From: Sipunculus nudus
Lineage: Eukaryota > Annelida > Sipuncula > Golfingiida > Sipunculidae
Length of the DNA: 64,000 bases
Direction of reading: 5' to 3'
Assembly (NCBI GenBank): GCA_026874595.1
Contig: CM049308.1
Coordinates: forward strand, 22,419,867-22,483,866
The translations under genes and the position numbers were made by a program. The notes beneath the pieces were generated by a model. The model saw nothing but the letters and a program-made list of their open reading frames with translations. It did not search any database and was not told where the DNA came from. This document shows, one piece after another, positions 1 through 64,000 of the stretch; within the stretch, counting starts at the first letter, position 1, and each line of letters starts with the position of its first letter.

Positions 1-1170
1 TAAAAGGAGGTTGACTGTCTATCATGTACCTAAAAGGAGGTAAACTGTCTATCAAGTACCTAAAAGGAGGTAAACTGTCTTTAATGTACCTAAACGGAGG
101 TAAACTGTCTATCAAGTACCTAAAAGGAGGTAAACTGTCTATAATGTACCTAAAAGGAGGTAAACTGTCTATAATGTACCTAAAAGGAGGTAAACTGTCT
201 ATAATGTACCTAAAAGGAGGTAAACTGTCTATAATGTACCTAAAAGGAGGTAAACTGTCTATCAAGTACCTAAAAGGAGGTATACTGTCTATCAAGTACC
301 TAAAAGGAGGTATACTGTCTATAATGTACCTAAAAGGAGGTAAACTGTCTATAATGTACCTAAAAGGAGGTAAACTGTCTATCAAGTACCTAAAAGGAGG
401 TAAACTGTCTATCAAGTACCTAAAAGGAGGTAAACTGTCTATCAAGTACCTAAAAGGAGGTAAACTGTCTATCAAGTACCTAAAAGGAGGTATACTGTCT
501 ATCAAGTACCTAAAAGGAGGTAAACTGTCTATCAAGTACCTAAAAGGAGGTAAACTGTCTATCAAGTACCTAAAAGGAGGTATACTGTCTATCAAGTACC
601 TAAAAGGAGGTAAACTGTCTATAATGTACCTAAAAGGAGGTAAACTGTCTATAATGTACCTAAAAGGAGGTAAACTGTCTATCAAGTACCTAAAAGGAGG
701 TATACTGTCTATCAAGTACCTAAAAGGAGGTATACTGTCTATCAAGTACCTAAAAGGAGGTAAACTGTCAATCAAGTACCTAAAAGGAGGTTGACTGTCT
801 ATCATGTACCTAAAAGGAGGTAAACTGTCTATCAAGTACCTAAAAGGAGGTAAACTGTCTTTAATGTACCTAAACGGAGGTAAACTGTCAATCAAGTACC
901 TAAAAGGAGGTAAACTGTCTATCAAGTACCTAAAAGGAGGTAAACTGTCTATCAAGTACCTAAAAGGAGGTAAACTGTCTATTATGTACCTAAAAGGAGG
1001 TAAACTGTCTATAATGTACCTAAAAGGAGGTAAACTGTCTATAATGTACCTAAAAGGAGGTAAACTGTCTATAATGTACCTTAAAGGAGGTAAACTGTCT
1101 ATAATGTACCTAAAAGGAGGTAAACTGTCTATAATGTACCTAAAAGGAGGTAAACTGTCTATAAAGTTGA
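1..1170. repeat. 30-bp satellite with 780-bp higher-order period
   Basis: About 39 head-to-tail copies of a 30-bp unit with the core taaaaggaggtaaactgtct followed by atcaagtacc or ataatgtacc. Marker variants (ggttgactg, tttaatg, taaacgg) sit at 1-120 and recur in the same order at 781-900, so 26 units form a 780-bp higher-order repeat. The array is cut by the window start. Because 30 is divisible by 3 and the unit has no stop in one frame, it translates as a decapeptide YLKGGKLSI(K/M). It has no gene context and I treat it as non-coding satellite. Confidence 0.95.
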
Positions 1171-1454
1171 GGCTGCTGCTTGCATCTGTTTGGGATACAA
1201 TATGTCTGGGTAGTTCCGAAATTAGGAAAATATGTTCATTTTATTTAACAGGGTGTACTTAATTACCAAAAACAAGGGATAAGATAGGATTATGTTGTTC
1301 AAATAATGAGGTGAAAGTGTTCCAATAATGTGGTGAAATAAGTGTTTACAATACTATTATGGACATAATAGATGTAAAATTGGTTCACCTTGTGGAAAGA
1401 ATGGAGTATAGAAGATCTTAATTTAAAAAACATTGGCAAGATGAAGAATTAAAT

Positions 1455-1960
1455 GAATATACCTTTTATACGCCTGTCATATGATGGGAGTATTATGGCA
1501 TACCCACCATCCATCCGTCTGTTAACTTTTAGTGTCACCACAATAACTCACTGCGGCTTTGATGGATATTCAGAAAACTCAACATCACTACTAACCAACA
1601 GATTATCTCACCTGAGTTCGATTATGGGCAACATACACATATTTAATAAGGTCACGGGTCACTAGGCTACTTTGTGATGTCCCTGCAATAACTTTAAGGA
1701 AGAATATGAAGATTTTGATAAACTTTTCAGAAATGTTAATCAATAAAATGTCTTATCTAAGTTTGATTTCCAGCTAAATCCATGCATATTTAATAAGGTC
1801 AGAGGTCACTGCACTAGGCACCTTGGTGACTAACCTAAAATCCTATGGATTTTCATGAAACTCATTATACACATTTACAAATAGAGTTTCTCACCTGATT
1901 TACCTTCTCATAAAAATTCATGCATATTTAATGAGGTCAAGGGTCACCAGATACACAACG
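1455..1960 (+). repeat. Interspersed repeat, family R1 (ggtcagaggtcac type)
   Basis: The sequence runs from a head containing cgcctgtcatatgatggga and gttaacttttagtgtc into degenerate units of about 160 bp marked by catatttaataaggtcagaggtcac. The same head and units recur at 34080-34720, and the units alone at 8925-9240. This is a dispersed repeat lying upstream of the first visible ERLEC1 exon. I see no coding exon in 1171-2151. Confidence 0.75.
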
Positions 1961-2151
1961 TATGTATTATGCCCATTGCTGTGCTCCTATTTTCCATTGA
2001 AATAACAAATGTTTTTTCCATAAAAAGGTTTAAAGTTTCTTTTGCAAAATGCAAGACATATTCAGCACCATGTTATGCCATCTACAGGCAGTGCTCTGAA
2101 CTATATAAAATCAATGAAGTATTATATAGTGTCATTTCTTTTTGATAACAG

Positions 2152-2578
2152 TCTAAAATTAAGGTGGATGGTGTCAGCATGCCTTATTATGAAGTCGTCT
2201 TTACGGGCGGAACCCCATGTGACCTCACCGGGCAGAAGAGAAAGACAACAATCCGCTACGTTTGTCACGATAACGGGCGGGGAGAGCTGTATGAGATCAA
2301 GGAGACTGTGACCTGTGAATATGATGCCATCGTGCTCTCGTCTGAACTTTGTCATCATCCTGATTTCAGGTACCACATGCTGTCTGATTGTTTAGCCATA
2401 ATGAAGCTTTATAGGTTACCTTTTATTCGAATGATAGTAATAATAATAACAACAATAATAATAATCATAATAATTATTATAATGACAGTAACAATAATAA
2501 AAATAGTAATAATAATAATTATTATAATAAAAATATAAATAATCTAACAAAAATGATAGTAGGATACTTTAATATTGG

Positions 2579-2634
<56 letters not shown>

Positions 2635-2861
2635 CACATAACATGAATTCAATACATCGCGGTGATAGTGCTCTACCATATGGGAGTGTTTATAAATAAT
2701 TAATATACGGTTAGTTTGATTTCACTAGTTTGTGCGGTCAGTTTGTACCCAAAGAGTCAGCCGGCTTGACTGCTGCTCTCACGAAACAGATCTGTCGCAC
2801 AAACTGATGAAGTCAAACTAACTGTACATTAATAATTGATTAATTATATATATATAAATAT

Positions 2862-2910
<49 letters not shown>

Positions 2911-5900
2911 AATATATAATGCATTGTTATGAATGCATTTAATAAATGATTTATAATGAATATTGAGATCACAAATTTCTATTATAATTTGCAAACTGAA
3001 CAAACTGAATAGACATTTCATTCATAGATTCCAGGATGGTGACATCTTCACTTGTTATGTGAGTTAAGTGAGGTAAATTCCTAAAACCAGTCCATTTAAA
3101 TGGCCTTTATAGACAGGAATAATAATTTTTAGCTCAGCTGACTATAAGTCATCTGAGCTATAGTCGTGGTCCATTGTCCGTCGTCCGTCCATCTGTCCGT
3201 CCGTCCGTCCATAGATGTGGCACGTTTTGAAAATATAAGACCTAGGAATCCAAAATTCGGCATAATGTTAGATGTCCCCAAGATCTCCTACCAAGCCGAA
3301 AAACTGGGTCTTTGCAATTTTGTTCCTTTGAGAAATTAATGAAAATCTTCCTCAATTTTTTACTAAAAACCTATTTTCACACTTCAGGACTGCCTAATAT
3401 CAAAACCACTCATTTGTTTTTCCTCATATTTACCATAAATAATCCCCTATATAGTTCCTATGTACATGCCAGAAATTAGGTCTGTATTATATAATTTAAA
3501 AAAGTTATGGGCCCAAACATAATGAATTTTGTAAATAATCAGGAAAGAAATTTGATCACTTAAAACAAAAACTTGTTAAAGCTAAGCACTTTTTTTTCCA
3601 AAAATTAAATTGTCTACCCAAAATTAGATCAAAATCTTTTAAATTTTTTAAAATATTAGCAAAAATAAAATATTGGTACCTTAAATTTTGCCCAGTTTTG
3701 ACCATGGCATGTTTTTTTTCCTGTAACTGCTGTGGATTTAATTTTCAAAGCATGTTTTTGTTAGCATTTCAACTGATAACACCAAAAATTTGAAACCAGT
3801 TGATCAAAAACTGTAGATTTTATTCAAGTTTGCAAGCACCATGTCACATATTGTTTATATCAAGCTAGTGTTATGCAGTTTGCTAGAGCTCAGCTCCCGA
3901 GCTTCAGATCTAAGTTCCTTAAATTTGGCATACAGTTAGATGTCTCCCAAATCCCCTATCATGCCAAGAATTTGGTCACTAGGACTTAATTCCTTTGATA
4001 TATTAATGAAAATCTTCATTTTTCCTTTAAATCCCATTGTTACACTTTAAGACTGCCTAATATCAAAACCACAGATCTGACTTTGATCATATATAATATA
4101 CATATTTTTCCATACATTCGCTATGCACATGCCAGAAATGACGTCAGTATTGGGTAATTGTTTTAAGTTATGGGCCCAAACATAATGCACTTTTTAAAAA
4201 ATCAAGAAATATATTTACTCACCTAAGATGAGAATTGCTAAAGCTAGAGACTCTTTTTTTCAGGAATATAACTTTATTTAATTAAGATTCAATTGTTTAC
4301 CCAAAATTAGATCTGAATTATGCAAATTTTTCAAGTAATTAGCATAAATAAAAAATCAGTACCTTAAATTTTGTCCAACTTTGGCAATGGCACGTTTTTT
4401 TCCTGTAAGCACTGTTGATTTAATTTTCACAGCACATATACATAAAGATTTAATCTTTTAAAATCTGAAATTTCAAGGGAATTGATTGAAAAGAGTAGCT
4501 TTTATTCTAGTTTCTTTTATACACCATGTCAAGTGTTGTTTACATCTATCCCACCTAGTAGTACAGCCTCCACTTGTATTATGTAACCCACCCCAGGCAG
4601 CTTGCCTTGGCCCAGCTTGGCCACTACTAGCAGGCTTCCCCTCTGCCCTGCACACCCCCCCCCCCCCCCCAGATGGTGCATTAACTAGATGAATGTTATA
4701 ATTTTCTGTATTTCATTTTGGCTATGCAATGCTACATTTTAGATTTTGTATTTACCACCAGGGTTACAGTGATTAAAGTGCACATTTAATTGTGTCCAAA
4801 AAATGGTGTATTGCTATGAAAGTGTGGATGTTCATCAGATAAGCTTAGATTGTAATTAGCATAATGATATTGTTTGTCCCTCATTCAACCAACAGTGTGT
4901 ATACTTTATTTGAAAAGATGTTTTTATTTTACCAAATTTACTGAATCTTTTATTTTATTTCTGTGAATAAGATTAAGCATGTACTGAAAACTCCAATGTG
5001 CAAAACTTTTTAATAGTGTTTCAAGGAATAATCTTGTAGATGCCATGTTGTGGCATTATTTTCTTTCAAATTCAGTTTAAACATTTGTGATTTAAAAATA
5101 ATAAAAATATATGTGTATGCATTATATGACCCAATATGAGCTACACTCTGGATATGCAACTTAGAATTCTAATATTTTAACTTATATTTTCAGTGTTTTT
5201 TAATACAAATTTATAAAACTTGTAAATAAAAAAAATTAATCAGATAAAAACTATTTTAATGGAAAACTGGATATGCTTAAATAATAGGCTTATATATAAA
5301 CTTAAATGCATTATTCCCTTGAAAGTGAAATAAAGGTATTAGTCCATTCTGTCCACTGGCCTGTCCATCTGTAAATTTTTCATATGCATCACAGTATCTC
5401 AAAACTTTTACTGTTTTTCTTCATGACAGTCTTGTCAGAGTATTAGTTTGCAATCATATATTTAGAACTTTACTATAACCAAGTAGGAGGGCCTCTTTCC
5501 TCTTAGCTTCTCGTATGCTTATATAAATGAAAAACATTAAAATAGAATATTTTGCATTTGCAAAAATTTCAAACTTAAGCTGAGCGCCGTGACCCATAGG
5601 TCCCTTGTTTTGTGATCTCTGCTGTAATTTCAGAGAGAAGAAAGACCCAGTGAACCAGATCCAGTGCCATCCATTGGAGGGTGCACCTAAACGACCCACC
5701 AGCCTTGACCTTCTGGAGTTGGAAAACACAGAGGGAGGTTATCGTCGAAACCAGGTATAAGCTTGGAACATCATCATAGTATTAACATCAGTTACTTCAA
5801 AGATGGGCAAACTATGGCCTGCTGGCCACATGTGGCATCCTAGTCTTAATTTTTGCGACCAGGGAACGTTCTTGCATCGAGATACAAAGTTATGCTGTCC

Positions 5901-8788
5901 CTGATAGTGTTGCACAGAATAGTCATTTAAGAAGACCATTTTGAGAATTCTTTTTCATGTTAAAAAAAAAACAAACAGTGGACTATTTGTTGAATAATAA
6001 ATCAGCTGTTTTGTTGTTCTAACATTCAGTTAGACCAAGTGGAATCTTGAGGATAAATGCATACAAATGCAGCTTTTTGGATGTTTTATGTGGCCTGCTG
6101 GGAGAAAAGTTTGCCCACCTCTGAGTTATAACATATTAGCAGGACTGAAAGGTAAATTAATACCTGTTTTGCATTAGTTCCTTTTTAAGTTTTAGTGGTT
6201 TAATTTTGAAGTCATTACCACAAACTTGTGCCTGTGATACAGTGATTTTAATTTCATTGTTTTAGCCTAAAAAAATCAAAGTTTTCAGTAAAATTCAAGT
6301 TTACTTTTTCTGTTGTATCACAAATACAGAACCATATATCACAAGAGTCAGGAATGATGATAATAACGATCAGACTAAGAAGTGGATACGCATGAAAGAC
6401 TCAAATCAGAAAATTTAACCCTTCATATTTGGAGCCAACTGCGGTGTAACATGACAAATGACTGTATATTTAAGGCTGCACAATGTAAACAAATATCTTT
6501 GAACAAACAACACACTAGCTGACAGGTTAAGCCTTTACCTAATAGTTTATAAGCTTTAAGGAGAGGTATTCATACTTTATCAAGTAGTTTAAGTGGTTCA
6601 TTGGTTATTCTTCATTTTGTTGTAGGTGTTAATTTGCTTGTTTACAGTCGCTAATGTATGGATAAGTAGTTTGACTTGTAGGTTTGCAGAAAGTTTAGTG
6701 TTTATAGACCATAAGTTATGGTGAAATATTCCAGAGCCCTTGGTAAAATGCTTGGCCTTATTGAACAAAAAAAAAATGATATGTTGTCAGTGCATATCTG
6801 TATGTGTAAGTTCCTCTATTTAAAGTGAAGACTGGTACTATAGTACTGTATTTAAAATGGATCCTATTGCAAAGTTAATATTCTAATTATGTATGTTTTA
6901 TAGCTTGATCTTCTTGTATAAAATAAATTTAAATCCTCCGCCCTCTGCCCCCCCCCCTTGCCAAATTAAGGGGATGCTTAAAGGGGTTAATGAGTGCAAG
7001 GAGGGGAAGCTTGTAGGAGTTGATAAATTGATTTCTGTATCAATATTTTTGTCCTGATTTTTTTGTGGGACACTTTTTTTAGGTCCCCCAAGTTTGAAAC
7101 CATCAAACCGTAAACCTACCTGTGATTATACAAGACCCTAAATTTCCAGATCTGCCCATTGGTCAAGGTAATAGTGACAGGTGACGGCCTATTTCCTAAT
7201 ATGACTGGTTTGTTGGTTACAGGAGAAGCACCCTTGGATCTGTCCACTGCAGAGATCTAATAATTCTGTTCTTTTTGTCAGTAAATCTCAATATTCAAAG
7301 TTTCGGATTGAGACACAGATCAGAGAGTGCCTCACCTTTTGTTGCACTACATTAAGGAGACCTATTCATGTACCATGGATATGATAAATATACATGAAAT
7401 ATAGTGTTTCCTCCTTGAAATATTATGGTATCTGCCAAAATTTAGTTCTAAAATCATTTACTTACTCCTGTGCACAAGCAAGTGGTTATAAGCTTAACCC
7501 AAGCACAATCAGTAGCACAAAATAAACATAGCAAGCATGTGACCTAATGGCCATACCATGCAACTTCCCAATCAAGTTGTTTTAAGCTGCCAACTGGTTT
7601 CTTGTTTTGGAGTTGTCACCCATGTGCAAGATCTGAACTCTGGTCCTGTAGTCTTTTTATAGTAGACAGACACAGGTGGACTGTGATTACTCCCACACAA
7701 AACCAGAACAACATGTAAAACTGGTAAGCTGGAGAAAGTAACTCTGTGTGATGGGAAAGTTTTGCTGGGGAGCTGGGGAAACTTTTGTATTTGGCCACAA
7801 TGAACTAATAACGTGAGATAATACATATTATTGCAAATGTTTATGTACCATTAAGCAATCTGAAATTTCTGCAAGCCGTACATGGTCAAGTCTGAAGTAT
7901 TGCTAGCTCCTGGTTGCGGTTTGTTTGTTTAATGTTGTTATAACCTTCATAGGATGTGGATGAGTCTAACATCATAAAAAATAATGTGGATGAAGGCAAA
8001 GATGATGATGATGATGATGATGATACTGAAGAGGATGAGGTATGCATAGATTTTCAGGAATGTGGACACTGTGATTTGGTGTTTGGTACTGTAGTGTCCC
8101 TAATACTTCAAACACCTTTGTCGCTCAGCTGACTGTAACTGGTGTAAGTCACCTGAGCTATAGCTGTTGCCCTTTTTCTGTCATCTGGCCAGTTGCCTTG
8201 ATGATTGTTAATAAGGCGCAAATCAAAACTGTAATTGTTTCAGACCTGAAATTTTGCATACAGGTAGATGGAGAAAATAATATAACTACACCTGACACTT
8301 GGTCACTGTGACCTCATTCCAGTAAATTAAAAAAAACCCCCTAAATTCTTATCCTTTTTTTTTATGCCGAGATTTTATAAATTTAATAGTTGTTAGGCAT
8401 ATTCAGCAGAGCACCATGACCCATGGGTCCCTTGCTGATAGCTTTAAACTTATTGTCAAACAAAGATTTTTTAAATAATTTTTTTCTGGCTTTTTATTAA
8501 AACTGAACGGAAAACAGAGAAATTCATTTTGATGCCTGGGTAAAAATAAAAATAATTTGTTCACAATTGTATAGCTAAATTGTTGGTTCATGGAATATGT
8601 GTCTTAAGGTTTAATCTTTGTTTGATATGAATATAAACCCAAGTTTGATTAACACAGGATTTTGTGCATGATATTAGAATGTATTCAGAGTGGGGAAATA
8701 ATGTGTCATGATGGACCATATTGTGTTCTCAATATTGGGCTAGTGTGGTTGTACCTGTGGTAGCAATTCCTTCACAATCCTCATGTTC

Positions 8789-8880
<92 letters not shown>

Positions 8881-11800
8881 GTATATAAATATATGATCTG
8901 GTTTTACTTTTTATATAGGGCTTCAGTGGATTCACGACACTTGCTATAACTACTTATGAACAGATTAATTTGTCTTAGTTCATTTATTGGCGAAATCCAC
9001 ACAGCTTTAATGAGGTCAGAGGTCACCAGGTGTTGCTGCTTGAACTTACTAAGAATATTATGGATTTTGATGAAAGTCAACAGATAAATCAACCAATATA
9101 ATATCTCACCTAAGTTTGATTCCAGCAGAAATCATGCATATTTAACTAGGTCAGAGGTTCTATAACAGACAACAGGCAGATTATGCAATCTTGCATTGCC
9201 CTTGTTCACTTTGAGATTTATACTGAAGAACTGATAACAGATAAATTAATATGTGCTGTATGAATGTGAACTAGATTCCATCAGGAGCTGGTACACTATC
9301 ATTATATATTCTCTTTTTCTGTATTTCTTGCAGCCAAAAAGAAAGACACCAGGAACAGAACACAAGAAGGAGCCAGCCTACGTGGACAAATTTCAGAGGC
9401 CAGAGGTCATTGGGAAGGCTGCTGACAAACAGTTGCTGCGTGACTTTTTAGCAGGCACTTACTGTATAAGAGGGGTAAGTCACTGCTGTTGGGCTGGGGT
9501 GATAAATTACTGTATTGAATTGTGCAAGAGGACCTGTATGATTATTGGTGGCTTTGACAGAAACAGTCTTCATAAAATATTCCAAAAGAGGATATATTAT
9601 ATATTGTTCTATGTCTGTGTAACATACAAAATGTTTGCTATAAGTCTTTAAAGAGTCTGTCAAAATAAAGTGATTAGCTTAATATTTGCAGGATAAAATA
9701 TTTGCAATTTTCACCGTTTCATTTTTTTGGGAGGGTTTTGTTCTGCAGTCATACCGTACAAGATTCTCCAGTTTACGTCGCCAGGGCTTGTATAAGGTAA
9801 AGACTGAAATAAGATTAATGAAAGCATGGTATCTCATTGTGCATCCAACCAGTGGCAGCGGAGTGTCACAGGTTTAAAACTTGGAGTTGGATACACAATG
9901 CGATACACAGCTCTCATTAGTCTGATTAGAATTCTTTGCCAGCCCTGGTGGAGAAATTCCAAAACACTTGCTATATACAAAGCAACAGTTAAAGCGAAGG
10001 AGATCTGGAAAGACTGCAGTGAAGATAAGTAACAGCTGGTATGAGGGTCCAGTCTGTGTGGGGATCGGTACCTGCTACGTTATACACATTGGATACATTC
10101 TTGTTGGAAGAATTCCTGTTTATGAGCCCATAAAAGCCTGTAATCAGGATGTTTCATTTTTTGGGGCTGACTGACTCCGACTGGAACAAAGTTGATACCC
10201 AACATTTGAAAGTGAAGGAATGAGATGACTTGTTTAAAGTCTAAACACCTGAAGTGTTTAAAGCTAAAAAAAGCTAAACACCTGAAGCGTTTAAAGCTAA
10301 ACACCTGAAGCGTTTAAAGCTAGACACCTGAAGTGTTTACATCTAAACACCTGAAGCGTTTAAAGATAAACACCTGAAGCGTTTAAAGATAAACACCTGA
10401 AGTGTTTACAGCTAAACACCTGAAGCATTTACAGTTAAACACTTGAAGTGTTTAAAGCTAAACACCTGAAGCCTTTACAGCTAAACACCTGAAGAGTTTA
10501 CAGTTAAACACTTGAAGTGTTTAAAGCTAAACACCTGAAGCATTTAAAGATAAACACCTGAAGCGTTTACAGCTAAACACCTGAAGCGTTTAAAGCTAAA
10601 CACCTGAAGTGTTTACAGCTAAACACATAAAGTGTTTAAATGCTAAATGCATGTGGTTGTTTGAAGTGTTTAAAGCTAAACACCTGAAGTGTTTACAGCT
10701 AAACACCTGAAGTGTTTAAAGCTAAACATCTGAAGTGTTTACAGCTAAACACCTGAAGCACTTACAGTTAAACACCTGAAGCATTTACAGCTAAACACCT
10801 GAAGCGTTTACAGTTAAACACCTGAAGTGTTTACAGCTAAACACCTGAAGTGTTTACAGCTAAACACATAATGTGTTTAAATGCTAAATGCATGTAGTTT
10901 GAAGTGTTTAAAGTCCAAACACATTTGCTGTTTAAATGATTAACACTTTGGATGTTTGAAGTGTTTAGAACATAAAGTGTTCAAAAGCTAAACACATGGG
11001 ATGTTTGAAGTGTTTAGATGCTTAACACCTGAACATATAAAAAAGCTTAACACATTGAATGTTTACTATGTTTAAAAGATAACCACATGAACTTTTTAAA
11101 TGCTATACACATGAAGTGTTAAATTTTGATGTATGAATTTAAGAAAAAAATGTAGAAAAAAAAATTTACTCCCATTATCACATTTTTATTTATCTCTGGC
11201 ATAGAGTTTCACTGAATTTGCATCATGTCATGGTAAATTGCAGTTAGAAAAAAAATTGTCACTCAAATATATAGTCAATCCTTGTGAGCAATGATTTTTT
11301 ACTCCATGTAGGAAAATTCATCATAAGGAGTACTTTTTTCTCCATAAAAACGGGAAGAAATATTGGTATATTTATCACACTCTTTTTTTAATTATATCAA
11401 AATATTAGAATTGATTTAGATTTAAATATGTGTCTTGTTTACTATGTGTCTAGGGAACTGGATGGTGGAAGCATGAGTTCTGTTATGGCCAACATGTACA
11501 GCAATACCACGTGGTAAGTCAGGGTCAAAATTAGCATCAGGGTCAAGCAATAATCTTTTGCAAAAGTATAGATTTTGTATGAAGTGTGGTCATTTGTTTA
11601 AATGTCTTTTACCACTCTCTTGAGGATTGTATGAGTGTATATATATGTGTATAATATGTTTTGTTTTTATGAGATTGTACAATGTTTATATGATAATTAT
11701 TAATATTAAATTATATATGCTTTATAATAAATAATCAGAACATCGAGTATCATTTGTATCCAGTTCATGGTCATGCAGAGAGATTGGATCAGAGGCAGGA

Positions 11801-14681
11801 TGAAGTCATGACTTTGATTTAAAAACAAAATAAACTGTAAATATTTCATACTTAAATTTTCTTTCTTTTTCAAATTTTTATGCAGAGTGGTAAGAAATAT
11901 AACCACAGTGACATTGTAATAGGTCCACCAAAAAAAATTGTTCTGCAGGACCTATGCTCTTGTTTAATATGGGTCGCATTTTTTGAAGCCAGAAACCAAG
12001 GTCGTGCTAATTTATCCTTATGCCTCATAAAGTGTTTTTAAAGTCATTGCAGAATAGAGGCTAAACTATGTTCATATGCACTATTGCAAGAATTGAAACT
12101 TGGGGTAGGACGTAGCCTAGTGGTTAAGGCATTGGACTTTGGAGCTGGAGGTCCTTTGTTTAAAGCCCGCCAGTGCCTCAGTGGCATAATGGTGATATTT
12201 CGTTGTAGAACCTCAGAGATTTGCTCTAATATCTCAATGACAGGATCTGACCTCTGGATTAATCCTATCCTCATCCATATAAAACCTGAAATCCAGAAGG
12301 CATAATAATAACATAACATTCTTATCATATGGATACCTTCACCCTCATTTAATAGACATTGCCACCAACAGGTTATGGAAATATCCTTAAAAAAAAAAAA
12401 GAATTGTCATGAAACCTATTTTGTGTTCTTCTTGCAAGAAGGCAAATCCTAGGTTTGTCTTTACTGGACCGGATACTGTTTAATAATTTGCCTTTTCACT
12501 TGGTGGTTTTGTCCTGGAGTCTGTAGAACTTTTTGTTTTTATGGTTATACCTATCATGATGATTCTTTGAAATTTTCATTTTCAACAGGAGCCAAGGGGA
12601 GAAATAAAAACCAGAATTAACCTAGGTTTATGGAACAGAGAGTCACATCTAGAATGGATCCTGGCACACCCATCGAAGAAACCAAAAAAACATGGTAATA
12701 AAAGGTAGGTGCCTTTTCAAGAAACCACCGAAAAACATTATGATAAAAGATAGGTGCTATTCCAAATGAACCATTAAAAGCAAGCTGTCCTATGAGGACC
12801 TCTCACTTGGTCTCTAGAGCCTGAAATAGATAGACATGAGGTTATCGGTGTCAGTGAAAGGGCTAATAACCTGGTGAATAGAACTGCCTCTAATAAGACA
12901 CGCTTAGTCATTGTGATGTGTTAAGGAGCTTAACGTTAATCTACATAGAAGGAAACCTGGTAGAACCTGACGTGATTGTATAGCTCTTTAATTTTCACAT
13001 TTTACCCAAGGACTGGCAGTGTAATTTGTTTTGGCTGAATAATTATAACCATTACAAATTTGGACACAGACCTTTTGGCCATTTTGTTGCTCTCTCAACC
13101 CAGGAGTGGATAGTACTGGTCATGGGCAGCAGGCAAATGTAGAATAAATGGCCTTCTAGCGCCTATAATGGCTGCTTGTGTTACATGCTCTCCAGGGGGC
13201 CTAGAAAAGCTGCAAGTATGAACAGGCACAGAAGGACCTCAAAGTGAAAATTGGATGAGACTGATATCTGGCTATAAATCCCACCTTTACCTTTAAGTTA
13301 TATATAAATACCTTAGGTAAAACTTGTAAGCTATAGCTTGTAGGCTAAATTAGGTGACTCAGTTATAACATCACACCAACAGATTTAACATTCAGAATCA
13401 GATATGGACATTTTTTAAAAATATATGTATATTTATTTTTTTTATATTGCAGATTTCTAATTCAGTATTATTCTATGGGTGATTTTTGTGAAGAAACCAA
13501 AAGGGATCGAAAGGTGGAAGTAAAATTAAGGTAAGAGAATACAAGGTTTTTCAAAGATTATACTTTTTATCTCCAGATATTCTTTGTCATGGATGATCAG
13601 TTACAGCTCAATTTTGGTATTTAATAAAAAAAAAAAAAATGCATGTATTTATGTTTATACATATATGGGAGACAAAAATCAGTTGTAATTTCACAATTAA
13701 TTGTCAGTAAAAGTTGGTTGACCTCTATGAGTAAGAAATTTCTGATCAACTATACACCTGAAATCTTCTCAGTTGATAGACAGGCTTTCATATTGGCTAA
13801 TATATATAATATTGTCATGACCTTTATGTTTTTAAAGTCGGCTTAGGTATGAATCTGTTATTACGCACAGATTTTTCTAAAGTCTGTACACGAAAATCTT
13901 AAAAAAGCATACCTTCTGTCATTATATAGCCTAACTTCTGCCAAAAACTGTAATTGACTATGGCAATGAAAGATCCACCATTGGATCATCTGCATCAACA
14001 AACTAATTGTCTGTTATAATCAATAGAAGTACTGGTAATTGCATTATATTTCCCTGTAGCTGAATACCTTTTTTAACTTATAAATTGATTTTTATATTCA
14101 TAAATTCCATACATTTCAGATGTACAAATGGTGATAGTAATGCACATTCTATAGGAATATACTTAATAGAACCAGCAACTTGTGAATATCAGCTAGTGGT
14201 GAGTAGTTACAAAAGCAATGAATACTTAAACGTGAAATTTGTGTGTATGTTTAAAGAACTTTGTAAAGCCAATGTATTTTTATTAAAAGAAATTGTAACT
14301 TGACAGTCCAAGAGACTGTGGATCTGTTTGATTGTACTAAATGTATTGTTGCCATCAGTAAAATTTCCTATTACTCACTTAACTATTTTGTAACTTTATT
14401 AAGTACACCTATTTTTTAAACATTCTTTGTTCTACATGACCTGGTTAAGGAAATTTACGTCAAATGAGTATATGCTACATATTTTGACGAGAGCTGTGAG
14501 CTGGAGTAATTTTTTTAATGTAATTTTATTTTAGTTACCAGAAGTCATATCATATTTTTCTCAATGTATGAATGTTTCGTAATATTTTATTTTGTTTCTC
14601 TTTCAGGTTGAGTCCCCCATATTTTGCACTTTGATAGACCAGGCTGATGAATACGGTTTACTACATGATCCAGAGATCTAG
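2152..14681 (+). CDS. ERLEC1: ERLEC1 (erlectin / XTP3-B), 3' nine coding exons, partial at 5' end
   Basis: Endoplasmic reticulum lectin with mannose-6-phosphate-receptor-homology (MRH) domains; known ERLEC1 binds misfolded glycoproteins and SEL1L for ER-associated degradation. Exons: 2152-2369, 5634-5754, 7953-8039, 9334-9474, 11454-11513, 12589-12704, 13453-13530, 14120-14198, 14607-14681 (stop TAG). All junctions are AG...GT and phases agree, giving 324 C-terminal residues. Human ERLEC1 is 483 long, so the signal peptide and most of MRH1 lie upstream of the window. Exons 1-2 finish MRH1 (NGTPC-like [25 protein letters not shown]). The third visible exon is an acidic D/E linker with eight consecutive Asp. 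The rest is MRH2: [54 protein letters not shown], retaining the Gln, Arg, Glu and Tyr expected in the sugar pocket. The protein ends HDPEI, with no KDEL signal. Confidence 0.93.
2430..2632. repeat. TAA-rich microsatellite followed by (TA)n
   Basis: An imperfect taa/aat trinucleotide tract (about 2438-2540) is followed by a pure (TA)n tract (about 2579-2632). Both lie in the first visible ERLEC1 intron just downstream of the exon ending at 2369. Confidence 0.9.
2708..2824. mobile_element. 117-bp palindromic MITE, TA target duplication
   Basis: The left arm cggttagtttgatttcac is mirrored by the right arm, whose reverse complement reads cagttagtttgacttcat. The arms continue inward through tttgtgcg for about 33 bp with few mismatches. 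The element is flanked by TA at 2706-2707 and 2825-2826, as expected for a Tc1/mariner-type non-autonomous element. It has no coding capacity and lies in an ERLEC1 intron. Confidence 0.7.
2845..2920. repeat. (TA)n / tataaa microsatellite
   Basis: TA runs interrupted every 18 bp or so by an extra aa, directly after the MITE at 2708-2824. Confidence 0.9.
3128..4500 (+). repeat. Interspersed repeat, family R2, with two direct ~660-bp units
   Basis: The head agctcagctgactataagt / catctgagctatag is followed by ccgtccgtcc-like tracts. Two diverged direct units follow, about 3230-3890 and 3900-4500. Both contain the sequences gactgcctaatatcaaaacc, catgccagaaat and ttatgggcccaaacataatg in the same order. 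Shorter relatives with the same head are at 8127-8433 and near 22480. No coding frame is evident. It lies in an ERLEC1 intron. Confidence 0.75.
4501..5633. other. ERLEC1 intron remainder with a fragment ending in a family R2 terminus
   Basis: Low-complexity AT-rich intron with a C-run near 4660. At 5575-5612 lies the motif gagcgccgtgacccatagg followed by tcccttg. The same terminal motif occurs near 8405-8433 and, inverted, near 24550. It lies only about 20 bp before the acceptor of the exon at 5634, so repeat-derived sequence abuts the polypyrimidine tract. Confidence 0.5.
5798..6123. mobile_element. hAT-type MITE (GGGCAAACT termini), 326 bp
   Basis: The left end caaagatgggcaaactatgg and the right end (reverse complement cagaggtgggcaaacttt) form inverted repeats. 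Subterminal ggcctgctgg occurs on both sides. These are the classic ends of non-autonomous hAT elements. The flanks agttactt / agttataa share five bases and may be a decayed 8-bp target duplication. It lies in an ERLEC1 intron. Confidence 0.75.
6124..7369. other. ERLEC1 intron, no feature seen
   Basis: AT-rich intron with a short C-run near 6950. Neither a coding exon nor a structured repeat could be recognised. Confidence 0.5.
7370..7800 (+). repeat. Two dispersed repeat segments shared with the SelJ locus
   Basis: 7370-7565 resembles 30895-31080 (shared ttctaaaatcattt, cttactcctg, taccatgca). 7600-7800 resembles 35420-35620 (shared ctctggtc, gtaaacagacaca-like and gttgactgtg-like blocks). 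These are diverged dispersed repeats in intron sequence. Confidence 0.6.
8127..8433 (+). repeat. Short copy of interspersed family R2
   Basis: The head cgctcagctgactgtaactg plus cacctgagctatag matches the head at 3128. The end carries gagcaccatgacccatggg followed by tcccttg. With both ends visible, this copy defines the family as roughly 300 bp or longer. Confidence 0.65.
8791..8878. repeat. (TA)n microsatellite
   Basis: Nearly pure (TA)n in an ERLEC1 intron; both strands translate as spurious YIYI peptides. Confidence 0.95.
8925..9240 (+). repeat. Interspersed repeat, family R1 units
   Basis: Units carry taatgaggtcagaggtcacc and taactaggtcagaggt, matching the units at 1780-1960 and 34440-34620. 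It ends about 95 bp before the ERLEC1 exon at 9334. Confidence 0.7.
9955..10075. repeat. SINE-like fragment
   Basis: acttgctatatacaaagcaa followed by a purine stretch and gactgcagtga resembles the sequences at 45115-45182 and 55028-55112 (ccttgctatacaaggcagcg ... gactgcagt). The most complete member, near 55100, carries a tRNA-like ggcgcagcggtta on its minus strand. Confidence 0.45.
10205..11125. repeat. 23-bp minisatellite in an ERLEC1 intron
   Basis: About 38 copies of a unit near gctaaacacctgaagcgttt aaa. The first two thirds are regular; the last third decays to longer spacers (aaatgcatgtggttgtttgaag-like). Each unit contains a short inverted pair, aaacac and gtgttt, so single strands could fold locally. 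It ends about 330 bp upstream of the exon at 11454. Confidence 0.92.
12102..12310 (+). mobile_element. tRNA-derived SINE
   Basis: A tRNA-like head has a box A at gtagcctagtggttaaggc and a box B-like gtttaaagcccgcc about 50 bp on. It is followed by a roughly 130-bp body ending in taataataacataac. This is typical SINE architecture. It lies in the intron before the exon at 12589. Confidence 0.65.
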
Positions 14682-17600
14682 TGAATAAGCCTGAATAATT
14701 GTCACATATTAACAGTGTTTTATGTCTTTACTGGTATTTATTTCAAATGTAACTGAAATGTTTGATTAACACTTTTATAAGGAACTTCATCAAATAGTCT
14801 GGGACATCAGACATGAAATTTTATAGAATGCAGAATGGTAAACTAATGTGCCAAAACTGTAAACAATGGGTATCCCTGGACGATACACTGTGGTTCACTT
14901 CATTTTCACTGTTTTCACATTCTCATTGTGAAACAATGGTACCTATTTTGCAATCATATTTCCATTATCATTTTTATTATTTAATTTACACATCCTACCT
15001 ATTTGACACTCATGAGAAATTTCAGGAAATTCCCTGATATCAGGAAATCATTTAAAACATCATGAAATTTCATTGGATTCCAAGCACTAAGCCTACCACA
15101 GTATTGAACTGAATAAACCTTTGGAAGGCAAACTGGACTTTTATCAGATGTCACATTACAGGAATATGCAGAATAAACATTACAATCATTTTTCTTTTTT
15201 ATTAATGTAAATAAGGATAATCATGTGCGTAAAGTGTTAGAAATTTTTGTTTATTACAAAGTGTCACAGAATGCCTCTTCAGCATAACAGGATATAAACG
15301 TATTGTGATCCACAGTGTTGAGACTTTTAAAAAAAATTGGTTTATTATTTAGAGATTTATTTTTGGTTTAATATTTTGTCTTGTCTATTCGAATAATTTT
15401 ACATGTGTCAGTTTTGGAAATCACTGAATGTGCCTTGTAATCTTGGAATGACAGTCACATGGATTAAATTGTGAATTTTACGTTTCCCAAACATGTTTTT
15501 TCTTTAAATATTTCATAATGTAGTCATTATCATAAGGTAGTTTATGATACTAGTATATGGTTTTGTTACATATTCATGTCTCAGGTGTTTGCCGGAGTAA
15601 ATTTAAACCTACAGTGTAATCAGGGATATATTAATAGTTAACGTGCTGAAAAGGATTTTGATCTTGTCCAGACAAAAATGAGAATGTGTAAACATGGTAT
15701 ATGACCAAAAGATTTCTGTTTTAGATGAATGGCACTAGACTCAAGTTTCCCAGTTTTATAAAATTTTCACTTGATGTAGTAAAACATTATATATTGATAA
15801 CAGAATGCATGTTCTGGTTGGATTAGTTTGAGTCCATTCCACCTCAAGGTATTGCAGTAATGTTTAAGGTTATCAGTTTGTCATTAGGTTGTTAATTGTA
15901 ATGAAGGAAGGAAACATCTTAGTAATCCAAATAGAAAAAAAATTCCTTACCATCCCCAAAAATTGTTGTAATATATAAATGCAATGTAATCTTCAAGACT
16001 GTTTGTAGTTTGATAACATTTGAAGACAGTGACACAAGTTCATTCATCACATGCACAAATATTTGTCACAGGCACTTATTGGATTTAAGTTGTTGTAAAT
16101 ATTCAGAAAAAGTACCAAAATAGCAAACATTACCATACGTGACACCAGTGCACTCCGTGGTGCAAACTACATGTATTGGATTAGTATCATCAGATGTCCC
16201 TGTACATGTATTGATGATATTTTATCATTGATTTTTAAGAAGTCTCTCAGGGTTCTTGGGAATGAAGGTGAAACATCAGTTGTATTAAACATTGTGTTGG
16301 CTATTTTGGAGAACCCTTAATTTGACATGTAGCCTGTGACATCAAAGATTTAGTGTATTCAAAATGGCAGCTCCCATGAGCCGTTTCAAGAAACTAGGAG
16401 AAATAAACCTGTCACTATCAGGGATCAATAAGGGTGCGGATATGTGACATGAAAGTGTGCAGGTGAAAACCTTGTAGCAAGGGGGCATGTAGTGGTACTG
16501 TGTAGAGAGGAATAATGCTTTTTTGGACCATGCCCAAATTCTCAAATTATAGTAGAAATGTGAAATAAACTTTAATGAAAAAAAGTTTGGTTATTTTTCA
16601 GTTAAGAAGGCAGAACATTGAAAAGGAAAGTAAGGGGTATATATATTTTGTACCTATGGCCAGTAAAGCATTGCTATGGATACAGTATTGTGAGACCAAT
16701 GCTTTAATAAGCCCTGCATATATCAGAACATGATAACTATATGATGAAAAATCATAAATGTATAATATTACTGTCAATATTTTCATCTTACATGAGCTCT
16801 TCATTAGACATGAGCCTCTTTTTCAGTTTATTCCAAATTTTTCAAAAGAGATGAAATTACAGCACACGGGTCATAAAAAAAACAGTAAATGCCTCCTAGT
16901 TGACCCAAATATAGAACATTTAACCTCAAAATGACCATATCCTGTGTGATATTTTATCTTTAATGTCTTATCATAATTTTACCAGTATTTTATCATTATC
17001 ATTATATCAGTATTTTCAGTAACAATCATGACATATCATCTAACAGTCACTAGGCAAGGAAGCCACCCTTTTATCACATTCTTCATCATGTATTTAGTGT
17101 GTGGAAAACAAGTTGTCTAGACCAGGACTTGTACCCATATCTTTACAGGTCTGTAAACTGCTGTACGGTAGCCTTGTTAAGGATCCAAAATGCTTGTCTG
17201 TTATTGCACTATATATAATAGTATGTAACACCACTATAAGTAGTAACTTGGCACTGTAAGTAAATGTAAAGCCAAAATAATGGTGTAAATATATTCAGGC
17301 GTTTTATGTAAATATTATGTTAAGATAAGAGGAAGAACAATGATTTTTCTCCATTCAAAGGGTTTGTTTTTCCTTGAAAAGTATTCACAAGAAAACACAA
17401 TAATTAATCCAGGGGGGGGGGGGGGGTAATTTCAAATATCTTTTTATCTGTATGGAAGGTTTGATTTTTTTTTTTCAAAAGAAAACATGTAGACAGGTCA
17501 AAACAGCTCATATATGATGGGAGTATTTCATTTCAGTATTTCTTTTGTTTATTATGTTCTTTTAAATTATGTTCTTATAGGTTTAAATATTTCATATCAT

Positions 17601-17945
17601 TGTCTTAAGCAATGGTAATTTATGTTCAAGGTTTATATAACTCTTTGTAAAATGTCTCGTGATTGGTTAAAAAATCTGTAAAGCAGTAAGTTGACACATC
17701 ACTTTAACCAAGCAGAAGATGTTTTGCAAATGAAAGATGAGGTGCCTGTAATGTACATTTAAATAGGACTTGCATTAAAGTTACCTATGTCGGATCATCT
17801 TGCTTATATGTGGAACTTCTCTACAAGTATATTCCTGCTTTGGTAGGTTTTGGCCGGTTTGGGGGTACAGCTATACAGGGGGTTTATAAACGGGTTGTAA
17901 CAACACTTGTGTGATTTAGAAATAAAATTGATAAATAACATCAGC
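14682..17945 (+). other. ERLEC1 3' UTR and downstream sequence
   Basis: The sequence is AT-rich with no exon seen. AATAAA-type signals occur near 15110, 15170 and 16563, and a cluster lies near 17922-17936 (aataaaattgataaataa). The 3' UTR could therefore be about 0.5 kb or up to 3.2 kb; RNA evidence would decide. A dispersed repeat lies inside it at 16340-16565. Confidence 0.55.
16340..16565 (+). repeat. Dispersed repeat shared with 33110-33325
   Basis: Shared blocks in the same order: gactaggaga-like / aactaggagaaat, acctgtca, gtgacatgaaag / gtgacacaagta, caagggggcatgt / caaggggtcatgt, tcctcaaattatagta-like. One copy is in ERLEC1 downstream sequence and one in a SelJ intron. Confidence 0.6.
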
Positions 17946-18689
17946 CTTGATTAAAGTGTTAATGAATGTGTGTGTTGTGTGTACCATGTTGTAAACGTTA
18001 AATGAATGGGTGGATCCTCCCACTATACAGGGAGCGACGGCGTCATAACCTTGGAGAAAATATTTTCGGTTAATTTGATTTTAGTCTTTTTATAAGCCTC
18101 AGCCTGTACATATAGGCTGAATGACTATTGTCACATGTCTCAGTCTGAGGATTACAGGATGGATTGTAGGATCATTTACAGCTGCATCAGTCTAGTGGCG
18201 CCACCTACAATTTCTAATTATTTAAAATATCAATATTTTTATTATCTCAAAATTTTATCATGTTAACGGAATATCAGAAAATGATAAGCATTTCATATAT
18301 TCAGGGCATTTGTATACCAACAAATTAATTTTCAAGATCAAAGAGGCATCGCCTTTACCTACTGTTCAAGGTCACAGGGCTATTATAGAAAACGTCGTGA
18401 TTGCCAGTTCTGAGAAGAAATCACAACAACTTCCACATCTCTTAGAAAATCTTATGCTTAACAAATGCTTAACAAAACTCATGGTTAAACTGGAGAAAAA
18501 ACAGCACAAAACTTCACAAAAGCAATCACAGAAGGCTAGAAACGGCAACAACAGCACAATGATGCGACTAAAAGTAACTTGGAAAAAAAACCAGTTATAC
18601 TAGCATTATCACAACTTACATGTTCATAAAATTATAATATTCAAAACAAAGTTTAAAACACCAAAGAAAGTTAAACAAGTTGGTAGACG

Positions 18690-19140
18690 AACATTCATCA
18701 GCCCTTAAGGGGGGCTACACATATGCACATAAAGCTAGCATTCAATACATGCGTATGCGGTATACGTATTCACTATATGCATATGCAGTACATGTGCATA
18801 AATGCAGCTATAAAACGGACGCCTGTGATTCCATTCATGCTTATGCAGTATGTATGCAACACAATTGGACCTACTGTGTATGAGTAGAGAAGTCATCTGC
18901 CAGAGGAATCACTGAAGTCAAAATGTGGAATTTCCACGTCCGTTAGTACCGTTACCGTGCGTTTGCGTGTTCACTCGCTACCCTGATCGAAACGTGCTGC
19001 TATTCGCATACATATATATACAATTACGTACTGCGTACGCATGTATGGAATCATTACAAGAGAATATATGTCCGGTTCCCAGCTGCTTTCGCATACGTAA
19101 CGTACTATATAGGCATATATGTATATATGTTTCGGCGAAG
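18690..19140. repeat. Dispersed repeat with alternating tatgc/gcata palindromes
   Basis: Rich in self-complementary gcatac/gtatgc words. The stretch 18925-19140 resembles 36530-36740 (shared accgt, gtgctgc, cgtactgc, gagaatat, agctgc). It probably belongs to a transposon family with palindromic subterminal sequence. I see no coding region in 17946-19451; the reading frame near 18310-18603 has no supporting features. Confidence 0.5.
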
Positions 19141-22100
19141 AAACAGTTTGGATGTCACCAGGGGCGTCAATATGGGGGGGGGGGATTTCCAGGATAAATT
19201 TTACCATATAAGTTAATGTAGTTAGCCGTAGGCCTACTTTAACATTAAAAAAATACAATCAGTCTAGATCAACAGGCCAGCCGCTCCCGCTACTTGGTTT
19301 CATTAACAATAAATATAGCAAACAATTTAGTGTTTTTCCATGGGCATTGAAATTATTGGAATTTGTTAAGAGTATTCTATTTTATCCTGTTTTTGTTGTT
19401 TCCTTTGAACTTAGACATATGAATTAACGATTTGATATATCTATTATGAAGCAGGGGCGTAGCCAGAGGGGGGCCGCAGTGGGCCATGCCCCCCCCCCCC
19501 CCCCGGTTGCATCCAGTCTCGCCGTCCTTTCGGAATTTCACTTACTCTTATACTTATATATATATATATATGCATTAAATGGCATTTGCTATCAGAAGGG
19601 GATCAAGAGAGGGCGCCTTCGGCGCGCGGCCCCCTGTTGAGCTGCAATATCTCTCATTTTATCCATTTCCCAATTTTCGTGGTTAATTTTCGTTTTTTTT
19701 TCATATTTCTTTTTATTAATTAGCAATTAGCTTTTATTTAAGTTATCTGTCGTTTATTACTCTGCAAATTCATTAGTTAAGGATGAGGATATTTATCTAA
19801 TTGCTCGATCCTCTGTTAATACCTTACTCTCGATCTGTGCTCCTAGGAGTCCTGTGTGCTGTCGAGACCAGGGATCCCGGTAAAATTTCGTTTAACAAAA
19901 TTAAACATAACACACAACATATCAGTTATTTCACTCCGAGATTACATTTAAAAGATAATATCTTGCAAGTTATAAACGTAAATGCGCATTTGCGCCTTTG
20001 ACTTTAACATGTTGAAAACGATTGAAATTTTATATCCTAATTTTGAAGAAATATATATATATTAAATATTGAACCTGTCTACAGTTTGACTACTTACGCA
20101 AAGACATGAGGGAACAGATTTTACGGGAACAGGAAATCCTCATTTTTTTGTAAACATTGCCTCAAAATGTGCTCTTTACCTGTTTACATTGCATATTCCC
20201 AAAACAGGGGGGGGGGGGGATACCCCCTCCCATACCCTCCCCATGTACCTAAAACTACACTGTAAAAATCCAGGTGTTCATTTGGCGTTTTTAGCGTTCA
20301 GGATGTTAACATTTCAACACCAGGCATTTTTCTAAAAACACAAAGCATTTATCAGAAAACACAAATGTGCGTTTATTTTCCAACACGGCGTTGATTGGCA
20401 AGTCTTGCTGATATATTTCACAATACATTCTTTAAAATCACGTTTAAATGTTCTTTATAAGTTTTCAGTCGGTTCAGAAATCACAGGAAGCATCGCTAAA
20501 TTAATAAATAAATTGTAAAAATCAGGCCATTTTCATTGTAGGGGAATAAAGCACAGGAATACAATATAAAACGTTCGTTTAGGGATATTTATATGCGTGT
20601 ATTGTTTTGAAAAGGGTGTATATTTAATCAAATTTGTTTATCTTTTAAGCAAACTTTGACAACACTTAAAATAGTGATGAAACCTTATATCGTAATATCA
20701 ACGCGTTCGATGGAATGGCTTTTTCTACACAGAGCGTTTTTATCTGACGGATATTTTTTAACACCAGGCGTTTATAAATCTACTTTATAAAATTAGTTTA
20801 CGCTACTGCCGCTAGACGTCCATACCTTCAGTCGTCACGTGTCATTGTCACATGATACAACCCGCGCGCAGCACAAAGCAGACGAGAGAAAGAACGCGTG
20901 TAGTCTACAAGTGCTGCAGAAGCCGTTTTACGTAAGTACCAAGTAATCTGGTGAGTATAGAATGAAATATGAATTGTTCTTGAATAATGCCAATGTTGGT
21001 AGCAGGTTGTTTTTATTGGCAATGGCGATTCAAGCCAGTTTACTCCCGTGCCTTATAAACAAGTGGTGCGGGCCCAACATATCTCCCGCTGGACCTAGCC
21101 GATCTTGATTTGTGCTGCTTTTCATTTCACGAGTATACACGGAAAAAGGATATCAGAAACATATTATTTCAAATTTCCCATCGGCATTTTTCTTAGATGG
21201 CTTCAATAAATAAAGATTCAGATGGATGGGTTTCTCAAACCCACCAGTTCAGAATGGGGAACTGAAGATGGCGGCATCAGCGTCATTTCCGGTTGGGGAA
21301 CTCCCCCCCCCCCCCCCCGCACAAACACATACACACACACCCACCACTCCCCAACATGGAAAAAAGTATTAAAAACTCATCAGACCAAGCCCCACTTCTG
21401 AAAGGGAGGACAAAACCCAAGTCACTCTATGTAAACACACAAACATGGTCTTCTGTATCAGTTTTACAAAGTCTAAGCAGTTTACTTTCTCTTAAAGTTT
21501 AATGATAAGATTTATTTTAGGCTTTCGTTTAAGACCGGAAGAGTAATGTGTGGTTACTTTGAAAAAAAATATGGTCACTGGTACACCCTGTAATATCAGT
21601 TGACAATTTACATAATAAAAAAAAATTAAAATGTTATATGTTGATTCTAGCCAGGTTTATATATATAGTATTTTATAGTAAACTCTGGAATGAAGTCAGT
21701 CTTTAATTCTAATCATAAATATATATCATATCTAATATCTAAATAATTATTTATTATCCTCTGAATATCGGGGGGGGGGGGGGGGTATGATTTCATTTAC
21801 CATACACCCTTGCTAAAAAGTGCGTTTGGGTGGGGGGGGGGGGGGGGCAGTATCTACCACTCTTACATATTAATGCTTCTGATAAGAAACCAGAAAAAAA
21901 ATAATAAAAACATAGTAATTATTTAAAACACATGCCTCATATAAATAAGTTTATAACATCTGTGTTTGGTGCTCTCTAAAAGAGAAACAATCTCAATATA
22001 AGTACAGCATTGCTACTTCGTGCAGCAGGTACCAATGGCTCTTTCTATTACATCAGGAACTGGCTCTGATAAGTAACAACATGCAGAGACATAAAGACGA

Positions 22101-23890
22101 CCTGATAGACCTGATAGATGCAGATTAGGCAAGGCCAGATCCTGGGACAGGTTGCAGAAAAAAAATGATCAAGGCAGCATCCTATAGCCCCAACAACAAC
22201 ATGGCACACAAAGAAGAATTGGATACCACCTGGGTAACCTCAATTAGTAGGAATATTAAGTAAGTTTTAATTTTTATACTTTTTTTATACTTTTTAGGGA
22301 TAAAATTATACTTTTTAATCCTTTTTTTCTATAATCATTATCTTCAGGTGGTGATTATAGGTCGTTTACCTGAACCAACTGAGTGCAGGGACATGCTCTG
22401 TCATTGTTTCATCATATTGTCCATTTAATTAGCGATAATATTTCTTTAACCTGATTTAACAGGTAAATCTAAGTTAATTGTTAGCTCAGCATACTGTAGG
22501 TCACCTGAGATATAGTGATCAGCCTTTGTCCATTGTATGATGTTTTTCTGTTAACAGGGCACAAATCCAAAATGTTTGACCTGCAAATTATTACGTAACA
22601 TCTAGGTAGGTCTTTGGTATATCACATGCCATATTTAGTCATTGTAACCTATAATCTGCAAGTTATGTGCTTCTGTGTGTTTTGAGTACTTTAAATAAGG
22701 CTTTAAAAACATCAATTTTGCATTCATCTCAAAATGAATGCATGGTTGTGAATTATCTGCACGTATATCCATATCACGATTCAAATAGTAGAACTAATCA
22801 GCCCCGCCAGTTCTTTAGAACTGTTGCTAACACAATCGCAAATTAGTAACATTTTGTGCTGATGCTGTATGAAATTCATACATCAGATATGTCGCTTTTG
22901 ATTGTATTGAATTTTCTGATTTTTTTAATATAAGCATCATAGATAGCCCTTTCAGTTGTGCATAATTGGTGTGACCATGATCACCATTTACATTCTCTTT
23001 ATTTTTATGCATTTTAATGATATGTTTTCAAACCTAGAAATCAGAGTTGAAATGTCACAATATCGATCCAGCTTAGAAACAAGTTTTTCGTTGTGAAGCA
23101 CAAATTGAAAGAACATGCATCCTTTAGGCATGTACATTATTCCTCTTACCTGCAGTGGACACATTTGCGAAAATTCTAAAAAAGCAGCAAGCTAAGTAAC
23201 TGTTGATAAATTTCAATATTTTTGTATACTGGTACCTGAAATATGTAGATAATTTACATATTTAATCTGTCTTCAAGCATATTGTTATACTAGGGCTCAT
23301 TCATTTTTAGATGAGGTCATTCAGTGTCCGAGGCTATGTAAAAGTTTGGGTAAAATTTTGGTATGACTTCAAAAAGCAGGAATATGAAGTGGTGTTGTCT
23401 TTGTTCTGTTTGGCAGATTCCTGAAGCTAGGATGCAAAAGCAGGTTGAAGTTAAACTTCCGAAAATCTACATAAATTGCAGCAACACACGATTGGTCAAA
23501 TACACCAAACACGCTAGATGCAGGAAATTCAAGATTAATACCAGTTATAGGTGTGTCCTTTATTATATCACTGAGGTTGGTATTGACTATCCAGGTAGAA
23601 AAGACATTATCCTAATTTATCAATGTAATTTTAATAATGTGATTTTATTCAGGGCATATATAGATAAGGGCCAGAAAATTAGTAAAATTGTTCATAGTTT
23701 GTCTAGAATTTAATTTTGAGCAATGGGACTTGAACTGGACCTTTAAAAAAAAATATTAATATACATATTTCCAGTGTGATTTAAGGATTTGGTACCCTCC
23801 TGGAAATAAAATAATTCATGTTTAGTGCTTATAAAAATGTACTAACAAGGCAGACATACAAACTGCCAATAAAAGAATAAGATAAATCAA

Positions 23891-23892
<2 letters not shown>

Positions 23893-23957
<65 letters not shown>
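23893..23957. repeat. (TA)n microsatellite
   Basis: Pure (TA)n inside the 6.9-kb nested element. Confidence 0.95.
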
Positions 23958-23959
<2 letters not shown>

Positions 23960-25458
23960 GATGTAGCAATGGGAACTTATTATGAATAAATTAAGTCTAA
24001 CCCAAAGACTACCATTTCTGATCCATACACACCTGTATAAATGTTAATATGATTATGTATATATCTTATAATATTTCAGAGGAAGTGTTTGAACTTGCAC
24101 TTGAACTCCCTCTAACCCGAAGAAGAGAAGCTTGTCATGGTGGCAGAAAAGAAGGTAATACACTGTAAAACCTGATAAGTTGTCTCAACTTTAATAAAAG
24201 GCGGCAATGATGCTTCAATTTTTCAAGTTGAGATAACTTATCTTTCTCAAGTTACTAAACTTGCATAAAACAAGAGACGCAAATTGATATTGCAATGTTT
24301 TAAGTTGGGATGACTGAAAAAAAAAAATAGATTACTCAATCTTATCTCGCGAATGAGGTGTAATATATTAATTCAAGTTAATACAATACGTTCTGCAAGA
24401 CAATAGTAAAGCTTTGAAGTTTAATTACCAGAGAAATATATTGGAAGTCCTAGAATACATTAAATACATGCATAAACAAGATATTTGCATACATATATTT
24501 AAACAAGTTATTAATTAATATACATAACAAAGATCAAGTTGGCACACTACAACAAGGGACCCATAGCATAGGTCGACTCATTCAGCTGAAAATTGTAAAT
24601 TTTAGCTAATAGAAAATGTACTTATTCTAATTTTTTATATTTTAGGAATTTAAAAGTTAAGAGGTCAAACATTTGTAAATTTTTCGGTATTTCAACTATG
24701 TGACTGTTATAGGTGTTTTAAATACCCACTGGGGATATATAAGACCATGTAAATATAAATAAGGAAGAAAGTGGAGATAAGCTGTTGTATAATAATAGTT
24801 TAATTTATTAACTGAAATTTAATGCTGTAAAAAATTGAAATTTTACATTTTAAATTATCATGAACTAAATTTGATATTAAAGTATATATTTCACTCTATA
24901 ATATATGAAAATAGTGGCCTGAACCAATCATGAACAAGGGGAAAAGGTGATGAGCTCAGAGTTATATGATGGGATATATTTGATAACAAAACAGCTTGCT
25001 GATAACAGGTATATATAATATGTTCTTCCAAAACTTGGAGAAGAGGTGCAGTTTTTATCACTGCTCCAATTTTTATATTTTTCTTGCTATTGCAGCCCCT
25101 TAAAGTTATTACCGAGCCTTTCTGGCCTTTCTGGCTCTGTGCACTGGGCTGGCTCGTAAAGCACACTTGGGCTTCCATAACTCTATACAAGCTTAATATT
25201 TCACAAGTGCTTTCAAATTTTATGTCATGAAAGCTGAACACTTTAATTGTAAATCAAGTGTAAATAAAATTTAACGGTGCTTAGAGGAAAAAAATGTGCC
25301 ATGGTCAAGGCTGGGCAAACTTAAAGGTATAATAACTTGTATGGTGGGGTATGACTTAGCTACAAGTGCCCCCCCCCCCCAGTAGGTTTGTATGACTGTT
25401 ATCGATATTTTTACACTCAATTATTTATATACAGGTGTATGTGTGTCATGTAAATATG

Positions 25459-25462
<4 letters not shown>

Positions 25463-25517
<55 letters not shown>
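25463..25517. repeat. (TA)n microsatellite
   Basis: Pure (TA)n inside the 6.9-kb nested element. Confidence 0.95.
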
Positions 25518-25518
<1 letters not shown>

Positions 25519-27759
25519 TTCATTCATACATTAAGGGATGTTACCCCAAAGGAAGATAATCTGAAACAGGGGAAATATTTTGTATTCTTGTATTATATAT
25601 AAAATTTGGTTTAGATGCATACATAAAAGTTTGAATCATTATATTGTTAACACATCAATTTCCAATTTGAGGTAAATGTTATAATTCAGACTACCATATA
25701 TGTCTAGAATTTTTTAAAATTGTTTACTCTTGATTCTGTTTCTATTTTATAGATTGTATTATCCACATGTACTAACCAGTTTTGAATAAAACAGCTTATT
25801 AACAAGATTAAGTTATTTATATTTAATGTAATTATTGTTCTTTCTCTGGTGTCCTCAAAAAGGTTAACAATATTAATGTAAAAAATGTTTAGAGAGATTT
25901 GTTCGTCTAAACATTTGTTAGCTCAGTTAAATATGTCACCATAGCTAAAATTGAAAATTAATATGATAAATATAATAATATAATAGAATTAATATTATTT
26001 ATTAAAAGAAATCTAATACTTTTTTTCAGGGTGAGTTTAACTGACATCAGCTTTTTCCAGTTCTTGGGACTTCTCCAGAGGAAGTTGGATAAGACGGGAA
26101 CCGTTTTTTGTTGAAACAGGTAAACACAGTTGTTAAGCTATTGTGGAAACCAACTGCACGTTCAAATTTTGTCTCTAATTTATATTATTATCAGAGGATT
26201 CATCACATGGAATGCTTATTCAACTGTACAATATTTCATGCCTTTTTGCTGTGGTTTTCTTATACTTTCCTTTTTTTTATTTTATAGGACTTAAGCCCAC
26301 CCGAGCTTTTATGCTCTTCAGGAAAAGGAGAGGAATGAGGCTGTCTCAAGATTGCTGAGGATCACAGGGAGCGACACCGTAGCTGAGTGCATAATTCTGG
26401 CAGACTCTTTAGCTTATATATATATATTATATATAATGATATTTCGGCAGGCATGCACTCTACTTATATATACCCCATCTCTCTATATACTATAGGATAT
26501 ATATCAATTGGTTTTGTGGTAATCTGGGGTGCTATTTTCAGATTCTTGGACTGCATGCTACAGGAAAACATCATTCGAGACCAATATCTCTCTATTCAAT
26601 ACGAACAAGGACTGAATTCTATTTGCTCATAAACTGGATAAATTATATGCGAGTATTAAAATAAAAGGTTCACATCTGTGTTAGTACTTTGTTATTAGTT
26701 TTCAGTGTTTCAGATGAAAATACAGCCGCATGATATGGATTAGATACTTTCAGTCCTTACTATAATACATTATTTGATTCCAGATATATAACACAACATA
26801 TTGTGATATGGTTCCAGATAGCATTAAAATTGAAAAGAGATTGACTCAAGTTAACGCCCTAATGTTAAAACCTACAGGTATTGAAAAATAAACGTCACTT
26901 CAGGGATAAATGGCATTTGGCGTTTTAAACTTGGCTCAAGCTAGAAAACGCGTTCAGGTGTTGATGTTAAAACACCAGTGTTTATTTTTCAACACCATGT
27001 AGTATAAACACCACGTTCTTATTAGAAAACACCCTGTTTACACATAAACACCGGAACGTGTTTATTAAAAAACACCCTGTTAACAAATAAACACCGGAAC
27101 GTGTTTTAAAGTTGGCTCTGTAGGGCGTTGATTTAGGTGTTCGAAATGGAACGCCTATTTTTTACAGTGTAACCTTAATAAACTATGGTTTATACTTGAA
27201 TAAAAGAAAATATATATTTTCATAAACTAAAATATATAACGCATAGCAATCATAATAATGATAATAAATATATATACATATATATACATATACTCATATA
27301 TATAACAGTTTTCATAGTACCTATACATGCATAAACGTGCCCCCCCCCCGTTTTCGAAATTCTTGATCCGCCACTGATCATGGCCCCCTCCCCTCCCTCA
27401 ATCCTGGCTACGCCCCTGATAAGTGCCTAAAAGGGACAAAATTAAGATTTAAGCTTCTGTGCACTGAGACTGCTAGACCCCCGCCGTTTGCCGTTTTGAG
27501 GGTGTGCATGTAGATCAAGCAAACATACTCCAAATAACATTTTATTATCATAAAATACAATTAATTGCCTATAAACAATGTTTTGATATAGATTTTGCCT
27601 AATTCGAACGCATTTCCTGGAAGAAATCATTCGTTTTATTAAAAAAAAGGGTATTACCAGTTTAAAGGCTATTTGCACATTTTTTAGCATGCCCTTACGT
27701 GCGAATATCCTCGGCAGTGACGCGAGTCACAGAGAATACCTCGGGGGGGGGGGGGGCCT

Positions 27760-28040
27760 CTAGATCTCATCAAAAGTTTAGTAAATTTAGTAAATAGAAT
27801 CTAAATTTTGTCCGTGATGTCTCACTTTGCACCAGCATATCCCATCAGGGACCTAGTCCACAATTAATTCAGCCAGATTCTGCGCAGTGTGGTGACCGGG
27901 CCCGGTCCCAATCCCTATCACATACTCTCGTGAGTCCGAGTCTGCGCAGTGTGAACCCCCGTTTCATAACAAACCCACGTGCTAATACCCTTCACATAGC
28001 AAACTCACGTGTTAATACCCTTGACATAACATATCTACGT
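27760..28040 (+). repeat. Dispersed repeat shared with 61795-62010
   Basis: Shared blocks in order: tctagatctcatcaa, tctaaattt, gtctcac / gtcacac, aacaaacccacgtg. The tail holds a local duplication of about 34 bp (acgtgctaatacccttcaca, acgtgttaatacccttgaca). Confidence 0.6.
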
Positions 28041-30065
28041 GCGAATATCCATCCGACACAAACGTTTATCTAACCTAGAAAGGCCCAGCTCCGCCAGGTG
28101 TATCTGTGATCGCGAACCCTGTGGTAAATACATGGTCAATAAACTCTTTCCAGATTGGTCTTCGCCATTGAATTGAATCGGCGTGACTCGGCATAAACGT
28201 GACGACTTGCATAACGGGGACTGCCCACTTTCCGGACGTTCTGCACAAGGTGAACACACGGCGGGCCTTCTAATGTGAGAATTTTATTTATTTTATCTCA
28301 AGACTTGACTTAGCGTCCATCAAATTCGGTAGAACTATATTAATTATTTTCTAGCACATTGAGACTGTCGGTGGTGGGTTCAAGATTTGAGAGAGAGGGA
28401 GCACAAGCGGCTGAATCCCTGTAAGGTATGTCTGCATGGTTTGGCTGGGTATACATTTGGATAATAAAGTATTCTGACCCAGTTCCAGACCCGTCGGCGT
28501 GGATACGCCCCATTTACTGAAAGATCTGTCAGAAAAGTGGGCATATTCGCATATTCACGCCCACGAGTGTGGTATTGGGTCAGAACACGTACTTAGTCTT
28601 AATTGTCCTGGTCAGGAGTGCTTCCGGGATGGGGGGGGGGGGGGGGGGGGGGGGGGCAGAAGATGTTTGGCCACATATGTGTAAAAAAATGTAATAAATA
28701 TGCAACATGTATATATTTAATAGATATATGATGAACATTCTAGGTATACATTTAACATGCCCATGCACTGCATGATGGGGGGGGGGGGGGGGGGGGGCAA
28801 CATTCGTTTTTATTCTACATGCTTAGATCGATCAAGTCATAAAAACCAGTACTTCTAATTTTCAGTTATACCCGGTCATTATCTTTTCAGATTAAACTAT
28901 GAATAGATATACTGTGCATTTAATAATGACAGGTAGGCGAGATATTCACGGGCACTTGGTTAAGTGGACCAGTTAAGTCGCGTAAGGGTAAGGGTCAGCT
29001 GGATTTGTAGTAACTTTTGTCTGGCATTAAACATAGATAAATATTATGGTAAATAGTATATGTGAGAGTATACTGAGGCAAATCTTTGTCTCATTTATTA
29101 CAAGTCAGCTGAAAACAAAATGTTGGTCGGGGGAGGGGGGGGGAGGGGTCTTAACATTCAATACCCCGCCCTGTAGGTATGAATTGCAAAACAAGATATA
29201 TCATGTAAAGGAATCTGATTCAAGCACCCGTGACTAACGTCATAACATTAATGACAATTGAGGGACGAAACGGGGGAGGGGGGGGGGGCAGGGGAGCAAG
29301 GGGAAGGTTTATACAGGGGTTTAACTGTTGGAGAAATTATTATTCTTGCCATTTTTTCCCCTGAAAGTTAAAGAAAATCCCCTTCTTCGAGTGTAAATCC
29401 TATAAAATTATATTCATTTATTATTTCGTAACTTCTAAATAATAAACACCCAGTGAAATATTATAATTATTTGATTAACACCAGTACATAAATTGATGTC
29501 ACACTTGGACCTTTTTTTAACCAATGCCGGCAATGTAAAAAAAAAAGAAAAAAAAAAAGAAACACTATTTTATATAGAAGAAGTTGAAAGAAGAAATGTC
29601 AAATTTTATATTTTAAATAATTTTAATGTTGGTATTAAATATTTTAATAAAATGAAAATATTTTTGCCTTAAAAAATGCTAGTATTTTTTATATATTTTT
29701 TGAATTTTTCATAACTTTCTGAATAAGACACATATAGTTTTTCTAAAAATTCAAAGTCAACTTCAACTTAGCGTCATGAGTCAATTTTTAGAATGTATTT
29801 AAGAAAATTTTCAGGTAATTAATGTTTCAAAGCCTTGTTTGAACAATACACTGTCAAAATATTGATCTTAACACGGCATTGTATCTTACATTGAGACTTA
29901 TCATAAAACTCAAAGTATCAAGACTGTAGAAGAACAAAAAAACTGGTCTGAGATGAAAAGCATATAGAACCAAATACTTCTTATTTTCTATGTCTGATTA
30001 TTAGATAATATGTTAATTTTAATAAATACAATTAGATTAAATTTAGTTTTTAGATACTGCGGAGA
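28041..30065. other. Intergenic sequence with long G-runs, no gene seen
   Basis: Contains G-runs near 28630-28656, 28778-28797, 29130-29148 and 29275-29289, and AT-rich sequence at 29380-30060. Peptides predicted across the G-runs are glycine or proline artefacts. Confidence 0.5.
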
Positions 30066-30121
30066 TACCCTTTCCATATGCGCGGGTCCCTGCGCGGGGG
30101 CCCGCACGTATAGAAAGGGTA
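30066..30121. repeat. 56-bp GC-rich near-perfect hairpin
   Basis: taccctttccatatgcgcgg on the left pairs with ccgcacgtatagaaagggta on the right. The stem is about 25 bp with three or four mismatches and a six-base loop. It stands in a strongly AT-rich neighbourhood. A partial echo (gtgcgggacccgc) lies about 35 bp downstream. Size and shape allow a miniature inverted-repeat element or a small folded RNA; nothing identifies it further. Confidence 0.7.
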
Positions 30122-30239
30122 CAATGATAACACACTTGTTGGATCTCAACCGTGCGGGACCCGCTTTCTGGTCAGGAACACTTTCCAGTTATACGTAATA
30201 CCTGTATATATGTTATGAATCTTACTTAAAGAATCAGAA

Positions 30240-30725
30240 CCATGAGCTGATACTGTGGTTGGCTTCCTATTCACGGGGTTAATTTTGCACGATTTCCATT
30301 TTTCAGTGTTTCGCGAGGGTTTATTTTTGGCGATCTTACCTTACATTGACTTACACATTTACATAACCATTATTATATAAATTACCTCATTTGCACGCAA
30401 AATCTTAAAAATATTACGGGGGACCTAAGGAAATCGACAGACAATAAGTGGAAAATTTATTCTTCAGTGGAGGCAGATATACAAAAGATTTGATACATTA
30501 TATATTATCAGTCTTTGTTTTACGGCTAACATAAAATATACCAATACAGAAGTATCAGGCATAATATACGGGAACATTATAAGATTCGAATGAGGCCACA
30601 GTATATGTGTCTCTTTACTTCTGCAGAAGAGGAGTCCTATTCACGAAGGTTTTAATTTCGCGAAAATTATACCCTTTCGCGCACATCGCGAATTTGAAAC
30701 CTTCGCGGATACCCGCAAATTATAC
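30240..30725. repeat. Dispersed repeat with cgcgaa words
   Basis: Two segments (30240-30345 and 30630-30725) share ctattcacg, ttcgcg and taatttcgcgaaaatta-like words with 35310-35390. It immediately precedes the first SelJ coding exon, so the 5' UTR or promoter of that gene may include repeat sequence. Confidence 0.5.
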
Positions 30726-30769
30726 AGTAAACTGTAACCTTTCATACGCAGGCTGGCCGTGTGACCACT

Positions 30770-33700
30770 ATGGGTGGACCGACACTACAGGAAAGGAAGA
30801 TCGGTGCCATTGTGGGAGCAGCAGTAGCTGATGCTGCCGGTTAGGTTTGATTTGATTTTTCATTAAAGGCCGGTACCTATAGCTATCTACATAGCCTATC
30901 TGCCATATCTAATATATACATGAACTTTAGTGTTTTCTCCATAAAATATGATATATGCATGCCAATATTTTGTTCTAAAATCATTTGCTTACTCCTGTAC
31001 ACAAGTGAAAATAATTTGATATTGGGCGCTATCAGTGATGCAAAACATAAACATATCACTAGTGGCTGTACCATGCATGTAAGTTCTAATTCATGCCGAT
31101 TTTATTTTCCTGGTAATTTCCTCTTCGCGAATATCATGAATTTGTATAAAAAAAGAATGGCAACCTCTCTCTCTTTCTCTAACCGTAACAGAACTAGAAT
31201 TCCCGGTTAAGATTAGTTCAGTAAGCATTAGATAAAAGAGGTGGTTATATAGGGGCAGCAATACAGGGGAATGTATATATACCCCCCCCCTACTTTATAT
31301 CATAATTATATTTATATATTGGAAATGAAAAATGTTAATAGAAAGAATTATAGACTTTGGTTCCATACATAAGTTTACCATGAAATGTTACATATCTAAA
31401 CCTGATATATTATATACACGTGTGGGTGTATGCTTATGAAAGTTTCTTTTTCATAACTCCCGCCCCCTATCCTTGAAGATAAATGAACGCCACTGGATTG
31501 TTACCTCTACGATAAAATTATTTTTTTAAAATTTAAGCATCAGTGATTCACTTATAATGATGAACATTAAAGTGATGCCAGTCTTTCCGCTTTACAGCTC
31601 AGCCACTGCACTGGATCTATAACCTTGAGAAGCTGCGCTCCATCATTGGTGACAAGGAGGAGGTAGAGTTTTGGCGCCCGTCTCAGAACCCGTTTTACTG
31701 TATCGATACGGGTAAAGCCACGTGTTATGGAGACCAGGCATTCGTGGTTCTGGCATCACTTGCCGCCAAAGGAGGTAAATCTGAATATTAATAATATATT
31801 AATCTAGAAAGGGAAGCATTTTACCTGCAGATATCTATTTCGGGCAGATCTGTACATTATAAGCTCTTCTCTATTACAGGTAACTTCAAACTATAGAAAC
31901 TTTTATTACAGCTACCTTTAAAGTACAGGTATCTCTCTATTAAGGGTGCCTTTAAAATATATAGGCACTTCTCAATTACAACCACCTTTACACTAATGGT
32001 ACCCTACATTAAGGGCACCTTTAAAATATTTATGCACTTCTCTATTATAACCACCTTTCAACTACAGGTATACCCTCTAATAAGGGCACCTAAAAATATT
32101 TAGGCACTTCTCTATTTCAGCCACCTTTAAACTATAGGTACCTCTCTATTATATACTGTAGCATATTTTAAAGATGGTCTTCTAAGCAAGGTCTGATATA
32201 AATAGCAAAACAGCATTAGGACCTTGAAAATGTGGTCGTTATTTTGAGATGGTCGCTTAACTGAGGTGCATGGTTGTTAGGCTGCGTTTTATTGAATATT
32301 TGTATCTTATTCAGATGTGGACACCCAGGACATAAAAGAGAGACTATATCAGATGTTTGGCCCAAATTCAGAATATGAAAGTGAAGCAAATGCCGCTTAT
32401 AAATGGAAATCAGGTAAGGTTCCTGAATAGACTTTGATATATGTTAAAAAGGAAGTATTGATATTCTTACTATTTGAAATTGTTTTCCAAACATATTGAT
32501 AGATCACACAATTATAAAATAATTTTGAGACTTTTCCTGTATACGAAGTCTTTTATTATTCACTCGGTGTAGTCGGAGGAATGGCTCCTGTAATCTATAG
32601 ATATATTGAGAAAAAAATATTCTAATCTACGCTCCCGAGGCAGCGGAAATCTTGCGCTTCTAAAGAATTAGAATATTTTTTCTCGAAAATATGACTCTTT
32701 ATATGTGGACACATAATCGGTTTGTGATTGTTTAAGCAAAAATGCAATTGATTTACCGGTAATCATTAATTAAAGAAAATGACCAATCATCGATATATAA
32801 TGAATTAATTGAACACCATGAGAGCTTTCTTTACAAAAAGATGGTAAACCACAAACATTAAAAAAAGTTTGGCATAAATTTAATGATGGCAAAAACTACA
32901 TAAGATCAAGAAGACTAGTATTCAGTGACTAAGCACATCTCACGCTAAACTGAATGTTATTGTATATTATAACCTGTACAAGATGCACTTACCGGTCATA
33001 TGTAGAAACCATTAGTCCCAAAATAAATGTAAAAGAAAGAGTTGTTTACTCTTTCAGAAATAAATGAACATGTAAACTCTGACATCTAGGTATTAGTGTG
33101 TATGTAAAATGACAGCAATCCTGAGCAGTTTCGAGAGACTAGGAGAAAATACCTGTCAGGGTTCAATTGGGGAACTGGAACGTGACACAAGTATGCCTAA
33201 GCGTCCATGCGAGAATTTATCAGCAGAGATAATTTTTGTGCAAGGGGTCATGTTTAGGTAACGTTTAATGAGGCATGACGCTTTTTGTTCACCACGCCTA
33301 AATCCTCAAATTATAGTATAGGATCATTACTAGCATTAACTGGAAAATTTTCATAAACTCAGTGTATATAAACACATCGTTATATATCCACAGGTGTTCA
33401 GAAGACATATCCTATCCAAGGCCCATGGAAACATTTCTCCATTAAGGATTTCCTGGAAAAATACTCAAATGGTGAAGAAGAAACAGGTGAGGGATCATGT
33501 GATTGGGCTTCTCTTGTGTTATATAAAAATATTATATTTCGTAGATTATTTGGTAATATTATATCATATGAGCCTTCTTAGATCAATAAACAAGTAAAAG
33601 ATATGTGTGACATGTAAATGTTGAAAAAAATGTTTTTATTTTTGTATCGATTTTGTCAGAGCCATTGAAAATCACATTTATGTTTATCAGTAAATGTATA

Positions 33701-36700
33701 AGTCAACTTGCACCAATCAGTAAATTAATATATCGTTATACTGCACCAACTCTACTCTTTAGCAGCCGAGCATCGTAGGCCTTGGGCCACCAGCCTGTCT
33801 AGTTTCATGTTCAGTACATGGAGTATATAATTATAATTTTTCGTATAGGCTCAGAGAAGGATACGCAGATTGATGGTGTGACGAAGGTGGCTCCAGTGGT
33901 TGCAATGTTTTCTGGTAAACCTGAGATGCTTGACAAGGTAGAACAGATGATCAGAGTCACTCAGGACAACGATCTGGCCGTGGTGGCAGCTCTCGCTGGA
34001 GCTAGGTCAGCTTTACAATTACATTGATCTGAAGAGAGTTATTTTAAGGTTTTTTTTTTAAAGGAGAACCCCGCCTTCATTTTCATACGCTTGTCTATGA
34101 CGAGACGCATTACGTACGGTATACCACTGTTCGTGTGTCCATTAACTTTTAGTGTCGCCCGCGATCACAGTCGCTCAAATCCCCATTTGTGGTTTAGTTT
34201 TATCAAGAAATTGACGAAAATGTGCACCTTAGGAGTAAATATTTGTGATTACGTAGTAAGGCTTCGTACGGAGATAGCCTGTATAACTTTAGAGGTATAA
34301 TATATGCTCTATTTGTCCCCATTTCCTTCTGAAATAGGGATTCGAGCGACTGTGCCGCGATCCCTAACCGGGCCTTTGGTGGATTATCACGACACTCACT
34401 GTAACTTCTTACAAATAGGTAATCTCGTCCGAGTTCGATTATGGGCAAAATCCACACATATTTAATAAGGTCAGAGGTCACTAGGCTACTTTGTGGTGTC
34501 ACCGCGATACCTTACCAGGAATATGATCAGGATTTTGATAATCAATATAATATATCGCCTAAATTCGATTTTCAGCAAAATCCATGCATATTCAAAGAGG
34601 TCAGAGAGTACCAGACTTTGGTGGCGCCGTGATGACATACCAAATATCTGATGGATTTTCATTAAACTCTTGATAAATATTAACCAAGAGAGTTTCATAC
34701 ATGATTTACATTTTTAACATAAAGGAGTGTATACAAATATATAGATAGTCCCATTTCTTGATTTTTACATACCTAAACACTTCTTTTCAACACACAAGGC
34801 CAACTAATTTTTCACCTTTATTTTAAGTGAACCTGTGAACTTATGCGATGGTGTGGCTGAAATAAAATGACTCAGTTGGTATTCTCCTTGCTGACTTGGA
34901 TAATCCTGTTCATAAGAACCTTAAGTAGATATACAAAATAGCTTTGTGTTTGTGTTGCATTCAGGTTATTGGAGCACTATATCTTAAATGGTCCAGATCC
35001 GGATGCAGTGGATAAAGTGATCCGGCAGCTGGAAGATCCGGATAGAAACAATCCTCATGATCTGGATAAAGCTGTCGTGGGTCACCTCCGGAAAGTCCTG
35101 GCAGTGCGTGACCAGCCTCACTTCGAGGTCACCACCAAAGTCTTCAAGAACCACTGAGGTAATTGGATTATAACATCCATTAAATGTTCCCGTTAGGTCT
35201 GTAACGATACCATGGGGTACTGATACATTTCAGCGCAAATTCATATATTGTATTGGTATCGTCAGTTATCTGACAAAGCCCATGTGGGATAATCTATCTC
35301 CATACGGAAGTCTGATACTGTGGTTGCCTTTTTAAATTATTTTCGAGGATTTAATTTCGCTTTTTTCGCGAATAGGAAATAATCTTGAATATGAAACTCT
35401 ATGGGAAAGTTGCCTCATCATATAGGAGATGCCCTGACTGACTTGGCCCATAACTGTAAAACATGTTCCCTCTGGCTGAAATATCGCTTGTTGCGGCTCA
35501 CAATCGGACCTCTGGTCACGCAGCCTTGTTATGGTAAACAGACACACGTTGACTGTGTTTACAAACACGCACAACCACAACAAGGTGTTAAACAGCCGTT
35601 TGCGAGGCACTGAGACTGTGCGCTGGGATGGTTTTCACTGGAAATGTTTGTAAAAGGCAAGAATGAACTTATAGTCTGAAAAAATAGCTATAATATTGCT
35701 CCTGATTATGTCCATATAAGATAATCACTTGAATCTTATATACACAGGTTGAACATTTTATTTATATCAATATTATAACTTGGGGGACCCACCAAAATAA
35801 GTAACATTTAATATAGGAAAGTAACAGGTAAATCAAATATCTTACTAGTGGAAAGGTTAATACCACCAAACCAGAATAAGCGACTCAACTTGAATAATGT
35901 ACAGGAAATTGGATATTTTTACCTGAAACACTTTTGGACATAAAGACGACATTCCTTTGCTCTGCTTATATGTTACTTATATTTCCACCTGTACAGGTAA
36001 GTAAGGAAAATAAAGGTAATTTTTCCATAATTTATTAACAAACCAAATTTTTAAGTGAAGACAACATATCAGGAAAATATATTATCCTTCAATATGTTAT
36101 GTGTATATGAAAGTGTGAATTTGTGATGAATAAAAGTGAAACATTTTATAGTTAGTGACATTGTCTGAAGTAGGGCTGAAATAGCTACCACATTCTGGGC
36201 TCTAGCTCTGGAAAAATATGACCTGACTCGCCTTTTATTGCGCATTGCCATGGCAACACTAAAAAGATATAAATAGAGATCTATATACAAGTGGAACATG
36301 TGTGAAATCTAACAAGGTGACAGCTCTGTTCTCTCCCTTCTCAACCAAGGAACAGATATATATTTACATGTTATACACGAAGTGTTATAACTGACCAGTG
36401 TTAAACCGGTCTATACTGGTTGAAGCCCTATGGTTATGCGGTACGTTTGCAGCAAAATCGGGCCTTAAGTAACTGTATAGAACCGCCAGAGTAGACAGTT
36501 GAATACCCTATCACTGATCTCAAAGTTAAGAATTTCCCCGTCCGTAACCATGCTTATCTGCTTTCAATCGTTACCGTGAGCGATCAAAATGTGCTGCATA
36601 TTTATACATGTACATGCATACGTACTGCATACGAATGTGTGGAATCCCCCCCCCCCCAAGAGAATATGTGTGCGATTCCTAGCTGCATAATCATTCATAA

Positions 36701-38360
36701 TGTATACGGTATGTTCTGCATACGTGCATGTGAAATGCCACCTAAACCCAGACTCAAGTACTTTCATGCCTGCTCTCAAGCTAGTCTTTTTGTCCACAGT
36801 GTTGCCAACCTCCCTCCAGGTATCTGTGCATTCTGCGATCACCAGTTCTACGTTCACAGACGCTGTGCGTACCACGATCAGAGCTGGTGGCTGCAACGCA
36901 TCCCGCAGCGGCTTCAGTGGAGCGTGTCTGGGTGCACAGGTAACACATTTTAAATTGCTTAAGTATGGCTTGAAATATATACCGTAGGTCCCTTTTTTAT
37001 AGCCTCGGACATAAAACAAAACCTAATGAAAATGTGTACATTTTTTCACAACTAGACATGTGGCCATGTTTCCTAATATATATAACACTGGTAATTCTAT
37101 TTAATACCCTTAATACCCTATTTCATGTATAAAATTATAAGTAAACACTGACAATTCTATAGTTCAGTCTTATGAAGTAAAGAGCTTTCACAAAGCCCAA
37201 GTCATGTGAAAATCTTTTTAATTCATTATGGCACTGCGAGATCGATGGTCAGATAGTTTTGCAACAACTGACTGATCGCTTAAAATGGATCATTGCCCTG
37301 TCATTAACTTGTGGTAGAATGACCATATAAAATATTATTCAGCCTACAGTAAGGCCTAGGTTGGTATTTTTTTTTCATTGAGAATCCAACCATTCTTGAA
37401 CATTCCGTCAAACTCTTTGACCAAATACTTTAGCCTTGCAATGTTGGTTGTGAATATTATTACCATAAGGATTTAGGAATTCCGTTTAGGCGTTAGATTT
37501 TATTGTGTTACTATAGGAGGCAAGGTAATGTTATTAAGTGGAAGGCTGGTTTGGTCAGCTGTTGGGTATACCCCCTGAGCGAGCTGGACCTTGCAGGCGT
37601 ATAGCTAGTACACAAGACCAGATGAAGCTGACCGAGAGAGTTGGGTTCGGCTGGATTAATCATAGCATGAGGTTGTCAGCATGGGACAGCTTATTCCAGT
37701 ATAGGGTAGTCAGGACTGTAAAGAAATTATTTTAAGAATACATTTTATTATATTTTATTAGCAGCAAATCGTACAGGTGTTACGTATGTAGCCTTAGTGT
37801 TCACGTTAAGATGCTTGTCATTTAAAATATTTAATTTAGCCTTCCTATGATATTTATATGATGTTTATAGTGAGTTCGTGTACCCCTTTTTGTAACAATA
37901 TGACTGATCAGTGGGTAGTGTATACGTACAATTCCAGTGCCCATTTTTGGTGGTCCCGCATGGGATAAAGACATGTATATAAAGGTGTTTTGGGTTCGCA
38001 CTGGGGCTAGCTGAACGGGAGATTCTGAACGGACAAGAGAGAGAGTGCACGCTTGCTGAGTTGGGGGGTCAGACTAGGGCAGTGCCGCCCGCGGTCTGAC
38101 CTCTCCAGAAGTCAGAATTAAGACAGTGAATCGCCATCAGTTCTTTTATTCATTTGTTACCAGTCAAACAGCCGGTATTAGCAACAGGTCATATATAGCC
38201 AGAGAAAGAAACAATTGGTAGTAATATCATGAGCAAAGACAAACTAACTTCCATCTTATTTTTTTTGCAGTTTGGCTTGGAGGGAATTCCAGTTTCATGG
38301 AGACAACAGACAACCCGCTACCAAGAAGTCCTTGAACTTGCACAAAAAATAGTATCTTAA
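30770..38360 (+). CDS. selj: Selenoprotein J / J1-crystallin-like ADP-ribosylglycohydrolase-fold protein with in-frame TGA (Sec263)
   Basis: Eight exons: 30770-30839, 31598-31774, 32315-32413, 33394-33486, 33849-34005, 34965-35158, 36800-36939, 38271-38360 (TAA). All junctions are AG...GT and phases agree. The total is 1020 nt, 339 residues plus stop. TGA at 35155-35157 is codon 263. Translation continues in frame across two more exons with clear family similarity, ending LELAQKIVS. Family features: GAIVGAAVADAAAQPLHWIY (12-31), CYGDQ (66-70), DTQIDGVTK (151-159), TQDND (184-188), AGGCNASR (292-299). In active ADP-ribosylglycohydrolases the last motif is GGDTDT-like; here its metal-binding Asp residues are replaced, as I recall for J1-crystallins and SelJ, so hydrolase activity is doubtful. 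ATG 30770 follows an AG at 30750-30751, so an upstream non-coding exon is possible. A SECIS lies at 38745-38789. SelJ is reported in fishes and a sea urchin, with Cys homologues in cnidarians. Confidence 0.9.
30895..31080 (+). repeat. Dispersed repeat shared with 7370-7565
   Basis: Shared ttctaaaatcatttgcttac-like and taccatgcatg blocks. It lies in SelJ intron 1. Confidence 0.55.
31861..32155. repeat. Diverged ~74-bp tandem repeat in SelJ intron 2
   Basis: About four units alternate ctctattacagccaccttta-like and attaagggcacctttaaaat-like halves followed by ggcacttctc. Divergence between units is high, so the array is old. Confidence 0.75.
33110..33325 (+). repeat. Dispersed repeat shared with 16340-16565
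   Basis: Copy of the same family as 16340-16565, in SelJ intron 3, ending about 70 bp before the exon at 33394. Confidence 0.6.
34080..34720 (+). repeat. Interspersed repeat, family R1, longest copy
   Basis: The head (cttgtctatgacgagacgca ... attaacttttagtgtcgc) plus degenerate units with taataaggtcagaggtcact match 1455-1960. It lies in SelJ intron 5 between the exons at 33849 and 34965. Confidence 0.75.
35159..36799 (+). other. SelJ intron after the TGA exon
   Basis: A 1.6-kb intron with dispersed-repeat pieces at 35310-35390, 35420-35620 (like 7600-7800) and 36530-36740 (like 18925-19140). The acceptor tctttttgtccacag is strong. The TGA codon lies one base before the donor of this intron. 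Confidence 0.6.
37778..38186 (+). mobile_element. Possible solo LTR (retrotransposon fossil)
   Basis: About 409 bp runs from tgttacg to a terminal aaca, with a TATA-like tgtatataaagg near 37975 and a GC-richer transcribed-looking part after it. No matching 5-bp target duplication and no internal region were found, so the call rests on shape only. It lies in the last SelJ intron. Confidence 0.3.
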
Positions 38361-38650
38361 ATGTTTCATTAATTTTATATTCATTTATCAGAGAGGGAAA
38401 ATAGTTTTAAATAATACCAAATCTGCAGTCAACAGTATGCCTATATATGTCAATTTGTGAACACATCTATCAGCTGTTTTCTGCTTTGGAGAATAATTTT
38501 TTAATTATGAAAATAATACTGAAGTAAAATTGACTTTCATCCCTACTTTTTTTTATGCATTCATAAAAAGAAAAAGGTGTGACCCTCAAAATGTCCATTA
38601 AAAAGATATACATACATTTATATAAATTTTATAAGGATACACCTAGAATT

Positions 38651-38660
38651 ATATATATAT

Positions 38661-38697
<37 letters not shown>
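38651..38697. repeat. (TA)n microsatellite at the duplication border
   Basis: (TA)n lies immediately left of ttagcgatattgttgg. Unit B starts after a similar ta-rich stretch near 49240-49262, so (TA)n pairing may have mediated the duplication. Confidence 0.85.
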
Positions 38698-38744
38698 GTT
38701 AGCGATATTGTTGGTAACTGTGACAAGATTATGGGGATGATTAC

Positions 38745-38789
38745 ATGATGTTTTCTAGGAAAGCACACCAAGTGTCCTGGAGAATTGAT
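38745..38789 (+). promoter_or_regulatory. SECIS element of the SelJ gene
   Basis: ATGA at 38745-38748 is followed by ttttctagga (38751-38760). This pairs over ten positions, including two G-U pairs, with tcctggagaa (38775-38784). TGAT follows at 38786-38789. The apical loop opens with AA (38761-38762). Spacing of 12 nt from ATGA to the loop AA matches the eukaryotic SECIS core (AUGA ... AA ... UGA quartet). It lies 385 nt after the stop and before AATAAA. A lower stem is suggested by atgggg (38731-38736) facing ctcccat (38791-38797), with an asymmetric internal loop. Confidence 0.85.
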
Positions 38790-38848
38790 GCTCCCATCAA
38801 GGCCCATGCTCTTCTTTCAGTTAATGGCATTTGTTTTGTTATATATTC

Positions 38849-38854
38849 AATAAA
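38849..38854 (+). terminator. Poly(A) signal AATAAA of SelJ
   Basis: tatattcAATAAAaaaaatg lies 60 bp after the SECIS and is the first canonical signal downstream of it. Confidence 0.6.
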
Positions 38855-38900
38855 AAAAATGAAATATGTCATTGTCATATTGTTCATTGTGATTACATTA

Positions 38901-41005
38901 CAAACATTATACGAAGAAATAGTGTTTTGTTTAGATTAAAACAAAATTTGTTTAACTTCGCCAGCTGTAAGTCATCTGAGCTAAAGGAATGGCCCTTTAT
39001 CCACCGTTTGTCTGCCATCTGTCTGTCATGTCACAAATCATTACTGTTAGGTCCAGGAGGTTAATACTTCACTTGCTGAATGTTCCTGATAGGTGTCCAG
39101 TCGAAACCAAAAGTAGGTCACTGTGACTTATATTCTCTGAGATTTTGAATGGAAATATGAGAAACCATCCATCCATATGTGAAGAGGGCACAAACCAACA
39201 CTGAAAGGCCAAGGAACTTGCTGACATGCTAACCATATGATAGGTCCTCTGTGGAAAATGAAGAATAGGTCATTGTGTTTTATATTTTAAGATCAAATAC
39301 CTGAGAAGTTAAGATAACTGTCAGAAAAAAATACAAAAGGGCAAATTTCTCAAGAATAGCTACTCAAATAGCTAAATAGCTATACTCTCTCCGTTAACGA
39401 ACCTCTTTCTATTGGGCACTGTGGGATGGTCGGGACTACTTGTCTCATCTGTCAAACTTGAAATTCAAAGTTGTTACAATTCAAGCACTAGTGCTCACAA
39501 AATATAATTAACTTCCGTGAAGTCCTTGCAACAAAATTACCCATGTTTATGTAATTTGCCCAGGGGCGGATCCAGGATTTAGGAAAAGGGGGGGGGTCCA
39601 ACCCAGGGGGACAAATGTGAACCCTAAAAAAAAGGTCCTCAGGTCTGAAAAAGGGGGGGGGGGGTCCAGGCGGCAAAATTTTGTCTGAAGCCCTTAAAAA
39701 AACGTTGTTTCTGTTGAAAAAGGGGGGGTCCGGACCCCCTGGACCCCCCCCCCCCCCGGATCCGCTTCTGTTGCCTTCGAACAATTCTAATCCAACGTAC
39801 TCAAACTGACTACAGTATCATTTTCATTACAACTGTTATATGGCTGTATCAATATGCCGAAGTATCGATATATACTTTAATTACCCTCCCATGCTTTCGA
39901 GTCTTCCCCAACCCTCTAAGATAAATTGACTGCACTGTCTAAATAAGCATTTAGCTGTAAAGTTGGCTTAAAGCAGTTGTTTAGCTTATACGACCATTTG
40001 CCCGATAAGCTTATGTCATCGTCACGCGGCGTCCGTCTATCCGTCTTTCCATCTAGCATCCGTCCACAAAGTTCAAAATGCTTTTTCCCTTTTATTTCTC
40101 TAATTTTCGCTGTTTTATCTAGGAAGGCTAGGTATGGGCTCTGAAATCTATATACAGAATTTTTGAAATTAATTAATTATGCACATTATTGCATATTTTT
40201 GAAATCATCCAAAATGCTTATTTTCCTTTATTTTTTTTAGCAATTTTTATATAGTTTTATTTTTTTTTTCATCTAACAGGACTAGCTGTTACCTCACAGA
40301 CTTCCACAGAGTCATTAATAATGCAAATTTATACACACATTTTAAAAATCACATCATCGCTTCTTTTCCACATACAAACATACGATATTAGATGCACAAC
40401 CATTTCCTCTTCAAATGAAAGATTTCGGTCACATACCAAGCATAAAAACAGTACTACTACATTCCATATGATTTTTTTAATGTGGAGAAAATAAAACAAT
40501 GTATAGACAAATAAATTAAATAAATAATACACATAACAGGTGAGATTTAAATAAGAAATATGATATCTCCAATAAATAACTTGACTAATAAATGACTTCT
40601 TGATCATGAGAGTACATAAATCTAATGCATTTATTTGACTAAATATTGATTTTTTTTACGGTCATTAATGTAACAGCATGACATGCTGTAGAGAATAATT
40701 TATGAATTTCACGGGATTCCTACTCCCATGAAAGTGCTATCAAGTCATGCTATTGGACATCTGGAACTTATTGAGTTATAAAATTTAAACATTTTATGTG
40801 CTCAACATATCTCATTATTTTCATAAATGGATACTTTAACACAAAGGTAATTTCAAAGTGAGAAACAAAATTAAATCCAAATGAAAAGAACCAATTTATA
40901 CACAATTTAAAATGTATTTTAAAAGTATAAGAAGACTTGTGGGGTTAAACGTAACATTTCCAATACATCGAGATATATCCGGAATATTAAGAAATGGTAT
41001 TGCTC
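38901..41005. other. Repeat-rich spacer between SelJ and the secreted-protein gene
   Basis: Holds diverged dispersed repeats (38960-39330 with gtcactgtgact words; 40000-40330 with cgataagcttatgtcatcgt and cgtccgtc words), the MITE at 39561-39770 and AT-rich 3' sequence of the minus-strand gene. No exon was recognised. Confidence 0.55.
39561..39770. mobile_element. 210-bp hAT-like MITE present only in unit A
   Basis: Ends are caggggcggatcc and, inverted, cagaagcggatcc, with target duplication TTGCC at 39556-39560 and 39771-39775. The unit B sequence near 50112-50125 (aatttgccttctaacaattc) is the empty site. The interior is G/C runs with no coding capacity. Confidence 0.9.
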
Positions 41006-43657
41006 TTAGGACATATTAATTTCCGCAGTTCCCCGTAAAAGCCATTTCAGCCCTTGGTTATTCTCCACTTGTTCCGCTAACGCTGACAATTCCCGCCAGA
41101 TGGGGTTACCTTCTGCGTGGACGGGCATTATGGGATACCTGAGACGGACACTCCCGACATTTTTCAAGTGAGGAAGACTGATGTATTGACCAGAAGCTTT
41201 TGTCCATCTCACTTTTCCGTCCCTGTCTAGAACCTTCCATGCATTACCTGTGGTATCCGCGTCAGTTTTACCTAACCAGCCAAAGAAACTTTCAGGTGTT
41301 CTGTAGAAGTTCTTGGAGTTTGTACCGTTAAGGGCACCGTCAGGGCCGCCCAAAACAGTTTTACCGAGCTCAGAATCGGCGTCTCCTTTATACTCAATAT
41401 TATACGGGTTCCAGTTGAATAATGGTGTCAAGTAAATGATTTCCAGTGGGATGGCGTATGAAACTTTCTGGTGATGCAAATGGCAATTTTCCTTGTTATT
41501 TCCATAACAAAGCTTCAGTTTCATACCTGGTATGTTTTCTTGAGTGTTAAATGCCACAAACAGATTAGAATCTGAAAAAGAACGGCTCCTTTTACGACTT
41601 CCCATTGCTCCAGCCTTATCCTCCAAATAGTAACGGTGGTAACGGGCTGCGTTCAGTGGTTCGCCGGTGATGATGTCATACTTTTTACCATGAAAATTAT
41701 CTTCAACAAAGCCTGGATAGTTATCTTTTCCAGGAATCTCAGACATTATCTTATCTAACGCATCGTAATTATAAGCATAGTTTATTCTACCCCATTTATT
41801 TGGATGGTGCAACTGAAACCTGCTATGGCGTGCCTTGTGCGATTGGAAATAAGTTTTCTGGGAAGCCATGCGTGGAGCCAAGTCGTCCAGCATTCTCATA
41901 TCTGAGGGGTCAACGTAACTTTTAAGTGGGTGACACAAAATGCGATAATTCCACTGGGCAATCACTGGTTTGGAACCTTCAATATCAATAATTTTTCGTG
42001 GCATAAATGCATAGTTTTCCCCGGGATTCTTATGTCCCGTATAGGATGTGTACTTGATCTTATCCAGCATGTCCTCCCAGTCCGCTGCGTCAAGTTGGTG
42101 CCGATCACTATCAAAATCGGTAAAATTCCCGTCTGAGTCGGTCCAAGCACCTTCCAAGTAACACAACACGGGTTTAAAGTATTTCTTGTACGGCCTGTGT
42201 GTTTCGTTATGCGTGTGAAAAGCATAAAACCATTCCCTCATTTCTTGGGATTGTTCTTGCACCGAGTCCAGATTGCTGACTTCCTCTGGAACATCGGGAA
42301 AAGGGATTTCTTCCGTCTTGTGGTAGCCTGTACCTGTGGTGTCCGGCATGCGCAAAAGATAATCATTATGCCGGGTACGGAATTCAACCCCGTTCAAGAC
42401 GGCGGCAATTTCTCCCATCCCCACAGTCCTGTAGTGGTTCGGGTGGTTGTGGATGCCGGCGATCCCACTATATGAAGAGTAGTGTGGGCTGAAATATGGT
42501 TTTGTGCCACCGTTGACAACTCGCACTTGCTTTATGCCAGATTGACCATTTGTGCCTGTAGCTAGCTCTACGGCCATTTGGGACAGGAGAAGTTGTCGGG
42601 TGACTGCCTTTAAATTTTCTTCCAATCTCTCAAGACGCTCCCCTATCTCAGATCCAGCGCACAGAGGAAATATCAGAAGTACCATCACCAGGGTTACCCG
42701 CATCTGTGGAGTAGTAAAGAAAAGATAAATGATATGAAATCAATAAAATATTTTATGATTAAAGGGACTGTTCCGATGTAAGTCTTTTTACCGATCGTAG
42801 TGCAGACTTGCTCTTTATTTTATTTATATCCAAGTCCTTACCAACAAAAATTTTTTTCTTTTATTTTTTCAACATGGGCACATGTTCCGTGTTTTCTAAA
42901 AGTGTGTTGTTAAACAAGGTCATATATCTGTTACAGAGGCATCATACGAACTATTAATATGTACACAGAGTAAAACAGCAATCAAATTTACAGATAATGC
43001 AATTGAATAGCTGGTTTTAATATTCTGTTGCTAAATTTCAATGCGTACCGGGGTTGGAAACAATACTGCTGTCTAATATATGTAATTTGCCTATGTACAT
43101 TAAACTTAATAAATACTTTACCTTGAAATATACTTAACATTAAGGAAAGTAATTTGTCATTTTAACCGGCTGAAGTGCACGGCTGCAGAGTGTATACAGT
43201 ATTACTGTATTCGGTACACTGCATGCAAGCCCGGGATAGAGCGGCTGCGCAGAACCACTTAATGTATGAATAACAAGATGTCGCAAACATTAAATCCCTG
43301 TCAGGATGATCCGTCTTAAACCACCCGCTAACAATGAACAGTATGTCTGTCTTAATGAAACAGCCATAACAATGGGATAGAACCCTTTGAATTAACATTA
43401 TGTTGATCCAGATTACCTCCAAAATATAATGGATTCTTCCTTGGGTGTTTTCCTAACCCTCTACAAAATTTCAAGAAAATCTGTTCAGAACTTTTCTCGG
43501 ACATTTGCTGACAGATTAATCGAGAGTAAAGTATAATACCTCGTATAATACTTGGTAAATGTGTAATAATATTTTTACGAGTAAGGATTCTACAGGAGCT
43601 GACTGTATTAAACGTTAATACTATTAATATAAAACGTTAACGGAATCTTACCTTCAT
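41006..43657 (-). CDS. Secreted protein of unknown family, copy A (two exons)
   Basis: Exon 1 is 43657-43652 (ATG AAG, Met-Lys) with donor aag|gtaaga; exon 2 is 42703-41006 after the acceptor tactccacag, stop TAA. The protein is 567 residues, MKMRVTLVMVLLIFPLCAGS then mature chain. The hydrophobic N-terminus is a good signal peptide, likely cut near the AGS at 18-20. A short amphipathic helix or coiled coil follows (EIGERLERLEENLKAVTRQL). The rest is His-, Tyr- and Asn-rich with clusters such as HNHPNHYR, HTHNETH, LHHPNKW, RYHRYYLE and CHLHHQK, which could bind metal. N-glycosylation sequons include NETH, NFTD and NGTN. Conserved-looking core: VSYAIPLEIIYLTPLFNWNP. I do not recognise the family. 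A TATA box stands upstream at 43747-43753. Confidence 0.88.
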
Positions 43658-43746
43658 AGCTACTGTGAAGTATTTTCTCTATCTGGGATCCTGGCTTTTT
43701 CTATGATCGTTGTCGATGTGTGATGTGACTGTGAAACGGGAGGTCC

Positions 43747-43753
43747 TTATATA
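43747..43753 (-). promoter_or_regulatory. TATA box of copy A
   Basis: gctaTATAAgg on the minus strand, about 90 bp before the exon 1 donor. Transcription would start near 43720, giving an exon 1 of about 70 bp whose only codons are ATG AAG. The same element is kept in copy B. Confidence 0.7.
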
Positions 43754-44149
43754 GCTTTCACAGAAGACCCACCTACCTGACCAAAACAGAAAGTAGGGCA
43801 GTGGGGAATCGGTCAGCTGAGAATTTCTGGACATTAGGGTAGGGGGTTAAAACTGGTATCTGGATATGAGGCGTTAACCTCTGACCTGAAACTTAACGCT
43901 TTTTTGCGTGAACAAGTTTACACGGGCCAAAAATCCTTCACGTCACGTCCATTATATACCCCGCCCTTGATATAATACCCCTTTTAAGTATCATAATTTT
44001 TAAATCATGCCGAAAATAGAGATGCCGATATAGTTTAACTGCTATTTTATTTAACTTTGTGTATTGACTATATGGGAATACGAAATCTTATGAGAAAAAT
44101 TCAACATTTAACCGTTTAGGCTAGGAATTGGGGGGGGGGGGGGGGGGGG

Positions 44150-44216
44150 GGGGGTTGAACCATGCATAGACTTTAAGCCGTCAAATCTAACGCCTTAACC
44201 ACTATATATCCGCTCT
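44150..44216 (-). repeat. tRNA-like sequence (SINE head or tRNA pseudogene)
   Basis: On the minus strand, tagtggttaaggcg (box A) and tggttcaacccc (box B) are separated by about 30 nt, resembling a Leu/Ser-type tRNA 5' half and T arm. The acceptor stem is not paired, so it is not a functional tRNA. It abuts a 25-base C/G run and is repeated at 54055-54125. Confidence 0.4.
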
Positions 44217-45094
44217 GCTCTGCCTTTCCCACTATATAAACTTTATATGATTTATCTGGCATGTGTCAGTATATTGGATCCGGTCAAATGGCCTGATTAT
44301 ATACCTCACGAGTATGTTTGTACAGAAAACACTTAATATATGGGATGTATACCCTTCATGACCACATGCACAAGAATAGTTGTAGCTAAAATGTACACAG
44401 GGGATTTAGGACACATGGGCGATCTTTTTTGACATTGGTTATATTATATTTATTTAAGTTTTCAAAGTCGGCCTCCCATCCCCACAAAATCCCCACAGTG
44501 AACAAATAATCTAAGTTTATTCCAAACAAATTTAACAACAGTGATAAATAATGCAAATTTTTTTCCAGGGCCATTTTGCAATAATGTCAATGTATTTTAT
44601 GTAATACATGGATAACATTTATAGAATGCGTAGCAAAAATGTCGTTGCCAAAATTATTTTGGACTAACTTGTTAAATCCGTGTCTGTATCTGATAACTTC
44701 CAGTTTAAATATCTGGGTGAATTCTTGAAATCATTCAACTGAACAAAAGCCCTCCACTTGAGCTTTTTTTTTTTTTTTTTTTTTGGTTAAACGAGGCTCT
44801 TATTTACAGTATAGGAGTCTTTACCAGGTGGTGCGTGCCCACACATACACCTATAAATATATCGAATTAGCGCACACATCACCTTTTTCCGTGTCAGCTG
44901 TCACGTCTTCAGTTTCCAATTTTCGTCAAGAATTATGGATGAAAGAGGGAAAGGGACCTATCTGTTTTAGTTCCGAATTGTAATCAGACCACTGGGAGCG
45001 TATAGGTTTGGATTGTGCATCTGGCCCAAACTTTATACATAAGAAACCCCCACTTTCAGTGGTCTGATTATAATTCGTGCTCTTTGCGTACCCT

Positions 45095-45182
45095 GCATGG
45101 TGTTCGAGCCCAGAGAACCTTGCAATACAAAGCAGCGGTTACACGAAAGGATGTTTGGGACGACTGCAGTCAGGAGCGTTGA
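45095..45182. repeat. SINE-like fragment in unit A
   Basis: gttcgagccc ... accttgcaatacaaagcagc ... gactgcagt. It is like 55005-55112 and 9955-10075 but lacks the ggcgcagcgg part. Confidence 0.4.
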
Positions 45183-47339
45183 TAAATATGTAAAAAGTAG
45201 GCTCTTTCTTCATGTATCATTTCATTTGAACAGGAATTTTCAGTTCAAGTAAGTTAAATCTTTTTAAATATACGTTTATAACACCAAATGTGATCCATAT
45301 TTTTTTGTTTAAGGCATACCCGGTATATGCTTTTCAGTGGTATGACCTAGCATTTGGGAAAATTACACACCATGGGCCCGCAGGTGCAGTAATCACCGGA
45401 CCAGGGCAACACCAGGATATCAAAATGAGAGGAAGCGGGTGCTCCTCCCCTATCATGTAGCTTGCATTGAAAGTGGAAGATCTTACCCCCAAAATAAGAT
45501 TTACAATTTACGATAAAACAGGAGAAGTTAGAAATCATTTCAGTGCAACGTTTACCTGTAATTTATAAATGAAATCAAAGTACTTTCGCTTGTGTGAGAA
45601 AGTATAATAGGTATGTCATAGGTATGTCGACTCGTGACCATGTCAAACACGTCATAAAAAATAAACTAAATGTTAAAGAAATTTTATTATTTTGATTTCT
45701 TTTTAGGGAGTCGGTCCGGCTTGAACACAGAAGTAGTAATTTTCTTTATTCTAAAAATCAAAGTAACATCTTTAATGGACCGGGGGGAGGGGGGGGGGTA
45801 TTCATTTTTTAGCGTAAGATGTACAGCACATTTTTCCTTTTTTGTTCCCTATAACCTGTTTTGATTCTATGTACAGCACATATATTACTATTAAACCTGC
45901 AATGAACTACCAGTAGCCGTCGCTGGTCCGTGATCTTCCCTTTCACGCAAACATCACGCTATGTTTACATATATATGTCCTCGATGTGAAGCCAAGGTTG
46001 ACAAAAAGCGAACTTTACGTCCTCAGAAGATACCGTAAATCAAGTGAGAGCTACGGTTTATATATTCATTCAGGGCTGAATCGGTTCAAGAATAAAAGAT
46101 TAATCATATAGCAGTAGTTAGAAGCGTTTTACAAGAGATCAACTGTGTACCTATATGCGGACAGCCCTTGCAAATAAAACAACCAGGCATGGGAATTTAA
46201 TTATATATACAGTGATAGATTTGAGGCGGAAGGAAGTGATGGGTGTAAAACCCGTCTTATGAAATTTTTACTTACCTTAGGCATATTTCATTAAAATCAA
46301 TTGGGTATATGGCCTGCACAATTTTCTTCGACTTCAAGAAGACAGAAAGCACTCGCGTGCCCCATGCAGTGCATTTGGAGCTTTATGTATTATGTATACG
46401 AAGGCCGTACTTGGATTCTCTGATCCGCGTTCCACTCCTTACACGTAAAGCCAAACATTTATTACCGTGCTGGTCAGCTGCCCATAACAGTAAGTTAAGT
46501 TTTGTCTTTGACATGCCACAGAACACAGGGTAGCAAAACTGCTGGTCAGCTGCCCATCACAGTAAGTTTTGTCTTTGAAATGCCACATAACACAGGGTAG
46601 CAAAACTGCGTGCAGGCGCGGTTCCAGGATTTATTCCGGGGACGGATGGGTACTACAGATATACTAGTACATGTATATACATACCCTGAATTTATGTCTG
46701 AGGGCCCTCCATGTACAAGAAATATTTGGTAATCTGGGAGACAATGGGCGCTATTTTTCTGGATTTAAAATGCCGACTCTTTCACCAAAATAATTATTTT
46801 TTTCACTCACCACGTTTAAATTACATAAATAATAATGTTTACCTTTTGATTGTCAAAGATACCCATGCAGTCATTATAACAGTCATAAAAATAACAGTGA
46901 GATACGACAGATGGTATACATTCAAACATAGCAATAATGTAAGTGGAGCATTGACAGATATGTTCATAAAACCATCAGATTATGGTAAAGAAAGTATATA
47001 AGGACATTCTGAGACATATCCATCTGGGATATTCACAAGTTTGTTTGAATCTAAATAGCGATAAGATTGGGGGGGGGGGGGGGAGTGATGATCCCCCAAA
47101 ACGACACCTCTGAATCAACAGCCGTGCATTAACATGATTTAGTAAACAAGACCAGCTGTTGTTGTGTCTGGAAATACCCATCGGCCAGCAGCAACTAATT
47201 CTAAAGTTGCATGTTATAGTCAATGACTTCATGTAATCTATATATAGGGATACAACAGATGTACCTGGCCAACTGGTCGCCATCCCAACATATTTAAGTA
47301 TGATCAAATCATACTTAAATATTTGTATTTGATCGGAAG

Positions 47340-48420
47340 ATTCGAGGCCAAATGGATACAATGTGTGCCTGTCTGACTCTTTGTGTGTTCAAAATAAAGT
47401 TTTCGGCCAGTAGCTCTCAGAATATTGGTCACCATTACCTAATTTATGGTTTCTGGGGAGATTTGCCTAGAATCTCCCTGGATTACAGTTAGAAATTTCC
47501 AGGTCTAACAGATAGAATTTGTCCCCTTTGTGGCAGTCGGGGTGCTAAAAATCATGTTTTTGGCCTGTCACTCGCAGAAATAAGTCACCATGACCAGGTA
47601 TAAGTTTTCAAATAACATTTGCCCAGAATTCCCTTAATGTTGCGTTAGACGATTCCAGGCCTAACGGCTACAATTTGGGCTATAATCTGACTTTCATGGT
47701 GTTCAAAATGTTTTTTCCCCTATAGCTTGCAAAATATATAGTTTTCCAAATGTTGGTCACAGTGACCTAATTTCATGTTTCCAAGGACAATTATCCAGGA
47801 CCTCTCTGAATATGACATAAAAAATTTCTAGGCTAAATGGATACATTTTGTGCCCCATCTGACTCTCTGGGTGCTCAAAATCATGTTTTCAGCCAGTAGC
47901 TCGCAGGTTACCAGGAAGAATTTCACAGGACCTCCCTGGATGTTCAGTTTATGAGTCTAACGGTTACAGTTTGTACCCTGTTGACACCGAGACTTCTTCA
48001 TTTTAAAGTATCAAAAATAAAGGGGGAAATGTATAAAAATTAGAAAATAATAGAGGTGGCGCCACCAGACTTCAGGAACTGATAAAACACTTCATCAATT
48101 ATGCATGGGGAGAATCATGGCAATCAATGCATTAGTTTTTCAGCCAACGAACATTTGTATAAAGTGTTTTTATCATCCTGGAGGCTACTTGTGAGCCCCT
48201 AGCTCTGGGAATAAAGGTTACAGTGACCTCATTTTTTTCCAAGGAGATTTTTGTGGAATCCATTGACCGTGAGATGTTTCTAGGTCCAGCGGTCACGACT
48301 TGTGCCCTGTTAATGGATAATCGGACGGCCAGACGGCCTGACTATGGACTTAGTGATCGCTATAGCTCAGATGAGTTTCATTTACATGACCTATAAGTTA
48401 TTATTGACATTTTTCAGTTC
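47340..48420. repeat. Degenerate ~175-bp tandem repeat array
   Basis: Units share gtgctcaaaatcatgtttt, gccagtagctcgcag, ggtcaccatgacctaattt-like, ccaggacctccctgg-like and taacggatacaatttg-like blocks. The array ends in cggacggccagacgg and atagctcagatgag, an inverted relative of the family R2 head. It is also present at 58650-59071 and 60178-61010. Confidence 0.8.
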
Positions 48421-48469
48421 CAATTTATAAAGATTACTCTCTGAATCTCAAGGGAGATGATTATACAGT

Positions 48470-48556
48470 GACATCCCCCCCCCCCGCTGATGCCCCCCGC
48501 CACCCCCCCCCCCCCCCCCCGCTAAAGGCAGCCCTACAAACCCCCCCCCCCCCCCC
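48470..48556. repeat. Clustered C-runs
   Basis: Several runs of 8 to 18 C within 90 bp. The equivalent position in unit B (61066-61110) has shorter runs. Confidence 0.85.
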
Positions 48557-48699
48557 CTGCGCTCCCAACCCAAACCAGGAAATCACACCTTATAATAGCT
48601 AGAAACTAAAAATTGGGGAGCGACCACAGATATCCGCCAAATCACAAAGACATTGGTAAAATCAGGTATTGAATGTTCCTGACATGACATGACTCAAAA

Positions 48700-49235
48700 T
48701 TTGTGGTATAAAAGATGCCAAAGTATCCCAAGCCAGATGGATTAACTAAACTTATAATAAATATGGGCAGACGACAAGCCACAGCAAGTATTCACAGATC
48801 CATGAATAAAGCGAGGGATGGAATGGACAGGTGGCGCAACCTGTCTGGTGGCGATTTTAACCCAGAGCAAATGGACAGATAGACACCACGCGAAAACAAT
48901 TGCAGATGGCGCCACCAGTCTTGAGTACTAAAGGGGGTTATCTAAGATCAATGGTCATGCAGGATTTCAGGCCAATACAGCTAGCCACTCCTGAGAACAG
49001 GGCATCAATGTATTACAAAAAAATGGGAAGGTAGGTGGCGACACCTGTCTGATTTACATGAAAACTCTACAAGATGGATGGAAATACCAAATTTCAGACT
49101 ACTACATTGAACCACTCCTGTTTTATGAGGAATTTTCACCTAAAGCAAACGCACGGATGGACGCCACGCAAAGCCGATTACAGATGGCGGCACCAGTCTT
49201 GGGTACGAGTGGGAGGTATTCAGTTCATGTTGGCG
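48700..49235. repeat. Tandem repeat zone with cagatggcgccacc words
   Basis: Units carry aagtatcccaagccagatgg-like, cgcacggatggacgccacg-like and ttacagatggcggcaccagt-like blocks. It is duplicated at 61250-61765. Small reading frames in it are repeat-derived. Confidence 0.75.
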
Positions 49236-49313
49236 GTGATATATATATATATGTTTATATATTCATGTTAGCGATATAGTTGGTAACTGTGACAAGATTA
49301 TGGGGATGATTAT

Positions 49314-49358
49314 ATGATGTTTTCTAGGAAAGCACAACAAGTGTCCTGGAGAATTGAT
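49314..49358 (+). promoter_or_regulatory. Orphan SECIS copy
   Basis: Copy of 38745-38789 made by the tandem duplication. ATGA, ttttctagga, AA, tcctggagaa and TGAT are all retained; the only change is one loop base (cacacc to cacaac). AATAAA follows at 49418-49423. No SelJ coding exon lies upstream within unit B or the end of unit A. Confidence 0.8.
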
Positions 49359-51344
49359 GCTCCCATCAAGGCCCATGGTCTTCTTTCAGTTAATGGAATT
49401 TGTTTTGTTGTATATTCAATAAAAAATTGAAATATGTCATTGTCATATGGTTCATTGTGATTACATTACAAACATTATACGAAGAAATAGTGTTTTGTTT
49501 AGATTAAAACAAAATTTGTTTAACTTCGCCAGCTGTAAGTCATCTGAGCTAAAGGAATGGCCCTTTATCCACCGTTTGTCTGCCATCTGTCTGTCATGTC
49601 ACAAATCATTACTGTTAGGTTCAGGAGGTTAATACTTCACATGCTGAATGTTCATGATAGGTGCCCAGTCGAAACCAAAAGTAGGTCACTGTGACTTAGA
49701 TTTTGAATGGAAATATGAGAAACCATCCATACATATGTGAAGAGGGCACAAACCAAAACTGAAAGGCCAAGGAACTTGCTGACATGCTAACCATTTCTGA
49801 TAGATCCTCTGTGGAAAATGAAGAATAGGTCATTGTGTTTTATATTTTAAGATCAAATACCTGAGAAGTTAAGATAACTGTCAGGAAAAAAATACGGAAG
49901 GGCAAATTTCTCAAGAATAGCTACTCAAATAGCTAAATAGCTATACTCTCTACGTTAACGAACCTCTTTCTATTGGGCACTGTGGGACGGGCGGGACTAC
50001 TTGTCTCATCTGTCAAACTTTAAATTCAAAGTTGTCACAATTCAAGCACTAGTGCTCACAAAATATAATTAACTTCCGGAAAGTCCTTGCAACAAAATTA
50101 CCCATGTTTATGTAATTTGCCTTCTAACAATTCTAATCCAACGTACTCAAACTGACTACAGTACCCTTTTCATTACAACTGTTATATGGCTGTATCAATA
50201 TGCCGAAGTATCGATATATACTTTAATTACCCTCCCATGCTTTCGAGTCTTCCCCCACCCTCTAAGATAAATTGACTGCACTGTCTAAATAAGCATCTAG
50301 CTGAAAAGTTGGCTTAAAGCAGTTGTTTAGCTTATACGACCATTTGCCCGATAAGCTTATGTCATGGTCACGCGGCGTCCGTCTATCCGTTTTTCCATCT
50401 AGCATCCGTCCAAAAAGTTCAAAATGTTTTTTCCCTTTTATTTCTCTAATTTTGTATTTGTTTTATCTAGGAGGGCTAGGTATGGGCTCTGAAATCTATA
50501 TACAGAATTTTGAAATTAATTAATTATGCACATAATTGCATATTTTTGAAATCATCCAAAATGCTTAGTTTCCTTTATTTTTTTTTAGCAATTTTTATAT
50601 AGTTTTATTTTTTTCATCTAACAGGACTAGGTGTCACCTCCCAGACTTCCACAGAGTCATAAATAATGCAAATTTATACACACATTTTAAAAATCACATC
50701 AACGCTTCTTTTCCACATACAAACATACGATATTAGATGCACAACCATTTCCTATTCAAATGAAAGTTTTCGCTCACATACCAAGCATTAAAACAGTACT
50801 ACTACATTCCATATGATTTTTTTAATGTGCAGAAAATAAAACAATGTATAGACAGATAAATTAAATAAATAATACAAATAACAGGTGAGATTTAAATAAG
50901 AAATATGATATCTCTAATAAATAACAAATGACTTCTTGATCATGAGAGTACATAAATCTAATGCATTTATTTGACTAAATAGTGATTTTTTTTACGGTCA
51001 TTAATGTAACAACAGCATGACATGCTGTAGAGAATAATTTATGAATTTCACGGGATTCCTACTCCCATGAAAGTGCTATCAAGTCATGCTTTTGGACATC
51101 TGGAACTTATAGAGTTATAAAATTTATACATTTTATGTGCTCAACATATCTCATTATTTTCATAAATGGATACTTTAACACAAAGGTAATTTCAAAATGA
51201 GAAACAAAATTAAATCCAAATGAAAAGAACCAATTTATACACAATTTTAAATGTATTTTAAAAGTATAAGAAGACTTGTGGGATTAAACGTAACATTTCC
51301 AATACATCAAGATATATCCGGAATATTAAGAAATGGTATTGCTC

Positions 51345-53579
51345 CTAGGACATATTAGTTTCCGCAGTTCCCCGTAAAAGCCATTTCAGCCCTTGGTTAT
51401 TCTCCACTTGTTCCGCTAACGCTGACAATTCCCGCCAGATGGGGTTACCTTCTGCGTGGACGGGCATTATGGGATACCTGAGACGGACACTCCCGACATT
51501 TTTCAAGTGAGGAAGACTGATGTATTGACCAGAAGCTTTTGTCCATCTCACTTTTCCGTCCCTGTCTAGAACCTTCCATGCGTTACCTGTGGTATCCGCG
51601 TCAGTTTTACCTAACCAGCCAAAGAAACTTTCAGGTGTTCTGTAGAAGTTCTTGGAATTTGTACCGTTAAGGGCACCGTTAGGGCCGTCCAAAACCGTTT
51701 TACCGAGCTCAGAATCGGCGTCTCCTTTATACTCAATATTATACGGGTTCCAGTTGAATAATGGTGTCAAGTAAATGATTTCCAGTGGGATGGCGTATGA
51801 AACTTTCTGGTGATGCAAATGGCAATTTTCCTTGTTATTTCCATAACAAAGCTTCAGTTTCATACCTGGTATGTTTTCTTGAGTGTTAAATGCCACAAAC
51901 AGATTAGAATCTGAAAAAGAACGGCTCCTTTTACGACTTCCCATTGCTCCAGCTTTATCCTCCAAGTAGTAACGGTGGTAACGGGCTGCGTTCAGTGGTT
52001 CGCCGGTGATGATGTCATACTTTTTACCATGAAAATTATCTTCAACAAAGCCTGGATAGTTATCTTTTCCAGGAATCTCAGACATTATCTTATCTAACGC
52101 ATCGTAATTATAAGCATAGTTTATTCTACCCCATTTATTTGGATGGTGCAACTGAAACCTGCTATGGCGTGCCTTGTGCGATTGGGAATAAGTTTTCTGG
52201 GAAGCCATGCGTGGAGCCAAGTCGTCCAGCATTCTCATATCTGAGGGGTCAACGTAATTTTTAAGTGGGTGACACAAAATGCGATAATTCCACTGGGCAA
52301 TCACTGGTTTGGAACCTTCAATATCAATAATTTTTCGTGGCATAAATGCATAGTTTTCCCCGGGATTCTTTTGTCCCGTATAGGATGTGTACTTGATCTT
52401 ATCCAGCATGTCCTCCCAGTCCGCTGCGTCAAGTTGGTGCCGATCACTATCAAAATCGGTAAAATTCCCGTCTGAGTCGGTCCAAGCACCTTCCAAGTAA
52501 CACAACACGGGTTTAAAGTATTTCTTGTACGGCCTGTGTGTTTCGTTATGCGTGTGAAAAGCATAAAACCATTCCCTCATTTCTTGGGATTGTTCTTGCA
52601 CCGAGTCCAGATTGCTGACTTCCTCTGGAACATCGGGAAAAGGGATTTCTTCCGTCTTGTGGTAGCCTGTACCTGTGGTGTCCGGCATGCGCAAAAGATA
52701 ATCATTATGCCGGGTACGGAATTCAACCCCGTTCAAGACGGCGGCAATTTCTCCCATCCCCACAGTCCGGTAGTGGTTCGGGTGGTTGTGGATGCCGGCG
52801 ATCCCACTATATGAAGAGTAGTGTGGGCTGAAATATGGTTTTGTGCCACCGTTGACAATTCGCACTTGCTTTATGCCAGATTGACCATTTGTGCCTTTAG
52901 CTAGCTCTACGGCCATTTGGGACAGGAGAAGTTGTCGGGTGACGGCTTTTAAATTTTCTTCCAATCTCTCAAGACGCTCCCCTATCTCAGATCCAGCGAT
53001 GTGGAGTAATAGGAAAGAAAAATGATATGAAATCAATAAAATATTTAATGATTAAAGGGACTGTTCCGATGTAAGTCTTTTATCCGATCGTAGTGCAAAC
53101 TTGCTCTTTATTTTATTTATATCCAAGTCCTTATAAAAAGGGGGGGGGGGAGGCGCAGAAATAACCTTAACGCATTCATCAAGGACATCTGGCGGCAAGT
53201 CGGACGAACTAAAGTTTTACAAGGGCGTTTTGCAACTAGTGATCACCCGCTAATAATGAACAGTAAGTCTGTCTTAATGAAACAACCGTGACAATGGGAT
53301 AGAACCCTTTAAATTAACATAATGTTGATCCAGATTACCTCCAAAATATAATGGATTCTTCCTTGGGTGTTTTCCTGACCCCCTACAAAATTTCAAGAAA
53401 ATCTGTTCAGAACTTTTCTCGTACATTTGCTGACAGATTAATCGAGAGTAAAGTATAATACCTCGTATAATACTTGGTAGATGTGTAATAATATTTTTAC
53501 GAGTAAGGATTCTACAGGAGCTGACTGTATAAAACGTTAATACTATTAATATAAAACGTTAACGGAATCTTACCTTCAT
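51345..53579 (-). CDS. Secreted-protein paralogue, copy B, signal-peptide segment lost
   Basis: The open frame runs from 53036 to 51345 (TAG). From GSEIGERLE onward it differs from copy A at only eight residues (for example T/K, V/I, H/Q, F/S, I/T). Exon 1 (53579-53574, ATG AAG) with donor and TATA box at 53669-53675 is intact. Relative to copy A, about 46 bp are missing near 53000, removing the AG acceptor and MRVTLVMVLLIFPLC. Two outcomes are possible: (a) splicing to the next AG at 52987-52986, which gives in-frame Met-Lys-IGERLE without a signal peptide; (b) use of the former intron ATG at 53036, giving MISYHFSFLLLHIAGSEIG, a plausible new signal sequence. The latter needs an unspliced or alternatively started transcript. 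The frame has no internal stop. Confidence 0.75.
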
Positions 53580-53668
53580 AGCTATTGTGAAGTATTTTCT
53601 CTATCTGTGATCTTGGCTTTTTCTATGATCGTCGTCGATGTGTGATGTGACTGTGGAACGGAAGGTCC

Positions 53669-53675
53669 TTATATA
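53669..53675 (-). promoter_or_regulatory. TATA box of copy B
   Basis: gagctaTATAAgg, at the same position as in copy A. Confidence 0.65.
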
Positions 53676-54054
53676 GCTCTCACAGAAGACCCACCTACCT
53701 GACCAAAACAGAAAGTAGGGCAGTGGGGAATCGGTCAGCTGAGAATTTCTGGACATTAGGGTAGGGGGTTAAAACTGGTATCTGGATACGAGGCGTTAAC
53801 CTCTGACCTGAAACTTAACACTTTTTTGCGTGAACAAGTTTACACGGGCCAAAAATCCTTCACGTCACGTCCATTATCTACCCCGCCCTTGATATAATAC
53901 CCCTTTTAAGTATCATAATTTTTAAATCATGCCGAAAATAGGGATGCCTATATAGTTTAACTGCTATTTTATTTAACTTTGTGTATTGACTATATGGGAA
54001 TACGAAATCTTATGAGAAAAATTCAACATTTAACCGTTTAGGCTAGGAATTGGG

Positions 54055-54125
54055 GGGGTGTTGAACCATGCATAGACTTTAAGCCGTCAAATCTAACGCC
54101 TTAACAACTATATATCGGCTCTGCT
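54055..54125 (-). repeat. tRNA-like sequence in unit B
   Basis: Duplicate of 44150-44216. Next to it the G-run is only 7 bases, against 25 in unit A. Confidence 0.4.
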
Positions 54126-55004
54126 CTGCCTTTCCCACTATATAAACTTTATATGATTTATCTGGCATGTGTCAGTATATGGGATCCGGTCAAATTGCCT
54201 GATTATATACCTCACGAGTATGTTTGTACAGAAAACACTTGATATATAGGTTGTATATACCCTTCATGACCACATGCACAAGAATAGTTGTAGCTAAAAT
54301 TTACACAGGGGATCGCGGACACATGGGCGATCTTTGTTGACATTGGTTATATTATATAAGTTTTCAAAGTCGGCCTCCCATCCCCACAAAATCCCCACAG
54401 TGAACAAATAATCTAAGTTTATTCCAAACAAATGTAACAACAGTGATAAATAATGCAAATTTATTTTCCAGGGCCATTTAGCAATAATGTCAATTAATTT
54501 TATGTAATACATGGATAACATTTATAGAATGCGTAGCAAAAATGTCGTTGCCAAAATTATTTTGGAATAACTTGTTAAATCCGTGTCTGTATCTGATAAC
54601 TTCCAGTTTAAATATCTGGGTGAATTCTTGAAAATCATTCAACTGAACAAAAGCCCTCCACTTGAGCTTTTTTTTGGTTAAACGAGGCTCTTATTTACAG
54701 TATAGAAGTCTTAACCAGGTGGTGCGTGCCCACACATACACCTATAAATAAATCGAATTAGCGCACACATCACCTTTCTTTCCGTGTCAGTTTAGTCACT
54801 TCTGCTATCACTTCCATAGTTTCCTATTTTCGTCAAGGATTATTAAAGAAAGAGGGAAAGGGACCTATCTTTTTTTAGTTTTAGTTCCGAATTGTAATCA
54901 GACCACTGGGAGCGTATATATAGGTTTGGATTGTGCATCTAGCCCAAATTTTATACATATGAAACCCCCACTTTCAGTGGTCTGATTATAATTCGTGCTC
55001 TTTG

Positions 55005-55112
55005 CGTACCCTGCATGGTGTTCGAGCCCAAAGAACCTTGCTATACAAGGCAGCGGTTACACGAAAGGATGTTTGGGACGACTGCAGTTTTTAACCGCTG
55101 CGCCAGGAGCGT
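55005..55112 (-). repeat. SINE-like fragment with tRNA-like head
   Basis: Minus strand: ctcctggcgcagcggttaaa (box A-like) then, about 75 nt on, gggctcgaacacc (box B-like). It is longer than unit A's copy by the head segment. Confidence 0.45.
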
Positions 55113-57204
55113 TGATAAATATGTAAAAAGTAGACTCTTTCTTCATGTATCATTTCATTTTTGAACAGGAATTCTCAGTTCAAGTAAGTTAAAATTTTTT
55201 TAAATATACGTTTATAACACCAAATGTGATCCATATTTTTTTGTTTAAGGCATACTCGGTATATGCTTTTCGGTGGTATGACCTAGCATTGGGGAAAATT
55301 ACACACCAAGGGTCCGCAGGTGCAATAGTCACCAGACCAGGGCAACACCAGGATATCAAAATAAGAGGAAGCGGGTGCTACTCCCCTATCATGTAGCTTG
55401 CATTAAAAACAGAAGCCCTTACCCCCAAAATAAGATTTACAATTTACGATAAAACAGGAGAAGTTAGAATTCATGTCAGTGCAACGTTTACCTGTAATTT
55501 ATAAATGAAATCAAAGTACTTTCGCTTGTGTGAGAAAGTATAATAAGTATACCTTAGGTTTGTCGACTGGTGACAAGTCAAACACGTCATAAAAAAAATA
55601 AACTAATTGTTAAAGAAATTTTATTATTTTGATTTCTTTTTAGGGAGTCGGTCCGGCTTGAACACAAAAGTAGTAATTTTCTTTATCCTAAAAATCAAAG
55701 TGACATCTTTTATGGACCGGGGGGGGGGGGGGTATTCATTTTTTAGCCTAAGATGTACAGCACATTTATCCTTTTTTGTTCCCTATAACATGTTTTGATT
55801 CTATGTACAGCACATATATGGACTATTAAACCTGCAATGAACTACCAGTAGCCATCGCTGTGCATTGATCTTCCCTTTCACGCAAACATCACGTGCGCTA
55901 TATGTTTACATATAGATGTACTCGATGTGAAGCCAAGGTTGACAAAAAGCGAACTTTACGTCCTCAGAAGATACCGTAAATCAAGTGAAAGCTGCGGTTT
56001 ATATATTCATTCAGGGCTGAATCGGTTGAAGAATAAAAGATTAATCATGTAGTAGTAAAAAGCGTTTTCCAAGAGATCAAATGTGTACCTATATGCGGAC
56101 AGCCCTTGCAAATAAAACAACCATGCACGGGAATTTAATTATATATATAGTGATAGATTTTAGGTGGAAGGAAGTGATGGGTGTAAAACCCGTCCTATGA
56201 TATTTTCACTTACCTTAGGCATATTTCATTAAAATCAAGGGTATATGACCTCCACAAATTTCTTCGAGTCCAAGAAGACAGAAAGCACTCGCGTGCCCCA
56301 TGCAGTGCATTTGGAGCTTTATGTATTATGTATACGAAGGCCGTACGTGGATTCTCTGATCCGCGTTCCACTCCTTACACGTAAAGCCTAACATTTATTA
56401 CCGTGCTCGTCAGCTACCCATAACAGTAAGTTAAGTTTTGTCTTTGACATGCCACAGAACACAGGGTAGCAAAACTGCTGGTCAGCTGCCCATCACAGTA
56501 TGTTTTGTCTTTGAAATGCCACATAACACAGGGTAGCAAAACTGCGTGCAGGCGCGGTTCCAGGATTTATTCCGGGGACGGATGGGTTCTAAAGATATAC
56601 TAGTATATACATACCCTGAATTTATGTCTGAGGGCCCTCCATGTACAAGAAATATTTTGGTAATATGGGAGACAATGGGCGCTATTTTCTAGATTTAAAA
56701 TGCCGACTCTTTCACCAAAATAATTATTTTTTCACCCGCGACGTTTGAATTACATAAATAAAAATGTTTACCTTTTGATTGTCAAAGATACCCATGCAGT
56801 CATTATAACAGTCATAAAATTAACAGTGAGATACGACAGATGGTATACATTCAAACATAGCAAGAATGTAAGTGAAGCATTGACAGATATGTTGATAAAA
56901 CCTCAGATTATGGTAAAGAAAGTATGTTAGGACATTCTGAGACATATCCATCTGGGATAATCACAAGCTTGTTTGGATCAAAATACCGATAAGATTGATT
57001 GCAGGGGGCGGGGGGGGGGGGGGTAGTCACGATCCCCCAAAACGACACCTCTGAATCAACAGCCGTGCATTAACATGATTTAGTAGACAAGACCAGCTGT
57101 TGTTGTGTCTGGAAATACCCATCGGCCAGCAGCAACTAATCAGATATACCTGGCCAACTGGTCGCCATCCAGATAAATTTAAGTATGATCAAATCAGGGT
57201 AGTT

Positions 57205-57543
57205 TATTTAGAAAATGACAACCATGGTATGTTAGTTTATATATATATTAGAATATGTAGGAGTACAAAAATGAACGAAATAAAAATTTAAGAAGACTTA
57301 TTAGGATTCTTAAACACTTCTTATAATTCTTAGTTTTTTCTCCTTGTTTAATCTCCCAGCATAGAAGCTACGAATCTTTTCATTAAATGTTGCGAATTAA
57401 ACACGGTACTGTTAAGGATTAATTTCTTTTATATGGTTGCAGTTGCCCGACTGGATCCGACGTCTGATCTGACATATTACTATGGGACTCGTCCGGCAAA
57501 TAACCGAAAATCCCGTTGAATAATATACCTGTATGTACGTCAC

Positions 57544-57625
<82 letters not shown>

Positions 57626-57780
57626 GGGTGTCCAAGGATTACGTGTTTACCAATTTGCCGCGAGGGAAAACTATAATCTCCGCATGGACTTTAACTGTTT
57701 GCTATAAACAAATGACCCACGGGTCATAACGCTCAGCTGAATTTGACATGTGATGTATGTAATAATTATTGATGTTATTT
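57205..57780. other. Unit B-specific segment, first part
   Basis: Absent from unit A, which runs directly from the gatcaaatca block into tandem repeats. It contains (TA)n at about 57543-57621 and the family R2 terminal words gacccacgggtcataacgct. Near 57442 a cag is followed by an open stretch of 25 codons ending in TGA, too little to call an exon. Confidence 0.5.
57543..57621. repeat. (TA)n microsatellite
   Basis: Pure (TA)n of about 79 bp in the unit B-specific segment. Confidence 0.95.
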
Positions 57781-57781
57781 T

Positions 57782-58652
57782 GGGCTGGACTGAACCGGAC
57801 CGCTAACAATAAGTACCGGACTGCTTTTACCCTGGACCGGACTGGTCCGGACCGCTCTATCTAAAAGGTTTTTTTAAGCTACGCGTATGAATTTATGGTT
57901 TTAATGTCAACCTACAAATCTTGCTATGGACATGGTATAATTAACCTCTCAAAGAAAGACTCTTTATAGCTACGTAAAATGTATTAAAAACAATGGCAAC
58001 TGCAAAAGTATAACATTTTTGTTCTGGGAGTAACAATAAAGGGTCATTCTTTTTTTAACTTATGATTAAAGTGACATGTTCAACATTATAATTTTTTGTC
58101 TCCTGCTGTGTTGCACAATGCTGATGCTTTTCTCCATATCACTGTGTATCGAAGTAAAATAAGTATTATGAATTATTTTTTTCCTAATAATAAATACTTT
58201 AAATACAAAGGCTTATTTATACTCTATATATTAAATTATTAACATTTTCAGATTAACAATGTTCTATTTTCATATCGCACTTAAACCACTACATCACTAA
58301 TGTCACCCCCGCTCAGCAAATTATTTGAATCAGCTCAACCCGACCTGTATACCCATCATAGTAATACAACATATTCCACTGTTGTCATTAAAACTCAAAC
58401 CAAGATTTTGCGATTCACATATAGATTATAATATTAAGTCTATTACATTTACTGTGTATGTGATATACGTTTGTTAACTACATGAACAAATATATGTAAT
58501 GAAAACATTATGTAGAATATGAGCAAACAAAAATACTTCAATTTTAATTTATTTTTTATTATATTTTAATAAATGGATCGGACCGCTTGGACCGGTCCAC
58601 CTCCTGGACCGGACCAGGACCGGACCGTCTATGTGATGGAAATTTGGCCAGC
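57782..58652. mobile_element. Possible ~870-bp non-autonomous transposon with CCGGACCGG-rich ends
   Basis: gggctggactgaaccggacc on the left, and on the right a zone of ggaccggtcc / ggaccggaccagg words ending in ttggccagc. The AT-rich core has no reading frame. Ends of this style occur in hAT-like elements, but I cannot fix a target duplication. Confidence 0.4.
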
Positions 58653-59071
58653 ACCTCCTTGGATGTTGTGTTATAAGATTCTAGTGCTAAGGGATACAAT
58701 TTGTGCGCATCTGACATTCAGGGTGCTTAATTCAAGTTTTTGTTCCCTTTAGCTCACAACATATAGGTCAGAGTGACTTAATTTCACATTTCCAAGAGCA
58801 TTCATCCTGTACCTCCCTGAATGTCACATAAGAAGATTCTAGGCAAAATAGATACAATGTGTGCCCGTCTGACTCTTTGGGTGTTCAAAATAAAGTTTTC
58901 GGCCAGTAGCTCTCAGAATATAGGTCACCATTTCCTAATTTATGGTTTCTTGGGAGATTTGCCTAGGATCTCCCTGGATTACAGTTAGAAATTTCCAGGT
59001 CTAACAGATAGAATTTGTGCCCTTTGTGACTGTCGGGGTGCTCAAAATCATGTTTTTTGGCCTGTCACTCG
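58653..59071. repeat. Degenerate ~175-bp tandem repeats (unit B, first part)
   Basis: Counterpart of 47340-47575; interrupted at 59072 by the hAT-like element. Confidence 0.75.
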
Positions 59072-60012
59072 CAGGGGCGTAGCCAGGATTGAGGGAGGGG
59101 AGGGGGCCATGATCAGTGGCGGATCCAGAATTTCGAAAACGGGGGGGGGGGGGGGGCACTAATATGCATGTATAGGTTCTATGAAAACTGTTAAATATAT
59201 GTGTATATATATTTATTATTATTATGATTACTATGCGTTATATATTTTAGTGTACGAAAATATACATTTTCTTTTTTTCAAGTATGAACCATAGTTTATT
59301 AAGGTTAGTTTTATGTACATGGGGAGGGTATGGGAGGGGGTATCCCCCCCCCCGTATTGGGAATATGCAATGTAAAGAGCACATTTTGAGGCAATGTTTA
59401 CAAAAAAATGAGGATTTCCTGTTCCCGTAAAATCTGTTCCCTCATGTCTTTGCGTAAGTAGTCAAACTGTAGACAGGTTCAATATTTAATATATATATAT
59501 TTCTTCAAAATTAGGATATAAATTTTCAATCGTTTTCAACATGTTAAAGTCAGTGGCGCAAATGCGCATTTACGTTTATAACTTGCAAGATATTATCTTT
59601 TAAATGTAATCTCGGAGTGAAATAACTGATATTTTGTGTTATGTTTAATTTTGTTAAACGAAATTTTACCGGGATCCCTGGTCTCGACAGCACACAGGAC
59701 TCCTAAGAGCACAGATCGAGAGTAAGGTATTAACAGAGGATCGAGCCATGAGATTGTCCACGGTCAACGCCAACTAGGGCCTGGTGCTCTGCAGTCGTTC
59801 TGCAGCTGTTCATAAATATCCTCATCCTCAACTAATGAATTTGCAGAGTAATAAACGGCAGATAACTTAAATAAAATCTAATTGCTAATTAATAAAAGGA
59901 AATATGAAAAAACGAAAATTAACCACGAAAATTGGGAAATGGATAAAATGAGAGATATTGCAGCTCTCTTGATCCCCTTCTGATAGCAAATGCCATTTAA
60001 TGCATATATATA

Positions 60013-60069
<57 letters not shown>

Positions 60070-60172
60070 CAGTATAAGAGTAAGTGAAATTCCGAAAGGA
60101 CGGCGAGACTGGATGCAACCGGGGGGGGGGGGGGGCATTGCCCCCTGCGGCCCCCCTCTGGCTACGCCCCTG
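59072..60172. mobile_element. hAT-like element, uninterrupted copy, 1.1 kb
   Basis: Ends caggggcgtagcc / ggctacgcccctg, with target duplication ACTCG at 59067-59071 and 60173-60177. The empty site in unit A is cactcgcagaaa at 47569-47580. It is the reverse complement of the outer element at 19452-27418 without the 6.9-kb insert. It has no transposase frame. An internal (TA)n lies at 60002-60064. Confidence 0.9.
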
Positions 60173-60177
60173 ACTCG

Positions 60178-61010
60178 CAGAATGTAGCTTATCATGACCT
60201 AGTATCAGTTTTCCAATAACTTTTGCCCAGAATTTCCCTTAATGTTGCGTTAGACGATTCGCAGCCTAACGGATACAATTTGGGCTAATATGACTTTAAT
60301 GGTGTTCAAAACGTTTTTTCCCTATAGCTTGCAAAATATATAGTTTTCCAAATGTTGGTCACAGTGACCTAATTTCATGTTTCCAAGGACATTTATCCAG
60401 GACCTCTCTGAATGTCACATAAGAAGATTCTAGGCCAAATGGATACATTTTGTGCCCCATCTGACTCTCTTGGTGCTCAAAATCATGTTTTCGGCCAGTA
60501 GCTCGCAGGTTACCAGGGAGAAATTCACAGGACCTCTATGGATGTTCAGTTTATGAGTCTAACGGTTACAGTTTGTGCCCTGTTGACAGCGAGACTTCTT
60601 CATTTGAAAGTATCAAAAAGAGAGGGAAAAAAAGTATAAAAATTAGGAAAAAATATACAGGTGGCGCCACCAAACTTCAGGAACTGATAAAACACTTCAT
60701 CAATTATGCATGGGGAGAATCATGGCAATCAATGCATCAGTTTTTCAGCCAATGGAGCATTTGTATAAAGTTTTTTTATTATCCTGCAGGCTACTTGTGA
60801 GCCCCTAGCTCTGAGAATAAAGATTGCAGTGACCTCATTTTTTTCCTAGGAGATTTTTATGGACCTCCATGGACCGTGAGATGTTTCTAAGTCCAGCGGT
60901 TACGACTTGTGCCCTGTTAACGGATAATCGGACGGTCAGACGGCCTGACTATGGAGAGAGTGATCACTATAGCTCAGATGCCTTTCATTTAGGTGACCTA
61001 TAAGTTATTA
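60178..61010. repeat. Degenerate ~175-bp tandem repeats (unit B, second part)
   Basis: Counterpart of 47575-48420, ending in cggacggtcagacgg and atagctcagatg. Confidence 0.75.
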
Positions 61011-61249
61011 TTGACATATTTCAGTTCCAATTTATAAATATTATTCTCTGAATCTCAAGGGAGGACACCCCCCCCCCCCTGTTGATGCCCCTGCCAACCC
61101 CCCTCGCCCACCACCAACCCAAACCCGGAAAGCACACCTTATCATAACTAGAAACTAAAACTTGGGCAGCGACCACAGATATCCGCCAAATCACAAAGAC
61201 ATGGGTAAAATCAGGTATTGGATGTTCCTGACATGACATGACTCAAACT

Positions 61250-61765
61250 TTGTGGCATAAAATATGCCAAAGTATCCCAAGCCAGATGGATTAACGAAAC
61301 TTATAATAAATATGGGCGGACGACAAGCCACAACAAGTATTTACAGATCCATGAATAAAGTGAGTGATGGAATGGACAAGTGGCGATTTTTACCCAGAGC
61401 AAATGGACGGATGGACACCACGCGAAAACAATTGCAGATGGCACCACCAGTCTTGAGTACGAGAGGAAGTTATCTAAGATCTGTGGTCATGCAGGGTTTC
61501 AGGCCAATACAGCAAGCCACTCCTGAGAACAGGGCATCAATGTATTATACAAAAAGGGAAGGTAGGTGGCGACACATTTCTGATCTACATGAAAACTCTC
61601 CAAGATGGATGGAAATACCAAATTCCAGACTACTACATTGAACCACTCCTGTTTTATGAGGAATTTTCACCTAAAGTAACCGCACGGATGGACGCCCCGC
61701 AAAACCGATTACAGATGGCGCCACCAATCTTAGGTACGAGGGGGAGGAATTCAGGTCAAGTCGGC
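61250..61765. repeat. Tandem repeat zone (unit B) with cagatggcgccacc words
   Basis: Counterpart of 48720-49235. The reading frame at 61264-61641 is repeat-derived. Confidence 0.7.
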
Positions 61766-61794
61766 AGTGACGTCACACACGGGGAAATCCCCTG

Positions 61795-62010
61795 TGACCA
61801 AATATTCTAGATCTCATCAACAGCTTAGTATTTCTGACACTCAGACCAAAATTTTTAGGGAAGAATAAAAATTACATGTATTGCTAGATTAAAATAATTT
61901 CTAAATTTAGCCTGCTACGTCACACTTTTCCCGAGCCAATCACATGAGGGCCCTGTCTCTGTTCTGGATGAACAAACCCACGTGTTATTACGTTTACGTA
62001 ACATCAAAGA
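61795..62010 (+). repeat. Dispersed repeat shared with 27760-28040
   Basis: ttctagatctcatcaacagc, tctaaatttagcctgc and aacaaacccacgtg match the copy upstream of SelJ. Confidence 0.55.
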
Positions 62011-62260
62011 TCAATTAACAAGCACAATTACAGCCAAGTACATTGAACAACTCCTGAGATATGGGCTTTAATCACTAAGACACCCAGATTCATCCTGCAT
62101 GAAAAGGATTGCAGGTGTCACCACCAGTCTTTGTTAGGGCACCACTTCACCCGTGACCCAATAATTATGCAGGGTTTCGGGAAGATCGGTCCAAGGATCT
62201 CAGGGGAGTTGTCCGGAAACGAGCGCGGAGGCGGGGACGGCGGAACCCTCGTGAAAACAA

Positions 62261-62288
62261 TGTATCCGCAAAACTGTTTTGGCGGATA
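62261..62288. repeat. 28-bp near-perfect palindrome
   Basis: gtatccgcaaaactgttttg followed by gcggatac pairs end to end with one unpaired base. It lies next to the (TA)n at 62303-62354. Confidence 0.6.
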
Positions 62289-62297
62289 CAATGACTA

Positions 62298-62302
<5 letters not shown>

Positions 62303-62354
<52 letters not shown>
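62303..62354. repeat. (TA)n microsatellite
   Basis: Pure (TA)n, about 52 bp. Confidence 0.95.
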
Positions 62355-62357
<3 letters not shown>

Positions 62358-63114
62358 ATGCCACATGTCAGTCACCACCCAACATAAGCACTTGGATGGT
62401 ATGTCCATATGACATGTATCTGTAAAAGGGAGAAATTTCTTATAAATCATAGGTATCTCATTTTAATAAGACGTATTTATCAGTTAAATAAGTACTGTCA
62501 TATCAAATTACAGTATACAGTATCAATTAGAATTCCAGAAAACCATAGGGTTTTAGGCATGTTATAAAATTAAGGATGCCTCACAGTACATTGTAAGCAA
62601 TCATAGACATCAGGATCAAATCAGTGTGGAGGGGTCACACAAAATTGTAGACATACTGGTTTATTTTACAGAAATGTGTGGCACATAAATCTGAGAAAAT
62701 GGTAGAAAGAAACTGTGCCAGGTGTAGCCCACTTTACAGTGACCTCTTTATTCTGAACAATATAAATAATGAGATGTCATTTGATATGACAGTATCTTAT
62801 CGCGTTATAATGCCACTTACAACTTAATACATAGGCAGACGACGAAACAGTCGATCTATCACATATCATGAGTCGTTTCGGCGTTGAAGGTGGCTATCAA
62901 TAAGTTAGCATTTAAACGCAGGTACAAGAAATATTTGCATCTGAAATGAATTTTTAAAAAGGTATTTTCTATATAAAAAATAATTTTAAAAAAGTACCAA
63001 ACGACTTATAGTAGCTCTGGTAAAAAAAAGGAATATGTGTAATACGATGAGCGGGGTTGACATGTGACGTAACTCGGAAGAATCGTAGCGCTGCGCTCAA
63101 TAGAGCGTATACGC
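62355..63114. other. Intergenic, no gene seen
   Basis: AT-rich sequence without recognisable exon. gtcatatcaaatta (62498-62511) and its inverted relative near 62775 (tttgatatgacagtatc) may bound a diverged inverted-repeat element. Confidence 0.4.
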
Positions 63115-63265
63115 AGAGTCTACCCTTGTGTCCAGACAACAGTTGGTATTCCCGTATATCAATGTCCTGTCCCCCCCCCCCCCCCCCCCCCCAGGTAGGG
63201 GAGTCTACCCTTGTATCCAGACAACAGTTGGTATTCCCGTATATCAATGTCCTGTTCCCCCCCCC
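63115..63265. repeat. Direct duplication of an ~85-bp segment ending in a C-run
   Basis: gagtctacccttgt ... ccagacaacagttggtattc ... ccgtatatcaatgtcctgt occurs twice, each followed by C-runs (about 20 and 10). Confidence 0.9.
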
Positions 63266-63483
63266 CCCAAAAAAAAAAAACACACACACACACACTACCC
63301 CTGCTTTCATGATTAATAATGGGTCATATAAATACCCTCCGAATTTGTTCGACCTATTAAGAGATTTAGACTATTTTATTGTATTCATGATCCCCTCCCC
63401 AGAAAAAAAACGGATACCAGCCCAACGAAGACCGCCCTGGAGCCGGTGTTGTTACCCCGCGTGCGCACAACACTGGGTCTAAC

Positions 63484-64000
63484 AATAATATTACTAATAT
63501 TAATACTACTACTACTAATAATAATAATAATGTAAATTTATATATCGTCGTACCAAAACATGCAATTGTTCATGGCGCCTTACAATAAAATAAAAACTTG
63601 CTAAAAATTTGCATAATCGGGGAAACCCGGTTAACGGTCCAAATGGCCGAAACCGCAAGTACAAGGGCTATGAGTCTCGAAGCAATGTCGTTCACAGGAT
63701 CGAGTTCGACTCTCGAATGGCATGGCTGGGTCTCCGCCTTGGATCGGTGGAGGGAATGTAGGTTGATTCTGGCTTTGTGGCTGTGGATGCTGTAGCTTTC
63801 TAAAAAGGACAACGGCACGAGATGGACAGTGGCGCCCTCTACGGCTCCCTGCTTTGCTTGGCGTGGCACTGCGACTGTTGGCTCAGAGAACAAGCTTAAG
63901 GAGCGCACAGGGCTGAGGTCTTGACCGCAGCAACCTGTAGTTGCTCGATGAGCGTATACTTCTTTTGGCTTGGACAATAAAATCAAGTAAAATATTGAAA
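63484..64000. other. Microsatellite plus unassigned sequence at the window end
   Basis: A taa/act tract (63484-63532) is followed by atggcgccttacaataaaat. Open frames on both strands at 63570-63986 overlap each other and match no family I know; I do not call a gene. Confidence 0.4.

Follow-up and report, generated by a model that had tools for sequence, protein, structure and literature searches.

A probable eight-exon SelJ gene with an in-frame TGA

The window analysed here, a stretch of 64,000 nucleotides, almost certainly carries a selenoprotein J (SelJ) gene on its + strand. Reconstruction of the gene gave eight exons between positions 30770 and 38360, with a coding sequence of 1020 nt that comprises 339 codons and a terminal TAA; all of its introns are of the GT-AG type. 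Only two stop codons occur in the reading frame, a TGA at codon 263 and the TAA at codon 340. A single base separates the TGA from the end of exon 6, and 76 more residues are encoded past it before the UAA is reached. The exon coordinates, phases and 339-residue length in a preliminary description of the locus were all reproduced by the rebuilt gene, which has the following parts.

30770-30839, + strand: exon 1 with the ATG start (gene rebuild; donor CCG/gttagg; matched in the genome search)
31598-31774, + strand: exon 2 (gene rebuild; matched in the genome search)
32315-32413, + strand: exon 3 (gene rebuild; matched in the genome search)
33394-33486, + strand: exon 4 (gene rebuild; matched in the genome search)
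33849-34005, + strand: exon 5 (gene rebuild; matched in the genome search)
34965-35158, + strand: exon 6, holding the proposed Sec codon (gene rebuild; the genome match reports one TGA inside)
35155-35157, + strand: TGA codon 263, proposed selenocysteine (gene rebuild; Cys/Ser column of bacterial relatives)
36800-36939, + strand: exon 7, VLPTSLQ...AGGCNASR... (gene rebuild; with exon 8, 47 bits against the bacterial J1-type profile)
38271-38360, + strand: exon 8 with the TAA stop (gene rebuild; matched in the genome search)

By its sequence, the encoded protein is a member of the ADP-ribosylglycohydrolase (ARH) fold family, probably of a J1-crystallin-like branch. With Cys typed at position 263, residues 12-317 matched Pfam family PF03747 (ADP-ribosylglycohydrolase) with an E-value of 1.7e-37. 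When the 1.43 Gb genome was searched with the protein and E-values up to 1 were accepted, eight matches were returned, all of which were its own exons; no further SelJ copies were found in this search, and the gene is single-copy within the limits of a search at that threshold.

A pipeline reading the TGA as a stop would shorten the gene or break it in two, which makes the locus a clear annotation test that standard methods would probably fail. In PMC12822975, SELENOE, SELENOL and SELENOJ are given as the worst cases in Ensembl vertebrate annotation, with less than 1% well annotated.

Codon 263 and the Cys column of bacterial relatives

The comparison set was built from bacterial sequences. 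With tblastn, plasmid records yielded nothing at E 1e-5 and 21 hits when E was relaxed to 10; five of the 21 were examined, and alignment showed two of them (L030 and L031) to be J1-type. Bacterial and archaeal genomes were scanned with a three-row alignment of the SelJ gene, L030 and L031, which yielded 98 relatives. Eighty of these loci were kept and, together with L030, provided 81 non-SelJ rows. Before any row was removed, these showed 77 C, 2 S and 2 gaps at codon 263. Four rows were removed, two with no letter at the column (L084, L106) and two in which the frame was lost before it (L096, L110). In the remaining 77 alignable relatives, a bacterial set with 18-33% identity to SelJ, the column held 75 Cys and 2 Ser. 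Both Ser residues at this near-invariant column belong to Vibrio loci (L091, L093). The tally did not change when X or G was typed at position 263, or across three MAFFT modes, so the result is independent of the typed Cys. Codon 263 is the sole SelJ position at which at least 90% of the relatives have Cys, and the column shows which residue selenium would replace.

The bacterial J1-type ADP-ribosylglycohydrolase relatives (L030, L031 and L035-L114) belong to the same family as SelJ but have Cys at the place of the proposed Sec. They share H28, W29, Y31, Y67, G68, T184, G294, R299, P317 and W320 with the SelJ gene in at least 90% of the 77 sequences. There are also differences: all 77 have GGD where the SelJ gene has GGC, with Asp in place of Cys at residue 295, and residues 110-130 of SelJ are absent from every one of them. 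No relative came out of single-sequence scans of genome and viral contigs. Five viral-contig loci from a DNA-pattern search were considered as relatives and rejected, as none showed a family protein.

When a profile made from bacterial sequences only was applied to the two parts of the protein separately, the residues before the TGA scored 104 bits and those after it 47 bits (E-values for these scores refer to a three-sequence database). The 47 bits obtained for the post-TGA residues alone indicate that exons 7 and 8 are genuine family sequence. This bears directly on the possibility that the TGA is a true stop, as the standard code would have it, and that the gene yields a protein cut short at 262 residues or is a pseudogene in decay, with exons 7 and 8 as remnants. 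The first 262 residues do match the family on their own at 104 bits, and with the TGA one base before an exon end a short transcript is easily imagined. However, the frame, the splice sites and the family motifs are all kept in exons 7 and 8, no other stop occurs within the 339 codons, and the TGA coincides with the Cys column and is followed by a SECIS element, all of which make a true stop very improbable in our view.

Alternative splicing could also remove the TGA and give a shorter, full-frame protein without Sec. The preliminary description had stated that no alternative donor in exon 6 keeps the phase, which holds for the gag/gtcacc site joined to the normal acceptor but is too broad as a general rule: when 18 GT or GC donors (34990-35155) were combined with 10 AG acceptors (36700-36899), 39 of the 180 combinations skipped the TGA and kept the family frame. 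Three donors did so with the normal acceptor at 36800 (34990, 35080 and 35107, the last reading TGC/GTGACC), and the gag/gtcacc donor did so with two other acceptors (36781 and 36820). Judged by eye, however, these donors are poorer than GAG/GTAATT, and every one of the 39 combinations removes codon 263 and with it the near-invariant Cys column. Splicing of this kind would also leave the SECIS element unexplained, and we rate it as even less probable than a true stop.

A SECIS element in the 3'UTR and its duplicate

Proteins of the SelJ family are ARH-like, contain a single Sec and have a SECIS element in the 3'UTR. Such an element was found in the 3'UTR of the present gene; it was absent from the preliminary description and is the strongest addition to the case. 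The features downstream of exon 8 are as follows.

38745-38789, + strand: SECIS with ATGA at 38745-38748, an 11-pair helix, an A-rich start of the apical loop and TGAT at 38786-38789 (geometric scanner, Rfam)
38849-38854, + strand: AATAAA polyadenylation signal, downstream of the SECIS (read directly in the sequence)
49314-49358, + strand: orphan second SECIS, without SelJ exons (scanner, duplication comparison, Rfam)
41006-42703 and 51345-53036, - strand: tandem paralogue ORFs of 565 and 563 aa (ORF reading)

In the SECIS element all 11 helix pairs are formed, and the apical loop starts with AAG at 38761. In a 121-nt scan, Rfam matched positions 38736-38798 to SECIS_1 with 27.1 bits and an E-value of 8.4e-4, the top match among 4227 families and below the Rfam gathering score of 35. 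The match was listed in 121-nt scans only and not in the 540-nt or 64-kb scans, whose filters are stricter; at the gathering threshold, Rfam reported nothing in the window. A strict geometric scanner, whose thresholds were chosen after the element had been seen, gave two matches on the + strand of the window, the SECIS and its duplicate, and one weaker match on the minus strand. On simulated sequence the same scanner produced 26 matches in 9.6 Mb (150 strands), a rate of roughly 0.0014 per 500 nt, and not one of these equalled the SECIS in quality (at least 11 pairs and E of -20 or lower); an earlier simulation had given 5 matches in 20 strands. Taken by itself, the folding energy of the element was not exceptional, at a z-score of -1.70, with 13 of 200 shuffles folding at least as well. 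Both a true stop at codon 263 and splicing around it leave the Cys column and this SECIS to coincidence.

As a control within the genome, nine glutathione peroxidase (GPx) loci (L116-L124) were scanned with looser settings. SECIS-like hairpins were seen at L121 (112 nt past the stop codon) and at L123, where the hairpin was not placed relative to a stop; none was seen in the 836 nt of flank behind L119 or the 424 nt behind L120. The L121 hairpin, a candidate SECIS, scored 13.6 bits in Rfam (E 5.2) and had a folding z-score of 0.41, with 131 of 200 shuffles as good. The control is weak: the last exon was identified for three GPx genes, and a hairpin lay behind just one of them.

The SECIS lies in a tandem duplication of the segments 38672-49239 and 49239-61770, the main pieces of which are 87-96% identical. 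Each copy carries a SECIS together with an ORF some 565 codons long, and only the first copy stands behind SelJ exons; the duplication has left an orphan SECIS at 49314. The orphan keeps the helix and the quartets, with one change in the apical loop, and scored 26.6 bits (E 0.0012) in a 121-nt Rfam scan. We rejected the idea that the hairpin is part of a dispersed repeat, as its 151-bp block was found just twice in the genome search, both times inside the window. Neither the 565-aa nor the 563-aa ORF matched Pfam, and the first (41006-42703) had no convincing PDB match; its start resembles a signal peptide by eye. At the other end of the window, positions 24-1262 hold a repeat that yields long frames of the unit YLKGGKLSI, which are probably spurious.

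Sec decoding, host lineage and proposed function

Searched with the Rfam tRNA-Sec model, the genome gave three matches over the cut-off, of which ARAGORN calls two tRNA-SeC and the third tRNA-Ser.

G000:C7:54033618: tRNA-Sec gene L022, anticodon tca (UCA) (Rfam and ARAGORN)
G000:C3:49879707: tRNA-Sec gene L023, anticodon tca (UCA) (Rfam and ARAGORN)

GPx-type exons with an in-frame TGA at the catalytic position were also present, reading VNVASKUGFT at L118 and NVATYUG at L119, L120 and L121. These four loci lie on contigs C4 and C2, and L123 has Cys at the catalytic position. A search for Rdx gave one match in the genome, on contig C119 and without a TGA, and a SelP_N search, whose own control was uninformative, gave no match.

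Readthrough of stop codons occurs in animals, and the TGA might be read in another way, as Trp, Cys or Arg by a near-cognate tRNA. Selenocysteine is the parsimonious choice given the exact Cys position, the SECIS and the tRNA-Sec genes, and we regard such readthrough as the least probable of the alternatives considered. We put a probability of about 0.94 on the reading that this is a single-copy lophotrochozoan SelJ gene whose UGA 263 is read as selenocysteine, directed by the SECIS, with translation continuing to the UAA; this figure rests on the Cys column, the match to SECIS_1 and the genes for tRNA-Sec. The suggestion in the preliminary description that the in-frame TGA is probably selenocysteine is supported by the Cys column, the 3'UTR SECIS, the tRNA-Sec genes, the TGA-bearing GPx-type exons and the family sequence downstream. 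In the mechanism that we propose, tRNA-Sec(UCA) would decode UGA 263 as Sec under the direction of the 3'UTR hairpin, and we infer actual insertion of Sec at this codon from the features described above.

The gene had also been described as protostome-like, and the Hox genes of the host agree with this. On contig C12, one homeodomain match is followed by KLTGP (L131) and two have IKELNE tails (L134, L135). We take KLTGP to be the mark of Lox5, and IKELNE tails to be those of Lox2/Lox4, of lophotrochozoans; on that understanding, the host has one Lox5-type gene and two Lox2/Lox4-type genes. KLTGP was also part of the typed query, yet locus L131 has its own NNIQKLTGP.

PF03747 matches also occur elsewhere in the assembly, 20 in total, and most of the strong ones are on high-numbered contigs with long open frames. 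Such contigs (for example, those of L001, L002, L006 and L008) hold long uninterrupted ARH and COX1 frames, and the four ARH frames that were read are much alike. These contigs look as if they were of bacterial origin, with several symbiont or contaminant strains in the assembly.

The classical ARH/DRAG proteins (PF03747; ARH3 and DRAG) are sequence relatives of SelJ in PDB and Pfam. TDD and GGDTDT are the two-metal-site motifs of ARH enzymes. Both motifs are absent from the SelJ gene; in the alignment, TDD is replaced by TCY (65-67) and GGDTDT by GGCNAS (293-298), and the DRAG equivalog model scored 23 bits on SelJ against a cut-off of 337. Because metal-binding residues are changed, ordinary ADP-ribose hydrolysis by this protein looks unlikely. 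In the predicted structure of the bacterial relative L035 (pLDDT 96.5), Cys228, which corresponds to SelJ codon 263 (structure-related alignment A2, 56 of the 80 loci), is placed in a loop, with predicted helix 217-224 before it and predicted helix 230-243 after it. Sec263 would take the place of this near-invariant bacterial Cys, in a short loop before a helix. We propose a function that may be redox or otherwise selenol-dependent, perhaps with Cys295 as the partner of Sec263.

SelJ is documented from fish, amphioxus and algae; the gene described here comes from a lophotrochozoan, an animal of the branch that includes molluscs and annelids. We take the cnidarian J1-crystallins to be Cys relatives of SelJ. 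A table in PMC3473315 places SelJ in amphioxus alone among six invertebrates; neither the mollusc Lottia nor the annelid Capitella is listed with it. In other sources, SelJ is given for fish and amphioxus (PMC3828610), is covered in fish (PMC3316567) and is also reported from algae, including one protein with two Sec (PMC7539508); a paper on prokaryotic selenoproteins (PMC13188914) does not mention SelJ, ADP-ribosyl or crystallin. A lophotrochozoan SelJ was not named in this literature, of which the coverage is partial, and we do not claim the lineage as unreported. The gene adds a member to a known family, in a lineage for which that family is thinly documented.

A broader proposal, tentative and in our estimation rather doubtful, is that SelJ is an ARH-fold protein turned selenol enzyme, which would have lost its metal ligands and acquired a redox pair of Sec263 and Cys295. 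Under the same proposal, the use of Sec in the family would reach Lophotrochozoa, and the SelJ of animals would be an old bilaterian gene that has disappeared from many lineages, not one peculiar to deuterostomes. The presence of SelJ in a lophotrochozoan extends a patchily distributed family and bears on whether the gene was present in the bilaterian ancestor and was repeatedly lost thereafter.
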